A stretch of DNA of 64,000 bases, from the NCBI RefSeq assembly GCF_019263705.2, contig NZ_JADQDK010000001.1:2294001-2358000 (forward strand), in the 5' to 3' direction. The notes beneath the pieces are model-generated. The model did no database searches and had not been told where the DNA came from. It worked only from the letters and a program-made list of their open reading frames with translations. Shown here one piece after another: positions 1-64,000 of this stretch. A program made the position numbers and the translations under genes. The DNA comes from Pseudonocardia abyssalis. Its GTDB lineage: Bacteria; Actinomycetota; Actinomycetes; Mycobacteriales; Pseudonocardiaceae. How positions within the stretch are numbered: position 1 is the first letter of the stretch; each line of letters opens with the position of its first letter.

Positions 1-346
1 CCCACTCCGCGGGGCTCTCGCCCCCGACCCCGACCCCGAGCAGCAACCGGTCGCCGGAGAGCACCTGCAGCGTGGCGATCTGCTTCGCGAGCGCGACGGG
101 CTCCCGCAGCGCGGGCAGCAGCACCGCCAGCCCGACGCCGACCCGGCGGGTCACCGCCGACACCGCGCCGAGCGTGACGAGCGCGTCCAGGATCGGGGCG
201 TGGAACGCGAGGTGGTCGCCCACCCACACCGCGTCGAAGCCGGCCGACTCCGCGCGCACCGCGGCCTCCACGACGGGGAGCGCGCCGTCGCCGAACGGGT
301 CGGACGTGGGCAGGCGGACGCCGACGCCGCACGGGTCGGGCGTCAC
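1..346 (-). CDS. LLM-class F420-dependent oxidoreductase (N-terminal part; runs off left edge)
   Basis: The minus strand reads a luciferase-like (beta/alpha)8 N-terminus with the segments FDAVWVGDHLAFHAP, RVGVGLAVLLPALREPVALA and LLLGVGVGGESPAEW, the usual beta-strand and loop pattern of the LLM superfamily. In actinobacteria most such proteins use F420 as hydride carrier; FMN use cannot be excluded. The GTG start lies in a GTGA overlap with the stop of the upstream carbonic-anhydrase-like gene, so it is probably translationally coupled and the last visible member of the liv-type operon. Only about 115 residues are visible; the substrate is unknown but is probably the same acid or ketone handled by the operon's P450 and thiolase. 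Confidence 0.85.
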   Translation of the reverse strand, partial: MTPDPCGVGVRLPTSDPFGDGALPVVEAAVRAESAGFDAVWVGDHLAFHAPILDALVTLGAVSAVTRRVGVGLAVLLPALREPVALAKQIATLQVLSGDRLLLGVGVGGESPAEW

Positions 347-861
347 GACGGGCCGAACCCGTGCCGGCGGGCGCGGTCGACGTAGGCCGCGCACCCGGTG
401 GCGAGCCAGCCGCGCTCGACCTCGGTCGTCGGCCGGACGGCGCGGGCCGGCACGCCGGCGAGCATCCAGCCCTCGGGGGCGTCGAGCGTCGGCAGGACGA
501 GCGCGCCGGCCGCGACGACGCAGCCGCTGCGGACGCGGCTGCCGTTGATCACGGTGGCGTGCATGCCGATCAGGACGCCGGTCTCGATCGTGCAGCCGTG
601 CAGCACGGCCCCGTGACCGACCTGGACGTCGTGGGCGATGACGACGGGGTGCCCGGCGTCGGTGTGCACGACGACTCCGTCCTGCAGGTTGGTGCGCGCA
701 CCGACGATGATGTCGTCCTCCTCGCTGCGCAGCACCGCCTGGTACCACACGTTCACCTCGGATCCGAGCTGCACGCGTCCCGCCACCGTCGCCGACGGTG
801 CGAGCAGCGCCGCGGGGTCGATCGCCGGCGCGCGCCCGTCCACTGCCACCACGAGGGCCAT
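343..861 (-). CDS. Gamma-carbonic-anhydrase-like hexapeptide-repeat protein
   Basis: This 172-residue protein is a left-handed beta-helix with hexapeptide-repeat spacing. It keeps the three histidines that bind metal in gamma-class carbonic anhydrases: H66 in VVHTD, and H83 and H88 in GHGAVLHGC. The family includes CaiE/PaaY-like proteins found in catabolic clusters, where PaaY acts as a thioesterase, so hydration of CO2 is only one possibility. Here a thioesterase or metal-dependent hydrolase role on a CoA thioester would suit the neighbouring ligase and thiolase. It starts 1 nt after the upstream AMP-binding stop and shares GTGA with the downstream LLM gene. Confidence 0.85.
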   Translation of the reverse strand: MALVVAVDGRAPAIDPAALLAPSATVAGRVQLGSEVNVWYQAVLRSEEDDIIVGARTNLQDGVVVHTDAGHPVVIAHDVQVGHGAVLHGCTIETGVLIGMHATVINGSRVRSGCVVAAGALVLPTLDAPEGWMLAGVPARAVRPTTEVERGWLATGCAAYVDRARRHGFGPS

Positions 862-862
862 C

Positions 863-1660
863 TCAGCCGACCTCCGTCCGTTCGCCGGGCACGACGGCCC
901 CGGTCCGACGCGCGCATCCCGCGCGCGGCAGCACGACAGTTCCTCCGACGGCGAGCTGGGACACGATGGCCCGGAACGCCCGCGCGTCGTCGTCGATCGC
1001 GCCCAGCACCAGCGGGTGCGCCCCGGCGGCCGGGTTCCCGGGTGAGATCTGCTCCAGTGCCCGGTGGGAGACGAAGCGGGCGCTCGGCCGCCGGCCCGGA
1101 CCTCCGGCGACGACCATCCACAGCGGATCGGTCGACCTGATCCGTGCGCGGTACCCGTCGAGGTCCCCCGTGTCTGCGAGGAGTGCGTCATACCCGTCCG
1201 GCCCCCGACGCCCGACCCGCACCACCGGGAAGTCGACGGCAGCACCGTCCCGGGCCTCGGCGACCAGGTCGGACAGCTCGTCATCGGTGACGAACAACCG
1301 AGGGCCAGCGAGCTCCATCACCCTGCCCAGCTCCGGTGCCGACCGGCCGTGACCGAGGGGGGCGATCACCGCACCGACACGTGCGCAGGCCAGGGCGAGC
1401 TCGACGCACTCCCTGCTGCCGCTCAGCAAGGTGACCACGACGTCGCCGGACCCGATACCCGCTCGGCCGAGGCCGGTGGCGAGCCGGGCCACCCGGCGGG
1501 CCAACTGCTCCCAGCTGACGTCACCGCGGACGTCCATCACTGCGGGACGGTGCCCCCTCGTGGGATCGGCTGCGTGCAGGTCAGGCCAGCGGCCGACGCA
1601 CCGGAGGTCGGCGTCGTGGTCGTCGACCGGTGTCGGCGCCCCCGGCGTCGTCGACGTCAT
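863..1660 (-). CDS. Short, degenerate AMP-binding (acyl-CoA synthetase-like) protein
   Basis: The 265 residues match the N-terminal part of acyl-CoA synthetases (WEQLARRVARLATGLGRAGIGSGDVVVTLLSGS, split here only by its own length, at about 49-80). The protein is half the usual ~500 residues. The P-loop region, normally TSGTTGxPKG, reads VVAGGPGRRPSARFVSHRALEQ at about 200-221, so the Ser/Thr/Gly-rich loop and catalytic Lys are not conserved. The C-terminal adenylate-binding motifs and hinge are absent. It is still cleanly embedded by an ATGA overlap with the thiolase upstream, so it may be expressed. It may be a dead ligase, a binding or scaffold domain, or a gene losing function. Confidence 0.7.
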   Translation of the reverse strand: MTSTTPGAPTPVDDHDADLRCVGRWPDLHAADPTRGHRPAVMDVRGDVSWEQLARRVARLATGLGRAGIGSGDVVVTLLSGSRECVELALACARVGAVIAPLGHGRSAPELGRVMELAGPRLFVTDDELSDLVAEARDGAAVDFPVVRVGRRGPDGYDALLADTGDLDGYRARIRSTDPLWMVVAGGPGRRPSARFVSHRALEQISPGNPAAGAHPLVLGAIDDDARAFRAIVSQLAVGGTVVLPRAGCARRTGAVVPGERTEVG

Positions 1661-2808
1661 CGGGCGCCCAGCAGCGTGATGAGGCAGGCGTTGGCGTCGA
1701 TGCCGGACACGCCGCCGCCCATCGTCTCGACGAGGCCGATCCGCGCACCCTCGACCTGGCGGCCGCCGGCGTCGCCGCGCAGCTGCCAGACGATCTCGGC
1801 GATCTGGGCGAGCCCGGTGGCGCCGAGCGGGTGCCCGCGGGCGAGCAGGCCGCCGGACGGGTTCACCGGGTGCGCGCCGCCGGGCCCGGTGTCACCCGCG
1901 GCGACCATCGCCCCCGCCTCCCCGCGTCCGGCGATGCCGAGGGCCTCCATGCCGACGATCTCGCCGATGGTGAAGGCGTCGTGCAGCTCGACGACGTCGA
2001 CGTCGGAGATCCCCACGCCGGCGAGGCGGTAGGCCTCCTGCGCGGTGTCCCGGATCGAGCCGAAGGCGGGCACCTCGGCGTCGCGGTAGTCCCACAGCGC
2101 GCCCGAGCTGAGCACCGAGCTGAGCACGGGCACGTCGCGGGCGACCCCGCGCGGTGCCCCGACGACCGCGGCGGCGGCACCGTCGGAGACCGAGCAGCAC
2201 TGCAGCAGCGTCAACGGGTCGGCGATCATCCGGGAGCCCAGCACGCGGTCGACGTCGATCTCCCTGCGGTGCTGCGCGCGCGGGTTGTGCACGGCGTACC
2301 GGCTGCTGGTGACGGCGACGTGCGCCAGCTCCTCGGGCGTCACCAGCCCCAGCGCGAGGTAGCGCTGCGCGGTGAGCGCGTAGTGCCCGGGCTGGGCCAG
2401 GCCCGCGCGGCCCTCCGGGTCGGAGGCCTCCGGGTGGATGGCCCCGCCGAACAGCGTGGAGAGCTGCTCGATCCCCAGCGCGAGGACGGTCCGGTAGCGG
2501 CCGAGCTCCACCGCGGCGACGGCCTCGTGGTAGGCCGTGGTGCCGCTGGCGCACGCGTTCTCCATCGCGATGACCGGCACGCCGACGATGCCGAGCCCGT
2601 GCAGCGTCCGCTGCGCCACGCCGGGCGCGCCCAGGACGCTGCCCACGTACACCGCGTCGAGCTCGACGCCCGGGTCCAGCGCGGCGTCGGTGACCGCCTC
2701 GGTGACGGCCCGCCAGCCCAGCTCGGCGGCGGAGAGCTCCGGCTGCTTGCCGAACGCCGAGGTGCCGACGCCGTACACGTGCGCGGTCACGGTCCCTCCG
2801 GTGGTCAC
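1657..2808 (-). CDS. Thiolase-fold protein of the SCP2-thiolase/Ltp type
   Basis: This protein of about 383 residues has a thiolase fold. The nucleophile loop is NACASGT and the acid/base loops are HDAF and GHPLGATG. The second catalytic Cys found in biosynthetic and degradative thiolases is missing: the C-terminal loop reads ETMGGGVSG, as in SCP2-thiolase/Ltp-like members. It lies directly after a DUF35 Zn-ribbon/OB protein. In steroid catabolism Ltp-type proteins paired with DUF35 form retro-aldolases, so side-chain C-C cleavage (aldol or Claisen) is likely here. The GTG start is chosen for its GTGA overlap with the DUF35 stop; a GTG 18 nt further in is possible. Confidence 0.85.
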   Translation of the reverse strand: MTTGGTVTAHVYGVGTSAFGKQPELSAAELGWRAVTEAVTDAALDPGVELDAVYVGSVLGAPGVAQRTLHGLGIVGVPVIAMENACASGTTAYHEAVAAVELGRYRTVLALGIEQLSTLFGGAIHPEASDPEGRAGLAQPGHYALTAQRYLALGLVTPEELAHVAVTSSRYAVHNPRAQHRREIDVDRVLGSRMIADPLTLLQCCSVSDGAAAAVVGAPRGVARDVPVLSSVLSSGALWDYRDAEVPAFGSIRDTAQEAYRLAGVGISDVDVVELHDAFTIGEIVGMEALGIAGRGEAGAMVAAGDTGPGGAHPVNPSGGLLARGHPLGATGLAQIAEIVWQLRGDAGGRQVEGARIGLVETMGGGVSGIDANACLITLLGAR

Positions 2809-3176
2809 GGTGCCTCCAGCGGTCCGGCGAGCGGGTCGCCCGTGGCGGAGACGCCACTCAGGCGCAGGCGGGCCCCGGGGGCGGGCGGGTCCTCGGCGTC
2901 GACGGCGCACTGCACGAGGCAGCGCGGCCCGTCGTCGAGGTCGAGGTAGGCGAAGACGACCGGCGGGTCCAGGCCGGGCACGGGGATGCGCTGCACGGCG
3001 CTCGCCCAGACCGTGCCGGCCGGGCCGAACCGGGCGGGCTCGACGGCGGCGCGGCAGAGCGGGCACCACGGCCGCGCGAACGCGACCCGGTACCCGCACG
3101 CCGTGCAGCGGTGCCCGGCGAGGCGCCACTCGCCCCCGGACTCCACCAGGTGCGGGCGCGGGTCGGGCGCGGTCAC
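2805..3176 (-). CDS. DUF35 Zn-ribbon/OB-fold acyl-CoA-associated protein
   Basis: This 123-residue protein starts with a rubredoxin-like zinc ribbon, CTAC then CPLC (CX2C-X11-CX2C), followed by an OB-fold (WASAVQRIPVPGLDPPVVFAYL). DUF35 proteins partner with thiolase/Ltp enzymes and shape their acyl-CoA pocket; the adjacent thiolase gene overlaps by GTGA and is the obvious partner. Its own start is in a GTGA overlap with the P450 stop. No catalytic residues are expected in this protein itself. Confidence 0.9.
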   Translation of the reverse strand: MTAPDPRPHLVESGGEWRLAGHRCTACGYRVAFARPWCPLCRAAVEPARFGPAGTVWASAVQRIPVPGLDPPVVFAYLDLDDGPRCLVQCAVDAEDPPAPGARLRLSGVSATGDPLAGPLEAP

Positions 3177-4402
3177 GGGTGCACCCGCAGGGCGTCGACG
3201 TTGCGGGAGAGCAGCGCGGGCTGCCAGCGCGGGGCCTCGGCGATGCGCGCGTCCGGCCCCAGCACGGCGACCGCCTCGGCGACCGCCACCGTGGCCTGCA
3301 GCCGGGCGAGCGGGCCGCCCAGGCAGGCGTGGATCCCGTGGCCGAACGCGACCTGCCTGCGGACGTCGGCCCGGCCGGGCACGAAGGCGTCGGGATCGGC
3401 GAAGGCGTCGGCGTCGCGGTTGGCGGAGGCCTGCACGAGGAACACCCGCTGCCCCGCGGGCACGACGGTGCCGTGCAGCGCGAGGTCCTCGCGGGCCCAG
3501 CGGACGAGCAGCTTGCCGGGGCCCTCGAAGCGCAGCGCCTCCTCGACGACGTCGCCCGCGGAGACCTCGCCCGCCCGGAGCCGGGCCAGCTCCGCCGGGT
3601 GCCCGAGCAGCACCAGCAGCGTGTTGGTGATCAGCCGGACGGTGTTCTTGAACCCGGCGTCGAGCAGCAGCACGGCGGTGGCGATCACCTCGGCGCGGCT
3701 CAGCGCGCCGTCCTCGCCCTCCGCGTCGAGCAGGGCCGCCAGGAGCGTGTCCCCGCGCTGTGCGGCACCGGAGGCGATCAGGTCCTCCAGGTAGGTGACC
3801 ATCCCGGTCACGGCGGCGTCGGCGCGCTCGGCGCGGTCGGGCTCGCTGACCACCCCGTTGATCAGCGCGCCCATCTCGCCGGCGAGCGCGGCGAAGTGCG
3901 CGCGGTCCGACAGCGGGATGCCCAGCATCTCCAGGATCGTCACGGCGGGCAGGTGCTCGGCGTAGTCGTTGTGCAGGTCGAGCACGGGGGCGCCGGCATC
4001 GACGAGCTCGCGGATCCGGGTGCGCGCGAGCCCGGTGCTGTACTCGCGCAGCATCTCGACCCGCCGCGCGGTGAACGTGCGCTGCACGGCCTTGCGCAGC
4101 CGGGTGTGGTCGGGCGGGTCCTGGAACACCATCCACGCGTTGAGCAGGGCGAACGTGCCCGCCATCGTCTCCCGCTGCGCGGCCGTGAGCCGCCGCTGGA
4201 CGAACGGGGTCATGGTGTCCGAGGACAGCCGGGGGTCGCGCAGGAGCGCGCGGACGTCGTCGTGGCGGGTCACCAGCCAGGCCCGGTGCCGCCCGTTCCA
4301 GGCGACGGGCTCGTGGCGGCGCAGGTGGGCGAAGTAGGGGTACGGATCGGCGTTGAGCCCCTCGGAGAGGAGGTCCTCGTCGGCGGTGGCCTCGACCGTC
4401 AC
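3173..4402 (-). CDS. Cytochrome P450 with altered I-helix oxygen-activation residues
   Basis: The 409-residue soluble bacterial P450 has ExxR (EALR), the PDAFVPGRADVRRQVAFG meander and the heme-binding loop FGHGIHACLGG. The I-helix, which normally reads AGxD/ETT, here reads LLLDAGFKNTVRLI, so the acid is Lys and the following conserved Thr is Asn. That pair normally relays protons for O2 cleavage. No ferredoxin or reductase gene is adjacent. It sits between livF and the DUF35 gene with GTGA overlaps on both sides, so it is likely to act on the imported compound. A hydroxylase is the default guess, but the changed I-helix leaves room for peroxide-driven or non-hydroxylating chemistry. Confidence 0.92.
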   Translation of the reverse strand: MTVEATADEDLLSEGLNADPYPYFAHLRRHEPVAWNGRHRAWLVTRHDDVRALLRDPRLSSDTMTPFVQRRLTAAQRETMAGTFALLNAWMVFQDPPDHTRLRKAVQRTFTARRVEMLREYSTGLARTRIRELVDAGAPVLDLHNDYAEHLPAVTILEMLGIPLSDRAHFAALAGEMGALINGVVSEPDRAERADAAVTGMVTYLEDLIASGAAQRGDTLLAALLDAEGEDGALSRAEVIATAVLLLDAGFKNTVRLITNTLLVLLGHPAELARLRAGEVSAGDVVEEALRFEGPGKLLVRWAREDLALHGTVVPAGQRVFLVQASANRDADAFADPDAFVPGRADVRRQVAFGHGIHACLGGPLARLQATVAVAEAVAVLGPDARIAEAPRWQPALLSRNVDALRVHP

Positions 4403-5154
4403 CGTGCTCCCCCGCCCGTCGGCTCGACGTCGGCGCCGAGGTAGGTGGCCGCCACGAGGTCCGAGCCGAGCACCTCGTCGGCCGGGCCGGACAGGACGAT
4501 CCGGGAGTGGTCGAGCACGAGCACGCGCGAGGCGCACTGCGTCGGGATGAGCAGGTTCTGCTCGACGACCAGCAGCGCCGTGGTCTCGGCGATCAGGTCG
4601 ACCATGTCGGCGATCTTCTCGATCACCAGCGGCGCGAGGCCGTGCGAGGGTTCGTCGAGCATGAGCAGCACGGGCTCGGACACCATGGCCCGGCCGACGG
4701 CGAGCATCTGGCGCTCCCCGCCCGACAGCGTGCCCGCGGCCTGCGTCCGCCGCTCGGCCAGCCGGGGGAACAGGGTGTAGACACGCTCGACGTTGTCGGT
4801 GAGCCGGGCCGCGGCGCCCGCGGACGCCTGCCCGCCGACCCACAGGTTCTCCTCGACCGTCATGGCCGGGAACGTCTGCTGCCCCTCGGGGACCAGCGAG
4901 ATCCCCAGCGACGGCCGTGACCACGCCGGGCGCCGGGTGATGTCCTCGCCCCGGAACCGGACGGTGCCCGCCGACGGCGCGAGCAGGCCGGCCAGGCAGT
5001 TGAGCAGGGTGCTCTTGCCCGCCCCGTTGGTGCCGAGGACGGCCAGCACCTCCCCCGGGCCCACGGTGAACGACAGGTCCCGCAGCACCTCGCGGTCGCC
5101 GTAGCCGACCCACAGGCCGTCGACCTCCAGCAGTCCCGCCCCGGCGTCAGGCAT
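4399..5154 (-). CDS. livF: Branched-chain-type ABC transporter ATPase LivF
   Basis: The 251-residue ATPase carries Walker A GTNGAGKST, a Q-loop in VPEGQQTFP, signature LSGGERQ, Walker B LLMLDEP and the switch histidine region LLVVEQN typical of LivF. It overlaps the end of livG by 8 nt. Together with LivG, LivH, LivM and LivK it forms a complete HAAT importer. Members of this family in catabolic operons often import aromatic or dicarboxylic acids rather than amino acids, which fits the P450, thiolase and ligase genes that follow. Confidence 0.93.
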   Translation of the reverse strand: MPDAGAGLLEVDGLWVGYGDREVLRDLSFTVGPGEVLAVLGTNGAGKSTLLNCLAGLLAPSAGTVRFRGEDITRRPAWSRPSLGISLVPEGQQTFPAMTVEENLWVGGQASAGAAARLTDNVERVYTLFPRLAERRTQAAGTLSGGERQMLAVGRAMVSEPVLLMLDEPSHGLAPLVIEKIADMVDLIAETTALLVVEQNLLIPTQCASRVLVLDHSRIVLSGPADEVLGSDLVAATYLGADVEPTGGGAR

Positions 5155-5860
5155 CGGAGGCCCTCCTTCCCAGGTACGCCCCGCGCACCCGTTCGTCGGC
5201 CTGGACGTCGGCCGGGCTGCCGTCGGCGATGACGACGCCGCTCTCCATCACCACGACCCGGTCGACCGTGCCCATGACGAAGCGCATGTTGTGGTCGACC
5301 AGCACCACCGCCACGCCCGCACCGCAGATCCGGCGGATCGCCGCCCCGAGGGAGTCGAGGTCGCGGCCGGTGAGCCCGGCGCCCGGCTCGTCGAGCAGCA
5401 GCACCTCGGGCGAGGTGGCGAGGGCGAGCGCGACGCCCAGCCTGCGGGCCTCGCCGAAGGCCAGCGACGCGGCGGGGACGTCCGCCCGGTGGGTCAGGTC
5501 GAGGGTGTCGAGGATCTGCTCCACGTCGACGGGGCGACGCGCGTGCCGGACGGGGACGAGCACGTTCTCCCGCACGGTGAACTCCCCGAACACCCGTGTG
5601 GCCTGGAAGGTCCGCGCCACCCCGGTGCGGGCCGCGGTGCCCAGCCGCCAGCGCCGCGGCGGGTCGCCCTTCCACAGCACGCGGCCCGAGGTGGGTGCGG
5701 CCATGCCGCTGAGCACGTTGATCAGCGTGGTCTTGCCCGCGCCGTTCGGGCCGATGAGCCCGACGGACTCCCCCGCCCGCACCGCGAGGGAGACGCCGCC
5801 CAGTGCGGTGAGTCCGCCGAAGCGGACCTCGACGGAGTCGACGGCCAGCAGGTCGCTCAC
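5147..5860 (-). CDS. livG: Branched-chain-type ABC transporter ATPase LivG
   Basis: This 237-residue ATPase has Walker A GPNGAGKTT, the LivG-typical GVARTFQATRVF segment, Walker B LLLDEP and the switch VLVDHNM. The signature region reads SLAFGEARRLGVALAL, i.e. the LSxG(E/Q) motif is relaxed to LAFGE, a common LivG variant. The GTG start is in a GTGA overlap with the livM stop, preceded by [13 protein letters not shown] ribosome-binding sequence. It works as a heterodimer with LivF. Confidence 0.92.
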   Translation of the reverse strand: MSDLLAVDSVEVRFGGLTALGGVSLAVRAGESVGLIGPNGAGKTTLINVLSGMAAPTSGRVLWKGDPPRRWRLGTAARTGVARTFQATRVFGEFTVRENVLVPVRHARRPVDVEQILDTLDLTHRADVPAASLAFGEARRLGVALALATSPEVLLLDEPGAGLTGRDLDSLGAAIRRICGAGVAVVLVDHNMRFVMGTVDRVVVMESGVVIADGSPADVQADERVRGAYLGRRASDA

Positions 5861-7011
5861 TTCTCCTCCTCGCGCCCGCGCCGGGCCCCGGTGAGCGCCG
5901 CCGCGCCGGAGCGCAGCAGCCCGACCACCCCGCGCGGGGCGATCATCACGACGAACAGCAGCAGCAGCCCGTAGATGAGGACCGCGTAGCGCTCGGCGTC
6001 GCGCAGGTACTCCGGCAGCCCCACGACGATCACGGCCCCGATCACCGGGCCGGCCGCCGTGCCCAGCCCGCCGATGACGATCATCGCGACCGGCTCGAAG
6101 GACGCCTGCGCGAAGGTGAAGGACTCCGGGCTGACGAACCCGGTCCAGTGCGCGTAGAACACCCCGACCAGCGAGATGAGCACGCTGGAGACGACGAACA
6201 CGATCTGCTTCTGCCGCACGACGTCGACCCCGACGGACGCCGCGAGCACGTCGTCCTCGCGGATGGCCTTCCAGGACTCCCCGGTGCGGCGGCGCATCAG
6301 CACCGACACCCCGAGCAGCAGCAGCGACAGGAAGGCGAGCATCGCGACCAGGTACTCGTCGGCCGTGCCGATCTCGATCGGCCCCAGCGTGAGCGGGCCG
6401 GGCAGGCCGCCCTCGGCCAGTGGGCCGCCGGTCGACATGCCCCCGGCCCCGCCGGTGACCGACGACCAGTTGATCAGCACGCCGTAGGCGACCAGCGAGA
6501 TCCCCGCCGTGAGCAGGGCGAAGTGCAGGCCCCTGGCCCGGAAGATCACCAGGGCGACGAGCGTGGCGAGCACGGCGCTGACGGTGACGACCACGCCGAT
6601 CGTCAGCAGCCCCGGCCAGCCCCAGAAGCCGGTGGCGCGGGCGCCGATGTAGGCGCCGAGGGCGAGGAACGCCCCGCTGGCCAGGCTGAGCTGCCCGGCG
6701 TAGCCGACCACGAGGTGCAGGCTCACCGCCACGCACGCCCAGATGCAGATCTCGGTGACCAGGTGGACGGTGGAGTTGCGCAGCTCGGGGGCCAGGAACC
6801 AGCCCGCGACCGGCACCGCGAAGGTCAGCAGCACGCGCGCCCACACCGGCAGGCCCCGCCGTGCGCGGCCCGGGCGCCGCGGCGCCGGGTCCGGCGGCGA
6901 CGCCGCCTCGGGCACGGCGTCGCCGCGGCTGATCCCGCTGTCCGTGATCCCGCTGTCCGTGATCCCGCTGTCCGTGATCCCGCTGTCCGTGATCCCGCTG
7001 TCCGTGCTCAC
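5857..7011 (-). CDS. livM: Branched-chain-type ABC transporter permease LivM with repeat-bearing N-terminus
   Basis: This 384-residue permease has about ten hydrophobic spans and the EAA-like loop ESWKAIREDDVLAASVGVD that contacts the ATPases. Before the first membrane span there is a hydrophilic N-terminal tail in which TDSGI is repeated five times (residues about 3-27), then a Pro/Arg-rich linker. The repeat is encoded by a perfect 15-bp tandem array. The tail is not part of the usual LivM fold. The GTG start overlaps the livH stop by GTGA, which supports translation of the tail. Confidence 0.92.
   Translation of the reverse strand: MSTDSGITDSGITDSGITDSGITDSGISRGDAVPEAASPPDPAPRRPGRARRGLPVWARVLLTFAVPVAGWFLAPELRNSTVHLVTEICIWACVAVSLHLVVGYAGQLSLASGAFLALGAYIGARATGFWGWPGLLTIGVVVTVSAVLATLVALVIFRARGLHFALLTAGISLVAYGVLINWSSVTGGAGGMSTGGPLAEGGLPGPLTLGPIEIGTADEYLVAMLAFLSLLLLGVSVLMRRRTGESWKAIREDDVLAASVGVDVVRQKQIVFVVSSVLISLVGVFYAHWTGFVSPESFTFAQASFEPVAMIVIGGLGTAAGPVIGAVIVVGLPEYLRDAERYAVLIYGLLLLFVVMIAPRGVVGLLRSGAAALTGARRGREEEK
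6931..7005. repeat. Five perfect 15-bp tandem repeats in the livM 5' end
   Basis: The unit gatcccgctgtccgt occurs five times in a row without mismatch. On the minus strand it encodes TDSGI. Because the unit is a multiple of three, copy-number change would lengthen or shorten the LivM N-terminus without a frameshift. Perfect identity between copies, with no synonymous drift, points to recent expansion. Confidence 0.97.
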
Positions 7012-7889
7012 AGTCGCGCCCTCTCTGCCGACACCTGCCGTACGGCCCCTTCCGGTCGCCACACGAGGAACACGACCAGCGCGACGAACACGACGGCGAG
7101 CCGCAGGGCGTTGGAGAGGTAGCCCGCGGTGAGGGTCTCGATCACCGCCACCGCCAGACCGCCCGCCACCGCGGCGGACAGCCGCCCGCCGCCACCCATC
7201 ACCACGAGCACGACGAACGCGACGAGCATCGGGTGGAAGCCCATGTACGGGTTCATCGGGCCGGCGGCCGCCAGGAGCCCGCCCGCGAGCCCGGCCAGGC
7301 CGGACCCGATGCCGAACGTGATCGTGCCGACGCGCCCGACCCGCACGCCCGCCAGCTCGGCGAGCGAGCGGTTCTGGGCCAGCGCCCTGAGCTGCTTGCC
7401 GAAGGCCGAGCGGTAGACCAGCCAGGCCATCGCGGCCGCCGCCACCAGCACGACCCCCACCACGACGAGCCGGTAGTTCGAGATGAGCACCGGCCCCAGC
7501 GCCGTGACGCCCTCCACGGGCGCCGGCACGGTGACCGGGTTCGTGCCCCACACCAGCGCGATCACCTGCTGGAGCACGATGCCCAGCGCCAGCGAGGCGA
7601 TCAGCACGGGGAAGAGCCCGACGCCCTGGAAGCGGCGGAACACCGAACGCTCCAGTGCCATCCCGAGCAGGGCGGTGAGCACGATCGCCGCGGCCAGGGC
7701 CACCACGAACGGCAGCCCCAGCTGCACCGCGAACAGGTACTGCAGGTAGGCGCCCGCCGCGTACATCTCGCCGTGCGCGAAGTTCGGGATGTCGAGCACG
7801 CTGAAGATCAGGAACAGCCCCAGCGCCACGAGGACGTAGGCGCCCCCGAGCACCAGCGCGTTCGCGATCTGTTGCAGCAGGACGTCCAC
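7008..7889 (-). CDS. livH: Branched-chain-type ABC transporter permease LivH
   Basis: The 293-residue integral membrane protein has about eight spans and the LivH hallmarks GGAYVLVALGLFLIFSVL, PNFAHGEMYAAGAY and the ATPase-contact loop SAFGKQLRALAQNRSLAELAGV (written here in part). It starts 39 nt after livK and overlaps livM by GTGA. Its position and sequence fit the first permease gene of a HAAT importer. Confidence 0.93.
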   Translation of the reverse strand: MDVLLQQIANALVLGGAYVLVALGLFLIFSVLDIPNFAHGEMYAAGAYLQYLFAVQLGLPFVVALAAAIVLTALLGMALERSVFRRFQGVGLFPVLIASLALGIVLQQVIALVWGTNPVTVPAPVEGVTALGPVLISNYRLVVVGVVLVAAAAMAWLVYRSAFGKQLRALAQNRSLAELAGVRVGRVGTITFGIGSGLAGLAGGLLAAAGPMNPYMGFHPMLVAFVVLVVMGGGGRLSAAVAGGLAVAVIETLTAGYLSNALRLAVVFVALVVFLVWRPEGAVRQVSAERARL

Positions 7890-7928
7890 GTCGTCGCCTC
7901 TCCTCTGCGTCGGTCGGTCTCGGGTGGG

Positions 7929-9125
7929 TCAGGAGGTGCTGGTGGCCACGACCCAGCCGGTGCCCTGCTGCCACTGCACGACGAGCGCCTCCACGCCCAC
8001 CTCGCGGTCGCGGAAGGCGCGTCCGTCGTCGAACGGGGTGTAGTCGTTGAGGGTCCGGCCCTCCAGCGCGGCGGCGGGCAGCTCGGTCAGCGCGGCCTGC
8101 AGCGCCTCCGGGGTGGCCTCCTCGGCCTCGCCCAGCGCGGTCAGCACGACCGTCGCGAGGTCCTGGGCCTGCGCGGTGAACGTGCCGGCCCGGTCGCCCG
8201 CGGACGCGGCCACCTCCTGGGCGAGCGGGTTCCCCTCGGCGAGGAACGTGTCGAGGCTGAACAGCGGCGCCGCCTGGTAGACGTCGGTGAGCAGGGAGGG
8301 GTCCGGCACCAGGCGCGCCACGTCGGCGTTGGTGAGTCCCGCGTTCCACATCACGGCCATGTCGCCGCCCAGCTCGCGGGTCTGCTGCAGCAGCAGCGCC
8401 GCCTCCGCGGGGTAGGCCCGCTGCAGGTAGAGGTCGGCTCCCCCGGCCACCACCTCGGTGATGGGGGCGCGGAAGTCGGTGTCGCCGGACTGGTACTGCT
8501 GGGTGGCGACGACCTCGCGGCCGAGGTCGGTGATGCCCTGCACGAGCCCGTCGGTGGCCGCGACCAGGCCGGTGTGGTTCTGGTCGGTGATCAGGGCGAT
8601 GCGCTGGTACTCGGGGTGCTCGGCCAGCCAGGCCAGCGTCGCGTCGCTGTAGGCGCCGACCCGCGGCATGGTCCGGAAGACGTTGGGGAGCTGGGTGGGC
8701 CCGTCGACGGCGACCGGGATGGTCCACAGCGCCTCGGAGCGCGCCATCGTCGGCTGCACGGCCGACGCCGCGCCCGAGCAGATGGGGCCGAAGAAGAACT
8801 GGTAGTCCTCGTCGAGCGCGCTCTGGGCCGCGGCCTGCGACGGCTCGGGCTTGCACTGGTCGTCGAAGACGGTGAACTCGACCTGGTGCGCGACCCCGGC
8901 GATGTCGACGCCGCCCGCGGAGTTGACCCGGTCGACCGCGGCCTCCACACCGGCCACGAACGAGGCGCCGTAGGTGTCGGCGGTCGGGCCGGTCAGCGGC
9001 ATGAGGCCGGCGATCCGGATGACGGATCCCTCCTCGGGGCCCGCCCCCCCGCCGCCTGCGCAGCCCGCCAGTGCCATGGCCGAGACGCCGAGTACCGCCG
9101 CGACGATGCGGTGCAACCTCTGCAT
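7929..9125 (-). CDS. livK: ABC transporter substrate-binding lipoprotein (LivK type)
   Basis: This 398-residue periplasmic-binding-fold type I protein has a short signal peptide with lipobox LAGC (Cys about residue 22), so it is a membrane-anchored lipoprotein. The mature protein begins IRIAGLMPLTGPTADTYGASF, typical of the branched-chain amino acid/amide-binding family. The chosen ATG has AAGGAC about 6 nt upstream. It is the first gene of the importer operon and lies behind a 276-bp promoter region rich in dyads. The ligand cannot be read from the sequence. Confidence 0.92.
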   Translation of the reverse strand: MQRLHRIVAAVLGVSAMALAGCAGGGGAGPEEGSVIRIAGLMPLTGPTADTYGASFVAGVEAAVDRVNSAGGVDIAGVAHQVEFTVFDDQCKPEPSQAAAQSALDEDYQFFFGPICSGAASAVQPTMARSEALWTIPVAVDGPTQLPNVFRTMPRVGAYSDATLAWLAEHPEYQRIALITDQNHTGLVAATDGLVQGITDLGREVVATQQYQSGDTDFRAPITEVVAGGADLYLQRAYPAEAALLLQQTRELGGDMAVMWNAGLTNADVARLVPDPSLLTDVYQAAPLFSLDTFLAEGNPLAQEVAASAGDRAGTFTAQAQDLATVVLTALGEAEEATPEALQAALTELPAAALEGRTLNDYTPFDDGRAFRDREVGVEALVVQWQQGTGWVVATSTS

Positions 9126-9188
9126 CGGAAGTCCTTCACTCTCAGGGGGCTGCGGGATCCCACCACTCGCACCGGCAGCCCGTACCGG

Positions 9189-9324
9189 CCGAGCGCTCGC
9201 TCGTCTCGTGCCGAACAGAGTCCGGCCGGGCCTCCCGGCGCGATCCGCCGGTGCGACTCCGGTCGGCCCGCCCCCTACGGCGCCCGGTGACTGTTTAGCC
9301 TCAGTCACCCGAGCGATCGCTCGG
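9189..9324. promoter_or_regulatory. livK promoter region with two TetR-like palindromes and one longer dyad
   Basis: Three symmetric elements lie between livK and the upstream regulator. CCGAGCGATCGCTCGG at 9309-9324 is a perfect 16-bp palindrome. CCGAGCGCTCGCTCGT at 9189-9204 is the same site with two changes. GGTGACTG-N8-CAGTCACC at 9286-9309 is a 24-bp dyad abutting the first. The first two look like TetR operators; the third could serve the XRE domain of the neighbouring two-domain regulator. Binding is inferred. Confidence 0.65.
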
Positions 9325-9401
9325 ACCAACGCCGGTATTACATCCGCCCCGCCGGGAGGTGTCAAGGGTCCGGGCGGCGACCGGGGGGTGGTCCGGCCGG
9401 A

Positions 9402-10379
9402 TCAGGAGCGCGGACGCTCGTCGGCGCCGACGATCCCGAGGGCGAAGCCGGTGTAGGTCCGCGCGACCTCCTCGGCCGTGACCGGGCCGTCGGGGCGGAA
9501 CCAGTTGGCCAGGCCCGTGCAGAGCATGATCACGGCGCGGCCGGCGTCGGCGGCCTGCGCGGTGCGCAGCTCCCCCGAGGCGACGCCCGCCGCGATCTCG
9601 GTGTCGAACAGCGACTGGATCCGCAGGCGCAGCGCGGTGATCCGCTCCCGGTTCTCCGGGGCGAGGTTGCGCCGCTCCGCCACCCCGATCCGCGCGAACT
9701 CCAGGCGGTGGGTGTTGAACAGCGCCATCGACTCGACGACCCTGGCGAACCGCTCGACCCCGCCCCCGCCGTCGTCGCGGGCGCGCACGGCCCGCTCGTA
9801 GGACTCGACGCCCGCGATGTCGAGCAGCGTCGCGAGCATCTCCTGCTTGCTGGGGTAGTGGTGGTAGAGCCCGGGCACCGACATGTCGGCCCCCGCGGCG
9901 ATGTCGCGCATCGAGCAGCCGTGGTAGCCGCGCTCGGCGAACGCCGTGAGCGCCGAGCTCAGCACGGCGTCGAGCGCCAGCGGCGGGAAGACCCGCCAGT
10001 CGTCGCCGTTGCCGGCCAGCACGGCCCGCACCGTCTCCGCGCGCTGGCGCAGGTGGCGGGCGACCGGCTCGTCGGAGGTGGGGGGCGGCCCGGTGGCCGG
10101 GCCCCGGCGGGCCCCCGCCTCGGGCACGAGCGCCTGCACGGCGACGCCGAGGACCTCCGCGATGCGGGCCAGCCGCAGCGCGCTGACCGCGGTCTTCCCC
10201 GTCTCCACCTGGCTCAGCGTGGCCGGGCTGACCTCGAGCACGCCGGCGAGCGTGCGCAGGGACATGCCCCGGGCCAGCCGGGCTTCCCTGATCCGTCCGC
10301 CGATACCGAGGTCGGAGACCTCGACCCGGTCTCCCCGGGCCGCACCACCACGCGCCATCCGTTCACGATAGCTGAACAC
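9402..10379 (-). CDS. Two-domain transcription regulator: XRE-type HTH fused to TetR
   Basis: The 325-residue protein contains an XRE/Cro-C1 helix-turn-helix at about 26-85 (IREARLARGMSLRTLAGVL, SPATLSQVETGKTAV) and then, after a Pro-rich linker, a TetR HTH at about 140-185 (ALTAFAERGYHGCSMRDIAA, MSVPGLYHHYPSKQEML). A TetR ligand-binding helical domain with RRNLAPENRERI follows. Carrying two DNA-binding domains is unusual. It lies upstream of and in the same direction as livK, so it probably controls the importer/P450 operon and itself. GTG at 10379 gives the longest form; ATG at 10358 is an alternative that would leave a dyad just upstream. Confidence 0.88.
   Translation of the reverse strand: MFSYRERMARGGAARGDRVEVSDLGIGGRIREARLARGMSLRTLAGVLEVSPATLSQVETGKTAVSALRLARIAEVLGVAVQALVPEAGARRGPATGPPPTSDEPVARHLRQRAETVRAVLAGNGDDWRVFPPLALDAVLSSALTAFAERGYHGCSMRDIAAGADMSVPGLYHHYPSKQEMLATLLDIAGVESYERAVRARDDGGGGVERFARVVESMALFNTHRLEFARIGVAERRNLAPENRERITALRLRIQSLFDTEIAAGVASGELRTAQAADAGRAVIMLCTGLANWFRPDGPVTAEEVARTYTGFALGIVGADERPRS
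10361..10377. promoter_or_regulatory. GTTCA-N7-TGAAC dyad at the start of the XRE-TetR gene
   Basis: GTTCA at 10361-10365 and TGAAC at 10373-10377 form a perfect inverted repeat around CGATAGC. If translation starts at the ATG at 10358, the dyad sits 3-19 nt upstream, a natural autoregulation site. If the GTG at 10379 is used, it is inside the coding region. Confidence 0.45.
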
Positions 10380-10503
10380 TCGACGATCTGATCACCGCGT
10401 CGAGCGTGTCGGTCGCGCCCGGGACCGCGCCGCGCCACCGGGCCCGCGCACTGGGGCTCCCGTCCCCGCACGGGCCCGTTCCGTGTTCAGTCGGCCCGAA
10501 CGG

Positions 10504-13500
10504 TCACCCGGCCGCCCGCAGCGCTCCGACGAGCAGCGCGCGCGTGTCGGCGGGGTCGACCACGTCGTCGAGCTCGAACACGGTGGCGACGCTCAGAGCC
10601 CGGCCCCGCTCGTAGTAGTCGGCGACGAGCTCGTCGTAGCGCTCCTTCCGCTCCTCCGGGTCGGCGATGGCGTCGAGCTCCGCGCGGAACCCCAGCCGGA
10701 CCGCACCCTCCAGCCCCATGCCGCCGAACTCCCCGGTCGGCCACGACACCGTGAGGACCGGGGCGTGCACGCTGCCGCCGCACATCGCCATCGCCCCCAG
10801 CCCGTAGGCCTTGCGCAGGACGACGGCGCAGACGGGCACGGTCAGCCGGGCCCCGGCCACGAACATCGCGCCGAACCGCCGCACGATCGCGGTGCGCTCG
10901 GCGTCCGGGCCGACCATGAAGCCGGGGGTGTCGCACAGCGACACCACGGCGAGCCCGCGGTCCTGGCACAGCTGCAGGAACCGCGTGGCCTTGTCGGCGG
11001 CGTCGCCGTCGATGGCCCCGCCCAGGTGGCGCGGGTCGTTGGCGAGCACCCCGACCGGGCGACCGTCGAGCCGGGCCAGCGCCGTGACCACCCCGGTCCC
11101 GAAACCGGCCCGCAGCTCCAGCACGCTGCCGGTGTCGAACAGCGTCTCCAGCACCGGGCGCACGTCGTAGCTGCGCAGCCGGTCCTCCGGCACGAGATGG
11201 CGCAGCAGGCGCTGGTCGGCAGCCCCTTCCGGAGCGACGGTCGCCGACCCCGTCACGTAGGACAGGTAGCGGCGCGCCGCGGCCATGGCCGCGGTGTCGT
11301 CGGGCACGAGCACGTCGACGACGCCGTTGGCGACCTGCACGTCCATCGGCCCGACGTCCCCGGGCGCGACCACCCCGAGCCCGCCGCCCTCGATCATCGC
11401 CGGACCGCCCATCCCGAGGCTGCTCCCCTCGGTGGCGATGATGACGTCGCAGCCGGCGGCCAGCGCCGCGTTGCCTGCGAAGCAGTACCCCGCCACCACG
11501 GCCACCGTCGGCACCCGCCCGGCCAGCCCGGCCGCGAGCCGGAACGTCGGCACGTCGAGCTGGGCCACGGCGGAGGTGTCGGTGTCGCCCGGCCGCCCGC
11601 CGCCGCCCTCGGCGAGGACCACCAGCGGCAGGCCGCGCTCGATGGCGAGGGTGAGCAGCCGGTCGGTCTTGCGATGGTTGTGGACGCCCTGGGTGCCGGC
11701 GAGCACGGTGTAGTCGTAGGCCAGGACCGCCACCGGGGCGCCGTGCACCGTGGCGGTACCGGTGACCAACCCGTCGGCGGGGGTGCGGGCGATCAGGTCG
11801 TCGACGTCGCGGCGGCGGCGCTGCGCGGCGATGGTCAGTGCGCCGTACTCGACGAGGCTGCCCGGGTCGACGAGGTCGGCCAGGTTCTCCCGGACGGTCC
11901 GGCGCCCGCCGCGGTGGCGGCGTTCCACGGCGGCGGGGCGGGCCGCATCGGCGACCGCGGCGTGCCGCGCGTGCACCTCGGCCAGGTCGGGGCGCACGTG
12001 CGCCGGGTCGGCGGCGGGACCGGTGACGGCGGCCGCGCCGTCCTCGTCACCCGAGTCGCGCAGCACGGCCAGTACGGCCCCCGCCTCGACGGCGTCGCCC
12101 ACCGCGACCCGGATCTCCTCGACGCGCCCCGCCCGCGCGACGGGCACGGCGTGCTGCATCTTCATCGCCTCGAGCACCACCACCTCGGCCCCGGCGGGCA
12201 GGTCCGCGCCGACCTCGGCGGCGACGGCGACGACCACCCCCTGCTGGCGGGCGCGCAGTGCGGTGGCCCCGTCGGGCACGGGCGAGCCGGCGGCCGCGGA
12301 CCCGGGCCCGGACCTTGCCGTGGGCGCCTCCGCGACCGGGTGCGCGCTGCGGGGGCGGGCCGCCGACAGCTCCGCCGCGTGGGCGTCGACGTGGCCGGTG
12401 TCGAGCACGCCGGGGTTCGCGAGGTCGTCGAGCAGCACCTGGAGCAGGCCGATCGTGGTCGGCACCCCGGACACGTCGAACTCCGCCAGCGCCCGCACCG
12501 CCCGCGCGGCGACGCGGGCCGGGTCGCCGCCGGGGTCGGTGACGACCACCTTGGCCAGCAGCGAGTCGTAGCGCGGCCCGACGGTGTAGCCGGGGTAGCC
12601 GTGGGTGTCGACGCGGACCCCGCGCCCCGACGGCGGCTGGAAGCGGGTCAGCACGCCGCCGTGCGCCTCGACCGTCCCGTCCGGGAGCAGGGTCTCGGTG
12701 TTCACGCGGGCCTGCACGGCGACGCCCCGCGACGGCGGCGGCTCCGCGAGCCCCAGGTCGGGCAGGGCCGCTCCCCCGGTGACCCGCAGCGCCAGCTCCA
12801 CGAGGTCGAGCCCGGTGACCTCCTCGGTCACGGTGTGCTCCACCTGCAGGCGCGGGTTGACCTCGAGGAAGGCGAACCCGTCCGGGCCGGCCCCGTCCGC
12901 CTCGACCAGGAACTCCACGGTCGCGAGCCCCGCGTAGGGGACCGACCCGACGAGCGTGCGGGCGGCGGCGTGCAGGCGCTCGCGCAGGGCCGGGTCCAGC
13001 GCGGGCGCCGGGGCGATCTCCACGAGCTTCTGCCGGCGCCGCTGCAGGCTGCAGTCCCGGTCGCCCAGCACGACGGGGTCGCCGCGGCCGTCGCCGAGCA
13101 CCTGCACCTCGACGTGCCGGGCGGGCGCCAGCAGCCGCTCGACGTAGAGCGCGCCGTCGCCGAAGGCCGCCTGCGCCTCCGCGGCGCACCGGCGCAGCAC
13201 CTCGGGCAGGTCCCCGGCCCGGGTCACCGGCCGGGTGCCGCGGCCGCCCCCTCCGGCGACGGCCTTGACCATCACGGCGCCGCCGGGGCCCAGCGAGGCG
13301 AGGAACGCGCGGGCGGCGTCGAGGTCGGTGGGGGCCGCGGTGCCGTCCAGGACCGGCACGCCGAGCTCGCGGGCACGGGTCCGCGCGGCCGTCTTGTCAC
13401 CGAACAGCTCCAGCGCCTCCGCCGACGGGCCGACGAAGCGCACGCCGGCCCCGGCGCACCGGCGGGCCAGGGCGGGGTTCTCGGACAGGAAGCCGTAGCC

Positions 13501-13755
13501 GGGGTGCAGGGCGTCGCAGCCGGTGCGCACCGCCGCGTCCACCACGGCGTCGACGTCGAGGTAGGCGGCCGGTCCCGCGCCGGGCAGCAGGACCGCCTCG
13601 TCGGCGCGGGCGACGTGGGCGCAGGCCGCGTCGTCGGCCGGGTGCACGGCGACCGTGCGGATCCCCAGCGCGGCCGCCGTCGCCAGCACCCGCACGGCGA
13701 TCTCCCCGCGGTTGGCCACCAGCAGCGCGCGCACCGCGGTCCCGTCGTCGTTCAT
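10504..13755 (-). CDS. Single-chain acyl-CoA carboxylase (biotin carboxylase-BCCP-carboxyltransferase fusion)
   Basis: This protein of about 1083 residues holds a whole biotin-dependent carboxylase in one chain. The biotin carboxylase domain is N-terminal ([29 protein letters not shown]-grasp loop, FLEVNPRLQVEHTVTEEVTG). A biotinyl domain with EAMKMQ follows at about 530, then a carboxyltransferase of the AccD/PccB type from about 600 (GCDVIIATEGSSLGMGGPAM, VRLGF near the end). Actinobacterial carboxylases are usually split into alpha and beta subunits; one-chain forms include long-chain acyl-CoA carboxylases. It overlaps the upstream TetR gene by ATGA, so regulator and enzyme are co-transcribed. 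The substrate acyl-CoA is not known. Confidence 0.9.
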   Translation of the reverse strand: MNDDGTAVRALLVANRGEIAVRVLATAAALGIRTVAVHPADDAACAHVARADEAVLLPGAGPAAYLDVDAVVDAAVRTGCDALHPGYGFLSENPALARRCAGAGVRFVGPSAEALELFGDKTAARTRARELGVPVLDGTAAPTDLDAARAFLASLGPGGAVMVKAVAGGGGRGTRPVTRAGDLPEVLRRCAAEAQAAFGDGALYVERLLAPARHVEVQVLGDGRGDPVVLGDRDCSLQRRRQKLVEIAPAPALDPALRERLHAAARTLVGSVPYAGLATVEFLVEADGAGPDGFAFLEVNPRLQVEHTVTEEVTGLDLVELALRVTGGAALPDLGLAEPPPSRGVAVQARVNTETLLPDGTVEAHGGVLTRFQPPSGRGVRVDTHGYPGYTVGPRYDSLLAKVVVTDPGGDPARVAARAVRALAEFDVSGVPTTIGLLQVLLDDLANPGVLDTGHVDAHAAELSAARPRSAHPVAEAPTARSGPGSAAAGSPVPDGATALRARQQGVVVAVAAEVGADLPAGAEVVVLEAMKMQHAVPVARAGRVEEIRVAVGDAVEAGAVLAVLRDSGDEDGAAAVTGPAADPAHVRPDLAEVHARHAAVADAARPAAVERRHRGGRRTVRENLADLVDPGSLVEYGALTIAAQRRRRDVDDLIARTPADGLVTGTATVHGAPVAVLAYDYTVLAGTQGVHNHRKTDRLLTLAIERGLPLVVLAEGGGGRPGDTDTSAVAQLDVPTFRLAAGLAGRVPTVAVVAGYCFAGNAALAAGCDVIIATEGSSLGMGGPAMIEGGGLGVVAPGDVGPMDVQVANGVVDVLVPDDTAAMAAARRYLSYVTGSATVAPEGAADQRLLRHLVPEDRLRSYDVRPVLETLFDTGSVLELRAGFGTGVVTALARLDGRPVGVLANDPRHLGGAIDGDAADKATRFLQLCQDRGLAVVSLCDTPGFMVGPDAERTAIVRRFGAMFVAGARLTVPVCAVVLRKAYGLGAMAMCGGSVHAPVLTVSWPTGEFGGMGLEGAVRLGFRAELDAIADPEERKERYDELVADYYERGRALSVATVFELDDVVDPADTRALLVGALRAAG

Positions 13756-14411
13756 GCCTCTCCCCGTTCCTGCTCGTGCCCTGCTCCGGTCGGCGGCAGC
13801 CCGACGAGCCGCAGGTAGACCTCCACCAGGTCGCGCCCCAGCTCGTCGAGGCGGGCCGGGTCGTCGGCCGCCTGCGCGGCGAGGTGCACCAGCGCCGCCG
13901 CGACGACCTCGGCCACCGTGCGCGCCGACGCCGCGGGGCGCGCCCCGTGCTCGGCGCACAGGAACCCGATGAACTCCGCGTTGACCCGCGACGGGGCGTT
14001 CTGGACCTCGCGCCACAGCTCGGCGACGCCCGGATCGGTGAGCGCCTGGTGCTGCATCACCGTGATGAACCGGTTCTTGCGCGCGTACACCGCCAGCGCC
14101 GCCCGGATCGACGTCCCGATCACCACGCGCGGGTCGGTCGACCCCCGGCCCGCGACCCGCTGCACCGCGGTGATCTCGTCGCGGACCCGCTCGGCCAGTG
14201 CGCGGAAGACCTCCTCGCGGGAGGAGAAGTAGACGTAGAACGTGGCGCGCGAGGTGCCGGCCCGCTGGGCGATCGCGGCGATGGGCGACTGCTTGTAGCC
14301 CTGCTCGGCGAACAGGTCCTCCGCGGCGTCGAGGAGCGCGGCCCGGGTGGCGCTGTCGGTGCGGTCGCGGGCCGTGCGCGTGCTCCACGGCTGTCGGCCC
14401 GGTCGTCCCAT
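13752..14411 (-). CDS. TetR/AcrR-family regulator of the carboxylase genes
   Basis: The 219-residue protein has a TetR HTH at about 24-70 (ALLDAAEDLFAEQGYKQSPI, RAGTSRATFYVYFSSREEVF) and an all-helical C-terminal domain. AGGAGG lies 8 nt before the chosen ATG. It is divergent from the two-subunit carboxylase operon and overlaps the single-chain carboxylase behind it. An 18-bp dyad between the divergent genes is the likely operator, so both operons would be controlled together, presumably by an acyl-CoA ligand. Confidence 0.9.
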   Translation of the reverse strand: MGRPGRQPWSTRTARDRTDSATRAALLDAAEDLFAEQGYKQSPIAAIAQRAGTSRATFYVYFSSREEVFRALAERVRDEITAVQRVAGRGSTDPRVVIGTSIRAALAVYARKNRFITVMQHQALTDPGVAELWREVQNAPSRVNAEFIGFLCAEHGARPAASARTVAEVVAAALVHLAAQAADDPARLDELGRDLVEVYLRLVGLPPTGAGHEQERGEA

Positions 14412-14454
14412 GTCGCCATCCTCCTGCACCCCGTCGGCATTGAGTTCACCCGTC

Positions 14455-14472
14455 GTTGACACTACTGTCAAC
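14455..14472. promoter_or_regulatory. TetR-type operator GTTGACA-N4-TGTCAAC
   Basis: Perfect 7-bp arms flank CTAC in the 64-bp gap between the divergent tetR and carboxylase genes. The right arm ends 4 nt before the ATG of the carboxyltransferase gene and no ribosome-binding sequence lies between, so that mRNA may be leaderless and the operator probably overlaps the core promoter. A close relative of this dyad occurs at 21455-21472. Confidence 0.7.
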
Positions 14473-14475
14473 GCC

Positions 14476-16035
14476 ATGGCGGGTGACGGCTCGGTACAGG
14501 ATCGGATCGACGAGCTGCGCAGGCGGCGCGGGTCGGTGAGCGACGCGGGGCGCCCCGACGCGATCGCCCGCCAGCACGGGCGGGGCAAGCTCTCGGCGCG
14601 CGAACGGATCACCCGACTGGTCGACGAGGGGGGCTTCCGCGAGTTCGGCGGGCTCGCCGACGCCGCCCGCGGCACCCCAGGCGACGAGCACCTCGTCGCC
14701 CCGGCCGACGGCGTCGTCACCGGGATCGGCACGATCGACGGGCGCCCCGCCGTCGTCATGTCCTTCGACTTCACGGTCTTCGGCGGCAGCAACGGCACCA
14801 CCGGCGGGCTGAAGGTGGCGCGCTGCTGCGAGCGCGCGCTGCACGACGGGCTGCCCCTGGTGATGCTGCTCGACGGCGGCGGGCACCGGATCCAGGAGGG
14901 CCTCGACAGCCACCACTTCGCGCACGGCTTCACGGTGTTCCAGCAGATGGTGGACCTGTCGGGATACGTGCCCGTCGTCGCCGCGATGCTGGGGCCGGGG
15001 TTCGCCGGGCCGTCCAACTTCGCCGCGCTCGCCGACTTCGTCGTGATGGTCCGCGGGCTGGCCACGATGGGGATCGCCGGGCCCGCGCTCGTGCGCGCCG
15101 CCACCGGCGAGCAGATCTCGCAGGAGGACCTGGGCGGCGCCGACGTGCAGGCCCGGCTCGGGGTCGCCGACCTGGCCGTCGACTCCGAGGACGAGGCGCT
15201 CGACGCCGTGCGGGTGTTCCTCGGCTACCTCCCCGCGAGCACCGACGGCGTCCCGCCGCACGACGCGGCCCGCGAGCCCGCGGGCCGCGACCCGGCCGGG
15301 GTCGTGCCCGCCGACACCGGCGTCGCCTACGACGTGCGCGACGTCGTCGACGGGCTCGCCGACGCGGGCAGCGTCTTCGAGGTCAAGCCCGACCACGCCC
15401 CGAACGTCGTCACCGCGCTCGTCCGGATCGGCGGCGCCCCGGTGGGCGTGGTGGCCAACCAGCCGCAGCACCTCGGCGGCGCGCTCGACAGCCCGGCGTG
15501 CGAGAAGTCCGCGCACTTCGTGTCGGTCTGCGACGCGTTCGGCGTGCCGCTGCTGTTCCTCATCGACGTGCCGGGGTTCCTGGTCGGCAGCGAGTCCAGC
15601 CGCACCCAGCTCGCCCGGCGCAGCGGGCGGCTGCTCTTCGAGCTCGGGCAGGCGACCGTGCCGCGGTTCAGCGTCGTGCTCCGCAAGGGCTACGGCGCGG
15701 GGTACATCGCGATGTGCGGGGGGCGCAGCTTCGGCGCCGACCTCGCGCTGGCCTGGCCCACCGCGGAGATCTGCGCGATGTCGGTGGAGGGCGCGGTCGA
15801 CATCGCCTACCGCGGGGCGGTCGAGGCGGCACCGGACCCGGCCGCCCACCGCGCCGGGCTGATCGCGGGCTTCCGCGCCCAGGTCGACCCGTTCCTGGCC
15901 GCGCAGGGCTTCGGCATCGACGACGTGGTCGAGCCGGCCGAGACCCGCCCCGCCCTGATCGACGCCCTGTCCCGCGCGCCGCGGCGCCGCCGGTCGGCGG
16001 CGCCGGCCAAGCGCCACGGCGTCTCCCCCGTCTGA
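14476..16035 (+). CDS. Acyl-CoA carboxylase beta subunit (carboxyltransferase)
   Basis: This 519-residue AccD/PccB/MccB-type carboxyltransferase reads [11 protein letters not shown] near the N-terminus, then [14 protein letters not shown], and in the C-terminal crotonase half [26 protein letters not shown] and [12 protein letters not shown]. Together with the next gene it forms a complete two-subunit biotin-dependent carboxylase. ATG at 14476 is chosen because homology begins there; it lacks an SD and may be leaderless. Neighbouring racemase and ligase genes suggest a methyl-branched or isoprenoid-type acyl-CoA substrate, as in methylcrotonyl- or geranyl-CoA carboxylases, but this is inference. 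Confidence 0.92.
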
Positions 16036-16043
16036 GGAGCGCG

Positions 16044-17765
16044 ATGCTGACCAAGGTGCTCGTCGCCAACCGCGGGGAGATCGCGGTGCGGATCGTCCGC
16101 GCGTGCGCGGAGCTGGGGATCGCCTCGGTGGCCGTGCACTCCGACGCCGACGCCGGGGCCCTGCACGCGCGGCTCGCCGACGAGGCCGTGGCGCTGCCGG
16201 GTCGCACGGCCGCCGCGACCTACCTGGACGCCGACGTGCTGCTCGCGGCCGCCCGGGCGACCGGGGCCGACGCGGTGCACCCCGGCTACGGCTTCCTGGC
16301 CGAGGACGCGGGGTTCGCGGCGGCCGTCGAGGACGCCGGCCTGACCTACGTCGGGCCGCCCGCGGGCGCGGTGGCCGCGATGGGCGACAAGGTCTCCGCC
16401 CGGGCGCTGGCCGTGGCGGCCGGGGTGCCGGTGCTGCCCGGCGTGGAGGGCAACCTCGACGCGGGGCAGGTGCGTGCACTCGGCGACGCGCACGGCTGGC
16501 CGGTCGTGGTGAAGGCCGCGCACGGCGGCGGCGGGCGCGGCATGCGCGTGGTCGCCGGGCCGGGGGACGTGGAGGCGGCGCTCGCCGCGGCGCGGTCCGA
16601 GGCAAGGGCCGCCTTCGGCGACGGCACCGTCTACGCCGAGCGGTACCTGACCCGCCCGCGGCACGTCGAGGTCCAGGTGCTGGCCGACCACCACGGCGGC
16701 GTCGTGTGGCTCGGCGACCGCGACTGCTCGGTGCAGCGCCGCCACCAGAAGCTCGTGGAGGAGGCCCCGGCGCCCGGGCTCGACGCGGAGCTGCGCACGG
16801 CCATGGGCGAGGCCGCGGTGGCGCTGGCCCGCGGCGTCGGCTACCGCGGCGCGGGCACGGTGGAGTTCCTCGTCGACGACGGGCGGTTCCACTTCCTGGA
16901 GTTCAACACCCGCATCCAGGTGGAGCACCCGGTCACCGAGGCGGTGCTCGGCATCGACCTGGTCCGCGAGCAGCTGCTCGTCGCCGGGGGTGCGCCGCTG
17001 TCGGTGCCGGTCTCCGGGCCGGCGCCGCGCGGCCACGCCGTGGAGTGCCGGATCAACGCCGAGGACCCGGCCCGCGGCTTCCTGCCCGCCGCCGGCACGC
17101 TGCGCGCGCTGCACGTGCCGTGGCTGCCGGGCGTGCGGCTCGACACCGGCTACGAGCCCGGCGACGCCGTGCCGCCGGACTACGACGGGCTCGTCGCCAA
17201 GCTCGTCGTCTGGGGCCCCACCCGCGACGCGGCGCTGCACCGGGCCCGCGCCGCGCTGGCGGGCACCGTCGTCGACGGCGTGCCCAGCACCGTCCCCGCG
17301 GCCGCGGCCGTGCTGGCCCACCCCGACTTCGCCGCGGGCGGTGTCCCCACCGGGTGGTTCGAGCAGGTCGTGGTGCCGAGCCTGGCCGTGACCCCGGCCC
17401 CGACGGACGCCCCGGCCGACGGCGCCTGGATCGGCGGGCGCTTCAACCGCATCCCCGCCCCACCCGCCACCGCATCCCCCGTCCGCCGGGCCGCGCGCCC
17501 GGCGCCCACGCGGCGGACGGACCGGGGGGCGGCGGCCGACCTCCGCGTCATCAGCCCGATGCAGGGCACGGTCGTGGCCGTCGAGGCCGCGGTCGGCGAC
17601 ACGGTCGAGGCCGGAGCCGTGCTCGTGCGCGTGGAGGCGATGAAGATGGAGAACCCCGTGCGGGCGACGGTCGCCGGGACCGTCGAGGCGGTCTGCGTGG
17701 CGGTCGGGCAGGTCGTGGGCGCCGGGGAACCGCTGGTCGTCCTCACGGCGGGGGGTGCCGCGTGA
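16044..17765 (+). CDS. Acyl-CoA carboxylase alpha subunit (biotin carboxylase plus BCCP)
   Basis: The 573-residue protein starts [17 protein letters not shown] and shows the ATP-grasp loop [14 protein letters not shown], the catalytic stretch [20 protein letters not shown] and a C-terminal biotinyl domain with EAMKMEN at about 531-537. GAGGAG precedes the ATG. It lies 8 nt after the beta subunit and overlaps the racemase by GTGA, so carboxylation and racemisation are probably parts of one degradation route. It is shorter than mitochondrial-type MccA but standard for actinobacterial AccA. Confidence 0.93.
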
Positions 17766-18895
17766 CCGCGGGGCCGCTGGACGGGATCCGGGTGCTGGAG
17801 CTGGGCGGCATCGGCCCGGGGCCGCATGCCGCGATGCTGCTGGCCGACCTCGGCGCCGACGTCGTGCGCGTCGAGCGGCACTCCGGCGGGCTCGACCTGT
17901 ACCCCGACGGCCACCACGACCAGCTCCTGCGCGGGCGGCGCAGCGTCGCCGCCGACCTCAAGGACCCGGACGACCGCGCGCGGGTCCGGGCGCTGGCCGA
18001 CCGGGCCGACGTGCTCGTCGAGGGTTTCCGTCCCGGCGTCGCGGAGCGGCTGGGGCTGGGGCCGCAGGAGTGCCGGTCCACCAACCCCGGGCTGGTCTAC
18101 GCCCGGATGACCGGGTGGGGCCAGGACGGCCCGCTGGCCGCCGCGGCGGGCCACGACATCAACTACCTCGCGCTCACCGGCGTCCTGCACGCCCTCGGCC
18201 CGGCCGACCGGCCCCCGCCCCCGCCGCTCAACCTCGTCGGCGACTTCGGCGGCGGCTCGACCTACCTCGTCATCGGCGTCCTCGCCGCGCTGTGCGAGCG
18301 CGCGCGCAGCGGGCTCGGCCAGACCGTCGACGCCGCGATCGTCGACGGCGTGACGTCGCTGGCCCAGGGCCTGTGGTCGCTGCGCGGGGCCGGTGGCTGG
18401 AGCGACGACCGCGAGTCCAACCTGCTCGACGGCGCCGCCCCGTTCTACGGCACCTACACCTGCGCCGACGGCCGGTACGTCGCCGTCGGGGCGATCGAGC
18501 CGCAGTTCTACGCGGCACTGCTGCGCGGGCTCGGCCTCGACGGCGGGGCGCTGCCCGCCCAGCACGACCGCGCGGCGTGGCCCGTGCTGCGCGCCCGCAT
18601 CGGCGGGGTGTTCGCCACCCGGCCGCGCGACGCGTGGGTCGACCGGTTCACCGGCACCGACGCCTGCGTCACCCCCGTCCTGACCTTCGCCGAGGCGACG
18701 CGCCACCCGCACCTCGTGGCCCGCGCGGCGCACCTCGACCTCGACGGCGTCGTCCAGGCGGCTCCCGCACCGCGGTTCTCCCGCAGCGTCCCCGCCGCGC
18801 CGGCGCCCCCACCGCGCTCGGCGGCACCCGCCGACGCCGTCGACTGGACCGACCCACACCTGGACCGAGAGGACCGCAGCGATGCCGCCCGCTGA
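17762..18895 (+). CDS. mcr: Alpha-methylacyl-CoA racemase-like CaiB/BaiF enzyme
   Basis: The 377-residue family III CoA-transferase fold shows [20 protein letters not shown] at the N-terminus. The racemase pair occurs as H131 in [11 protein letters not shown] and D161 in LVGDFGGGS. The 30-residue spacing equals that of the catalytic His and Asp in mycobacterial alpha-methylacyl-CoA racemase. It would interconvert (2R)- and (2S)-methylacyl-CoA so that beta-oxidation enzymes can act. The GTG start overlaps the carboxylase alpha stop; its own end overlaps the ligase by 14 nt. Confidence 0.85.
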
Positions 18896-20477
18896 CCCCA
18901 CCCTGCCCGTGCTGCTGGCCCGCCGGGCCGCCGAACGCCCGACCGCGCCGTTCGTCGTCGAGACCGCCACCGGCGCCGTCTGGACCTACGCCGACGCCCA
19001 CGCCGACGCCGACCGGTGGGCGGGCGCGCTCGCCAGGGCCGGGCTGTCGGCGGGCGACACGGCGCTGGTGATGCTCCCGCCGTGCACCGAGGCCGTCGCG
19101 GCCTGGCTGGGGCTGTCCCGGCTGCGGGCGATGGAGGTGCCGATCAACACCGGCTACGTCGGGCGGCTCCTGCGCTACGTCGTGGAGGACTCCGGCGCCG
19201 CGGTGATGGTCGCCCACGCCGACCACCTCGCCGCGCTGGAGGAGGCCGCGGCCGGCACGGCCGTGCTGCGGACGATCGTCGTGGTCGGGGCGCGGGGACC
19301 GCTGCCGTCCTCGGCGTTCGAGCTGGTGACCGCGGCCGACTTCCTCGACGGCGCCACCGCACCCGCCGACCTCGCGCCCCCGGCCGGGCGCGACATCGCC
19401 TCGATCATCTACACCTCGGGTACGACCGGCCCGTCGAAGGGCGTGCTGGTGACGTGGCGCCAGGCCGAGCTCACCGCGACCGGGATCATGCCCACCGAGC
19501 TGTTCGACGAGACCGACGCGTTCTACTCCCCGTTCCCGATGTTCCACATGAGCGGCAAGGGCCCGCTCTACGCCGCGGCGCTGCTCGGGGCGCGGGTGGT
19601 GATGCGGCCGCGGTTCGACACCGCCCGCTTCTGGAGCGACGTCCGCGAGTACCGGGCCACGACGACGATCCTGCTCGGTGCGATGGCGAACTTCCTCCAC
19701 CAGCAGCCCGCCCACCCCGACGACGCCACGACCCCCCTGCGCGACGCGCTGCTGCTCCCCCTCGTCGGCGACGTCGACGGGTTCCGGGAGCGGTTCGGGC
19801 TGCGGGTCCGCACGACGTTCAACATGACCGAGACCGCCTGCTGCATCCTCAGCGACGGCGGCGACCTGGCGGACGACACCAGCTGCGGCCGCGTCCGCCC
19901 CGGCTTCCAGGCCCGCGTGGTCGACGCCGACGACGTGGAGGTCGGACCGGGCGAGCTCGGGGAGCTGGTCCTGCGCGGCGACGAACCGTGGACCCTGATG
20001 GCCGGGTACTGGGGCAAGCCCGAGGCCACCGTCGCCGCCTGGCGCAACCAGTGGCTGCACACCGGTGACGGCTTCACCCGCGACGCCGACGGCAACTTCT
20101 ACTTCGTCGACCGGATCAAGGACGCGATCCGCCGCCGCGGTGAGAACATCTCCTCCGCCGAGCTGGAGGAGGAGGTCAACGCCCACCCCGACGTCGTGGA
20201 GAGCGCCGCCGTCGCCGTGCCGTCGGAGTACGGCGAGGACGAGATCAAGCTCGTCGTCGTGCCCCGCCCCGGCACCCGCCCCACCCCTGAGGAGCTGGTG
20301 GCGTTCCTGTCCGACCGGGTCGCCCGGTTCATGGTGCCGCGCTACGTCGAGATCGTCGACGAGCTGCCCAAGACCCCGACGCAGAAGGTCCGCAAGGTGG
20401 AGCTGCGCGCGGCCGGGGTCGGTCCGGGGACGTGGGACCGCATGGCGACATCGACGCCACGACGGCAGCCCGGCTGA
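18882..20477 (+). CDS. Acyl-CoA ligase (class I AMP-forming, CaiC-like)
   Basis: The 531-residue ligase has a full set of ANL motifs: P-loop [17 protein letters not shown], the hinge [22 protein letters not shown] (in part), [13 protein letters not shown] and the C-terminal catalytic Lys in PTQKVRK. It activates a carboxylic acid to its CoA ester. Its end-to-start overlap with the racemase suggests coupled translation and a role as entry enzyme for the branched acid handled by the racemase and carboxylase. The closest general type is crotonobetaine/carnitine-CoA ligase or a medium-chain ligase. Confidence 0.9.
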
Positions 20478-20579
20478 CCGACCGTCCACATCGTCCGGGC
20501 CGGTCCTGCAACGCCCACCTCGTCGTCGGCACGGTGTCGGATCGCCTGGGACCAGGGCGCTACCGTGGAAGCCCACATC

Positions 20580-20623
20580 ACTGTGAGATGCCAGACTGTG
20601 AGATCCAGACTGTGAGATGCCAG
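20580..20623. repeat. Three tandem ~15-bp repeats upstream of the merR gene
   Basis: The unit actgtgagatgccag occurs at 20580-20594 and 20609-20623; the middle copy at 20595-20608 lacks one G. The array lies about 30 bp before the likely merR start and follows the ligase gene. Such iterated sites can bind a regulator cooperatively, but they could also be a small slipped-strand expansion. Confidence 0.9.
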
Positions 20624-20652
20624 AAGGCGTGACCGACGTCAGGGGGCGGGTC

Positions 20653-21027
20653 GTGCGGATCGGTGAGTTGTCCACCCGCACCGGGGCGAGTGCCCGGTCG
20701 CTGCGGTACTACGAGGAGCAGGGGCTGCTCGCCAGCGTCCGCAGCACCGGCGCCCAGCGGCACTACCGGGACGCCGACGTCGAGCGGGTCCGGCTGCTCC
20801 GGCGGCTCTTCGACGCCGGGCTGTCGAGCCGGACGATCGCCGCCGTGCTGCCGTGCGTGGACGTGCCGAGCGAGCACACCAGCGACGATGCCCACGAGCG
20901 GCTGGTCGAGGAACGCGACCGGCTCGACGCCCACATCGTCGACCTCACGCGCACCCGCGAGTCCCTCGACGCGCTGATCGAGACGAACCGGCGGACGCGA
21001 CCGGGATCTCCGCAGCACCGGGCCTGA
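20653..21027 (+). CDS. MerR-family transcription regulator
   Basis: The 124-residue protein begins VRIGELSTRTGASARSLRYYEEQGLL, the canonical MerR winged-helix start, followed by RHYRDADVERVRLLRRLFDAGL and a short coiled-coil tail. The effector-binding region is minimal and has only one Cys, so metal sensing is unlikely. GTG at 20653 matches the family start and follows a G-rich SD; an in-frame ATG at 20617 lies inside the third upstream repeat. The target could be the SDR relic or MDR gene downstream, or the ligase operon. Confidence 0.88.
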   Translation: MRIGELSTRTGASARSLRYYEEQGLLASVRSTGAQRHYRDADVERVRLLRRLFDAGLSSRTIAAVLPCVDVPSEHTSDDAHERLVEERDRLDAHIVDLTRTRESLDALIETNRRTRPGSPQHRA

Positions 21028-21100
21028 GGCTGCAGGGCGCGCATCAGGCGCTCCGGGACGCGGTGCCGACGAGGGCCGGGTCGGCGGGGTGAACACGGGC

Positions 21101-21144
21101 GGCACGGCGGCGGCACGGCGGCGGCACGGCGGCGGCATGGCGGC
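21101..21144. repeat. Four-copy 11-bp tandem repeat at the end of the SDR relic
   Basis: ggcacggcggc is repeated four times (last copy with c to t). Since 11 is not a multiple of three, each copy gained or lost shifts the frame. It sits exactly where the SDR reading frame breaks and may have caused the decay. Confidence 0.85.
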
Positions 21145-21370
21145 GATGCCGTGCACAGCAGGCCCCGCACGTTCACGTCCAGCGTCCGCTCCCACTCCTC
21201 GACCAGCCCGGCATCCAGCCCGGACAGGGGCATCACGCCCGCGTTGTTGACCAGGACCTCGACCCGCCCGTGGCGCTCCCGGGCCCCGTCGACGAAGGCC
21301 TGCACGTCGGCGCCGTCGGTCACGTCGAGCCGGGCACCGACAGCATCGCGGGCCTGCGCCTGCTGGGCTC
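21101..21370 (-). pseudogene. Short-chain dehydrogenase relic
   Basis: The minus strand reads ARLDVTDGADVQAFVDGARER, VEVLVNNAGVMPLSG and EEWERTLDVNVRGLL, the central part of a classical SDR. There is no N-terminal TGxxxGxG Rossmann motif upstream and the YxxxK catalytic region is missing. After NVRGLL the frame shifts (HGIAAM continues in another frame) and runs into an 11-bp repeat array. It is best read as a decayed gene fragment. Confidence 0.75.
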
Positions 21371-21454
21371 CCTCGCCGCCACCCGGCGTCCGCGCTGGCG
21401 AGGACCGGCGCCGCCGATCCGACCGGGGTGTTCCGTGCGTCACATCGACTGGAA

Positions 21455-21472
21455 CCTGACACCGATGTCAGG
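21455..21472. promoter_or_regulatory. CCTGACA-N4-TGTCAGG dyad upstream of the MDR gene
   Basis: Perfect 7-bp arms around CCGA lie 63 bp before the MDR start. The core TGACA-N4-TGTCA is shared with the carboxylase operator at 14455-14472, so the same TetR protein, or a close paralogue, may bind here. Confidence 0.6.
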
Positions 21473-21534
21473 AATTAGCGTGGCGCCGTCCTCGGACCGA
21501 GCGTCGGGCGAGGAGTGGGAGAAGGGAACCCGCC

Positions 21535-22461
21535 ATGAGCGCCGTCCTGGGGTACCGGAGCTTCGGTGCCGCCGACGTCCAGGAGTTCTTCGACCGGCCC
21601 GACCCGTCGCCCGGGCCCGCCGAGGTCCTCGTCCGCGTCGCGGCCGCGGGGGTCAATCCGCTCGATCACCTGCTCCGTTCCGGACACGTCCGCGAGCTGA
21701 ACGGCCACGTGCCCTTCCCCCAGGTGCTGGGGATGGAGGCGGCCGGCACCGTCCTGGCCGTCGGCGACGAGGTCACCGGCCTGGCCGTCGGCGACCGGGT
21801 CACCGGGTTCGCCCTGACCGGTGCGGGCACCTACGCGGGTACGACCCTGCTGCTCGCCGCGTCCACGGCCCGGATCCCCGACGCGCTGCCGGAGACGTGG
21901 GCCGCGACCATCCCCGTCTCCGGCACCACCGCGCTGGACGTCCTCGACCAGCTCGCGCCGCCCGACGGCGCGGCGCTGCTGGTGAACGGCATCGGCGGCG
22001 GCGTCGGGTCGGCCGTGGCCCGGATGGCGCGGGACCGCGGCCTGGTCGTGGTCGGCACCGGCAGCGCCGCCAAGCGGGACCGCGCGACGGCCGTCGGGGC
22101 GATCTTCGTCGACTATGCCGCCGCGGATCTCATGGACCGGCTGCGGACGTACGCTCCGGACGGTTTCGCCGCCGTGGTCGACACGGTCGGGGGCACCTCC
22201 CTGCGCACCGTCGCCCCGCTGGCGACGACGCCGGACGCGCTCGTCTCCGTCGGGGACCCGTCGGTGACCGAGCTCGGCGGCGCGTTCGTCCGCCGCCGGC
22301 TCGACCGGAGCGGCCTCGAGCGCGTCGCCGACCTGATGGTCACCGGACGGCTCGACCCGGCCGTCACGGCGACCTACCCGCTCGCTCGGGCGGGGGAGGC
22401 ACTGGCACTCGTCGAGTCCGGTCACGCGCCCGGCAAGCTCGTCATCGACATGGCGCTCTGA
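21535..22461 (+). CDS. NADP-dependent quinone-oxidoreductase-like MDR enzyme
   Basis: The 308-residue medium-chain dehydrogenase/reductase has AEVLVRVAAAGVNPLDHLLRSG and VLGMEAAGTVLAVGDEV, typical of zeta-crystallin/quinone oxidoreductases, and a nucleotide-binding motif NGIGGGVGSAVARMA. Zinc ligands of alcohol dehydrogenases are absent. It probably reduces enones or quinones with NADPH. GAGAAGGGAACC gives a ribosome-binding site. It stands alone between the SDR relic and a convergent NmrA-like gene. Confidence 0.88.
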   Translation: MSAVLGYRSFGAADVQEFFDRPDPSPGPAEVLVRVAAAGVNPLDHLLRSGHVRELNGHVPFPQVLGMEAAGTVLAVGDEVTGLAVGDRVTGFALTGAGTYAGTTLLLAASTARIPDALPETWAATIPVSGTTALDVLDQLAPPDGAALLVNGIGGGVGSAVARMARDRGLVVVGTGSAAKRDRATAVGAIFVDYAAADLMDRLRTYAPDGFAAVVDTVGGTSLRTVAPLATTPDALVSVGDPSVTELGGAFVRRRLDRSGLERVADLMVTGRLDPAVTATYPLARAGEALALVESGHAPGKLVIDMAL

Positions 22462-22470
22462 GGTCGCGCC

Positions 22471-22502
22471 GCCCGGACGATGACGGTCCCGCCCGTCCGG
22501 GC
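22471..22502. terminator. Hairpin between convergent MDR and NmrA-like genes
   Basis: GCCCGGACG and CGTCCGGGC pair perfectly over a 14-nt loop 10 nt after the MDR stop. There is no U-tract, as is common in actinobacteria, so it is a probable rather than certain terminator. Confidence 0.5.
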
Positions 22503-22616
22503 GCCCAGCAGACCTCCCCGCACCCGGTCGGCTCGGCCGCTGCACCGGACCCGAGGTTCGTGCGTCGACCCGTTCCGCTGCAGCGGGGGCCGCCCGGCCT
22601 CCTGCGACCCGGTGGG

Positions 22617-23372
22617 TCAGACTCGGGCGGGACGCCCCGCCTCCCATTCCGCGAATCCGGTCGGGGCGATGCGGGCGCGCCCGGTCGGCACCAGCGAGTC
22701 CCGCTCGAGCACCGCGCCGAAGTACGTCGCGTCCGCGCTCGACGTGACCGCACGCGCGTCACCCTGCGCGGCCAGCACGGGCCCGACGAACCCGGCGAAC
22801 GGCCGGCGGTCCGGCCCCGCCAGGTCCAGGTGCCCGTTCATCGGGACCCCCACCGCGACCTCGGCGAGCACCGCCGACACGTCGGCCGCCGCCACCGGCT
22901 GCAGGTCCGCGGTCGGCAGCACCACGGCGTCCCCCACCACCGCCCCGGCACCGATCATGGGGAGGAACTCGAAGAACTGCGTGGCCCGCACGATCGTGAA
23001 CGGCACCCCACCCGCCCGGATCAGCTCCTCCTGAGCGCACTTCGCCCGCAGGTAGCCGCTCGCCGGGACCCGGTCGGTCCCGACGATCGACAGGGCGACG
23101 TGGTGCCCCACACCCGCCTCCCGCTCCGCCGCCAGCAGCGTCCGGGTCGACCGGGTGAAGAAGTCCAGCACCGGCCCGTCCTCGAACGACGGCGAGTTCG
23201 TCACGTCCACCACGACCGCCGCCCCGGCCGACACGTCGGCGACGCCCGCTCCGGTGAGCGTGTCCACCCCGGTCGACGGCGACGCCGGCACGGCCTCGTG
23301 CCCCGCCTCCCCCAACAGGCGCACCAGCGCCGACCCGATCAGCCCGGTCCCACCCACGACGACGATCCGCAT
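22617..23372 (-). CDS. NmrA-like NAD(P)-binding protein divergent from the Rrf2 gene
   Basis: The 251-residue atypical SDR begins RIVVVGGTGLIGSALVRLL (Rossmann GxxGxxG) and continues with SIVGTDRVPASGYLRAKCAQE and PFTIVRATQFFEF, as in NmrA/NAD(P)H-binding proteins that sense redox cofactor or act on quinones. ATG at 23372 is preceded by GAGGGAG. In Streptomyces venezuelae the RsrR redox sensor gene is divergent from an NmrA-type gene; the same pairing is seen here. Confidence 0.85.
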   Translation of the reverse strand: MRIVVVGGTGLIGSALVRLLGEAGHEAVPASPSTGVDTLTGAGVADVSAGAAVVVDVTNSPSFEDGPVLDFFTRSTRTLLAAEREAGVGHHVALSIVGTDRVPASGYLRAKCAQEELIRAGGVPFTIVRATQFFEFLPMIGAGAVVGDAVVLPTADLQPVAAADVSAVLAEVAVGVPMNGHLDLAGPDRRPFAGFVGPVLAAQGDARAVTSSADATYFGAVLERDSLVPTGRARIAPTGFAEWEAGRPARV

Positions 23373-23385
23373 GACCACTCCCTCA

Positions 23386-23435
23386 ACTCGGACAACTTAT
23401 ATCCGAAAGACTACTCGGATACTGCCTGTCCGAGT
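23386..23435. promoter_or_regulatory. Twin operators ACTCGGA-N9-TCCGA in the nmrA/rrf2 divergent promoter
   Basis: Site 1 at 23386-23406 is ACTCGGA-N9-TCCGA; site 2 at 23413-23435 is ACTCGGA-N9-TCCGAGT with perfect 7-bp arms. Both have identical 9-bp spacing and fill most of the 79-bp gap. They are the natural binding sites of the Rrf2 protein. TAGACT shortly before the rrf2 ATG may be a -10 element of a near-leaderless transcript. Confidence 0.75.
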
Positions 23436-23451
23436 CAAGTAGACTGGCCGG

Positions 23452-23931
23452 ATGAAGATGGCGGGCGGAGTCGAGTGGGGTCTGCACTGCTGCGTCGTGC
23501 TCAGCGGCGTCGACGACCCCGTACCGGCCGCGAAACTGGCGCAGTTCCACGACGTCTCCCCCACCTACCTGGCCAAACAGCTGCAGGCGCTGTCCCGGGC
23601 CGGGCTCGTGCACTCCACCCAGGGCCAGGCGGGCGGCTACCGGCTCACCCGTCCCCCGACCGAGATCACCGTGCTCGACGTCGTCGAGGCGATCGGCGGC
23701 GCGGAACCGGCGTTCCGCTGCACCGAGGTCCGGCAGCGCGGACCCCTGGCCGCACCCCCGGAGACCTGCACGGCCCCCTGCGGCATCGCGCGCGTGATGC
23801 ACACGGCGGACCGGGCCTGGCGCGACGCCCTCGCGAGGGTCAGCATCGCCGACCTCGCCGCGGACCTCGGCCGGACGGCCGGCGCCGACACGCTGCCCCG
23901 CGTCCGGCAGTGGCTCCGAACCGGGGAGTAG
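23452..23931 (+). CDS. rsrR: RsrR-type Rrf2 iron-sulfur redox regulator
   Basis: This 159-residue Rrf2 protein has the winged-helix segment SPTYLAKQLQALSRAGLV and the wing GGYRLTRPP. Three late cysteines (C90, C106, C110) form a cluster-binding loop. Near the N-terminus Glu8 and His12 are present (GGVEWGLH); as I recall, Streptomyces RsrR ligates its [2Fe-2S] cluster with Glu8, His12 and two Cys, so the match is specific. NsrR, which uses an Asp instead, is less likely. It should sense redox state and repress itself and the divergent NmrA-like gene. Confidence 0.82.
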   Translation: MKMAGGVEWGLHCCVVLSGVDDPVPAAKLAQFHDVSPTYLAKQLQALSRAGLVHSTQGQAGGYRLTRPPTEITVLDVVEAIGGAEPAFRCTEVRQRGPLAAPPETCTAPCGIARVMHTADRAWRDALARVSIADLAADLGRTAGADTLPRVRQWLRTGE

Positions 23932-24235
23932 CGCGCCTCCCGCGTCGATCGAGTTCCCGAACAGCGGCGCCGCGGAGCGCCTCGGCCGGCTGTCGGACCG
24001 GCGCCCTGCGCCGCTGTGGTGGACCGCTGCGACGCCACCCCGGGCTCGACACCCCGGACCAGGCACACCCCGCGAGCCTGCGGACCCTTGTCCCCACTGA
24101 CCTCCTCATAGGCGACGCGGTCCACCTCATAGGCGACGCGGTCACCCTCCGCGAGCCAGGTCAGTCCGCGAGAGCACGGAGCGCCAGTCGTCGAGGCACT
24201 CCGTGCCCTGCGTCGAAATGCTGGTCCCGGGCCTG
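23932..24235. other. Gap between rsrR and paaK with direct repeat and hairpin
   Basis: No gene is supported in these ~300 bp. They hold two copies of a 19-bp sequence (cctcataggcgacgcggtc at 24104-24122 and 24125-24143, period 21) and a hairpin near the paaK end. In one frame the repeat would read LIGDAV twice, but there is no start or family match. Confidence 0.6.
24174..24206. terminator. Hairpin downstream of paaK and rsrR
   Basis: GCACGGAG and CTCCGTGC pair over a 17-nt loop, 30 nt beyond the paaK stop in a convergent gap. It probably ends transcription from one or both sides; there is no U-tract. Confidence 0.45.
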
Positions 24236-25579
24236 CTACTTCGTGCGGCGGTCCTTGAGGCGCTGCAGCTTGCCGACCGAGCGCTCCAGGGTGTCCGGGT
24301 CGACGACCTCGCAGCTCACCGAGACCCCGACCGTCTCCTTGACCGCGTTGACCAGCTCGGCCGCGGCCGAGTCACGCCGCCCGGCGGGGGTGTCCGCCCG
24401 CGCCTCGACCCGTACGGCGAGCGCGTCCATCCGGCCCCGGGTCGTGAGCTCGAGCTGGAAGTGCGGGGCGAGACCGGGCGTGCGCAGCACGATCTCCTCG
24501 ATCTGGGTCGGGAACACGTTCACCCCGCGCAGGATGATCATGTCGTCGCTGCGGCCGGTGATCTTCGCCATCCGCCGCATCGACGGCCGGGCGGTGCCGG
24601 GCAGCAACGTGGTCAGGTCGCGGGTGCGGTACCGGATGATCGGCAGCGCCTCCTTGGTGAGGCTGGTGAACAGCAGCTCCCCCTCCTGCCCGTCGGGCAG
24701 TGGTGTGCCCCGCCCCCCGTCGAGCGGGTCGACGACCTCGGGCAGGAAGTGGTCCTCCCAGATGTGCAGCCCGTCCTTGGTCTCGACGCACTCCTGGGAG
24801 ACACCGGGGCCCATGACCTCGGAGAGCCCGTAGATGTCGACGGCGTGCATGTCCATCCGCTCCTCGATCTCGGAGCGCATCTGCTCGGTCCACGGCTCGG
24901 CGCCGAACACGCCGACCTGCAGCGAGGACGACGCCGGGTCGACGCCCTGGCGCTCGAACTCGTCGATGACCGTGAGCATGTAGCTCGGGGTGACCAGGAT
25001 GACCTCCGGCCGGAAGTCACCGATCAGCTGGACCTGGCGCGGCGTCATGCCCCCGGAGACCGGGATGGCCGTGGCCCCGAGCTTCTCGATGCCGTAGTGC
25101 GCGCCCAGTCCACCGGTGAACAGGCCGTAGCCGTAGGCATTGTGGATCTTGTGTCCGGGCCGGGCGCCCGCGGCGCGCAGCGACCGGGCGATCAGCCCGG
25201 CCCACCGGTCGATGTCGCCCTCGGTGTACCCGACGACCGTGGGCTTGCCGGTGGTGCCCGACGACGCGTGCACCCGGCGGACGTCGGCCTGGGGCACGGC
25301 GAACATGCCGAACGGGTAGTTGTCGCGCAGGTCGGCCTTGCTCGTGGTGGGGAACTTCGCGATGTCGGCGAGCTCGCGGCAGTCGTCCGGGTGCACCCCG
25401 TGGGCGTCGAACGCACGCGTGTAGTGGGGCACGTTGGCGTAGGCGTGGCGCAGGGTCCACTGCAGGCGCTCGAGCTGCAGCGCGCGCAGCTCGTCGACGC
25501 CCATGCGCTCCTCGGGATCGAGCGTGTCGGCCTGCGGGGCGTCGCCGAGGCGCTTCGACGTCGTCGTCGGGGTGGTCAC
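24236..25579 (-). CDS. paaK: Phenylacetate-CoA ligase
   Basis: The 447-residue PaaK has the compact phenylacetate ligase architecture: VHASSGTTGKPTVVGYT P-loop, NAYGYGLFTGGLGAHYG, DIYGLSEVMGPG, IRYRTRDLT and the C-terminal lid GRSDDMIILRGVNVFPTQIEE (in part). It makes phenylacetyl-CoA, the substrate of the PaaABCDE epoxidase encoded nearby. The GTG start overlaps the SDR stop by GTGA, placing it last in the minus-strand paa operon. Confidence 0.95.
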   Translation of the reverse strand: MTTPTTTSKRLGDAPQADTLDPEERMGVDELRALQLERLQWTLRHAYANVPHYTRAFDAHGVHPDDCRELADIAKFPTTSKADLRDNYPFGMFAVPQADVRRVHASSGTTGKPTVVGYTEGDIDRWAGLIARSLRAAGARPGHKIHNAYGYGLFTGGLGAHYGIEKLGATAIPVSGGMTPRQVQLIGDFRPEVILVTPSYMLTVIDEFERQGVDPASSSLQVGVFGAEPWTEQMRSEIEERMDMHAVDIYGLSEVMGPGVSQECVETKDGLHIWEDHFLPEVVDPLDGGRGTPLPDGQEGELLFTSLTKEALPIIRYRTRDLTTLLPGTARPSMRRMAKITGRSDDMIILRGVNVFPTQIEEIVLRTPGLAPHFQLELTTRGRMDALAVRVEARADTPAGRRDSAAAELVNAVKETVGVSVSCEVVDPDTLERSVGKLQRLKDRRTK

Positions 25580-26340
25580 AGCCGTCGTCCTCCGTCGGCG
25601 TAGATCGTCTGGCCGGTGATGAACGAGGCGTCGTCGCCGGCCAGGAAGGCGATGATCCCCGCGATGTCCTCCGGGGTCCCGGCCCGGCGGACGGGGGTGA
25701 TGGCGGCCCGTTCCTCGGTGAACGCCTCCAGTGTCGTGCCGAGGCGTTCGGCCAGCCGGCCCGTCATCTCGGTGACCACGAAGCCGGGCGCCACCGCGTT
25801 GGCCGTGACGCCGAACGGGCCGAGCTCGATCGCCAGCGTCCGCGTGGCGCCCTGCAGCCCGGCCTTGGCGGCCGAGTAGTTCAGCTGGCCCCGGGTGCCC
25901 AGCGCCGACACGCTGGACAGGCTGATGATCCGGCCCCACTTCGCGGCTACCATGTGGCGCTGCGCGGCCCGGGTGGCGAGGAAGAACCCGCGGAGGTGGA
26001 CGCCGATCACGGTGTCCCAGTCGTCGTCGCTCATCTTGAACAAGAGGTTGTCGCGGGTCACGCCGGCGTTGTTGACCAGGACGCCGGGCGGGCCCAGCTC
26101 GTCCGCGACGCGGTCGACGGCCGCGGTGACCTGGTCCGCGTCGGTGACGTCGGCGCCGATCCCGACCGCCCGCCGCCCGGTGTCCGCCTCGATCGCCTTC
26201 GCCGTCTGCACCGACTGCGCCTCGTCCAGGTCGACGATGGCGACGTCGGCGCCCTCGGTGGCCAGCCGGCGGGCGGTGGCGGCACCGATCCCCCGTGCCC
26301 CGCCGGTGACCACCGCGACGCGGCCGTCGAGCCCGCTCAC
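25576..26340 (-). CDS. SDR, probable 3-hydroxyacyl-CoA dehydrogenase of the paa operon
   Basis: The 254-residue classical SDR is FabG-like: TGGARGIGAATARRL, NNAGVTRDNLLFKMSDDDW, SSVSALGTRGQLNYSAAKAGL (Ser, Tyr, Lys triad) and a C-terminal GQTIYADGGRRL. It is flanked by overlaps with paaZ and paaK. No paaH-type (3-hydroxyadipyl-CoA dehydrogenase) gene is present in the window, so this SDR may take that step; a 3-oxoacyl-CoA reductase role is equally possible. Confidence 0.85.
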   Translation of the reverse strand: MSGLDGRVAVVTGGARGIGAATARRLATEGADVAIVDLDEAQSVQTAKAIEADTGRRAVGIGADVTDADQVTAAVDRVADELGPPGVLVNNAGVTRDNLLFKMSDDDWDTVIGVHLRGFFLATRAAQRHMVAAKWGRIISLSSVSALGTRGQLNYSAAKAGLQGATRTLAIELGPFGVTANAVAPGFVVTEMTGRLAERLGTTLEAFTEERAAITPVRRAGTPEDIAGIIAFLAGDDASFITGQTIYADGGRRL

Positions 26341-28367
26341 GCGGAGGCCTGCTTCGCGACGAGGGTCAGCACGTCGTAGCGGGCGACGGACTCGCCGTCC
26401 TGGCGCGTGACGTCGGCGTCCCAGCGCACCTCGCCGTAGTCGGCGGAGTCGCGGGGGGTGAGCTGCTTGCAGGTGAGCGTGACGGTCAGGGCGTCGCCGA
26501 ACTTCACCGGCGTCAGGAACCGCAGGCGGTCGACGCCGAAGTTGGCGAGCACCGGGCCCGGGTCGGGGTCGACGAACAGCCCGGCGGCCAGGGAGACGAT
26601 CAGGTAGCCGTGGGCGACGCGCTCGCCGAACAGCGGGTTGGCCGCGGCGGCCTCGGCGTCCATGTGGGCGTAGAAGGTGTCGCCGGTGAACTCGGCGAAG
26701 TGCTCCACGTCCTCCTGGGTCACGGTGCGCGGGCCGGCGACGATCGTGTCGCCGGGGCGCAGCTCCTCGAGGTGCTTGCGGAACGGGTGCACGTCGGTCT
26801 CGCGGCGCTGCGCACCGGTCACCCAGCGGCCGGTGACCGCGGCGAGGGTGTCCGGGTCGCCCTGGATCGCGGTGCGCTGCATGTGGTGCAGCACCCCGCG
26901 GATGCCGCCCATCTCCTCGCCGCCGCCGGCCCGGCCGGGGCCGCCGTGCACGAGCTGGGGCATCGGCGAGCCGTGGCCGGTCGACTCCTTCGCGTCGCGG
27001 GCGTTGAGCACCAGCAGCCGCCCGTGCCACGGGGCGACGCCGAGCACGACCTCGCGGGCCCACGCGGGGTCGGCGGTGACGATCGAACCGGCCAGGCTGC
27101 CCTGGCCACGGGCGGCGTAGTCGATCAGCTGTTCCGTGGAGGTGTACGGGAGGATCGTGGAGACCGGACCGAACGCCTCGACCTCGTGCGGCTCGGCCCG
27201 CTCCGGGTCGCCGACCAGCAGGATCGGGGAGACGAAGGCGCCACGGTCGGCGTCGGCGTTCTCGACCTGCACCGAGTCGGGGTCACCGAAGACGATGCGC
27301 CCGGCGTCGGCGAGGGCCTTGATGCTACGGCGCACCTCCTCGCGCTGCTCCAGGCTGGCCAGCGCGCCCATCCGGGCCGTGGCGGGGTCGCCGACGGTGA
27401 CCTTCGCGAGCCGCGCCGAGGCCGCCTCGACCACGGCGTCGACGTGCTCAGCGGGCACGAACGCGCGCCGGATCGCCGTGCACTTCTGGCCCGCCTTCAC
27501 CGTCATCTCGGTGGTGAGGCCCTTGACGAACAGGTCGAACTCCTCGGTACCGGGGACGGCGTCCGGGCCGAGCGCGGAGAGGTTGAGCGAGTCGGCCTCG
27601 GCGGAGAACCGCACCGAGTTCCGGACGATCGCGGGGTGCGCGCGCAGGGTCTGCGCCGTGGACGCCGAACCGGTGAAGGAGACGAGGTCCTGGCCGGTGA
27701 GGTGGTCGAACAGGTCACCCACCGAGCCCGCGACGAACTGCCACGTGCCGTCGGGGAGCAGCCCGGAGCCGACGATCAGCTCGGTGAGCTTCGCGGTGAG
27801 GAACGCCGTGGGGCTGGCGGGCTTGACGATGCTGGGCACGCCGGCGAGGAATGCGGGCGCGAACTTCTCCAGGGGGCCCCACACCGGGAAGTTGAACGCG
27901 TTGACCTGCACCGCGACGCCGTGCAGCGGAGTGCAGACGTGCTGGCCGAGGAAGGTCCCGCCGCGCCCGAGGGGCTCGATGTCGCCCTCGACGTAGACGG
28001 TGTCGTTGGGCAGCTCGCGCTTCGCCTTCGAGGCGTACGCGAGCAGGACGCCGATGCCGCCGTCGACGTCGAACTTGGAGTCGCCGAGCGTCGCACCGGT
28101 CTGCGCGGACACGGCGTAGAGCTCCTCGCGGTGCTCGCGCAGGTGCTGACCCAGTGCCTTGAGCAGGGCGGCGCGCTGGTGGAAGGTCAGCTCGCGCAGC
28201 GCGCGGCCGCCGACGGTGCGTCCGTAGGAGAGGGCCCCGGCGAAGTCGACGCCGTCGGAGGAGATCCGCGCGACCTCCTCACCGGTGACGGCGTCGTGCA
28301 GGGGGCGACCGTCGGCGGGGGCGTACCAGCCGCCGCTGACGTGGCTGCGCAGGGTGGGGATGCTCAT
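26337..28367 (-). CDS. paaZ: Bifunctional oxepin-CoA hydrolase / aldehyde dehydrogenase PaaZ
   Basis: The 676-residue protein joins an NADP-aldehyde dehydrogenase domain (1 to about 520; catalytic Cys near residue 295 in GQKCTAIRR, Glu in FSAEADSL) to a C-terminal MaoC-like hydratase (EHFAEFTGDTFYAHMDAEAA, FGERVAHGYLIVSLAAGLF). It opens the oxepin-CoA ring and oxidises the resulting semialdehyde. Both active sites look intact. GGAGAG precedes the chosen ATG. It lies 25 nt after paaJ and overlaps the SDR by GTGA. Confidence 0.95.
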   Translation of the reverse strand: MSIPTLRSHVSGGWYAPADGRPLHDAVTGEEVARISSDGVDFAGALSYGRTVGGRALRELTFHQRAALLKALGQHLREHREELYAVSAQTGATLGDSKFDVDGGIGVLLAYASKAKRELPNDTVYVEGDIEPLGRGGTFLGQHVCTPLHGVAVQVNAFNFPVWGPLEKFAPAFLAGVPSIVKPASPTAFLTAKLTELIVGSGLLPDGTWQFVAGSVGDLFDHLTGQDLVSFTGSASTAQTLRAHPAIVRNSVRFSAEADSLNLSALGPDAVPGTEEFDLFVKGLTTEMTVKAGQKCTAIRRAFVPAEHVDAVVEAASARLAKVTVGDPATARMGALASLEQREEVRRSIKALADAGRIVFGDPDSVQVENADADRGAFVSPILLVGDPERAEPHEVEAFGPVSTILPYTSTEQLIDYAARGQGSLAGSIVTADPAWAREVVLGVAPWHGRLLVLNARDAKESTGHGSPMPQLVHGGPGRAGGGEEMGGIRGVLHHMQRTAIQGDPDTLAAVTGRWVTGAQRRETDVHPFRKHLEELRPGDTIVAGPRTVTQEDVEHFAEFTGDTFYAHMDAEAAAANPLFGERVAHGYLIVSLAAGLFVDPDPGPVLANFGVDRLRFLTPVKFGDALTVTLTCKQLTPRDSADYGEVRWDADVTRQDGESVARYDVLTLVAKQASA

Positions 28368-28392
28368 GGGCTCTCCTCGTCGTCGGGGATGG

Positions 28393-29628
28393 TCAGACAC
28401 GTTCGATCAGCACGGCGACACCCTGGCCCACGCCGACGCAGAGCGTCGCGAGACCACGGCGGCCGCCCTCGCGGTGCAGGCGGTGGGCGAGGGTGAGCGT
28501 GATGCGGGCACCGGAGCAGCCCAGCGGGTGGCCGAGCGCGATGGCACCCCCGTCGGCGTTGACGATGCCGGGATCGAGGCCGAGCCTGCGGACGCAGGCG
28601 AGGCTCTGGGCCGCGAAGGCCTCGTTGAGCTCGACGGCGTCCAGGTCGGTCACCGACCAGCCGGCCCGGTCGAGCACCTTGCGCGTGGCGGGCACCGGGC
28701 CCAGGCCCATGACGTGCGGGGCGACGCCGGCGCTGGCGCCGACCACGATCCGCGCGATCGGCGTCAGACCGTGCTCGCGCACGGCCCGCCCGCTCGCGAC
28801 GACGAGCGCGGCGGCCCCGTCGGACAGCGGTGACGCGTTGCCCGCGGTGACCACACCACCCTCCCGGAAGACCGGCCGCAGCCGGCCCAGCGACTCCGTC
28901 GACGCGTCGGGCCGCGGGCCCTCGTCGGCGGTGACGACGACCGGGTCGCCCTTGCGCTGCGGGATCGTGACCGGCACGAGCTCGGCGTCGAACCGGCCGT
29001 CCTTCGCGGCGGCCGTGGCGCGGGCGTGGCTGCGCACCGCGAACTCGTCGCACTCGGCGCGGGTGATGCCGTCCAGCGCGGCGACCTCCTCGGCCGTCTC
29101 CCCCATCGACAGCGTCACCGGGCCCTCGGTCTCGGTGTGCGGATCCGGCGCGGACCGGTCCAGATCGCGGAACCGCGGGTTCGTGAAGCGCCAGCCGAGC
29201 GAGGTGTCGGCGACCTCGCCGGGCTTGGCCCAGGGCGTGCCGGGCTTGGCCATCACCCAGGGGGCGCGGGTCATCGACTCGACCCCACCGGCCACGACGA
29301 CGTCGGCCTCGCCGGCCCGGATCGACTGCGCGGCGTTCGCGACGGCGGTCAGGCCGCTCGCGCAAAGGCGGTTGACGGTGTAGCCCGGCACCGTCGACGG
29401 CAGGCCGGCCAGCAGCACGGCCATCCGCGCGACGTCCCGGTTGTCCTCCCCCGCCTGGTTCGCGGCACCGAGGATCACCTCGTCGACCGCGTCACCCGGG
29501 ACGCCCGCCCTCCGTACGGCCTCGGCCACCACGAGGGCGGCGAGGTCGTCGGGGCGCACACCCGCCAGCGCCCCGCCGTACTTGCCCTGCGGGGTGCGGG
29601 CCCCGCTCACCAGATACACGTCGGTCAT
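28393..29628 (-). CDS. paaJ: 3-oxoadipyl-CoA / 3-oxo-5,6-dehydrosuberyl-CoA thiolase
   Basis: This 411-residue degradative thiolase has the nucleophile motif [29 protein letters not shown] and second Cys loop TLCVGVGQG. The start [19 protein letters not shown] matches PaaJ/PcaF. It is the first gene of the minus-strand paa operon, reading away from the divergent promoter that carries a TetR palindrome. It would cleave the two 3-oxoacyl-CoA intermediates of phenylacetate breakdown. Confidence 0.92.
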
Positions 29629-29654
29629 CCTGAGCCGTCCCTGCTGTCGCGCGG

Positions 29655-29668
29655 CGAACGATCGTTCG
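29655..29668. promoter_or_regulatory. Perfect palindrome CGAACGATCGTTCG in the paaJ/paaG divergent promoter
   Basis: The 14-bp palindrome lies in the 66-bp gap between the divergent paaJ and paaG starts. It resembles TetR-family operators of acyl-CoA-responsive regulators and recurs in imperfect form before paaA, so the TetR gene in this island is the likely binder. Confidence 0.75.
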
Positions 29669-29694
29669 GTTGTTGGGCAGGCTAGCATGACCTC

Positions 29695-30513
29695 GTGGAG
29701 ACGAACAGTGCAGCAACGGACCCCGCGGTGCTCGTGGCGGCGGACGAGAAGGACCCCGCCGTCGCGGTCGTGACGCTGAACCGGCCCGCGAAGCGCAACG
29801 CGCTCACGGTCGAGCTGAAGGAGGCCCTGCTCGCCGCGCTGCAGGGCGTCGCGGCCGACGCGGGCGTCCGTGCCGTCGTGCTGACCGGCTCGGGCAAGTC
29901 GTTCTGCGTCGGGCAGGACCTCGGCGAGCACGTGCAGGCCCTGGAGGCCGATCCCGCCACGGCGTTCGACACCGTCGGCCGGCACTACAACCCGATCGTC
30001 CGGGCGCTGGCCACGATGCCCAAGCCGGTGGTCGCCGCGATCAACGGCGGCGCCGTGGGCGCGGGGCTGGGCCTCGCACTCGCCTGCGACCTGCGGGTCA
30101 CCGCCGACTCGGCCACGTTCGCCACCGCGTTCTCCGCGATCGGGCTCACCGCCGACTCGGGTCTCTCCGCGAGCCTCGTGCACTCCCTCGGCGCCGCCCG
30201 CGCCCTGGAGCTGCTGCTGCTCGGCGAGTCCTTCGACGCCGCCCAGGCGCAGGCGTCCGGCCTGGTCCGGGCCGTGGTCCCCGTCGAGGACGTCCTGGAG
30301 ACGGCCCTGGAGCTGGCGCGCCGGCTCGCCGCGGGCCCCACGCTCGCCTTCGCCGAGATCAAGAAGGCCGTGGCGATCGGCGCGGTCTCCCCGCTCGACA
30401 CCGTCCTCGACGCCGAGGGGGCCGGGCAGGCCCGGCTCGGCGTCACGAAGGACCACCGGGAGGCCGTCGAGGCGTTCCTGGCCAAGCGGCGTCCGACGTT
30501 CGAGGGCGCATGA
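29695..30513 (+). CDS. paaG: Enoyl-CoA hydratase/isomerase, probable PaaG
   Basis: The 272-residue crotonase-fold protein has [20 protein letters not shown], the oxyanion-hole segment [12 protein letters not shown] and [20 protein letters not shown]. The acid position in [11 protein letters not shown] carries Asp, as in PaaG, which isomerises the ring epoxide of phenylacetyl-CoA to oxepin-CoA. It starts with GTG 27 nt after the operator and is followed closely by the TetR gene. Confidence 0.88.
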
Positions 30514-30535
30514 ACCGGACTCGCGGGAGGACCGC

Positions 30536-31180
30536 GTGAGCGCGGCACCGTCCGAGGCGCCGGTACCCGGCGTCCGGACCCGGCGGGCCCGCGGCGAGGC
30601 GGGCGCCCGCCGGCCGGTCTACGACGCGACGTCACTGCTCACCGTGGCCGTGGCGGAGTTCAACACCCGCGGCTACGACGCCACGAGCATGGAGGACCTC
30701 TCCCGCGCGGCGGGGATCACGAAGTCGTCGTTCTACCACCACGTCAGCGGCAAGGAGGAGCTGCTCCGGGCCGCCCTGGAACGGGCGCTGGACGGCCTGT
30801 TCGCGATCCTCGAGGAGCCCGCGGCCCACGACGGCCCGGCACTGCAGCGCCTGCGGCACATCATCCGCCGCCAGGTCGAGGTGCTGACCTCCGAGCTCCC
30901 CTACGTCACGCTGCTGCTGCGCGTGCGCGGTAACACCGAGACCGAGCGCTGGGCACTGGCCCGGCGCCGCGCGTTCGACGCCTCGATCGCCTCGCTGGTG
31001 GCCGACGCGGTGGCCGACGGCGAGGTGCGGGCGGGCGTCGAGCCCTCGCTGGCCGCCCGGCTGCTCTCCGGGACGGTCAACTCGATCATCGAGTGGTACC
31101 GGCCGGGGCGGCCCGGTGCGGACGCCCTCCCGGACGAGATCGTCCGGATCGTCTCCGAGGGCATCATCCCGCCTTCCTGA
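30536..31180 (+). CDS. paaR: TetR-family regulator of the paa genes (PaaR-like)
   Basis: The 214-residue protein has a TetR HTH at about 30-76 ([39 protein letters not shown]) and a helical ligand domain ending in [23 protein letters not shown] precedes the GTG start. It lies inside the paa island between paaG and paaA, and matching palindromes flank it on both sides. As in other actinobacteria it probably represses the paa genes until phenylacetyl-CoA is present. Confidence 0.87.
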
Positions 31181-31223
31181 CCCGCCCTGGTTGCGCACGG
31201 CGGACCGGTGCGCCATCATCAGA

Positions 31224-31237
31224 CGAACGAACATTCG
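31224..31237. promoter_or_regulatory. paaA promoter operator CGAACGAACATTCG
   Basis: This 14-bp site differs from the palindrome at 29655-29668 at two central positions and ends 16 nt before the paaA ATG. GGAGG follows as ribosome-binding site. Shared sequence argues for co-regulation of paaABCDE with the divergent paaJ/paaG promoters. Confidence 0.7.
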
Positions 31238-31253
31238 GTTACGGAGGATTCTC

Positions 31254-32213
31254 ATGACGGTGACCGAGGACCGCACCGGTCCTGAGCTCGATCTCGAAGC
31301 CGGCTTCGACCGGACCATCGAGGCCGACCAGCGAATCGAGCCGCGGGACTGGATGCCCGAGGCGTACCGCAAGACGCTGATCCGGCAGATCGCGCAGCAC
31401 GCGCACTCCGAGATCATCGGGATGCAGCCCGAGGGCAACTGGATCCTGCGGGCCCCGTCGCTGCGGCGGAAGTCGATCCTGCTGGCCAAGGTGCAGGACG
31501 AGGCCGGGCACGGCATGTACCTCTACGCGGCGGCCGAGACGCTCGGCGTCGACCGCGAGGAGCTCACCGAGAAGCTCATCGACGGCAAGCAGAAGTACTC
31601 GTCGATCTTCAACTACCCCACGCTGAGCTACGCCGACATCGGCGTCATCGGCTGGCTCGTCGACGGTGCCGCGATCTGCAACCAGGTGCCGCTGTGCCGC
31701 TGCTCCTACGGCCCCTACGCGCGGGCGATGGTCCGGATCTGCAAGGAGGAGTCGTTCCACCAGCGGCAGGGCTACGAACTGCTGCTCGCGATGGTCAACG
31801 GCACCGACCGGCAGCGCGAGATGGTGCAGGAGTCGGTCAACCGGTTCTGGTGGCCGTCGCTGATGATGTTCGGCCCGCCCGACGACGACTCGCCCAACTC
31901 GGCGCAGTCGATGGAGTGGGGCATCAAGCGGCACACCAACGACGAGCTGCGCCAGCGCTTCGTCGACATGTCGGTGCCCCAGGCGGAGATGCTGGGTGTC
32001 ACGCTGCCGGACCCCGAGCTCGTCTGGAACGAGGAGCGCCAGGCGCACGACTACGGCACGCCGGACTGGGACGAGTTCAAGGCGGTCATCGCCGGGTCCG
32101 GCCCGGCCAACGCGCAGCGGATCGCGCACCGGCGGCGCGCGCACGAGAACGGGGCCTGGGTGCGCGAGGCCGCCCAGGCGTACGCGGACAAGCGGGCGGG
32201 GGCCGGGGCATGA
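31254..32213 (+). CDS. paaA: Phenylacetyl-CoA epoxidase catalytic subunit PaaA
   Basis: The 319-residue diiron oxygenase subunit contains the four-helix carboxylate ligands in [13 protein letters not shown] and [17 protein letters not shown] (two ExxH-type motifs), and the PaaA stretch [20 protein letters not shown]. It epoxidises the ring of phenylacetyl-CoA with O2, in complex with PaaC and PaaB and fed by PaaE. GGAGG precedes the ATG; its stop overlaps paaB by ATGA. Confidence 0.97.
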
Positions 32214-32575
32214 GCGGGGACTTCACCGCCGAGGGCGGCCACGGGGCCGTCCCGACGGAGGGTGTCGAGAGCGGGCTGGGCCAGAAGCCGTCGCGGCGCA
32301 CCTGGCCGCTCTACGAGGTCTTCGTCCGCGGCAAGCGCGGCCTCAACCACGTGCACGTCGGCTCCCTGCACGCCGCCGACGACGAGATGGCGCTGCACAA
32401 CGCGCGCGACGTCTACACCCGGCGCAACGAGGGCGTGTCGATCTGGGTCGTGAAGGCGGACCACATCACGGCGTCCAGCCCGGCCGAGAAGGACCCGTTC
32501 TTCGCCCCCGCGGGCGACAAGGTCTACCGCCACCCCACCTTCTACGCGATCCCGGAGGAGGTGCCGCACCTGTGA
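32210..32575 (+). CDS. paaB: Phenylacetyl-CoA epoxidase subunit PaaB
   Basis: The 121-residue protein has the compact PaaB fold ([39 protein letters not shown] segment, [10 protein letters not shown]). It bridges PaaAC dimers and has no active site of its own. It overlaps paaA and paaC by 4 nt at each end, fixing stoichiometric translation. The N-terminal ~25 residues are Gly-rich and probably disordered. Confidence 0.96.
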
Positions 32576-33492
32576 GCCCGCACGCGATGGAGGAGGACGC
32601 GACCAACGCGTACCAGTCCCTCTCCGAGACCACCGGCCACGACGACCCGCGCTGGGCGTTCGGCACCGGCATCGTCGAGGAGGAGGGTGCGGAGATCACC
32701 TCACCCGCGCCCGACGGTGTCGACCCGGCCGATCTCGCCGCCTACTGCCTGATGCTCGGTGACGACGCGCTGGTCTACAGCCACCGGCTCTCGGAGTGGG
32801 TCAGCAACGCCCCCGAGCTGGAGGAGGACGTGGCCCTGGCCAACACCGCGCTCGACCTCCTCGGCCAGGCCCGCGTGCTGCTCGCCCGCGCCGCGCACCT
32901 GTCCGGCGGCGACGGGGTCACCGAGGACTCGCTCGCCTACCTGCGCGCCGACGCCGAGTTCCGCAACGTCGCCCTCGCCGAGCTCTCCGACGACCTCGAC
33001 TTCGCCCGCGCCGTCGCTCGCCTGCTGATCTTCTCGACCTGGCGGCTCGCGGTGCTGAACCGGCTGCTCGTCTCGACCGACCCGGTGATCGCCGCGGTGG
33101 CGGGCAAGGGCGTCAAGGAGCTGACCTACCACCGCGACTACGCGGCCCGCTGGACGCTGCGCCTCGGCGACGGCACCGCCGAGTCGCACGCGCGGATGCA
33201 GGCGGCCCTCGACTCACTCTGGCCCTACCTCGGCGAACTCTTCCGCACCTCCGACGAGGAGCGCAGGCTCGTCGAGGGCGGGGTGGCGGTGGATCCCGGG
33301 CAGGTCCGCGAGGAGGTCGACGCCGTGCTCGACCAGGTCATCGCGAAGGCCACGCTGACCCGCCCGGACCGGCCGTTCATCGGCACCATCGGCGGTCGCA
33401 GCGGCCGCCAGGGCGTGCACACCGAGCACCTCGGGCACGCGCTCGCGGAGATGCAGAGCCTCGCCCGCCAGCACCCGGGCGCGACGTGGTGA
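32572..33492 (+). CDS. paaC: Phenylacetyl-CoA epoxidase structural subunit PaaC
   Basis: The 306-residue protein is a ferritin-like helical bundle related to PaaA (AAYCLMLGDDALVYSHRLSE, NTALDLLGQARVLL, KGVKELTYHRDYAARWTLRL). It forms a stable heterodimer with PaaA and supports the diiron site. The GTG start overlaps paaB by GTGA; an ATG five codons later is an alternative. The GGxSGxQGxHTEHLG tail is conserved. Confidence 0.96.
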   Translation: MSPHAMEEDATNAYQSLSETTGHDDPRWAFGTGIVEEEGAEITSPAPDGVDPADLAAYCLMLGDDALVYSHRLSEWVSNAPELEEDVALANTALDLLGQARVLLARAAHLSGGDGVTEDSLAYLRADAEFRNVALAELSDDLDFARAVARLLIFSTWRLAVLNRLLVSTDPVIAAVAGKGVKELTYHRDYAARWTLRLGDGTAESHARMQAALDSLWPYLGELFRTSDEERRLVEGGVAVDPGQVREEVDAVLDQVIAKATLTRPDRPFIGTIGGRSGRQGVHTEHLGHALAEMQSLARQHPGATW

Positions 33493-33986
33493 CCGGCCGG
33501 ACCGCCCGCGAGGTGGTCGCCGGGGTCGTCGACCCGGAGATGCCGATGCTCACCCTGGACGACCTCGGGGTCGTGCGCGGTGTCGACGTCGACGGCGACG
33601 CGGTGCTCGTCACGATCACGCCGACGTACTCGGGGTGCCCCGCGATCGAGGAGATGCGCGCCGACCTCCGGTCGTCGCTGTCCGACGCCGGGTTCGGCCG
33701 GGTCGAGGTCCGCACCGTGTTCTCCCCGGCCTGGAGCACGGACTGGATCAGCGACGACGGCCGCCGCAAGCTCGCCGAGGCCGGCATCGCGCCCCCCGGC
33801 CGGGCCGCACCGCGGACCACGGGCCCCGTCCCGCTGACGCTCACCCCGCCGACGGCGGCGGTGCGGTGCCCGCACTGCGGCGCCCCCGCCACCGACGAGC
33901 TGTCCCGGTTCGGGCCCACGGCGTGCACGGCGCTGCGCCGCTGCCCGTCCTGCCGGGAGCCCTTCGAGCACATGAAGGAGATCTGA
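33489..33986 (+). CDS. paaD: Phenylacetyl-CoA epoxidase assembly protein PaaD
   Basis: The 165-residue MIP18/DUF59 protein begins VVDPEMPMLTLDDLGVVRGV and has TPTYSGCPA with the conserved Cys. A C-terminal zinc-finger pair follows, CPHC and CPSC, as in PaaD. It is thought to help maturation of the epoxidase metal centres. It overlaps paaC by GTGA and paaE by 1 nt (TGATG). Confidence 0.95.
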   Translation: MTGRTAREVVAGVVDPEMPMLTLDDLGVVRGVDVDGDAVLVTITPTYSGCPAIEEMRADLRSSLSDAGFGRVEVRTVFSPAWSTDWISDDGRRKLAEAGIAPPGRAAPRTTGPVPLTLTPPTAAVRCPHCGAPATDELSRFGPTACTALRRCPSCREPFEHMKEI

Positions 33987-35083
33987 TGACGGCCGCCACC
34001 ACCACCGAGGTCGCCGAGCCGCTGACCGGCGGGTTCCACCCGCTGCGGGTCACCGCCGTCGAGCGCCTCTGCGACGACGCCGTCGCGGTCACCTTCGACG
34101 TCCCCGAGTCGTTGCGCGAGACCTACGCCTTCCGCCCCGGCCAGTACCTGACGCTGCGCAAGGAGACGCCCGACGGCGAGGAGCGCCGCTCGTACTCGAT
34201 CTGCGCCCCGTCCGGCGCCTCCCCCCGCGTCGGCGTCCGCCGCGTGGCGGGCGGGCTGTTCTCCGAGTGGCTGGTGGACGGGCTGGCGGCGGGCGACGAG
34301 ATCGAGGTCGGCCCGCCCGCGGGGTCGTTCACCCCCGAACTGGAGGCCGGCACCCACCACGGGCTCATCGCCGCCGGCTCGGGAATCACGCCCGTGCTGT
34401 CCATCGCGGCGTCGCTGCTGGGCGCGCACGACGACACCCACGTCACCCTGCTCTACGGCAACCGCCGCACCGACACCGTGATGTTCACCGAGGAGATCGC
34501 CGACCTCAAGAACGCCTACGGTCCCCGCCTGCACCTGCTCAACGTGCTCTCCCGCGAGCCCACCGAGGCCGACATCTTCAACGGACGGCTCGACGCCGAC
34601 CGGATGCGCACCCTGCTCGGTGCGCTCGTCGACGTCGAGGACACCGACCACTGGTGGCTCTGCGGCCCGCTCGGCATGACCGATGACGCCGTCAGCGTGC
34701 TCACCGAGCTCGGCGTCGACCGCAAGCGGGTGCACCGCGAGCTGTTCTACGTCGACGAGCCGCCTCCCGAGCTCGTCCGCGAGGACGACACCGCCGTCGA
34801 CGGGGAGGGGAGCGAGGTCACGATCATCCTCAACGGGCGGTCGACCCAGCTCACGCTGCCGCGGAACGTCTCGGTCCTCGACGCCGCGCAGAAGGTGCGC
34901 GGTGATCTCCCCTTCGCCTGCAAGGGTGGGGTGTGCGGCACCTGCCGGGCCAAGGTCACCGACGGTGATGTCACCATGCGCCGCAACTTCGCGCTGGAGG
35001 ACGACGAGGTCGACGCCGGTTTCGTCCTGACCTGCCAGACGATCCCGGTCTCCGACCGGGTCGTCGTCGACTTCGACGTCTGA
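33986..35083 (+). CDS. paaE: Phenylacetyl-CoA epoxidase reductase PaaE
   Basis: The 365-residue flavo-iron-sulfur reductase has an FAD domain (FRPGQYLTLRK, RRSYSICAPSG), an NADPH domain (GLIAAGSGITPVLSI, WWLCGPLGM) and a C-terminal plant-type [2Fe-2S] domain with CKGGVCGTC and a distal Cys in LTCQ. It passes electrons to PaaABC. It is the last gene of the plus-strand paa operon, followed by a GC-rich hairpin. Confidence 0.96.
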   Translation: MTAATTTEVAEPLTGGFHPLRVTAVERLCDDAVAVTFDVPESLRETYAFRPGQYLTLRKETPDGEERRSYSICAPSGASPRVGVRRVAGGLFSEWLVDGLAAGDEIEVGPPAGSFTPELEAGTHHGLIAAGSGITPVLSIAASLLGAHDDTHVTLLYGNRRTDTVMFTEEIADLKNAYGPRLHLLNVLSREPTEADIFNGRLDADRMRTLLGALVDVEDTDHWWLCGPLGMTDDAVSVLTELGVDRKRVHRELFYVDEPPPELVREDDTAVDGEGSEVTIILNGRSTQLTLPRNVSVLDAAQKVRGDLPFACKGGVCGTCRAKVTDGDVTMRRNFALEDDEVDAGFVLTCQTIPVSDRVVVDFDV

Positions 35084-35101
35084 GCGGAGTGGTGGTGGGT
35101 C

Positions 35102-35119
35102 GGCGGCCCCCGGGCCGCC
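35102..35119. terminator. GC-rich hairpin after paaE
   Basis: GGCGGCCC and GGGCCGCC form an 8-bp inverted repeat 18 nt after the paaE stop, without a U-tract. The rest of the 186-bp convergent gap to the next gene shows no supported feature. Confidence 0.5.
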
Positions 35120-35269
35120 ATCGAGGCTGACCGCACCGCGCACCAGCCGCTGGACCAGGTCGCCGCGGCGACGCGGCTGACGACGTGGAGCGGCACCCTG
35201 GCCACACCGGGCCGGCGGCCGTGGCCACGGCGGCCGCCCGGCTGGCACGGCGCCTCCTGGGTGCGTTGA

Positions 35270-37084
35270 TCAGGCGGATGTGATGACGGCGGCGTCGACC
35301 ACCGGGGCGTAGAGGCGTTCGACCAGATCGGAGCGTCGGTCCAGGACGACCCGCTGGTTGATGTAGCCCTTGTCCGTGATCTCCCCCGCGTCCAGGTCGG
35401 GCGGATCTGCGGCGAGGATCAACCGGGCGACCCGGCCTGCGGATCCGCTCGTGGTTCCCAGTTCGGCGAGGGTGTCGCCGAGATGGGCGCGCAGGACCGG
35501 GTGGTCGAGGGGAACCTCGGTGTCCGCGTCCAGGCCACAGAGGGCCCGCGACTCGGACGGGTGCAGCCAGGCGATCGCGGTGACCTCGTCGCGGTCGTGG
35601 CCGGCGATCACCGCATCGGACAGCACCCGGGCGGCCGAGACCAACGCTCCCCGGACCGTCGCGACGCTGACCCAGGTGCCGGTCATCAGCTTGAAGTCCT
35701 CGGCGATGCGGCCGTCGAACATCAGGCCCTGGTTCGGGTCGGTGTCGTCGACGAACACGACCGCGTCGCCGGTGCGGTAGAAGCCCTCGTCGTCGAACGC
35801 CGCGGCGGTGGCGTCGGGCCGGTCCAGGTACCCCGGCGTGATCCCCGGGCCCGTGATCCGGATCTCGCGCTTGCCGCCCTCGGGCACCAGCTTGAGCGTC
35901 ACCCCCGGCAGCGGCACGCCGATGCACCCGCACCGTGCACCGGCCCAGTGCGCGGACGTCGCGGCCGGGGCGGTCTCGGTGGTCCCCCAGGAGGACGTGA
36001 ACGGCACGGGGTGGTCGGCGTGCTGCTCGACGAGCCGCTCCAACCGGTCCCACAGTGCCTGCGGCAACGCCGCGGCGGCGTAGAACAGCAGACGCAGGCG
36101 GGAGAAGAAGTGCCGGGCGAGCTCGGCGTCCTTCTCCAGGTGCGGCACGAGCATCGCGTAGCCGGCCGGGACGTTGACGTAGACGGTCGGCGCGATCCCC
36201 CGCAGCGCGTCCACGGTGTGGCCGAACGCGGCGGGGGTGGGCCGGCCTGCGTCGATGTGCAGGGTGCCGCCGTTGGTCAGGGCCATGTTCAGGTTGTGGC
36301 TGCCGCCGAAGGTGTGGCTCCAGGGCAGCCAGTCCACCAGCACCGGGGGCTCGTCGACGAGGAACGGCCAGACCTCCCGCATCATCTGCTGGTTGCTGGT
36401 CAGCATCCGCTGGGTGGTCAGTACGCCCTTGGGCGTGCCTGTCGAGCCCGAGGTGAAGAGGATCTTGGCGACCGAGTCGGGCGCGATGGCGTCGAAGGCG
36501 CGCGCTACGTCGGGCCCGGGAACGGTGGCGAGGAGGTCCTCGACGCGGTGCGCCCCGTCGCGGGAGCCCGTCGCCATGACGACGGCCGGGGTCGCCCCGG
36601 TCGCGGCGAGCACCGCGTCGAGGGCCGGGCCGAACGGTCCGGCGTCCTCGGCGAACACCACCCCGGGCGTGACGAGCTCGACCATCGCGCGGATCTGGTG
36701 GTGGTCGGCCGACATCAGGGAGTAGGCCACGCTCGTCGGCACCGCAGGCACCCCCGCGGTGTAGCAGCCCAGCATCAGCAGCAGGTGCTCGATCGAGTTG
36801 CCGGACAGGAGCAGGACCGGCCGGTCGGGTGCGGCGCCCAGGTCGAGCAGGGCCTGCGCAAGGGCGTCGGCCGCGCGGCGCGCCTCACCGAAGGTGACGC
36901 TTCGACGGCCGCCGGTGCCGTCCGGGGCGCTCGCGAGCACCGCGTCCGGCGTCCGCCCGGCCCAGCGGCGCAGTTCCTGGCCGAGGTGCTCGGCATGCGG
37001 GCCGACCGGGACGGTCGAGCTCAGCAGGACCGAGCCGTCGGGCCGTTGCTCGGCCTTGATCTGGGGGCGGGCGAAGGTGTCCAT
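35270..37084 (-). CDS. Feruloyl-CoA-synthase-like aryl-acid CoA ligase
   Basis: The 604-residue ligase matches the feruloyl-CoA synthase branch of the ANL family: YSLMSADHHQIRAMVELVTP, P-loop FTSGSTGTPKGVLTT, the subfamily-typical WSHTFGGSHNLNMALTNGGT, and SSWGTTETAPA. It lies 16 nt after a thiolase and is last in the ketone-carboxylase operon. A role in forming an aroylacetyl-CoA (product of ketone carboxylation) for thiolysis is likely; a hydroxycinnamate substrate is the alternative. Confidence 0.85.
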   Translation of the reverse strand: MDTFARPQIKAEQRPDGSVLLSSTVPVGPHAEHLGQELRRWAGRTPDAVLASAPDGTGGRRSVTFGEARRAADALAQALLDLGAAPDRPVLLLSGNSIEHLLLMLGCYTAGVPAVPTSVAYSLMSADHHQIRAMVELVTPGVVFAEDAGPFGPALDAVLAATGATPAVVMATGSRDGAHRVEDLLATVPGPDVARAFDAIAPDSVAKILFTSGSTGTPKGVLTTQRMLTSNQQMMREVWPFLVDEPPVLVDWLPWSHTFGGSHNLNMALTNGGTLHIDAGRPTPAAFGHTVDALRGIAPTVYVNVPAGYAMLVPHLEKDAELARHFFSRLRLLFYAAAALPQALWDRLERLVEQHADHPVPFTSSWGTTETAPAATSAHWAGARCGCIGVPLPGVTLKLVPEGGKREIRITGPGITPGYLDRPDATAAAFDDEGFYRTGDAVVFVDDTDPNQGLMFDGRIAEDFKLMTGTWVSVATVRGALVSAARVLSDAVIAGHDRDEVTAIAWLHPSESRALCGLDADTEVPLDHPVLRAHLGDTLAELGTTSGSAGRVARLILAADPPDLDAGEITDKGYINQRVVLDRRSDLVERLYAPVVDAAVITSA

Positions 37085-37100
37085 GTTCAGTCCCTGCCCA

Positions 37101-38288
37101 TCAGTCGCCGACCTCGACGACGAGGGCCGCGCCCGTGTCGCCTGCCGCGCAGCCGGTGAACAGGCCGATCCCGCCGCCCCGCAGGCGCAGGGTCTCGATG
37201 AGCTCGGCGATCGACCGCAGGCCGGTGGGCCCCTGTGGATGGCCGAAGACCAGGCTGCAGCCGTAGGCGTTCATCTTCTCGACTCCGAACCCGGTCTCGG
37301 CGGCGAAGTACAGGTCGTTGACGGCGAACGGGTTGTGCGTGGTGACCGCATCGACGTCGCCGATCTCCCGGCCCGCGGCGCGCAGTGCCGTCAGTGCGGC
37401 CGGGACCGGCGCCTGTGGCATCCGGCTCTTCCCGACGCGGGCGAAGCCGGAGCCGAGGATCCGGACGACGCCCTCACCACCGGACAACTCCCGTGCGCGG
37501 TCGGTGGTGGTGACGATCGCGCCTGCGCTGCCGTCGGCCGGGTGGGTCTGGGAGGCGAAGGTGTGCACACCGTCGGGGGTGGCTGCGTTGAGCTTGCCGA
37601 TCGACTCCAGCTCCTTGGGACGGACGCCCTCGTCGGCGTCCAGCCGCAACTCACCTCGCCTCTTCGCGATCACCACCGGGACCATGTACCTCTTCTGGAA
37701 CGCGCGGTCCTCGGCGAGTGCGGCGGTGTACTGCTCCCAGCGCAGCGCGGTCAGCTCGTCGATCTCACCGCGGGTGGTGCCCATCTCTCGCGCGACGGTC
37801 TCCCCTGCGGCGATCATCGACCCGCCGGCCCACGGGTCGCGCTCGAAGCTGTGCAGGACCCAGTGCTCGTTGACCGGGGCCCCGCCCATGCCCGACGGTG
37901 CGGGCCAGGAGAGCGTCGGGCCGTTGGAGGTGCGGTCGGTGGCGACGACGAGCTGGGTGCCCGCACCGGCTGTCACCGCACCGGCCGCCGCGTGCAGCGC
38001 GGCGACGCTCGTGGCGCAGGCCTGGCTCACCATCGGGCCCGACACGCCGGTGGCCCCGATGCGTGCCGCGACGGTGGGCGCGCCGTAGAACACCTCGGGC
38101 TGGGGCACCGTCCATCCGAGCACGATCCCCTCGAGCTGCGCGGGATCGATCCCGCGATCGGCCAGGGCCCGTGAGGTGACGGCGACGGCGAGGTCCAGCG
38201 ACGACACCTCGGCCAGCGAGCCCTGCCACTTCGCGAACGGCGAGGACCAGCACGACCCCAGCGGGACGGCGACATCCGGGTACTGCAC
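37101..38288 (-). CDS. Thiolase-family enzyme of the ketone-carboxylase operon
   Basis: The 395-residue thiolase has the nucleophile Cys in SQACATSVAAL, NPFAVND in place of NEAF, GHPQGPTG and a second Cys in TGCAAGDTGAAL, so it is a full Claisen-type thiolase of an atypical subgroup. AAGGAG precedes the GTG start. Between the carboxylase and a CoA ligase it is well placed to split an aroylacetyl-CoA into aroyl-CoA and acetyl-CoA. Confidence 0.85.
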   Translation of the reverse strand: MQYPDVAVPLGSCWSSPFAKWQGSLAEVSSLDLAVAVTSRALADRGIDPAQLEGIVLGWTVPQPEVFYGAPTVAARIGATGVSGPMVSQACATSVAALHAAAGAVTAGAGTQLVVATDRTSNGPTLSWPAPSGMGGAPVNEHWVLHSFERDPWAGGSMIAAGETVAREMGTTRGEIDELTALRWEQYTAALAEDRAFQKRYMVPVVIAKRRGELRLDADEGVRPKELESIGKLNAATPDGVHTFASQTHPADGSAGAIVTTTDRARELSGGEGVVRILGSGFARVGKSRMPQAPVPAALTALRAAGREIGDVDAVTTHNPFAVNDLYFAAETGFGVEKMNAYGCSLVFGHPQGPTGLRSIAELIETLRLRGGGIGLFTGCAAGDTGAALVVEVGD

Positions 38289-38314
38289 AGCGGTGCTCCT
38301 TCTCTCGGTGGCCG

Positions 38315-38917
38315 TCAGGCGCCGCGGACGGCGGCCAGCCAGTCCTGCACGTCGGGGATGCGTGTGTCGGGTCCGCAGTCGGTGAGGACCAGGCCCTCCT
38401 TCGGCGCCGGCGCATCCAACGCCACCAGCTCCGCACCGGGCAGGCCGGACGCCCCTGCCCCGAGGACGTGCGCCATCGCCCGGTGGAAGCGGGTGACGTT
38501 GCCGATCGTGCGGGCTTCGCCCGCGTCGACCTCACCGGTGAGGACGATCCCGTCGATCCCCGCCTCCAGGAACGCCTTGACGTGGTCGAGCAGCTCGGGC
38601 GATGCGGGGAGTACCGCCAGGAGCACGGCACCGTCACCGACGGTCGCCCGCAACCGGCGGGTGGCCTCCAGCGCCGCCTCCCGGTGGGCCGGATCGCCGA
38701 CCTCGTCGGCCACGGTCACCGCGACCCCGTCGGGCCGGACCGCCTCCAGGAGGTCGCCCAGGCCGTTGGTGAGCTGGGTGGGGTCGGTGAGGAACGCCGG
38801 GTACGGGCGTTCCGCGATCTTCGCGGCGAGCCGCGGGGCGAGCGGGACGGCCAGCGTGTGCCGGCCGCCCCGCCGCGCCGCGATCGCCTGGGCGCGTTGG
38901 CGCGCAGCGATCGGCAC
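38315..38917 (-). CDS. Small TIM-barrel-like protein, possibly UroD-related
   Basis: I do not firmly recognise this 200-residue protein. Its pattern (FLTDPTQLTNGLGDLLEAVRPDGVAVTV, VLPASPELLDHVKAFLEAGIDGIVL) resembles half of a uroporphyrinogen-decarboxylase/MtaA-type barrel. It begins 1 nt after the hydantoinase-B-like subunit stop and precedes the thiolase. Acetophenone carboxylase of Aromatoleum needs a fifth subunit (Apc5); this gene occupies a place where such an accessory part could be, but no sequence link is claimed. Confidence 0.5.
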   Translation of the reverse strand: MPIAARQRAQAIAARRGGRHTLAVPLAPRLAAKIAERPYPAFLTDPTQLTNGLGDLLEAVRPDGVAVTVADEVGDPAHREAALEATRRLRATVGDGAVLLAVLPASPELLDHVKAFLEAGIDGIVLTGEVDAGEARTIGNVTRFHRAMAHVLGAGASGLPGAELVALDAPAPKEGLVLTDCGPDTRIPDVQDWLAAVRGA

Positions 38918-38918
38918 G

Positions 38919-40973
38919 TCACATCCGCATCAACGGGTTGACCACGGCACCGTCGGGCCACGAGCCGTACATGGAGAGGATCTCCTCCGGGGGCTTGCGC
39001 TGCGACCAGCCCTCGTGGAACTCGTCCCACGTCTTGCCCTGGGCCTTGCGCTGCTCGCGCACCTCGGTGCGGCGGGCCTGCGTCGCGGCCGGGTCGACGC
39101 GGCCGGTCTGCTCGTTGAACCGCACCGCGTACACGTTCGCCGCGGCCCAGTCGGAGATCATCCCGTCCGTGACGTCCTTCTCGACGGCCTCGGGCTCGCG
39201 GTCGATCGGGTCGCCGTAGCCCGTTCCGCCGGTGGAGATGCCCAGGGTGATGACCTGGTCGCCCCCGACCGGACGTGCGGTGCGGGCGTAGGACTCCGAG
39301 ACGATCCGCCCGCCGAACTTGCCGGCGAGCAGCGCGGCCAGGTCGAGCGTGCCCTCCTCACCGGCTCGCAGCAGCTCGGGGATGTCGACACCCTCCATCG
39401 ACAGGCCCGGGCACGTGCACTGCGAATAGCCGCCGAACAGCGGCTGCGGCGTCTGGATGATCGAGTTGTCGGCGATCGACATGAAGAACACGAAGGGCAC
39501 GTGGTGGGCCACCCACAGCTGGGCGGTGCCCACTCCGCCGCGGTACTTGCCCGCGCCGCCGGAGTCCTCCCAGTGCTGGGAGAACGGCACCAGCATCGGC
39601 AGCTCGTTCTCCATGTTCTCCACGTCCGGCGCCCGGCCGAACGCGCACCACGGGAACCCGTAGGCGTTGATGCCGTCCTGGGTGGCGCGGCCTCCGGAGC
39701 CCTCGGTGTTGATCGTGTAGGCGAGCATGTCGGCGAACGGCATGCCCCACTGCGAGACGCCGGCCAGCACGGAGGCGTTGCCGCCGTTGCCCAGTGACGC
39801 CGAGACCTGGCGCCACTCGGTGGTGCCGAACCGGGCCCGGCCGATGCAGTTGGCGATGGCGCTCATCGCGCCGGTCGCCGCCATGACCGCGCAACTGGTG
39901 GCCGCGTTCGGTGCCGGGGAGAGCATCGAGTTCTCCGGGAACACGAAGTCGATCGGCTGGAACGTGGCGCTGGAGATGGGCAGGTCGTGGAAGACGTACT
40001 CGTAGATGTAGTTCGCGAGGTGCCCGATGACCGCCTGCGGGTGGGCGTTGTAGCTGGACCCGTTCTCCGGGCTGGTGCCGGTGAAGTCGACCGAGAGCGT
40101 GTCGTCCTTGACCGTCATCGTCATGAAGCAGTTGCGCAGCAGCGCGTTCTCCATGCCGGCCGCGTCGGAGAACGTGGCGCAGCGGTAGACGCCGTCGGCC
40201 CACGACGAGAGGCGCTTGCGCGACCCCGCCTCGGCCTCGATGAGCATCTTGCGGAACAGGCCGGTGACGAAGTCCTTGCCTTCGCGGGCGAACATCTCCA
40301 GCAGCCGCACCCGTACGCGGTCCGCCGTGGTGCAGCGGGCCCGCAGGTCCACCGTCACCGACGTCTCCGAGCGCAGGCCGAAGGCGGCGAACATCTCGAT
40401 GATGTCGGCGCGGATCTGATGGTTCTCGCCGATCTTCATCGGGGGCAGGTTCATGCCCTCGTCGAAGCGCGACTTCGCCGAGACCGGCATGCCGCCCGGC
40501 TCGGTGGCGCCCGTCTCCGTGGTGTGGCTCAGCGCCGCCGTCCACGCCACGAGCTCGCCCTCGAAGAAGACCGGCATGATCGCGACCTGGTCGGGGTTGT
40601 GGATGCCGCCGTAGAGCGCGTCGTTGGTGTACCAGATGTCGCCGTCGAGGATGCCCGGGTTCTCCTGGTAGGTCTTGAGGATGTACTTGATGACGATCGG
40701 CGGGATCACCGCGTGCAGGTAGGTGCCGGCGGAGGCGTTCACCAGATCGCCCTGGGCGGTGAACAGCGCGACGATCGAGTCGCCGGCCACTCCCATCTGG
40801 CTGCGCGAGGACCGCATGAACACCTCGTAGCCCTCGTCGAGGATGTCCGCGGTGCGCTGCACACCGATCTCGTAGTCGCCGGTGCCGACCTTGTCGATGC
40901 AGGCCAGCTCGTGCTCGGTGGGTGTGCTGACCTTGAGCGCCTGGAGCTTCTCCTCCAGCGTCGGGTAACTCAT
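38919..40973 (-). CDS. Ketone carboxylase beta-type subunit (HyuB/AcxB family)
   Basis: The 684-residue protein is a hydantoinase-B/acetone-carboxylase family subunit: YEVFMRSSRSQMGVAGDSIVAL, GDIWYTNDALYGGIHNPDQV, DFTGTSPENGSSYNAHPQAV, SPAPNAATSC and GGAGKYRGGVGTAQLW. In acetone and acetophenone carboxylases this subunit carboxylates the enol-phosphate without biotin. It overlaps the alpha-type subunit by ATGA. Oxoprolinase is excluded by the presence of the gamma-type subunit in the same operon. Confidence 0.85.
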   Translation of the reverse strand: MSYPTLEEKLQALKVSTPTEHELACIDKVGTGDYEIGVQRTADILDEGYEVFMRSSRSQMGVAGDSIVALFTAQGDLVNASAGTYLHAVIPPIVIKYILKTYQENPGILDGDIWYTNDALYGGIHNPDQVAIMPVFFEGELVAWTAALSHTTETGATEPGGMPVSAKSRFDEGMNLPPMKIGENHQIRADIIEMFAAFGLRSETSVTVDLRARCTTADRVRVRLLEMFAREGKDFVTGLFRKMLIEAEAGSRKRLSSWADGVYRCATFSDAAGMENALLRNCFMTMTVKDDTLSVDFTGTSPENGSSYNAHPQAVIGHLANYIYEYVFHDLPISSATFQPIDFVFPENSMLSPAPNAATSCAVMAATGAMSAIANCIGRARFGTTEWRQVSASLGNGGNASVLAGVSQWGMPFADMLAYTINTEGSGGRATQDGINAYGFPWCAFGRAPDVENMENELPMLVPFSQHWEDSGGAGKYRGGVGTAQLWVAHHVPFVFFMSIADNSIIQTPQPLFGGYSQCTCPGLSMEGVDIPELLRAGEEGTLDLAALLAGKFGGRIVSESYARTARPVGGDQVITLGISTGGTGYGDPIDREPEAVEKDVTDGMISDWAAANVYAVRFNEQTGRVDPAATQARRTEVREQRKAQGKTWDEFHEGWSQRKPPEEILSMYGSWPDGAVVNPLMRM

Positions 40974-43147
40974 GCCATCGCTCCTTCCGCGAGGGCCGGC
41001 TGCGCGGCAGCGGTCCCGGCGACGTCGGTGTTCTGCAGCAGGCCGAGTCCGTGCTGGTCGATCGACAGGGACTTGCCGGGCGGTACGACGATGGTGGTGA
41101 ACTCGGCCTCGACCAGCGCCGGACCATCGACCTGGTTGCCCGGGGTCAGCTTCGCGAAGCTGTAGACGGGGCTGTCGACGCGCGTGCCCAGCGCGGGCCA
41201 GTAGGCGTTCCGGCTGCCGTCCTGCGCCGCCGACGGGTCCTTCCCGCCGAGCTCGTGCACCTCGAGCTGCAGCTTCTCGGTGGCGATCGTGGCCTTGACC
41301 ACGATGCCCTCGATGTAGGCGCCTCCGGGCTTGTTCACCACGTGCGGGCTGAAGGCCTCCGAGTACTCCTTCTCGAACGCCTCGTACACCGCCGAGGCGT
41401 CGGCCTCGTCGTGGATCTGCACCAGCGGCGAGGACACCCGCTTCACCTGCACCTGCCCGCCGTAGAGCATGTCGAGCTCGACGCTGAAGACCGCATCGTC
41501 GGGGTTCAGTCCCTCCGAGACCAGGTCCGACCTCGCCTGGGCGATCATGTCGTTGATCGGTCGGTTGTAGGCGTCGTAGTCGTCGGTGAGCTGCTGGGTC
41601 ATGCCGTTGAGGAACAGCAGCCGCTTGCTCTGCTCGTAGACGTGCATGATGTCCATGACCGAGCTGCCCAGCGCCGAGAACACCGGTGCCTGCGGGAAGA
41701 TCACCGAGGTGGGGACGTCCTCGCCGTAGCCGGCCACGTGCGTCGGGCCGCCGCCGCCGAAGGCGAAGAGCACGAAGTCCTCGGGGTGGTAGCCGCGCAG
41801 GTGCACCTCGCGCTTGATCGCCGAGCGCATGTTCTCCTCGATGATGCGGCGGATCAGCGCGGCGGCCTCGTCGACCGAGACGCCCAGCGGCTTGGCGATC
41901 TTCGTCTCGATCGCGGCCGCCGCCTTGTCCCGGTTGAGCGGCATGCGGCCGTTGAAGTAGCCGTCCGGGGAGATGTAGCCGAGCACGACGTCGGCGTCGG
42001 TGGTGGTCGGCTCCGTTCCGCCCAGGTCGTAGCAGACCGGGCCGGGGTACGAACCCGCCGAGCGCGGCCCCACCTCCAGCCGCCCGCCGAGCAGCTCGTT
42101 GATCCAGGCGATCGAGCCGCCGCCGGCGCCCATCGTCGTGGCCTGCAGCATGGAGATCCCGACCATCCAACGGTCGATGATCGGCCGGAACTCGTACGAG
42201 CGCACCGAGGCGTCGACGACCATGCCGAGGTCGAAGCTGGTACCACCGACGTCGGAGGCGATCACGTTCTTGTAGCCCAGCGACTTGCCGATGTGGAACG
42301 AGCCCATCAGGCCGGCGATCGGGCCACCGTTGTAGGTGCGCGACGCCGTGGTCTTGAAGATCTCCGCCGAGCCACCGGTGTTGTGGGTGAGCAGGAAGCT
42401 GCCGCGGTAGCCGTGCTCGCGGAGCTGGTCCCAGGTCGCCTCCATCTCCGCCTTGATCGAGCTCTGCAGGTAGGCGTCGAGGATCGCGGTCATCGTGCGC
42501 TCGTACTCGCCGACCTTGGCGACGACCTCGTGGCTCAGCACGACCGGCAGGTAGCCGATGTGGTAGCCCTTGTACTCCTCGCGGATGATCTCTCGCACCC
42601 GCCGCTCGTGGGCGGGGTTGAGGAAGCTCCACAGGAGCGAGACCGCGATGGCCCGCGCGCCCCCGTCGACGAGCTTGCGCAGCTTGCGCCGGACGTCCTC
42701 CTCGTCGAGCGGGCGCAGGACCGCACCCGCGGAGTCCACCCGCTCACGCAGGCCGGCGATCATGTCACGGTGGATGAGCGGCTCGGGCTTGTTCTGCACG
42801 GCCAGGTTGCGCCGCTCCGAGACCCGCGTGCCGTCGGTCCACTGCGCACCGCGGCCGATCAGGATCGCGTCCTCGTGGCCCTCGGTGGTGAGCAGGCCCA
42901 GGCGCGGTCCCTTGCGCTCGATGAGCCGGTTCATCGCGACGGTCGTGGAGTACCGGACGAGTTCGATCTGCGGGAGCAGCTCGTCGATGGACATCTCCAT
43001 CTGCTCCGCGCCGTCGTTGAGCACGTCGAGGAAGCCGACCGAGAGGTCGTAGGGGGTGGTGGGCGCCTTGGCGGTGATCCGCCGGTCGTCCCAGGTCAGG
43101 ACGAGGTCGGTGAACGTGCCGCCCACGTCGATGTCGATCGCCTTCAT
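40970..43147 (-). CDS. Ketone carboxylase alpha-type subunit (HyuA/AcxA family)
   Basis: The 725-residue ATPase-fold subunit begins IDIDVGGTFTDLVL (phosphate-binding loop of the HyuA/actin-like superfamily) and holds SDVGGTSFDLGMVV, GAGGGSIAWINELLGGRLEVG-type and GGGGPTHVAGYGEDV motifs. It uses ATP to activate the carbonyl group or bicarbonate. A second HyuA-like protein is encoded two genes upstream; having two unlike HyuA subunits is the acetophenone-carboxylase plan and not the acetone-carboxylase one. ATGA overlaps occur on both sides. Confidence 0.85.
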   Translation of the reverse strand: MKAIDIDVGGTFTDLVLTWDDRRITAKAPTTPYDLSVGFLDVLNDGAEQMEMSIDELLPQIELVRYSTTVAMNRLIERKGPRLGLLTTEGHEDAILIGRGAQWTDGTRVSERRNLAVQNKPEPLIHRDMIAGLRERVDSAGAVLRPLDEEDVRRKLRKLVDGGARAIAVSLLWSFLNPAHERRVREIIREEYKGYHIGYLPVVLSHEVVAKVGEYERTMTAILDAYLQSSIKAEMEATWDQLREHGYRGSFLLTHNTGGSAEIFKTTASRTYNGGPIAGLMGSFHIGKSLGYKNVIASDVGGTSFDLGMVVDASVRSYEFRPIIDRWMVGISMLQATTMGAGGGSIAWINELLGGRLEVGPRSAGSYPGPVCYDLGGTEPTTTDADVVLGYISPDGYFNGRMPLNRDKAAAAIETKIAKPLGVSVDEAAALIRRIIEENMRSAIKREVHLRGYHPEDFVLFAFGGGGPTHVAGYGEDVPTSVIFPQAPVFSALGSSVMDIMHVYEQSKRLLFLNGMTQQLTDDYDAYNRPINDMIAQARSDLVSEGLNPDDAVFSVELDMLYGGQVQVKRVSSPLVQIHDEADASAVYEAFEKEYSEAFSPHVVNKPGGAYIEGIVVKATIATEKLQLEVHELGGKDPSAAQDGSRNAYWPALGTRVDSPVYSFAKLTPGNQVDGPALVEAEFTTIVVPPGKSLSIDQHGLGLLQNTDVAGTAAAQPALAEGAMA

Positions 43148-43521
43148 GCTGCTCCCACCTCGAGCTTCCCGTGTTCATCGATGCGCAGCTCGCCGGTGGA
43201 CAGGCGCCGCTTGAGGCTGTCGATGTCGATCTCGGTGTCGTGCGTGATCGGGTGACCGGGCGGCAGGTACTCGGTCTCGACCTGCTGGCCGCAGCCCGGG
43301 CAGTAGAACTCGATGATCCGGACCCACTCCGGGTTCGGGGAGAACGTGAACTCGCCCTCGATCTGCGGCGGGTGGATCTCACCCGGGTCCCGCTCGTGGA
43401 TGAGCAGGCCCTTCTTGTAGTTGTCGCGGGCGTCGAAGACGTCGTGGCCGCAGGTGTGGCAGGACCACCGCTCGGCGTCGACGTCGAGATCGAGGTACTC
43501 GGCAACGTGGATCTTCGTCAT
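43144..43521 (-). CDS. Ketone carboxylase gamma-type zinc subunit
   Basis: The 125-residue protein has two CxxC pairs, SCHTCGHDVFDARDNYKKG and FYCPGCGQQVE, plus LDLDVDAERW at the start, as in acetone/acetophenone carboxylase gamma subunits that bind a structural zinc. GGGAG precedes the ATG. It lies between the two HyuA-type genes with 4-nt overlaps, and is the strongest evidence that this is a ketone carboxylase rather than an oxoprolinase or hydantoinase. Confidence 0.85.
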   Translation of the reverse strand: MTKIHVAEYLDLDVDAERWSCHTCGHDVFDARDNYKKGLLIHERDPGEIHPPQIEGEFTFSPNPEWVRIIEFYCPGCGQQVETEYLPPGHPITHDTEIDIDSLKRRLSTGELRIDEHGKLEVGAA

Positions 43522-45395
43522 CGGTTCGCTCCCTTCGAGGCGACTCCGTCGCCGTTCCCATCGACGTCCAGGGACCATCCCGGACCGACCAGCCAGGTGA
43601 AGCTGCCGCCGTCGACCAGCGCCGGCCCGGCGACGGTCGACCCCGCGGCCGACGAGTGGCTGCGGGTCGCGATCCCGCCGCGCTCCCCGGAATCACCCGA
43701 GGTGGCCGGTGCAACAGCCGACTCGATGCTCGGCAGGACGAAGCGTGCGGTGAGCCGGACCAGGTTGGGCGTACCGCCGTTCACCGCCCCGTCGACCGAA
43801 CCGTCCGAGGTGGTCCGCGTCCCGTCGGCGTAGCGGACCTCCCAGCTCAGGACGGCGGCGTCGGCGTCGAAGCCCTCGCCTGCGAGGTCTCGACCAGCCT
43901 CGTCAGCGAGCTTGGCCGCTGCTGCCCGGGCGGCGTCCGCGGAGTTGACGGCCGATTCGTAGACGTGGACGACGTCGGAGATGGCCGAGCCGAACGCGCT
44001 CAGGACGTGGCCGAATCCGAACAGCCGTACGGTCGAGGCTCCGAGCAGCGAAGCCACCCCGGTCCCGAACAGCGGGCCGTTGCCACCGAACGCGTAGACC
44101 GCGGTGTCGGCGGGGTCCCAGCCCATCTCGGCCGCGGTCTCGCGGGCGAGCTGCGCGACCATGTCGTAGGCCGTGTCGACGATCTTCTGAGCGGCCTCCT
44201 CCGCCGAGAGCCCGAGCGGGGTGCCGACGGTGCGCTCGATGGCCTCCGCGGCCGCTGCGACGTCCAGGACGCGGCGGCCGTCGAGGAACGCGTCCGGCGC
44301 GAGATAGCCGAGAAGCACGAACGCGTCCGTGGTGGTCGCGTGGCGACCACCGAGGCCGTAGCAGGCCGGACCGGGAGCGGCCCCCATCGAGTCGGGCCCG
44401 AGCGTCACCTTCCCGTCGGCGACGCGGGCCACCGATCCACCACCGAGCGCGATCGAGCGCAGCAGCGGGAGGTTGGTGCGCACCGGGATGCCGAAGAGGT
44501 CGCCCTCCTGGCGGTCGACCACGCGCCCGCCGTCGACGGCCGAGACCTTGGCGGTCGTGCCGCCGACGTCGATCGCGAGCACCTTCGCATCCCCGGCCAC
44601 GGACGCCTGGTGGGCGCACGCGTGCGTGCCGAACAGCGGGCCCGACTCGATGGTGTCGAACGCGGTGGTCTTGCCGATCCGCGCGACGCCGCCGTTGATG
44701 TGGCCGACCAGGACGTTGCCGCGCCAGGAGTGCTGTTGCTTGAGCGTCTCCTCCGCGCGGTAGAGCGTGGTGGCCAGGGAGGGGTGCACGTAGGAGTTGA
44801 TCAGCGAGACGAACGTGCGGGTCGAGTCGTCGGGACGCAGCAGGATCTCGCTCGCCGGCAGCGCCGGGATCGAACCCAGGTAGTGGTCCGGGTACTGGGT
44901 GTCGATCATCGCGACGATCTTGCGCTCGGCCGAGTTGTCCTCGAACGCTCCCTGCAGCGAGATGTTGATCCGCCGGATCCCGTTGTCGAAGAGCCCCTTG
45001 ACGGCCTTGCGCACCTCGTCGTCGTCGGCGTCGGCGCTGATCCCGGTGATGTTCGCCCGCGGCACGAGCACGTCGACGACCGTGGCCGCCTCCTCGGGCG
45101 TGGTGTACAGGTCGTCCTCGTGGCCGGCGCTGACCAGCAGACCGAGCCGCGGCCCGGTCTTCTGAGCCAGCACGTTCGAGGTGATCGTCGACGACCAGCG
45201 GATCAGGGCGACGTCGTCGAGGAGATCGCGAAGCGTGGCCGCACCGACCCGTTCCCTCGCCGCCTCCAGTACCTCCATGAAAGCGATGGTCACGTCGTGC
45301 GGGGTGGTCTCGACCTTCACCGAGAACACCTGCCCGCCGCCGCTCACGAGACCGTCGGTCATGGTCCCGCCGGTGTCGATGTCGATGTTCAACAC
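43518..45395 (-). CDS. Ketone carboxylase alpha-prime-type subunit (second HyuA-like)
   Basis: The 625-residue HyuA-type protein starts NIDIDTGGTMTDGLVSGGGQ and has LAIDVGGTTAKVSAV, SIALGGGSVARVADG, GPACYGLGGRHATTTDAF and YAFGGNGPLFG. It is about 100 residues shorter than the other HyuA subunit, mainly at the C-terminus, and clearly diverged from it. The start is GTG with AGGAAGG upstream. It would be the second nucleotide-binding subunit in an (alpha alpha' beta gamma) complex. Confidence 0.85.
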   Translation of the reverse strand: MLNIDIDTGGTMTDGLVSGGGQVFSVKVETTPHDVTIAFMEVLEAARERVGAATLRDLLDDVALIRWSSTITSNVLAQKTGPRLGLLVSAGHEDDLYTTPEEAATVVDVLVPRANITGISADADDDEVRKAVKGLFDNGIRRINISLQGAFEDNSAERKIVAMIDTQYPDHYLGSIPALPASEILLRPDDSTRTFVSLINSYVHPSLATTLYRAEETLKQQHSWRGNVLVGHINGGVARIGKTTAFDTIESGPLFGTHACAHQASVAGDAKVLAIDVGGTTAKVSAVDGGRVVDRQEGDLFGIPVRTNLPLLRSIALGGGSVARVADGKVTLGPDSMGAAPGPACYGLGGRHATTTDAFVLLGYLAPDAFLDGRRVLDVAAAAEAIERTVGTPLGLSAEEAAQKIVDTAYDMVAQLARETAAEMGWDPADTAVYAFGGNGPLFGTGVASLLGASTVRLFGFGHVLSAFGSAISDVVHVYESAVNSADAARAAAAKLADEAGRDLAGEGFDADAAVLSWEVRYADGTRTTSDGSVDGAVNGGTPNLVRLTARFVLPSIESAVAPATSGDSGERGGIATRSHSSAAGSTVAGPALVDGGSFTWLVGPGWSLDVDGNGDGVASKGANR

Positions 45396-45506
45396 GTCCG
45401 CGTCACCTTCCTGATCACCGCTACCTCCCTGTAGAGAAACCGATTCCGTGCAGGCGTCATCACCACGTCGACGGTGTTCCGTCGCGTGTCGTGTCCGTGC
45501 AGGCCC

Positions 45507-46823
45507 CTATCTCCGCCGGCGGACCAGCTGGGCCTTCATCTCCCACCTGGGGAGCGCGTTCGGCGGCACCAGATCGACGCTCGCCTTGACGACCAACTTG
45601 TCGCGCAACGCCCGTTCGACGTCGGCGCGCAGCCCCTCGAGGTCCTCCTCATCGGGCCCGTACTCCACCTGGACGCGCATCGGAGGACGCACCACCGGCC
45701 CGTTGTCGGTGAGCAGGATCTGCATCGCCCCCGTCGTGCGCGGCTGCATCGACGCCACCACGTCCTTGACCGCCGAGGGCCACACGTTCACCCCGGCGAC
45801 GAACAGCAGGTCATCGGTGCGGCCCGAACAGTGCAGCCGCGGGCTGGTGCGCCCGCACGAGCACGGCTCGGCGTTGACGATGACCCGGTCACGCACCCGG
45901 AAGCGCACCAGCGGCACGCACTCGCGGCGCAGGTGGGTCACCACCAGTTCGCCCTCGACGCCGTGGTCCCAGCCGAGGCGCTCCCCCGTCTCCGGGTCGA
46001 TCACCTCGGCGAGGAGCTGGTCCTCCGCGCACAGGTGCAAGCCGTTCTGCTCGGGGCAGGTGGCGAGGTAGATCGGGAAGACGTCGGCGTTGCCCATGCC
46101 GTCGGACACCGTGGCCCCGAAGTCGGCTTCCAGGCGCGCCCGCACGCCGGGGATGGAGCCGCCCGGCTCCGCTCCGACCAACAGCTTGCGCAGGCCGAGT
46201 TCGGACGGTTCCATCCCGAGCCGGTCGCGGCAGTACTCCGCCAGGTAGGTGGCGTACGACGGGGTGCACATCAGGACGGTGGCGCCGAGGTCGCGGATCG
46301 ACTGCACCACGCGGTCGCTCGCCGCGGTACCGATCGGCACGAACGTGGCCCCGATGTGCTCGGTGGCGTCCTTGAGCGGGAGGCCACCGACGAAGAAGCC
46401 CAGGCCGAACGCGTGGATGACGACGTCGTCGGGGCGCATGCCCTCGCAGTAGAGGACCCGGCTGACGACCTGGGTCCAGTCGTCGAGGTCGCGCCGGGTG
46501 ATCCCGACGTAGCTCGGACGCCCGGTCGTGCCGCTGGAGGCGTGCACGCGCACCACCTCGCTCATCGGGACCGCTGCGTGCTGCCCGAGCGGCGGGGCGA
46601 GCAACTGGCTCTCCCGCAGCGCGTCCTTGGTGGTGAACGGCGCGTCGAAGGAGTCGAGCGACTCGACGTGGTGCGGATCGAATCCCGTCGCCGCCCACAG
46701 CTCGGCGTAGAACGGCGACCGCTCCGCCACGCGCGCGAGCTGGGTGCGGAGCCGCTCCAGTTGGACGACCCGCATCTCCGCGCGCGGAAGCGACTCGACC
46801 GCGGGGTCGAACAGCGCGTTCAC
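45507..46823 (-). CDS. Phenylacetate-CoA-ligase-family aryl-CoA ligase
   Basis: The 438-residue PaaK-family ligase shows VHASSGTTGRPSYVGIT, HAFGLGFFVGGLPLKDATEH and the Zn-type knuckle EPCSCGRTSPRLHCSGRTDD. It is clearly distinct from the PaaK at 24 kb. It overlaps the FadR-type regulator by GTGA and precedes the ketone-carboxylase genes by 111 nt. In Aromatoleum, benzoylacetate-CoA ligase follows acetophenone carboxylase; this or the feruloyl-CoA-synthase-like gene could fill that role. Confidence 0.87.
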   Translation of the reverse strand: MNALFDPAVESLPRAEMRVVQLERLRTQLARVAERSPFYAELWAATGFDPHHVESLDSFDAPFTTKDALRESQLLAPPLGQHAAVPMSEVVRVHASSGTTGRPSYVGITRRDLDDWTQVVSRVLYCEGMRPDDVVIHAFGLGFFVGGLPLKDATEHIGATFVPIGTAASDRVVQSIRDLGATVLMCTPSYATYLAEYCRDRLGMEPSELGLRKLLVGAEPGGSIPGVRARLEADFGATVSDGMGNADVFPIYLATCPEQNGLHLCAEDQLLAEVIDPETGERLGWDHGVEGELVVTHLRRECVPLVRFRVRDRVIVNAEPCSCGRTSPRLHCSGRTDDLLFVAGVNVWPSAVKDVVASMQPRTTGAMQILLTDNGPVVRPPMRVQVEYGPDEEDLEGLRADVERALRDKLVVKASVDLVPPNALPRWEMKAQLVRRRR

Positions 46824-47539
46824 AGGGCCACCTCGCGCTGTTGCCGGTCGTCCTCGTACTCCGTCAGGTACCGGCGTGCAGCGCGCTCGGCCGCGTCGAT
46901 CTCCCCGTCGTCGATCAGCCGCATCAGGTGCGTCAGCCGATCCTTCGACGCCTCCAGCCACGCGGGATCGCGGACCTTCTCCCCCAGGCTCAGTGCGATC
47001 GGGCCACGCAGGCTCTCGTACATCGCGACGAAGACCGGGTTGCATGACGCCTCGACCAGGGCCAGGTGGAACTGCACGAGCGCGTCGACGGCCCGCGCGG
47101 GACGCGCGCCGGCCAGACCGAGCTTGCGCAGCGCCCGCCCCAGATCGACCGAGTCGCGGCCGCGGGCGGCCAACCGGGCCGCCATCGGCTCGACGGCCAA
47201 CCGGACGTCCATGACGTGCTGCGGCTCCACGTCCATCGTCGACAGCGGCGCGGAGGTGATCGCATGGAACTCCTCGGGCTCGGGCGCCGAGACGAACCGG
47301 CCACCGCCGTAGCCACGGCGGACCTCCAGGTATCCCGACACCTCCAGCGCCTTCAACGCCTCGCGCAGCATCGGGCGCGAGACGCCCAGCTGGGCGGCGA
47401 GGTCCGGCTCGGACGGCAGGCGCTGCCCGACCGCCAGGTCCCCGCGCACGATCAGCCCACGCAGCGACGCCACGATCTTGTCGAAGCCCCGACCGGTGCC
47501 GATCGGCTGGAACAGGACAGCCGGCTCCTCGACGGTCAC
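46820..47539 (-). CDS. GntR/FadR-family regulator of the ketone-carboxylase operon
   Basis: The protein of about 239 residues has an N-terminal winged helix (LPSEPDLAAQLGVSRPMLREALKALEVSGYLEVRRG in continuous form at about 40-75) and a C-terminal FCD ligand domain (DVRLAVEPMAARLAARG, FHLALVEASCNPVF). GTG at 47539 has GGAGGGAG 6 nt upstream and is preferred; an ATG at 47578 would add 13 residues. It is the first gene of the operon, so autoregulation is likely. Confidence 0.87.
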   Translation of the reverse strand: MTVEEPAVLFQPIGTGRGFDKIVASLRGLIVRGDLAVGQRLPSEPDLAAQLGVSRPMLREALKALEVSGYLEVRRGYGGGRFVSAPEPEEFHAITSAPLSTMDVEPQHVMDVRLAVEPMAARLAARGRDSVDLGRALRKLGLAGARPARAVDALVQFHLALVEASCNPVFVAMYESLRGPIALSLGEKVRDPAWLEASKDRLTHLMRLIDDGEIDAAERAARRYLTEYEDDRQQREVAL

Positions 47540-47720
47540 GCCGAACTCCCTCCGGATCCGGGAACGCCGAACTGACATCGACGATCCACCCGAACACGCC
47601 GGACGTACATCATCTCGTCTGGTGGCCGGTCGCCCGTCGTTCGGGGCGACACGACCAGCGAGGCGGCGGTGGCCTGTGACGATCACGTGGCTCCTCCCGT
47701 CGCGCCGTTCGAGCACTGGC

Positions 47721-47934
47721 TGTCTGACAACTGATGATGATTGTGAGTGTGCTCACCGTAGAAGGCGCGCAGCCTGTCGTCAATAGTTCTACGGATCCGG
47801 CTCGATCCGACGCAAGAGTGTCGAAGAAGAACCCTCTGAGCAGGCAGTACTCTCCCGATAGCGTCGAGAAGTGCCCGAGGGGTGCCGTGAAGCCGCTCCG
47901 TGCGGTGGCCACCATCACGGCAGAAGTCTGACAG
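47721..47934. promoter_or_regulatory. Two GTCTGACA sites upstream of the FadR-type gene
   Basis: TGTCTGACA (47721-47729) and GTCTGACAG (47926-47934) share GTCTGACA and fit the FadR-subfamily operator core GT-N3-AC. They lie about 180 and 390 nt before the regulator start in the lower-GC stretch that probably holds its promoter. Binding is inferred. Confidence 0.4.
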
Positions 47935-48109
47935 CAGTTCGGAGCCGTCAGTGGATGGCGGTGGTCGTCGGCCCGACTCCGAAGCGGCGGTCATGATGCG
48001 GAGCCACGCCGCGACGTACACCTCTCGCGCGGAGGCCGAGATGCCGGTCACGGGCGATCCCGTTCGAGAGTCGGCCGATCAGGGTCACACCGCCGAGGTG
48101 AGTCGGTGG

Positions 48110-48213
48110 CTGTACCGAGTAACCCGAGGCGATGGCGCAGCTGTCGATGAACCGCACCGTCGTCTACGAGCAGATCCGGTCAGGTCGACTGCGCTCGGTC
48201 CGGCAGGGGCGCT
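48110..48213 (+). pseudogene. Excisionase/HTH_17-type gene fragment
   Basis: After one extra C near 48124 the frame reads EAMAQLSMNRTVVYEQIRSG and then RLRSVRQGR, preceded out of frame by LYRVT. This is the conserved body of small DNA-binding excisionase-like proteins of actinobacterial integrative elements. The C-terminal tyrosine-containing helix (usually IPxxAIxxY) is replaced by unrelated sequence. It is a frameshifted, truncated relic; no integrase lies nearby. Confidence 0.7.
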
Positions 48214-48374
48214 TCGTACGAGCAGGCGGCGGCACAAGGACCAGGACCGTCGACGTCGTCCGAGAACGTCGTGCTCGACCCACGTTGTCCGCAGAGCCGT
48301 GTCAGCACGCGCCCGACCACCGGACGACCACGCAGAAGCCACCCCGCCGACGCACGCTCGCCTGTTCTCAGCCC

Positions 48375-48530
48375 GTGAGCAGCACCGCGAGCCCCCACCC
48401 CGACGGCACCCTCCACGTCTCGGCCGCCGAGCTCGCCCGCCACGGCGTCCCGCCCGGCAGCCATCTGCGCATCGTCACCGCGCACGAGGTCCCTGCCTCC
48501 CGCCGGAGCCTCCGGGGGGGGACGCGTACC
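48375..48530 (+). pseudogene. Fragment of a small antitoxin-like protein
   Basis: The plus strand reads PDGTLHVSAAELARHGVPPG and SHLRIV, a pattern seen at the start of short actinobacterial proteins often placed before PIN toxins. The frame then runs into unrelated sequence with a G8 tract, and no toxin gene follows. Assignment is tentative. Confidence 0.35.
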
Positions 48531-48818
48531 GGCACCGCGGTCACGGATATGTCGACGCCCTTCCCGGAGCGCTGGAGGGCACCTGGTCCGCGCACATCAC
48601 CGACACCGAGCAGCGCTCGGAGGACGGAATCGCCGGCGCGGCGCGGAAGGTGTGGGGGCGACGCGGACGATGTCATCGCCATCGGCAGCGGCCGACTGGA
48701 CCAACAGCACCGTGCTGGTCGACGAGTTGGTGCGCGCGATCCGTCATGAGCGCAGGCGCTACCCCTGGGCCCGGGGGGCGGCTCGCCCGCGTGGTGGCGC
48801 CCACACTCGGCTTTCGAA

Positions 48819-49115
48819 CTACCGACGCCGCTGCACCGCAGTGACGACGTCCGCGTACCCCGGGTGCTTGCTGATCCAGTTTCGGACGTAGTCACACTCG
48901 GGCACGACGGTCAGCGCACGACACCGGGCAACATCGAGTACGCCCCGGACGAGCGTGCCGGCGACGCCCTGGCCACCGAACTCCCTACCGATCTCGGTGT
49001 GCAGGAGCGTGATCTCGTCATCGTCGAGGCGGTACTCGACCACCCCGGCGAGTTGGTCGCCACGATGGATCTCGAAGCGCGAGCGCTCGGGATCGTCCGT
49101 GAGTGTCAGCTCCAC
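48819..49115 (-). CDS. Small GNAT-type acetyltransferase
   Basis: The 98-residue protein is a one-domain GNAT of the YjdJ type: FEIHRGDQLAGVVEYRLDDD, LLHTEIGREFGGQGVAGTLV (acetyl-CoA loop) and VPECDYVRNWISKHPGYADVV. GGAGAG lies 6 nt before the GTG start. It follows gshB by 37 nt in the same direction, probably in one transcript. Substrate unknown. Confidence 0.88.
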   Translation of the reverse strand: MELTLTDDPERSRFEIHRGDQLAGVVEYRLDDDEITLLHTEIGREFGGQGVAGTLVRGVLDVARCRALTVVPECDYVRNWISKHPGYADVVTAVQRRR

Positions 49116-49152
49116 GTGCTGCTCTCCATTCGTGCGAGATCAATCGGTGGCA

Positions 49153-50169
49153 CTACCCGTGCAGCGCGGCGTGCCGGGTCTCGACCCACGCGACCACGTC
49201 GTCGGACAACCTGGTGCCGGAGAACGCATCGATCTCGCGTACACCGGTGGGGCTCGTCACGTTGATCTCGGTGAGGTAGTCACCGATCACGTCGATCCCC
49301 ACGAAGATCAGCCCGTTCGCGGCCAGGCGGTCGGCGATCCGTGTGCAGATCTCCTTGTCCCGCGGCGTGACGGAGTCGGCGACGACCGAGGCACCGGCCG
49401 CCATGTTGCACCGGAACTCACCCCCGCTCGCCACCCGGCGAACCACCCCGATCGGCGCGCCGTCGAGCACGATCACCCGACGGTCACCGTCGACCGACTC
49501 CGGGATGAAGCGCTGGACGACGACGTGATCACGTCCCCGCGACGTCGCCGCCTCGAGGATGGAGCGCAGGTTGGGGTCGTCGGGGCGGAGCAGCATGATC
49601 CCGCGTCCGGCCATCCCGTCGGTGGGCTTGACCACCGCCGCCCCCCACACACCGGTCACGTCGACGATCTCTGCGATGTCGGAGCTCACGACGGTGTCCG
49701 GGCACAGCTCCGGGAACTGGAGACTGAACAGCTTCTCGTTCGCGTTCCGGAGCCCGGCCGGATCGTTAATCATGATCGTCCGACGCTCGTCGACCAGGTC
49801 CAGGACGTAGGTGCCCCGCAGGTAGGCGGCATCGACGGGCGGATCGGTGCGGACGAAGACGGCGTCGACCAGGTCGAGGACCCAGCGCTCGGGCGCGCCC
49901 GCGCTGTACCAGTTCTGCTCTGCGCGCCACCGACCGCCGTGCAGCGTGGCGGGCCGTACCTGAACGGGTGTGCAGACGGCCACCGCCCGGCCGTGGGAAA
50001 CACCGAGGGCCCCCATCGTGGTGACCAGGATGCGGTGGCCGCGTGCCTGGGCGGACTCCATCAGCGCGACGCTGGTGTCGTGCGCAGCGTCGAGCGAGTC
50101 GATCTCGTCGATCACGAAGACGAGGTGGAGTTGCGGGTTGGCTCTGGACGAGGAGTGGGAAGTGGACAT
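49153..50169 (-). CDS. gshB: Glutathione synthetase
   Basis: The 338-residue ATP-grasp enzyme matches bacterial GshB: RTDPPVDAAYLRGTYVLDLV, NANEKLFSLQFPELCPDTVV, VVKPTDGMAGRGIMLL, FIPESVDGDRRVIVLDGAPI and the end motif FVGIDVIGDYLTEINVTSP. It ligates glycine to gamma-glutamylcysteine. Glutathione is rare in actinobacteria, which normally use mycothiol; dedicated gshB genes accompany glutathione-dependent isoprene or styrene oxide clusters, as here. GGAGG precedes the ATG; it is divergent from the C26 amidotransferase gene. Confidence 0.93.
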   Translation of the reverse strand: MSTSHSSSRANPQLHLVFVIDEIDSLDAAHDTSVALMESAQARGHRILVTTMGALGVSHGRAVAVCTPVQVRPATLHGGRWRAEQNWYSAGAPERWVLDLVDAVFVRTDPPVDAAYLRGTYVLDLVDERRTIMINDPAGLRNANEKLFSLQFPELCPDTVVSSDIAEIVDVTGVWGAAVVKPTDGMAGRGIMLLRPDDPNLRSILEAATSRGRDHVVVQRFIPESVDGDRRVIVLDGAPIGVVRRVASGGEFRCNMAAGASVVADSVTPRDKEICTRIADRLAANGLIFVGIDVIGDYLTEINVTSPTGVREIDAFSGTRLSDDVVAWVETRHAALHG

Positions 50170-50286
50170 CGGTGTCCTCCGCTTGCGTAGGCGGTACAGG
50201 TGGGCGCGAGCTACGTGACTTTTCCTTACCTGTCAGATTTTCAGTCCTGATCTAAGCTGACGGTCGGCAGACGAGGGGACCGAGAC

Positions 50287-51000
50287 ATGCAGGAGCCAGG
50301 CAGCCGCGGGGCGCCACTGATCGCGGTGACGGGCCGACGACGACCCGCGCACGGAGTGCACACCGGTCCGGCGATGCTCGACTCGCTGCACCTCGACGTG
50401 TACTTCACCGGCTACGCCGAACATGTCGGGGCAGCCGGCGGGATCGCGGTGTACGTGCCGTCCACGACCGACCCGGAAGCCCTGCTCGACCGGGTCGACG
50501 GGCTGATCCTCAGCGGGGGCGCGGACGTGGACCCGATCCGCTACGGCGCCGCCAGATGCTCGACGACCCCCGAACTCGATCCCGAACGCGACGCCACCGA
50601 ACTCGCGCTGCTGGACGCGGCGCTGGCACGCGAGCTGCCCGTGTTGGCGATCTGCCGCGGCCTGCAGCTGGTGAACGTCAGCCGCGGAGGCACCTTGCAC
50701 GCCCACCTCGATGAGCACCAGGTCGGGCCGTGGCACGAGGTTCTCATCGAGCCCGGCAGCATGCTCGGAGGCCTCCACGGCGCGACGACCAGCGTCAACA
50801 GCCTCCACCACCAGAGCATCGACCGGCTCGGTGACGACCTGGTCGTCACCGGTCGAGCCCTGGACGGCATCGTCGAGGCCGTCGAGCTGCCGGGGAGCCG
50901 GCTGCTCGGCGTGCAATGGCACCCCGAGCAGCTGGCCGGACCGCAGCCCGTGTTCGACTGGCTCGTCGACGGCGCCCGTGAGCGCTCCGCGATCCGCTGA
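50287..51000 (+). CDS. Class I glutamine-amidotransferase-like gamma-glutamyl hydrolase (peptidase C26)
   Basis: This 237-residue PuuD-like enzyme has the nucleophile elbow AICRGLQLVNVSRGG (Cys) and the His-Glu pair in GVQWHPEQLAG, with SGGADVDPIRYG early. Such enzymes cleave gamma-glutamyl bonds. Between gshB and the GST/aldehyde-dehydrogenase genes it may remove the gamma-glutamyl group of glutathione or glutathione conjugates; gamma-glutamyl-GABA is the textbook alternative. GAGGGG precedes the ATG. It converges on the aldehyde dehydrogenase gene. Confidence 0.85.
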   Translation: MQEPGSRGAPLIAVTGRRRPAHGVHTGPAMLDSLHLDVYFTGYAEHVGAAGGIAVYVPSTTDPEALLDRVDGLILSGGADVDPIRYGAARCSTTPELDPERDATELALLDAALARELPVLAICRGLQLVNVSRGGTLHAHLDEHQVGPWHEVLIEPGSMLGGLHGATTSVNSLHHQSIDRLGDDLVVTGRALDGIVEAVELPGSRLLGVQWHPEQLAGPQPVFDWLVDGARERSAIR

Positions 51001-51010
51001 CTCCATCGAC

Positions 51011-52435
51011 CTACCTCTTGACGCTGAGCACCTTGATGTTGGTGTACCCGTGCAGGCCGTGCAGAGAGCCTTCGACGCCGATCCCCGACTGCTTCGCCCC
51101 GCCGAACGGGACGGCCGCCGTCACCACCGGGTGCTGGTTGACCCACACCGAACCGGCGTCGAGACGCTCTGCCACCGCCGTGGCGCGGTCGAGATCAGGC
51201 GACCACACCGACGCACCGAGGCCGTAGTCGGTGTTGTTGGCCCGTGCGACCGCGTCGTCGACATCGCGGTAGGTGAGGATCGGAACGACGGGCCCGAACG
51301 GCTCCTCGTCGACCAGCGGAACGCCTTCTGCGACATGACGGACGAGCGTGGTCGGGAACCAGTAGCCGGGGCCGTCGGGAACCTCGCCGGTGAAGAACGC
51401 CTCGCCGCCGCGGGCGATCGCGTCCTCGGTCAGCTGACGGACACGCTCGAGCTGCGGCTTGTTCTGCACCGGTCCGGCCTTCACACCCTCCTGCAGGCCG
51501 GGGCCGACCAGCACCGTTGCGGCTTCGGCGGCCACGGCCTCGCAGATCGCGTCGAACTTCGACTCGGGTACGTACAGACGCTTGAGCGCCGCACAGACCT
51601 GACCGGAGTTGGAGAACGCGGCCCAGAAGAGATCGGCACCGATGACGGCCGGGTCGGCGTCGTCGAGAACGATGCCGGCGTCATTGCCGCCCAGCTCCAG
51701 CGTGACGCGCTTGAGCGTTCCCGCCGCGGAGGCCATGACCCGCTTGCCCGTGGCGACCGACCCGGTGAAGGAGATCTTGTGTACGCCCGGGTGCGCGGTC
51801 AACGCGGACCCCAGTTCGTCGGTGCCCGCCACGACCTGGAACACCCCGGGAGGCAGGACGTCCTGGAGCAGCTCGCCGAGTCGCATGGTGGAGACCGGCG
51901 TGTAGGGCGACGGCTTGACGATGACCACGTTGCCGGCCACGAGCGCGGGGATGAGCTTGAACATCGCCGCGAGGATCGGGTAGTTCCACACGGTGATGGC
52001 GCCGACCACCCCGAGCGGCTCGCGCCTGACCTCGACCCGGCCGGTCTCGTCGTCCTTGATGACCTCCGGGTCGAGGGTGATAGAGCCCAGGAAGTCGATC
52101 TGGCGGAGGCTGGCACCGACCTCACCGCGGGCGTTGCCGAGCGGCTTGCCCTGCTCCGTCGTGACGAGCAGCGCCAGCTCGTCGATGTTGGCCAGGATGA
52201 CGTCCTTGATCCCCCGGACGATCTCCTGACGACGCGTGAGCGGCGTGGCGCGCCAGGCAGGGAAGGCGGCGTTCGCGGCGGCCACGGCCTCGTCGAGCTG
52301 GGCGAGCGATGCCGCAGGGACCTCGATGAAGGATTCGCCCGTGGACGGGTCGATCACCGAAAGGCTGTCTGCGGACCCGCAGGAGCGTCCGTTGATCGTG
52401 AGCTGCGGGGTCTTGATCGCGGTCGGGGTCGCCAT
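51011..52435 (-). CDS. Aldehyde dehydrogenase of the glutathione-conjugate pathway
   Basis: The 474-residue ALDH shows VGAITVWNYPILAAMFKLIP, FTGSVATGKRVM, the catalytic Glu in VTLELGGNDAGIV and the nucleophile Cys in NSGQVCAALKRLYV. In isoprene and styrene oxide clusters an ALDH oxidises the glutathionyl aldehyde formed by the IsoH-type dehydrogenase. ATG at 52435 has GGAG at ideal distance; ATG at 52441 would overlap the upstream stop by ATGA and is also possible. Confidence 0.9.
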   Translation of the reverse strand: MATPTAIKTPQLTINGRSCGSADSLSVIDPSTGESFIEVPAASLAQLDEAVAAANAAFPAWRATPLTRRQEIVRGIKDVILANIDELALLVTTEQGKPLGNARGEVGASLRQIDFLGSITLDPEVIKDDETGRVEVRREPLGVVGAITVWNYPILAAMFKLIPALVAGNVVIVKPSPYTPVSTMRLGELLQDVLPPGVFQVVAGTDELGSALTAHPGVHKISFTGSVATGKRVMASAAGTLKRVTLELGGNDAGIVLDDADPAVIGADLFWAAFSNSGQVCAALKRLYVPESKFDAICEAVAAEAATVLVGPGLQEGVKAGPVQNKPQLERVRQLTEDAIARGGEAFFTGEVPDGPGYWFPTTLVRHVAEGVPLVDEEPFGPVVPILTYRDVDDAVARANNTDYGLGASVWSPDLDRATAVAERLDAGSVWVNQHPVVTAAVPFGGAKQSGIGVEGSLHGLHGYTNIKVLSVKR

Positions 52436-52437
52436 GG

Positions 52438-53205
52438 TCATCTCTCCGGATCTGGGGTTGCGGAACCGTCGGGGGCGACGCGCGTGGCGGCTCCGACCGG
52501 GTTCGCGGTGGTCCGGAACAGCAGTTCTCGCTGCTCCGCGGTGTAGCGGAAGTTCCTGACGTCGTCGTCGCGTCGGTCCTCGACCTTCGCCTGCGCCGAG
52601 GGCCGCGCCGAGATGCGCTCGGACCACGACGCCACCGCAGGGAAGTCGGCCAGGCTGATGCCGTGGCCCTTGCCCAGTCGCGTCCACGGGAAGCACGCGA
52701 TGTCGGCGATCGAGAACTCGCCCGATCCCTCGCCGGCGAGGAACTCCCGGCCGGTGAGTCGGTCCTCCAGGACCCGGTACACGCGTTGCGCCTCGGCCCC
52801 GAAGCGCTGCTGCGCGTACTCGACGACGTGCCCACCCTGCGGGGCGTACGTGGTGAAGTGGGTGGCCTGGCCGAGTCCCGGCCCCTGGTTGGCGACCTGC
52901 CAGATCGTCCAGCAGATCGCCTCCCAGCGGGCAGCGGGATCCGACGGCAACAACCTGCCGGTCTTCTCCGCCAAGTACTGCAGGATCGCCGCGGACTCGA
53001 ACAGCGCGATCGGACCGCCCCCGGGACCGTCGTGGTCGACGATCGCCGGGATCTTGCTGTTCGGGTTCACCAGCAGGTAGTCGGCTTCGAACTGGTCCCC
53101 GCGGGTGATGTCGACCCATCGGATCTCGTAGGGAAGACCGAGCTCCTCGAGGGCCATGTGGATCTTGCGGGCGTTCGGGCTGACGAAGTAGAAGAGATCG
53201 ATCAT
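52438..53205 (-). CDS. isoJ: Glutathione S-transferase, IsoJ position (Nu-like)
   Basis: This 255-residue GST has the thioredoxin-fold start LFYFVSPNARKIHMALEELG with the SPN motif of Nu-class (YfcG/YghU-like) proteins, VNPNSKIPAIVDHDG and the helical domain motif FSIADIACFPW. Such GSTs often act as thiol-disulfide or lyase-type enzymes. Its place after the IsoI-type GST matches isoJ/styJ, proposed to remove glutathione at the end of the route. GGAGGG precedes the ATG. Confidence 0.8.
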   Translation of the reverse strand: MIDLFYFVSPNARKIHMALEELGLPYEIRWVDITRGDQFEADYLLVNPNSKIPAIVDHDGPGGGPIALFESAAILQYLAEKTGRLLPSDPAARWEAICWTIWQVANQGPGLGQATHFTTYAPQGGHVVEYAQQRFGAEAQRVYRVLEDRLTGREFLAGEGSGEFSIADIACFPWTRLGKGHGISLADFPAVASWSERISARPSAQAKVEDRRDDDVRNFRYTAEQRELLFRTTANPVGAATRVAPDGSATPDPER

Positions 53206-53233
53206 GATGACGCCCTCCGACGCCCGCGGGTGA

Positions 53234-53950
53234 TCAGACGCCGTAGCGCGTGTTCATCCGCTGGGAGTAGGCGACGAGGTTGGTCTTGGAACGGGCGTAG
53301 TCGCGGCCCGCCCAGTCCCACGGGACGTCGGCGATGTGCCGGAAGGTGGAGTAGATCGTGGCGTCGAACGACGTCGGCTCGGAGCCGAGGAAGTACTCCT
53401 TGTCGCCGAGGAACGTCGACAGCGCGTCGAGGTCCTCCGAGAGGTTCTGCAGCACGTCGTCACCGGTCCGCAGACCCATGCCGTGCCCGCCGGCCGCGGC
53501 CCAGATCTTCTGCCGGTACGCGAGCATGGCCTCGATGAACTCGGGAGCAGGCTCCTGCCCGGGAGGCACGAAGGACGGCAGGTAGACCGAGAAGACCTCG
53601 TCGTTGCGCCAGCGCGGGTAGATGATTCCCGACCAGTAGACGTTCTCCTCGACCGTGCGCTGGAACGCCAGGCCGACGGCCTTGTCGGTGTCGCTGAGGT
53701 GGCTGTCGAGCTTGTCGCCGTACTTGGCCTGCAGGTGCTGGACGATCCGGGTCGAGTCGTTGACCTGCACGCCCTCATCGACGATGTAGGGCAGCTTCGC
53801 GGTGGGCGACTTCTGGGCGAGCGAGTCCAGGGGCTGGATCTCGTAGGTGAAGGGGATACCCGCCATCGTCAGGTAGTTGACGACCTTGGTGACGAACGGG
53901 CTGATATCGGACAGCCCCCAGGACGGGACGAACCCGTAGACCGTGATCAT
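53234..53950 (-). CDS. isoI: Glutathione S-transferase, IsoI-type epoxide-conjugating
   Basis: The 238-residue GST of the metaxin-like branch begins MITVYGFVPSWGLSDISPFV, then TAKLPYIVDEGVQVNDSTRI and FLGSEPTSFDATIYSTFRHI. Length, N-terminus and gene order agree with IsoI/StyI, which open isoprene or styrene oxide with glutathione. AGGAG precedes the ATG. The GST with the next SDR forms the core pair of the pathway. Confidence 0.82.
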   Translation of the reverse strand: MITVYGFVPSWGLSDISPFVTKVVNYLTMAGIPFTYEIQPLDSLAQKSPTAKLPYIVDEGVQVNDSTRIVQHLQAKYGDKLDSHLSDTDKAVGLAFQRTVEENVYWSGIIYPRWRNDEVFSVYLPSFVPPGQEPAPEFIEAMLAYRQKIWAAAGGHGMGLRTGDDVLQNLSEDLDALSTFLGDKEYFLGSEPTSFDATIYSTFRHIADVPWDWAGRDYARSKTNLVAYSQRMNTRYGV

Positions 53951-53990
53951 GACAAGACTCCTTTGGCTCGTGCGTGGACAGGAACGGAGA

Positions 53991-54689
53991 TCACCAGGGC
54001 AGGAAGCTGCCGTTGGCGTGCTGGAAGCGGCCGGCGTCGGCCGGAGTGAGGGCGTCGAGGACGGCCACCAGCTGGGCGGCGGCGTCCTCCGGTGCGCTGT
54101 ACGCCGAGGCGTACTTGGTCATCTGGTCGGGATCGACGACGTCGAGCAGGTTGGTCAGGACCATGCCGGGGTGCAGCGCCTGCACCATGGCGCCCTGCTT
54201 GACCAGGTCGTGGTGCAGGTTGAGCGCGACCATGTTCGCCGCGGCCTTGGAGATGCGGTAGGCGTAGTCGCCACCGCTGCCGTTGTCGCCGAGCGAGCCG
54301 ACGCGGCTGGTGAAGATGCCGACCTTGGCGCCCCGGTCGAGCAGACCGCGCAGTTCCCGCACGACACGCAGCGGGCCGATGGTGTTGACCTCGAACTGGT
54401 GCCGGACATCGTCGAGGTCGACGGTGTCCAGGGTGTCGAGGTGCATGATGCCGGCGACGTGGACGATCCAGTCGAGTCGGACGCCACGCTGCTCGAGCCG
54501 CTTGCCGAGCTCGGCGACGGCGTCGTCGGAGGTGACGTCGACTCCCGGCTCCACCGCGATGCCCAGCTCGGCGAGGTCGGCCCCATCGCCGAAGCACGCC
54601 GCGACGACCTCGTCGCCACGTCCGTGCAGGTGCCGTGACATCGCGTGCGCGATACCCCGGTCGGCTCCGACGATCAGCTTCGTGGCCAT
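53991..54689 (-). CDS. isoH: SDR, IsoH-type glutathionyl-alcohol dehydrogenase
   Basis: The 232-residue SDR starts KLIVGADRGIAHAMSRHLHG (a Rossmann loop of modified form), then HVAGIMHLDTLDTVDL, IFTSRVGSLGDNGSGGDYAYRISKAA (Ser, Tyr, Lys in place). IsoH oxidises the hydroxyl of the glutathione adduct to aldehyde and acid. GAGGAG precedes the ATG by 7 nt. It is 2 nt from the isoG-type stop and 40 nt from the GST gene. Confidence 0.82.
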   Translation of the reverse strand: MATKLIVGADRGIAHAMSRHLHGRGDEVVAACFGDGADLAELGIAVEPGVDVTSDDAVAELGKRLEQRGVRLDWIVHVAGIMHLDTLDTVDLDDVRHQFEVNTIGPLRVVRELRGLLDRGAKVGIFTSRVGSLGDNGSGGDYAYRISKAAANMVALNLHHDLVKQGAMVQALHPGMVLTNLLDVVDPDQMTKYASAYSAPEDAAAQLVAVLDALTPADAGRFQHANGSFLPW

Positions 54690-54691
54690 GC

Positions 54692-55942
54692 TCAAGCTCC
54701 TCTGGTCAGTACCGCGTCGGCTTCGTCAGCCGGTGCGGGATCGGGTTCCTGGTGTTCGTCGCCGACGACGCCCTCGGCGACGAGTCGAACGATCTCCTCG
54801 CGGGTCACGCCGAGCTCCTCGAGCACCTGGGTGTTGTGCTGACCCAGCAGCGGCGCCCCACGGGACGGGCCGACGGGCGTGTCGGAGAAACGGGGCGCGG
54901 GACGCGCCTGGCGCAGCCTGCCCGCCACAGGGTGTTCGGATTCCACGATGGACCCCGAGGCGAGCACCTGCGGGTGGTCGATCAGCTCGTAGCGGCGCAG
55001 GGCGGGAGCGCACGGAACGTCGTGCTCGGGGAGGATCTCCAGCCACTCGGACGCAGGTCGCTTCAGCAGCACCTCCTGGATCACGGTGAGGCGCTCCTCG
55101 ACGTTCTCGTCGCGCTTGGCCGGAGTGTTGAAGCGGTCGTCGTCGAGGAGATCCGGTCGGTCGGCTGCTGCGCAGAACGCATGCCACTCCCGGTCCTGCA
55201 TCGTCGAGACCGTGATGTAGCCGTCCGCGGTCTCGTAGATCAGGTCGATGAAGCTGGCGGCGCGCTCCGGCTCGACCGGCTGGTCCATGAACGTGTAGGC
55301 GTTCATGTCGCTGGCCCACAGGAAGGACAGGACCGTGTCGAGCATCGAGAGCTTGATGTGCTGGCCGGTTCCGCTGCGTCCGCGTGCCACGAGGGCTGCG
55401 CAGATCGCCTGCGCGCCGGCGATGGCGGTGAGCTTGTCGGGAAGCACGGTCCGGATGAGCTTGGGGCGCTCGGTGTCGGAACCGGCCTGCACCGTCGTCA
55501 GGCCCGACAGCGCCTGGACGATCGGGTCGTAGACCCGGCGTTCCGAGTACGGACCCGTCTCACCGAAGCCGCTGATCGACAGGTAGACCAGCCCGGGATT
55601 CACCTCGCGGAGATCGTCGTAGCTGATGCCGAGGCGCTCGACGACGCCGGGACGGAAGTTCTGCACCAGCACGTCGGCGGTGGCGACGAGCGTTCGCAGC
55701 GTCGCCACTCCCTCGGGGTGCTTCAGATTCAGCGTCACCGAGCGCTTGGAACGGTTGATGTTGACGAACATCGACGCCATGCCCTGCGACTGGTTGCGCA
55801 GCGCCCGGACGTGATCGCCGGCTCCGGGTGGCTCGACCTTGATCACGTCGGCGCCCTGGTCGCCGAGGATGTCGGCCGCCCACGGACCGGACAGCATCGC
55901 GGACAAGTCGACAACCCGAATGCCGGCCAGAGGACCACTCAT
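54692..55942 (-). CDS. isoG: Family III CoA-transferase, IsoG type
   Basis: The 416-residue CaiB/BaiF protein has LSGPWAADILGDQGADVIKV, SKRSVTLNLKHPEG, FRPGVVERLGISYDDL and SISGFGETGPYSERRVYDP with the family catalytic Asp. In isoprene and styrene oxide clusters IsoG/StyG activates the glutathionyl acid to a CoA thioester before glutathione is removed. GAGG precedes the ATG. It is the first gene of the isoG-H-I-J-aldH operon and is divergent from gshA. Confidence 0.82.
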   Translation of the reverse strand: MSGPLAGIRVVDLSAMLSGPWAADILGDQGADVIKVEPPGAGDHVRALRNQSQGMASMFVNINRSKRSVTLNLKHPEGVATLRTLVATADVLVQNFRPGVVERLGISYDDLREVNPGLVYLSISGFGETGPYSERRVYDPIVQALSGLTTVQAGSDTERPKLIRTVLPDKLTAIAGAQAICAALVARGRSGTGQHIKLSMLDTVLSFLWASDMNAYTFMDQPVEPERAASFIDLIYETADGYITVSTMQDREWHAFCAAADRPDLLDDDRFNTPAKRDENVEERLTVIQEVLLKRPASEWLEILPEHDVPCAPALRRYELIDHPQVLASGSIVESEHPVAGRLRQARPAPRFSDTPVGPSRGAPLLGQHNTQVLEELGVTREEIVRLVAEGVVGDEHQEPDPAPADEADAVLTRGA

Positions 55943-55986
55943 CGTTCACCTCGCTGTGGATGTCGTTGGCATCACAGAACGTAACG

Positions 55987-56053
55987 AGAAATTTCTTAGC
56001 AGTCAACTACTTTTCAGGAAGATGTTTGCTGGTATGCTACAGCCCTCCTAGCA
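55987..56053. promoter_or_regulatory. isoG/gshA divergent promoter with TAGCA elements
   Basis: The 127-bp gap is strikingly AT-rich for this genome. It holds the palindrome AGAAATTTCT (55987-55996) with CTTAGCA overlapping it, and a dyad TGCTA-N9-TAGCA (56035-56053). TGGTATGCT at about 56030-56038 looks like an extended -10 for gshA. The TAGCA pentamer recurs twice before the marR gene, so MarR may act here too. Confidence 0.5.
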
Positions 56054-56069
56054 GTCGAGAGGTGCCTCC

Positions 56070-57317
56070 GTGCCGTCACAACGTCGTGCGCTTGCCCGGG
56101 CAACCGCCGTCGACATCGCCGCGGCCTCCTTCATCGGGGAGCCGCCGTCACTGTGCGGGATCGAGCTGGAGTGGCCCGTGCATCGGTACGACGACGTCGG
56201 CACTCGGCCGACCCACCCCGAGCTGCTCGCCGCAGCCCAAGGTCCCCTCCCCCACGGCGGGCGGGTCACCATCGAGCCGGGTGGCCAGATCGAGCTCTCC
56301 ACGCTCCCCGCGGCCACGGCGGACGCCACCCTCGACGCCGCGACGATGGATTCGACGACGTTGCACGAACGCCTGCGCCGCGCCGGACTGGTCACCGCCG
56401 AGCTGGCCGTCGACACCCGCCGTAGCCCACACCGCATCCTCACCGCGGCTCGCTACGCCTGCATGGAGGAGTTCTTCTCCAGCACCGGCGACGCCGGGTC
56501 CTGGATGATGTGCAACACGGCGTCGCTGCAGGTCAACCTGAGCCACCTTGCAGTGGACCCGCAGCGACGATGGAAGCTGGCCCACCAGCTCGGCCCGATC
56601 CTGATCGCGGCGTTCGCCCACTCCCCCGGCCTCGACGCCGCGGGACGGCGGTGGGAGTCGATGCGCCAGGCGATCTGGTGGTCGATCGATCCCGGCCGTA
56701 CCCGTCCGCCGTGTCTGCGCACGGCAGGCCCGGACGCCTGGTTGCACTACGCGATGTGCGCAGATGTCATGCTCATGCGCTCGGCCGACGCGAGCACGGC
56801 CGTCCCGATCGCGCCCGGCCTCCCGTTCGGGCGCTGGCTCGCGGAAGGTCACGAAGGTACGTGGCCCACGGTCGAGGATCTCCGCTACCACCTCACGACC
56901 CTGTTCCCGCCGATCCGCCCGCGTGGATGGCTGGAACTGAGAATGCTCGACCTCCTTCCGACGCGCCTCCGCGATGTGGCCACCGTCGTCGTGCTCGCGG
57001 CGTTGACGACCCCGGCCGCGGACGAACTCGAGGAGCGCCTGCCCTCGACCGAGGGACTGTGGTGCGCCTCGGCCCGGTACGCGATGGGCCACCCGGCGCT
57101 CGCGAACGCCGCGCGAACACTGTTCGACACGGTCCTTCCGGCAGTGGAGGCGGTGACGACCAGCGCTGGGCGGCGTGACGACGTCGGCGCCTTCGCCCAG
57201 GAGTACATCGCCCGCGCGATGTCGCCTGCCCAGCGGGTCGGGAGCAGGGAGCTCGGCTCGGCGTTCGCCCCGTCCCTCAGCTTCGACAGGGCCACCCAGC
57301 ACGCCCTGGCCGGCTGA
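56070..57317 (+). CDS. gshA: Glutamate-cysteine ligase
   Basis: This 415-residue GCS2-family ligase has CGIELEWPVHRYDD near the N-terminus, EPGGQIELSTLP, MMCNTASLQVNLSH and RPRGWLELRMLDLLP, matching actinobacterial GshA/EgtA enzymes. It makes gamma-glutamylcysteine. EgtA serves ergothioneine, but no other egt gene is here; next to gshB and two GSTs a glutathione role is more likely. GAGAGG lies 7 nt before the GTG start. It is divergent from isoG. Confidence 0.88.
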   Translation: MPSQRRALARATAVDIAAASFIGEPPSLCGIELEWPVHRYDDVGTRPTHPELLAAAQGPLPHGGRVTIEPGGQIELSTLPAATADATLDAATMDSTTLHERLRRAGLVTAELAVDTRRSPHRILTAARYACMEEFFSSTGDAGSWMMCNTASLQVNLSHLAVDPQRRWKLAHQLGPILIAAFAHSPGLDAAGRRWESMRQAIWWSIDPGRTRPPCLRTAGPDAWLHYAMCADVMLMRSADASTAVPIAPGLPFGRWLAEGHEGTWPTVEDLRYHLTTLFPPIRPRGWLELRMLDLLPTRLRDVATVVVLAALTTPAADELEERLPSTEGLWCASARYAMGHPALANAARTLFDTVLPAVEAVTTSAGRRDDVGAFAQEYIARAMSPAQRVGSRELGSAFAPSLSFDRATQHALAG

Positions 57318-57321
57318 CCTC

Positions 57322-57780
57322 ATGCGCGTACGTCTGCCCGGCTCGATCGGGCTCGCCGCCTTGGCCTGGCTGCTGGTCGGCGGGCTGCTGATCGCCTCGT
57401 GGTTCGGTCAGCTGCAGACCGACGGTGAACCCTCCGTCGGCACGATCACCGACGCGCTCGGCGATGACGCGGTCGCGGGCACGTCCGGGTCCGCTTCCGG
57501 ATCCGCACTGCCGCTGTTACTCGGAGCGATCATCGTGCTCCTCACAGCCGGGCTGCTGCTTCGGCACGGCTGGACACAGTGGGTGCTGTTGCCAGCCGGA
57601 TTCATCGGAATCATCGCCATCGCCTCCTCCGGCCGATGGTCCCTCCTGATGATCGGCATGCTGGCGGTGTTCGTCGGCTCCGTGGCCCTCATGCCGCGCA
57701 GTGCACGACGATTCCTGGCGACGTCACCGGCGACCACCGATCATTCCACTGGTCATGACGATCCGAGCCCCTCGATGTGA
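57322..57780 (+). CDS. Small four-span membrane protein
   Basis: This 152-residue protein has hydrophobic spans at about 8-28, 62-80, 86-104 and 107-125, with an acidic Gly/Ser-rich loop between the first two and a Thr/Ser-rich tail. I do not recognise a family. It begins 4 nt after gshA and is probably co-transcribed with it. A role in membrane thiol or transport balance is only a guess from position. Confidence 0.7.
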   Translation: MRVRLPGSIGLAALAWLLVGGLLIASWFGQLQTDGEPSVGTITDALGDDAVAGTSGSASGSALPLLLGAIIVLLTAGLLLRHGWTQWVLLPAGFIGIIAIASSGRWSLLMIGMLAVFVGSVALMPRSARRFLATSPATTDHSTGHDDPSPSM

Positions 57781-57943
57781 GCCGGAATCGACGTATACCT
57801 CGGCGTTGCAGTGCACCAGGATGAACATCGGACCGGCCGCCTCGCTGCCCCGCGAGTGGTCCGGTCCGAACCCTTGTCACGACACCGATCCCCACCGGTC
57901 CACCGAAGGAGCGCCGAGAACCTGACCCCATCCTGACAACAGA

Positions 57944-57980
57944 GAAGCCACCTCACGCATGCCCCGCGTGAGGTGGCTTC
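57944..57980. terminator. Strong bidirectional terminator
   Basis: GAAGCCACCTCACGC and GCGTGAGGTGGCTTC form a perfect 15-bp stem over a 7-nt loop, bounded by AG and TT-rich edges, between the gshA/membrane-protein operon and the convergent ATPase gene. It is the clearest terminator of the window. The preceding ~160 bp hold no supported gene. Confidence 0.9.
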
Positions 57981-58005
57981 TTCGTGGTATCGCCACCTCG
58001 GGGCG

Positions 58006-58989
58006 TCAGAGCCCGCGTTGCATCATCGCCAGGTAGACAACCGCGATGAGCAGCAGGAAACAGATGACGAACGCCGGATCGACATCCACTGTGCGCATTC
58101 GGCGCTCGCGTGCCGCCCGCAACGCGGCATCGAGATCGGGCGGCCCGAGCTGATCCAGGATGCGGAATCTCCGGTCGAACTCGGCGCCGTCGTGGACACC
58201 GTCCAGCAGAACGGCCGGATCACCTGTCGCGACGATGCGGGCGTTGCACAGGACGGCCAGCCCATCGCCGAGTTCCCGTGCCACACGGAGGTCGTGGGTC
58301 GTGATCAGCATCGTCGCGCCGGTGCGGCGCTGGGTGGCGCGGATCGTCGCGATGATCTGTTCTTCGTGGAGCGAGTCGAAGGCCGGCTCGAGGTCGTCGA
58401 GCAGTACCAGTGGCGGGTCGGTGACGAGCGCCGCCGCAAGCCCGACGCGGCGTCGCATGTGCGCGGCCAACTCCGATGGAAGCCTGTCGGCGACGTCCTG
58501 CAGGCCGAGAGTGCGCAGCCACCAGGTCACCCGCGGCCGTACGAGTTCCTCGTCCGCGCCGGGTATCTGACGCAACGGGAACGCGACGTTGTCGTACACG
58601 GTCAGCGAGCCGAACGTCGAGCCTTCGTAGACCGTGCTGCCTCCGAGCAGTGCCCCGATCCCTCGTCGTAGGTCCCGCAGGTCCGCCGCGGCGCACCCCA
58701 CGACCTGATGGCCGCCGATCTCGATGCTGCCGGCGTCGGGCGGGATCAGACCGACGAGATGGCGGATCAGCGTGGTCTTGCCTGCGCCCGAGGGGCCCAT
58801 CAGGACGGTCACCCGACCGGCCGGCACCTCGAGACCCAGCCGGTGCAGTACGACGGTGTCACCGCGGACGGTGGTGACACCGTCGATCCGGATCGCGGGC
58901 GGGGCACCCCGAGCGCCTGCCCGCGCTTCCCCCGGTTCGCTGCCTGCGGCCGGGTTCGACCCGGTCATGGCCGGCCTGGGCCCGGACAC
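58006..58989 (-). CDS. MCE-type (MlaF/Mkl-like) ABC ATPase with altered signature and Walker B
   Basis: The 327-residue ATPase has Walker A GPSGAGKTT and the MlaF-like start IRIDGVTTVRGDTVVLHRLG. The signature LSGGM of MlaF/Mkl is replaced by ELAAHMRRRVGL, and Walker B reads LVLLDDLEP, i.e. Asp in place of the catalytic Glu. The switch His is kept (ITTHDLRV). A hydrophobic C-terminal helix (FVICFLLLIAVVYLAMM) would anchor it to the membrane, which is unusual. It is near the MCE/RND operon and probably its ATPase. GTG is used as start here; ATG at 58968 is possible. Confidence 0.85.
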   Translation of the reverse strand: MSGPRPAMTGSNPAAGSEPGEARAGARGAPPAIRIDGVTTVRGDTVVLHRLGLEVPAGRVTVLMGPSGAGKTTLIRHLVGLIPPDAGSIEIGGHQVVGCAAADLRDLRRGIGALLGGSTVYEGSTFGSLTVYDNVAFPLRQIPGADEELVRPRVTWWLRTLGLQDVADRLPSELAAHMRRRVGLAAALVTDPPLVLLDDLEPAFDSLHEEQIIATIRATQRRTGATMLITTHDLRVARELGDGLAVLCNARIVATGDPAVLLDGVHDGAEFDRRFRILDQLGPPDLDAALRAARERRMRTVDVDPAFVICFLLLIAVVYLAMMQRGL

Positions 58990-59139
58990 CGGGGCCCGAC
59001 CGGGCCGCGACCTCCGTCGATCGTTCGGGCCGGCGCAGACGATCCGCCCACCGCCTGCGATCCGAGGTGCATATCGGCCTTTCGAACTGCGGGCGTACCG
59101 CTGGGCGATGCCACGAACGTCCCGGTCCCCGGCCGGCGG

Positions 59140-59724
59140 TCAGTCGTCGTCCAGGGGCTCCAGAGCGAGGAGGAACTTGCGAAGCAGTTGAGCGAGCCGT
59201 TCTTGTTCCGGCGCCGTGAGCGCATCGGAGAGCACCTTGGCGTCGTGAACCATCAGATCGTCCAGCAACGAGTCGACCAGCTCGATACCGGCGGGCGTCA
59301 GCTCGACGTCGACGCGCCGGCGGTCGACGAGGTCGACGTGGCGGGTCACCAGGCCGGCCCGCTCCAGCTTGTCCAGACGCTGCGACACCCCACCCGAGGT
59401 GATGAGGGCCGACCGGGTGAGTTCGCCGGCGGAGCGACGGAAGGGCGGACCGGACCGGCGGAGCATCCCGAGGACGTCGACCGTGCCCCGGTCGCTGCCG
59501 AACGCGGCGAGCTGGGCCTTGCGCTGCTGCTCGAGGTGTCGCCCGATGCGCCATATCCGGCTGACGACACCCATCGACGTCACATCGGTGTCCGGACGCT
59601 CGCGCTGCCAGTCGCGTTCGACTCGGTCGACGGCGTCCTCGACGCTCGCCTCATCCTCGCCGGACAGCTCGGCCTCACCACGCTGTACAGGCACTCCACC
59701 GACTTCGTTCATGGTGATGGTCAC
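59140..59724 (-). CDS. MarR-family transcription regulator
   Basis: This 194-residue protein has the MarR winged helix (SAGELTRSALITSGGVSQRLDKL, AGLVTRHVDLVDRRRVDVELT) between dimerisation helices. GTG at 59724 has GGGGGA at suitable distance; longer starts lack an SD. It lies between the MCE/RND operon and the ATPase gene on the same strand. MarR genes also accompany isoprene and styrene clusters, so it may regulate the iso-type promoter as well. Confidence 0.88.
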   Translation of the reverse strand: MTITMNEVGGVPVQRGEAELSGEDEASVEDAVDRVERDWQRERPDTDVTSMGVVSRIWRIGRHLEQQRKAQLAAFGSDRGTVDVLGMLRRSGPPFRRSAGELTRSALITSGGVSQRLDKLERAGLVTRHVDLVDRRRVDVELTPAGIELVDSLLDDLMVHDAKVLSDALTAPEQERLAQLLRKFLLALEPLDDD

Positions 59725-59778
59725 TCTACGAGTCCCCCTCGGATCGGCGTTCACACGGCTGCAAGCGTAGTTGAGCGT

Positions 59779-59798
59779 AGCACTAAACAACTTAGCAA
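59779..59798. promoter_or_regulatory. marR promoter operator candidates
   Basis: The AT-rich gap upstream of marR contains CTAA-N5-TTAG (59784-59796) flanked by two direct TAGCA copies (59779-59783 and 59794-59798). The TAGCA element also occurs in the isoG/gshA promoter. MarR autoregulation is the simplest reading. Confidence 0.45.
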
Positions 59799-59813
59799 CA
59801 CGTATCTACGCGC

Positions 59814-60029
59814 TCAGAATAGTGCAACCACCGCCCCCGCCAGGAACGCCGCAGCGACGACCGCGCACGTCGTCCCGCCTCGGCGCAGCATCCGGGCCCG
59901 GCGCTCGCGTTCGAGTCCCACGAAGTGCGCCGGCACGAGTGCCTCGGCGTTGCTGCGGCCCCAGTGGCCCAGTACGAGGAGAGGGACCGCCATGGCCACG
60001 AGTCCGACCATCGTGAACAGCGCGTTCAT
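59814..60029 (-). CDS. Small membrane protein at the end of the MCE/RND operon
   Basis: This 71-residue protein has two hydrophobic spans (about 5-23 and 52-70) separated by an Arg-rich loop (GLERERRARMLRRGG), so it is probably a hairpin membrane protein with a cytoplasmic loop. It overlaps the PpiC gene by ATGA. No family is recognised; it may be a small partner of the transporter. Confidence 0.75.
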   Translation of the reverse strand: MNALFTMVGLVAMAVPLLVLGHWGRSNAEALVPAHFVGLERERRARMLRRGGTTCAVVAAAFLAGAVVALF

Positions 60030-61147
60030 CGCGGCGGGCTCGTCCCCGGCGGCACCGGCGCCGCGGGTGCCGGGTCCTGCGCTGCGGGCCCGGTCGCCGG
60101 AGGGGCATCCGGATCAGCCGGGCGATACGCGTCCGCGTACTGGACGGCGGCGTCGGAGATGCGGGCCGCCAGCCACTCGCGCCACGCCTGGGTGCTGCGC
60201 TCCAACTCCAGCTGGGCACGGAGTGGCTCCAGGACCTGTTCGTACACCGCCGGAGCCGGAGGGGTCACCTCGAGCACGGTGCCCACGTTCCAGCCGTGCA
60301 GTCCCTGCACCGGACCGAACACGTCGTTCGGGGTTGCGGCGAAGGCCGCGGCCGCATAGGCGTCCTCGAGCGGGGCGGCCGGCACCGTGCCGAGATCGCC
60401 GCCCTGGTCGCGCGTCGCGGCGTCGTTGCTCACCTGACGCGCCACCTCGGCAAATGGCTCGCCGGCACGAACCCGGGCGGCGGCATCATCAGCGGCCCGT
60501 TCGTCGGGCAGCACCATGTTCGCCAGATGACGGAGCTCCGGGGTGTCGATCTCTGCTCGCCGCTCGTCGAACGCGCTCGCGACGTCGTCGTCGGAGACGG
60601 AGACGTCTCGCGTGACCTGTTCCAGGAGCTGCCCCACAGCGAGCTGCCGCTTGACCTCGACGAGGACGGCCCGTTCCGACGTTCCCGCGTTACCGAGCGC
60701 CTCGACGAGCTGTCGACGCGCGTCGGCGCCCTCCCCGAGTTGGTCGCTCACATACCGGTCGAAGACGTCCTGGGCGGACTTGTCCGCGATGACGATGCCG
60801 CCGTCCTGGGCCGCCCGCTCGAGGATCAGCGCCACCGCGTACGCCTTCGCCGCGTCGCGCCGGAAGGCGTCCAGCGCCGCGGGTTCCGTCGGGGGCTGCA
60901 CACCGTAGAGCGCCTTCAAGGTGTCCACCTCGTCGTCGAGCTCCTCGACGGACACCACCCGGTCGCCGATCCGGAACGCCGCGTCCTCGGGGAGCTGACC
61001 CGCCCGCGAGATCAGGTGACCCCCGACCACGGCGGTCAACGCCAGCGCCAGCACCGCGGCCAACAGCGCTCGACCGCGCCTGCCGGCCGGCACGACGGTC
61101 CGGCGCGCCAGGTCGGCGGTTCGTTCGATCAACGCGGAGCGCGTCAT
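60026..61147 (-). CDS. Membrane-anchored PpiC/SurA-type peptidyl-prolyl isomerase
   Basis: The 373-residue protein has an N-terminal anchor (about 28-48), SurA-like helices and a parvulin domain at about 205-300 with LRHLANMVLPDERAADDAA and DQGGDLGTVPAAPLEDAYAA. The tail is Pro/Ala-rich. It would fold exported proteins outside the membrane, probably the MCE protein encoded upstream. It overlaps the RND gene by one base (TGATG). Confidence 0.85.
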   Translation of the reverse strand: MTRSALIERTADLARRTVVPAGRRGRALLAAVLALALTAVVGGHLISRAGQLPEDAAFRIGDRVVSVEELDDEVDTLKALYGVQPPTEPAALDAFRRDAAKAYAVALILERAAQDGGIVIADKSAQDVFDRYVSDQLGEGADARRQLVEALGNAGTSERAVLVEVKRQLAVGQLLEQVTRDVSVSDDDVASAFDERRAEIDTPELRHLANMVLPDERAADDAAARVRAGEPFAEVARQVSNDAATRDQGGDLGTVPAAPLEDAYAAAAFAATPNDVFGPVQGLHGWNVGTVLEVTPPAPAVYEQVLEPLRAQLELERSTQAWREWLAARISDAAVQYADAYRPADPDAPPATGPAAQDPAPAAPVPPGTSPPR

Positions 61148-63465
61148 CACCCAACTCCAATCACTGCGTTCACGGTTGCGGCCGGTTCGTCGGCCGGAAC
61201 CGGCTCGGGAACGGCCGCGACGGGGACCGGCCAGGCCCAGATGACGAGCTGGGCGGCGGCCAGCGCCAACAGCACCGAACCCGCCAGGAGCAGCCCGAAC
61301 TCGCGGATCGCGCCCAGGCCCGAGACGGCGAGGACGAGGTAGCCCACCGCGGACGTCGCAGCGGCCAGGAGGACCGATCGACGCAACCCGCGATGGGCGC
61401 GCCTGCGTGCCTCGGTCAGCATCACGGTGAACTCGCACCCCACCGCGGCGGTCAACGAGCCGAGCGCCACCGTCACGGGGTTGAGCGGCAGGCCGACCAG
61501 CCGGATGAGGAGCAGTCCGACCCCGGTCGCGATCACTGCGGCCGCCACTGCGCGCGCCGCGTCCGGGCGGCGGCGCCCCAGCCCCACCGCGAGGACCAGC
61601 CCGGCCGCAGCCACGCCGGCGAGGTTCGCCAGGTAGCGATCGCCCGAGACCAGCTCGTGCGCCCGGGCGGCGAGCATCGGCAGGCCGGTGATCTCCACCT
61701 CGAAGGAGGCAGGTGGCGGCGGCAACGAGCCGAGCACCTCGTCCCGGAGGACCTGCAGTTCGACCGCGTCCTCGACCGTGCTGCCGAAGACCAGGGCCGC
61801 GACCGTGTGGTCCGCCCCGATCACCGATCCCACGAGGTAGGGGGGCAGCAGCCGGAGACCGGACGTGATCTGTTCGGTCGACGGTTGCACCCCGAGGAAG
61901 CCGAGCAGCGTCGGCGCCGAGATGGCGGGACGCAGACGGTCCCCGTGTCCGGTGATCACCGTTTCCTGCGCCGTCTGCATCCAGGCCAACGCCTCCGGTG
62001 ACGTGACGTCGGGGCCGCGCAGCACGATGTCCACCTCGCCGGTACTGCCCAGCGCCTGCTGGAGCTCGTCGACCTGCGCACCGGCGGGCAGACCGTCGAT
62101 GAAGGAGTCGAAGTCGGCCTGCAGGGGCAGCGTCGGCAACGCCACCCATCCACAGAGCGCGACGAGCCCGGCCGCCACGAGGACCGCGCTCCGGGTGCGG
62201 CGTGAGGAGGTCGCCCGCTGCGGCCCGAGGTCGGGCGATGGCGCCGGAGCGGGCTGCGGCGCGGTGACGGCCGCGGTGCGGATCAGCAGCGCGCCCACGC
62301 CGCACGCCGCCAGTACGCCCAGCCCCAACACCAGGCCGAGGTCGCGCACGAACGGCAGCGGGGAGAGCAACAGGGACCAGAAGCTGCAGGCCGTCGCGAA
62401 GGCGACGACGACCACCACGCGCCGTCCGGCGTGCTGCGCGAAGTAGGTCGGGTAGTAGCTCCCGATCCCCAGCAGCACCGGCAGGAAGGCGACCACGCCG
62501 AGCGAGGTGGGACGACCGATCCATCCGAGCGTGGCGAGAACCGCGGCCGTCGCCAGCAGGGTGGTCACCACCGGCAGCAGCCGACGTCGACGACTGGTCC
62601 ACGGGGTGAGGAAGAAGCACAGTGCGACCGCGGCGATCGCGAGACCACCGACGAGAGGCACCTCCTTGCGGACCTGCTCCCCCAGCGCCGCGACCACCGA
62701 CGGGACGCCGGACACGGTCACCTCGTCGGCCTCGAGCCCAGCACTCGCGACGACGGTCCGCACCCGCTCGACGAGCCGCTCGGTCTCCGCCTGCCCGAGG
62801 CCCTGGCGAGGACGTACGAGCACGGCGGCCGACCGGTCCGACGGCACGACGAACCGCCACTGCGGCCGCGGCTGCCCGGTCGGGTCATAGGTGGCAGCGG
62901 CCACGAAGGAGTCGTTGCGGATCGTGGGCAGACCGGCAGGCAGGCCCTGGGCGAGCAGTGATCCGTAACGTGTGTCGAACTCGGCGCTCGCCCGATCCGC
63001 GGCCGCGAGTGCCTCGGACTCGGAGACCCCGCCACGGCGAGCCGTGGCCTCAGCCGTCTGCCGGATGCCCTGACGCCGCCCCGCCAACTCCGCCAACAGG
63101 TCCTGCGACCGGCCCGCCACCTGGTTCAGGATGGTGGCGGGCCCGTAGACGGCGGCGACGTCGGGGAGTCCGGCCAGCTGACCCTCGAGCTTCAGGAGCC
63201 CGAGGAGCCGTTCCCCCTCCAGCAGCCGGCGCGGCTCGGCCGACTCCAGCAGCACGACGACCGGGTCGGCCCCGAAGGACCTCGCGAACCCGTCGAACTG
63301 GTCGATCGCCGGATCCGAGGAGGGGACGAACGAGTCGACGCCGGTCGCGACCTCGAGGCGGACCAGGCCGCCGGCCAGGAAGGCCACGGCCACGAGGACC
63401 GCGGCCGCGCCGACCAGACGTCGACGGCCCGGCCGTACGGAGCGCCATCCGCTCGCCGCTGTCAT
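61147..63465 (-). CDS. RND/MMPL-family transporter
   Basis: The 772-residue protein has one N-terminal span, a large extracytoplasmic loop (to about 265), five spans, a second loop and a second five-span bundle, the duplicated RND plan. VALGSLTAAVGCEFTVMLTEAR is the HpnN/MMPL-like segment of TM10 region. It lies between an MCE gene and a PpiC gene with ATGA and TGATG overlaps, so it may pass lipids or hydrophobic compounds to or from the MCE protein. Confidence 0.88.
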   Translation of the reverse strand: MTAASGWRSVRPGRRRLVGAAAVLVAVAFLAGGLVRLEVATGVDSFVPSSDPAIDQFDGFARSFGADPVVVLLESAEPRRLLEGERLLGLLKLEGQLAGLPDVAAVYGPATILNQVAGRSQDLLAELAGRRQGIRQTAEATARRGGVSESEALAAADRASAEFDTRYGSLLAQGLPAGLPTIRNDSFVAAATYDPTGQPRPQWRFVVPSDRSAAVLVRPRQGLGQAETERLVERVRTVVASAGLEADEVTVSGVPSVVAALGEQVRKEVPLVGGLAIAAVALCFFLTPWTSRRRRLLPVVTTLLATAAVLATLGWIGRPTSLGVVAFLPVLLGIGSYYPTYFAQHAGRRVVVVVAFATACSFWSLLLSPLPFVRDLGLVLGLGVLAACGVGALLIRTAAVTAPQPAPAPSPDLGPQRATSSRRTRSAVLVAAGLVALCGWVALPTLPLQADFDSFIDGLPAGAQVDELQQALGSTGEVDIVLRGPDVTSPEALAWMQTAQETVITGHGDRLRPAISAPTLLGFLGVQPSTEQITSGLRLLPPYLVGSVIGADHTVAALVFGSTVEDAVELQVLRDEVLGSLPPPPASFEVEITGLPMLAARAHELVSGDRYLANLAGVAAAGLVLAVGLGRRRPDAARAVAAAVIATGVGLLLIRLVGLPLNPVTVALGSLTAAVGCEFTVMLTEARRRAHRGLRRSVLLAAATSAVGYLVLAVSGLGAIREFGLLLAGSVLLALAAAQLVIWAWPVPVAAVPEPVPADEPAATVNAVIGVG

Positions 63466-64000
63466 CGTGGCGGGTCCTGCTGGACGCGCGTGTACTGACC
63501 GTCGAACGGACCGGGCCTGTCCGCGCTGCCGGGCGCGGGGTAGGCGTTGGACCTGTCCAGGAGGGGGATCTGGTTCGTGCTCACCGGCTGCCCGCGGTAG
63601 GACGCCTCGTTGAACACCATGAAGATGCGCAGCGTCTTCCCGTTCGCGTCACCCCGGTTCAGCGCCTGCGCGAAGTTCGAGAAGAACGCGGAGACGTCTC
63701 GCCCGTAGGGCTCCATGTAGGACAACATCGGGTTGACGTCGGACAGCGCGACATCGGTCGCACCGATGAACCCGCTCGTCCCCTCCGCGAACTGCGGGGT
63801 CCGATCGAGCGTCGCCGGGGCCTCGTCCAGCACCTGCTGCAGCGACGGAAGCATCCCGCGGAGATCGGCAGAGGTCTCCGGGAGCTGCCGGAGGGCATCG
63901 GACAGGTCCGGAGCGGCCTCCCGGAGGTCGGCCGCAACCGGTCCGAGGTTCGTCGACAACGACGTGAGGTCGTCCGAGGCGTCGTGGGTGACGTCCAGCA
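63462..64000 (-). CDS. MCE-family protein (C-terminal part; runs off right edge)
   Basis: About 178 residues are visible, a long helical region with LREAAPDLSDALRQLPETSA and SLQQVLDEAPATLDRTPQFA, then DVNPMLSYMEPYGRDVSAFF and a Pro-rich end. This is the helical tail typical of actinobacterial MCE/MlaD proteins; the MCE domain itself would lie beyond the window. It overlaps the RND gene by ATGA. It would form part of a lipid- or hydrocarbon-import channel. Confidence 0.82.
   Translation of the reverse strand, partial: LDVTHDASDDLTSLSTNLGPVAADLREAAPDLSDALRQLPETSADLRGMLPSLQQVLDEAPATLDRTPQFAEGTSGFIGATDVALSDVNPMLSYMEPYGRDVSAFFSNFAQALNRGDANGKTLRIFMVFNEASYRGQPVSTNQIPLLDRSNAYPAPGSADRPGPFDGQYTRVQQDPPR

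Follow-up and report, generated by a model that had tools for sequence, protein, structure and literature searches.

A chromosomal gene module of Pseudonocardia abyssalis as the probable lower half of a CWB2-type glutathione-dependent styrene pathway

Introduction

On the chromosome of Pseudonocardia abyssalis a set of genes for glutathione-dependent epoxide metabolism is found with no oxygenase beside it, which raises the question of where its epoxide would come from. Our analysis starts from a window of 64,000 nucleotides, C1:2294001–2358000, where C1 is contig NZ_JADQDK010000001.1; positions without this prefix are those of the window. We propose that this module forms the lower half of a glutathione-dependent styrene (arylalkene) pathway of the CWB2 type, encoded on the chromosome, and we put the probability of this reading at roughly 0.85.

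Genes of the module

The five core genes are all encoded on the minus strand. The isoG/styG gene (54692–55942) encodes a family III CoA transferase (PF02515, 378.6 bits) and isoH/styH (53991–54695) an SDR, the dehydrogenase of the glutathione conjugate (NF049951, 393.8 bits against a cut-off of 350). The epoxide–glutathione S-transferase is encoded by isoI/styI (53234–53950; NF049950, 360.6 against 300), and its nearest solved sequence is StyI (9qd3). An isoJ/styJ-like gene at 52438–53205 encodes a second glutathione S-transferase with PF13409 and GST_C domains, for which deglutathionylation is proposed, and the module's aldehyde dehydrogenase gene, aldH, lies at 51011–52441. IsoJ shares 76% identity with its P. 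endophytica counterpart and 53% with StyJ of Gordonia rubripertincta CWB2; for AldH the values are 85% and 69–70%. The first-pass annotation had placed a CoA transferase, an SDR, two glutathione S-transferases and an aldehyde dehydrogenase in one operon, and Pfam and NCBIfam matches bear out all five. Both isoprene equivalog models of NCBIfam, IsoI and IsoH, are matched by the window proteins. This match is silent on the substrate, because StyI from CWB2, a styrene degrader, falls under the same model and bears the isoprene name in databases. AldH reaches the cut-off of none of the 25 NCBIfam ALDH models listed, and neither AldH nor IsoG has an NCBIfam equivalog match that fixes its substrate.

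The genes for glutathione synthesis flank the module, in agreement with the glutathione link drawn earlier. GshA (56070–57317, plus strand) is a glutamate–cysteine ligase of the GCS2 family (PF04107, 130.5 bits). Against the EgtA model TIGR03444 it scores 289.1, under the cut-off of 370.8, and the EgtA of the genome is a separate gene at C1:1741456 (398.7). Glutathione synthase is encoded by gshB (49153–50169, minus strand; TIGR01380, 370.5 bits against 299.05). The mycothiol gene mshC is also found in the genome. As had been noted, a C26 (PuuD-like) gamma-glutamyl hydrolase gene (50287–51000, plus strand; PF07722, 194.7 bits) sits between gshB and aldH, divergent from gshB. The protein has the AICRG and WHPE motifs and scores 98.8 with the PuuD equivalog model, under the cut-off of 266. 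A stray insertion of this gene is a weakened reading, since the gshB–C26 pair recurs at two other loci, the second module copy of P. endophytica (L012) and a locus of Actinomycetospora endophytica (L015), with C26 directly after gshB and 51–53% identical.

Further out, a homologue of the CWB2 module MarR (PF12802; 62.7% identity over 166 residues) is encoded on the minus strand at 59140–59790, a span that is the longest possible reading frame, the gene caller's start being 59694. Between marR and gshA an ABC transporter ATPase gene is found (58006–58989, minus strand; PF00005). A GNAT-family gene (48819–49115) and a 152-residue protein with no Pfam match (57322–57780) are not tied to the module.

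A styrene monooxygenase beyond the window edge

Neither StyA (PF17885) nor a di-iron oxygenase (PF02332) is found inside the window; all matches of the whole-genome search lie elsewhere. The genes styA2-styA1-styB are located at C1:2370778–2373940, on the same strand as the module, 12.8 to 15.9 kb beyond the window end and 19.5 kb from gshA, with other genes between. Thus the module seemed to be free of a monooxygenase because the window edge stops short of these genes. StyA2 (732.8) and StyA1 (702.6) pass the NCBIfam cut-off of 550 and StyB (206.7) that of 200. The styrene-monooxygenase fingerprint is complete in both StyA proteins, and the nearest solved StyA is 3ihm. The earlier remark that no oxygenase stands next to the module holds for the window but not for the DNA past its end. 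A module without its monooxygenase was also not what the genome search returned: two StyA and one StyB are near the module, and one di-iron locus is distant.

The same genes are found together in a relative. P. endophytica has its styA and styB genes interspersed with those of an orthologous module whose G, H, I, J and AldH proteins are 73–85% identical to those of the window. The suggestion that the module may serve a different epoxide source is not supported, given this arrangement, the linked same-strand styA2-styA1-styB and the promoter palindrome described below. An orphan module is rejected for this window. Candidates for true orphans are L012 and L015. The scanned part of their flanking genes is of siderophore-synthetase, aldolase, decarboxylase, 2-hydroxyacid dehydrogenase, ligase, amidohydrolase, transporter, regulator, hydrolase and peroxidase types; both genomes carry di-iron oxygenases elsewhere, and P. 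endophytica StyA as well.

In a concatenated tree of G, H, I and J, built from the 18 modules, of 27 labelled, for which all four proteins were present, the window module falls in a clade with support of 1.0 formed by seven StyA-linked modules, Gordonia CWB2 included. A tree of IsoI alone is less well resolved and gives P. endophytica copy 2 another position. Whether the transferases belong to the IsoI/StyI clades had been proposed as a check, and both IsoI alone and the four proteins jointly belong to the family and, within it, to the part linked to StyA. Related loci were searched for oxygenases in 23 genomes for 26 loci (the genomes of L022, L028 and L035 also carry other loci of the set), and the untyped loci L020, L022, L023, L026, L033 and L034 stand outside both the StyA and the di-iron counts. 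A plasmid search returned CWB2 at 52.7% and 13 other records at 26–31%; an order-wide search returned one of 397 genomes, the window's own.

These results bear on a rival explanation, in which the module belonged to an isoprene pathway whose monooxygenase was lost, or serves to detoxify products of the propane-type monooxygenase or of a P450. The isoprene-derived NCBIfam names of IsoI and IsoH and the presence of a di-iron monooxygenase would fit it. However, the CWB2 protein has the same name, the window module groups with StyA-linked modules, and no isoABCDEF monooxygenase lies alongside the module: the sole PF02332 locus of the genome is far off at C1:4.38 Mb, and its alpha subunit is just 22–26% identical to those of iso clusters. 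We reject the isoprene cluster with a lost monooxygenase on these grounds and consider the explanation as a whole very improbable.

A common promoter palindrome

The module and the distant styA2 have a common promoter palindrome, GCTAA-N5-TTAGC. One site with one mismatch is located at 59782–59796, upstream of marR and overlapping its longest possible frame, and its partner is upstream of styA2 at C1:2374062. A weak copy with two mismatches is found between isoG and gshA (55986–56000), and P. endophytica has a two-mismatch copy at this intergenic position too. Four other clusters carry the palindrome as well, upstream of sty or gsh genes. A count over 149,914 bases of DNA from StyA-type clusters gave seven sites with at most one mismatch against a Markov mean of 0.3, for a motif discovered by inspection of the very promoters then counted; all seven are directly upstream of cluster genes. 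Twelve other spacers gave three sites in all in the same DNA. The first scan, with spacers 2–8, gave an extra site at 2351 of L010, far from sty genes, which the later count left out by using L010 5000–24000, and inverted-order matches in L035 (14025) and L011 (7949). Among 17 other loci, the palindrome is found within one mismatch only in L013 (Nocardioides Root240, StyA-type), at 16840.

Genome-wide the motif does not outnumber its reversed control. The control is commoner than the palindrome in all four genomes scanned, with 11 (the window's own genome), 23, 20 and 13 sites against 6, 5, 7 and 6. Within one mismatch, two of the six sites in the window's genome lie within the island, as do one of six in Aeromicrobium and one of seven in Nocardioides Root190 within the cluster. 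A second palindrome, TGAGA-N-TCTCA, is a further lead: it occurs in exact form upstream of marR in both Aeromicrobium and CWB2, and upstream of yrbEA in Aeromicrobium; the window and the other stretches scanned hold no exact copy.

Proposed pathway and its substrate

The linked StyA/StyB, the G-H-I-J-AldH module with gshA and gshB, the StyA-linked grouping and the paa genes make up the picture known from CWB2, and together with the P. endophytica interleaving and the palindrome they argue strongly for a CWB2-type glutathione styrene pathway that would feed the nearby paa genes. The reactions of StyI and of IsoI and IsoH are known from other strains; for StyI of CWB2, PMC8552685 gives an activity of 48.3 U/mg with styrene oxide. 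In this strain StyA with StyB would epoxidise the vinyl group, and IsoI/StyI would open the epoxide with glutathione from GshA and GshB, in an organism that also carries mshC. IsoH/StyH with AldH would then convert the hydroxymethyl group to a glutathionyl arylacetic acid. IsoG/StyG would form the CoA ester and IsoJ/StyJ would take glutathione off as GSSG, in one order or the other, and phenylacetyl-CoA would pass to the paa genes. We infer the substrate in this strain, its import via the mce system, the reduction of GSSG by a duplicated mycothione reductase beside styA2 and a role of the C26 hydrolase in trimming gamma-glutamyl compounds.

The paa genes (24236–35083) comprise paaK, an SDR gene, paaZ, thiolase, enoyl-CoA hydratase and regulator genes and paaABCDE, for phenylacetyl-CoA catabolism; PaaABCDE, PaaK and PaaZ score over their cut-offs. 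They are likely the exit of the pathway. The earlier guess at an arylalkene substrate, made from these genes, is supported.

The true substrate might instead be another arylalkene or vinyl compound, such as alpha-methylstyrene or a plant phenylpropene, with the ketone-carboxylase operon (35270–47539) that adjoins the module serving the same range. This operon is retained beside the P. endophytica module with 70–89% identity, and the presence of more than one StyA, two in this genome and three in that of P. endophytica, hints at a substrate range. The CWB2 pathway reportedly accepts substituted styrenes (PMC8552685). The carboxylase, however, stays under the acetophenone carboxylase cut-offs for ApcABCD (611/1250, 191/250, 1173/1500 and 1002/1500 bits) and by its sequence is a relative of that enzyme, no more. 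We regard this alternative as unlikely.

The mce operon

Between the module and the oxygenase an mce operon is located on the minus strand. Its end toward the module (60026–64000) holds a PpiC-type rotamase gene (60026–61147) and an MMPL gene (61147–63465), both assigned by Pfam, and the first MCE gene, from 63462; the operon runs on to C1:2367827. Of the six MCE genes (MlaD-type), two are assigned by Pfam, as are both permeases (MlaE) and the ATPase; gene order and similarity identify the rest. The operon thus has the components of an Mce importer. Mce4 is a cholesterol uptake system. By analogy, actinobacteria may have put together a full unit for arylalkene consumption in which the divergent Mce is dedicated to the uptake of styrene-like substrates and subject to the regulation that governs the glutathione module, with a duplicated mycothione reductase recruited for GSSG in a mycothiol-making Pseudonocardia, a proposal that we hold tentatively and with some doubt. 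The reductase paralogue beside styA2 (C1:2374120–2375505) scores 686.5 as a mycothione reductase against a cut-off of 635.65, and a second copy with a higher score is found at C1:165755; the duplicated enzyme may stand in place of the disulfide reductase of CWB2.

It is quite conceivable that the operon lies there by chance or as a passive neighbour and has no part in arylalkene uptake, the pathway being otherwise as proposed. Mce operons are many in actinobacteria (eight permease matches or four operons here, 22 or about 11 in Nocardioides Root190), none of their genes is found within the 40.7 kb of CWB2 examined, and neither palindrome is found upstream of yrbEA in the window's genome or P. 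endophytica. On the other hand, an mce operon has its near end within about 15 kb of isoI in six of seven StyA-type clusters, from three genera and in at least three arrangements, although three of these six are near-identical Nocardioides. Among 13 di-iron loci, several of them on short contigs, mce is near isoI on the same contig in one, of another subfamily; two actinobacterial di-iron loci lack mce permeases altogether. The six island operons all belong to one divergent subfamily, which takes up 10 of the 44 mce loci in the comparison, but the island-linked loci are not monophyletic, with three non-island paralogues among them. The 44 loci include 10 of about 11 from Root190, only the island ones from Root240 and Root682, three of four from Actinomycetospora and four of five from R. 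jostii, and none from the L016 genome. In Nocardioides, too, the operon lies between oxygenase and module, in the order styB-mce-marR-isoG on one strand, and in Aeromicrobium TGAGATTCTCA is found upstream of both marR and yrbEA. MCE proteins beside a Mycobacterium iso cluster are mentioned in PMC12917321, and the same is seen here in L021. Literature searches, judged by title and abstract start, gave nothing on an Mce–styrene link, and those for Pseudonocardia with styrene likewise gave nothing relevant.

Comparison with known systems

The likeness to CWB2 (pGCWB2) covers the enzyme set, the G-H-I-J-AldH order, MarR, GshA/GshB, the paa genes and StyA/StyB, with identities of 53% for IsoI, 68% for IsoH and 64% for IsoG. 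CWB2 has its pathway on a plasmid, paa genes included, whereas that of Pseudonocardia is chromosomal. Unlike CWB2, Pseudonocardia has two styA genes, styAB at a distance from gshA behind the mce operon, C26 beside gshB, and a mycothione reductase paralogue instead of a CoA-disulfide-reductase-like FAD enzyme. The isoprene clusters isoGHIJ-aldH-isoABCDEF of Rhodococcus AD45 and Variovorax WS11 share the homologous module and the glutathione chemistry, as described in PMC10057887. They use a di-iron monooxygenase in place of StyA/StyB, and the di-iron modules sampled from actinobacteria and proteobacteria lie outside the StyA-linked clade. The Pseudomonas styABCD pathway has StyA/StyB epoxidation and the phenylacetate exit in common with that of Pseudonocardia, but its epoxide is opened by an isomerase and not by glutathione, according to PMC8552685. 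With the mycobacterial lipid importers Mce1 and Mce4 the mce operon shares two YrbE permeases, six MCE-type genes and an ATPase; it differs from them in belonging to a divergent subfamily, in ending with MMPL and PpiC genes and in its linkage to styrene genes.

Implications

On our analysis, the glutathione-dependent styrene pathway that was characterised in Gordonia CWB2 would also be present in Pseudonocardia, on a chromosomal island, and, judging from sequence, in Nocardioides and Aeromicrobium as well. A further consequence is that the isoprene names of these proteins in databases do not reveal their substrate. For an Mce subfamily for which we found no report of a cargo, a testable candidate cargo is provided. 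Finally, having its own GshA, distinct from EgtA, and, next to the oxygenase, a copy of mycothione reductase, the island may serve as a test case for a second thiol in a mycothiol organism.

The isoGHIJ-aldH module and its monooxygenase

The first-pass annotation proposed a CoA transferase–SDR–GST–GST–aldehyde dehydrogenase operon flanked by gshA and gshB, and this part is borne out. The genes (isoG-H-I-J-aldH, the CoA transferase being of family III; styGHIJ in Gordonia rubripertincta CWB2) occupy positions 55942 to 51011 of the minus strand. One flank holds gshA (plus strand) and the other gshB (minus strand), with a C26 hydrolase (plus strand) between aldH and gshB. IsoI (360.6, cut-off 300) and IsoH (393.8, cut-off 350) exceed the cut-offs of NCBIfam equivalogs with isoprene names, and GshB exceeds its own NCBIfam cut-off. 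Such automatic names are misleading on substrate, because StyI of the styrene degrader CWB2 (P0079) is named isoprene-epoxide glutathione S-transferase in databases just as the window's IsoI (53234-53950) is. StyI (9qd3) is the sole PDB sequence found for IsoI. A search of the window's genome (6.3 Mb, 2 contigs, 99.4% complete) returned a single IsoI, its own gene. The window covers C1:2294001-2358000 of this assembly.

The same annotation held that the module lacks a monooxygenase and suggested searching the rest of the genome for SDIMO or StyA/B genes. This search was run, and it overturned the claim: two StyA genes (domain PF17885) and StyB lie near the module, on its strand, just outside the window. 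On contig C1, styB occupies 2370778-2371284 (206.7, cut-off 200), styA1 2371325-2372605 and styA2 2372681-2373940 (702.6 and 732.8, cut-off 550). They start 12.8 kb beyond the window edge and 19.5 kb beyond the end of gshA, and were therefore invisible to a reader of the window alone. Residues were numbered by alignment to 3ihm and compared across seven StyA. Asn46, Val48, His50, Tyr73, His76 and Ser96 are present in both, the fingerprint of styrene, not indole, monooxygenases as given in PMC13101512.

The sole di-iron monooxygenase locus of this genome lies at C1:4.38 Mb, and its alpha subunit is only 22-26% identical to iso-locus alpha subunits. We take its gene content to resemble that of propane monooxygenase; it also includes a GroEL-like gene (L004:10031-14396). 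Past styA2 (stretch L008, 820-5801 and 17147-17998) there are a P450, a reductase, a flavin monooxygenase related to Baeyer–Villiger types, hydrolases and a catechol dioxygenase relative, which may represent further aromatic catabolism near the island.

Related modules in other genomes

An IsoI alignment, run against the genome collection, matched 26 loci in 23 genomes; nine of these genomes have StyA and 17 a di-iron oxygenase, the classes overlapping. By neighbourhood, 13 loci are di-iron, six untypable and five StyA-linked: P. endophytica copy 1, Aeromicrobium Root495 and Nocardioides Root190, Root240 and Root682. These five, the window's genome and CWB2 make up our seven StyA-type clusters. 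The remaining two loci, the second P. endophytica copy (L012:8069-13771) and that of Actinomycetospora endophytica (L015:8038-15118), are isoGHIJ-gshB-C26-marR modules, with aldH additionally in the latter, and show neither StyA nor di-iron oxygenase in the examined flanks. A module fed by some other epoxide source would more likely be one of these two than the window's.

A tree built from the concatenated sequences of 18 modules unites all seven StyA-linked ones in one clade (support 1.0) and pairs L012 with L015 (1.0); the actinobacterial di-iron modules cluster at weak support (0.35). The IsoI-only tree has lower resolution and places L012 elsewhere. IsoI occurs in three of 62 genomes of the genus and in one of 397 sampled genomes of the order, the window's own. 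The distance from the StyA domain to isoI is about 17.5 kb in the three Nocardioides and about 24 kb in the window's genome. The order in P. endophytica is styA-marR-gshA-isoGHIJ-aldH-gshB-styA-styB, and its G, H, I, J and AldH are 73-85% identical to the window's. This relative (DSM 44969) is unusually oxygenase-rich, with fourteen di-iron hydroxylase family matches and three StyA.

Three of the StyA-type clusters (L111:2484-3473, L054:13773-14640, L010:9146-10124) and the Mycobacterium AT1 isoprene cluster (L021:18929-19865) share a pair of small proteins; the P. endophytica pair includes an SCP2-like member. The pair is absent from the window and the examined neighbouring stretches of its genome.

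The mce operon

The stretch from styB to the module holds an mce operon that encodes a pair of MlaE permeases and an ATPase, followed by six MCE-type genes, MMPL and finally a PpiC rotamase; marR comes next. Nocardioides Root190 carries styA-styB-yrbE-mce-MMPL-PpiC-marR-isoGHIJ-aldH on one strand; the operon adjoins aldH in Aeromicrobium and the third styA in P. endophytica. It is found in six of the seven StyA-type clusters, three of the six being close Nocardioides relatives; CWB2 is the one without it. Among the 13 di-iron loci, several of them on short contigs, permeases are near the module only in Mycobacterium AT1 and belong to another subfamily, and two actinobacterial genomes have no such permease at all.

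In a YrbEA+YrbEB tree of 44 mce loci, the six StyA-linked loci all fall in one subfamily of 10 (support 0.98) and within a nine-member clade (0.95). They are not monophyletic, since three non-island paralogues are nested among them. In Aeromicrobium, TGAGATTCTCA lies upstream of both marR and yrbEA. In our reading, the operon would act as a dedicated importer of a hydrophobic substrate. A second operon of this subfamily, with MMPL and PpiC genes, lies at C1:5942794-5944294 (L095, L096), with an aldehyde dehydrogenase and a CoA ligase nearby.

A shared palindrome

Counting copies with at most one mismatch, the palindrome GCTAA-N5-TTAGC occurs seven times in the 149,914 bases of the StyA-type clusters, where a Markov model gives a mean of 0.3 (maximum 3 over 40 runs); the other twelve spacers (0-12) give 3 copies altogether. 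This rarity is a check rather than an independent prediction, because the motif was discovered by inspecting the same promoters. Every one of the seven copies immediately precedes a gene of its cluster. In the window's genome these genes are marR (site at window 59782) and styA2/mycothione reductase (site at C1:2374062), in P. endophytica they are styA1 and the second marR, and in CWB2, Aeromicrobium and Root190 the copy sits in the gap between gshA and gshB.

Genome-wide, the window's genome has six sites (two in the island, two elsewhere, two sharing a sequence recurrent in other genomes) and P. endophytica five (three of the recurrent sequence, presumably 16S rRNA, and two in the island). 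One of six sites is inside the cluster in Aeromicrobium and one of seven in Root190. In each of the four genomes the motif is outnumbered by its reversed control; what is informative is where the copies lie, not how many there are.

Thiols and disulfide reductases

MshC of the window's genome scores 682.8 (cut-off 485.1), and mycothiol is thus probably made. A separate EgtA is present (398.7, cut-off 370.8), and GshA of the window, CWB2 and P. endophytica all stay under the EgtA cut-off. Divergently from styA2 runs a disulfide reductase gene whose product is identified by its model as mycothione reductase (686.5, cut-off 635.65). A copy that scores still higher lies at C1:165755, and the same pair is present in P. 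endophytica. One copy each is above cut-off in P. thermophila and Actinomycetospora, and none in Root190 or Aeromicrobium. The CWB2, Root190 and Aeromicrobium clusters instead contain a CoA-disulfide-reductase-like FAD enzyme; none of the genes called in the two Pseudonocardia islands is related to it. The simplest reading is that mycothione reductase would replace GSSG reductase in these islands. A third mycothione-reductase-like gene (C1:2253911-2255251, 591 bits) is under cut-off; its P. endophytica counterpart, at C1:2241599 of that genome, is about 23 kb from the second module.

Pathway chemistry

According to PMC8552685, CWB2 StyI joins glutathione to styrene oxide while StyJ does not; according to PMC10057887, Variovorax IsoI and IsoH catalyse the corresponding isoprene steps, with AldH enhancing the second oxidation. 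Glutathione removal is placed differently, before CoA activation by the CWB2 authors and after it by the isoprene authors. The paa genes could accept the pathway product. Another operon (35270-47539), whose position beside the module is conserved in P. endophytica at 70-89% identity, encodes acetophenone-carboxylase-like subunits, a PaaK-like ligase, a GntR regulator, a thiolase and a second CoA ligase; from these genes it looks like ketone carboxylation to a beta-keto acid followed by thiolysis. Overall, we regard the pathway of the island as already known; what is new is its host and its arrangement, and two of its partners were unexpected.
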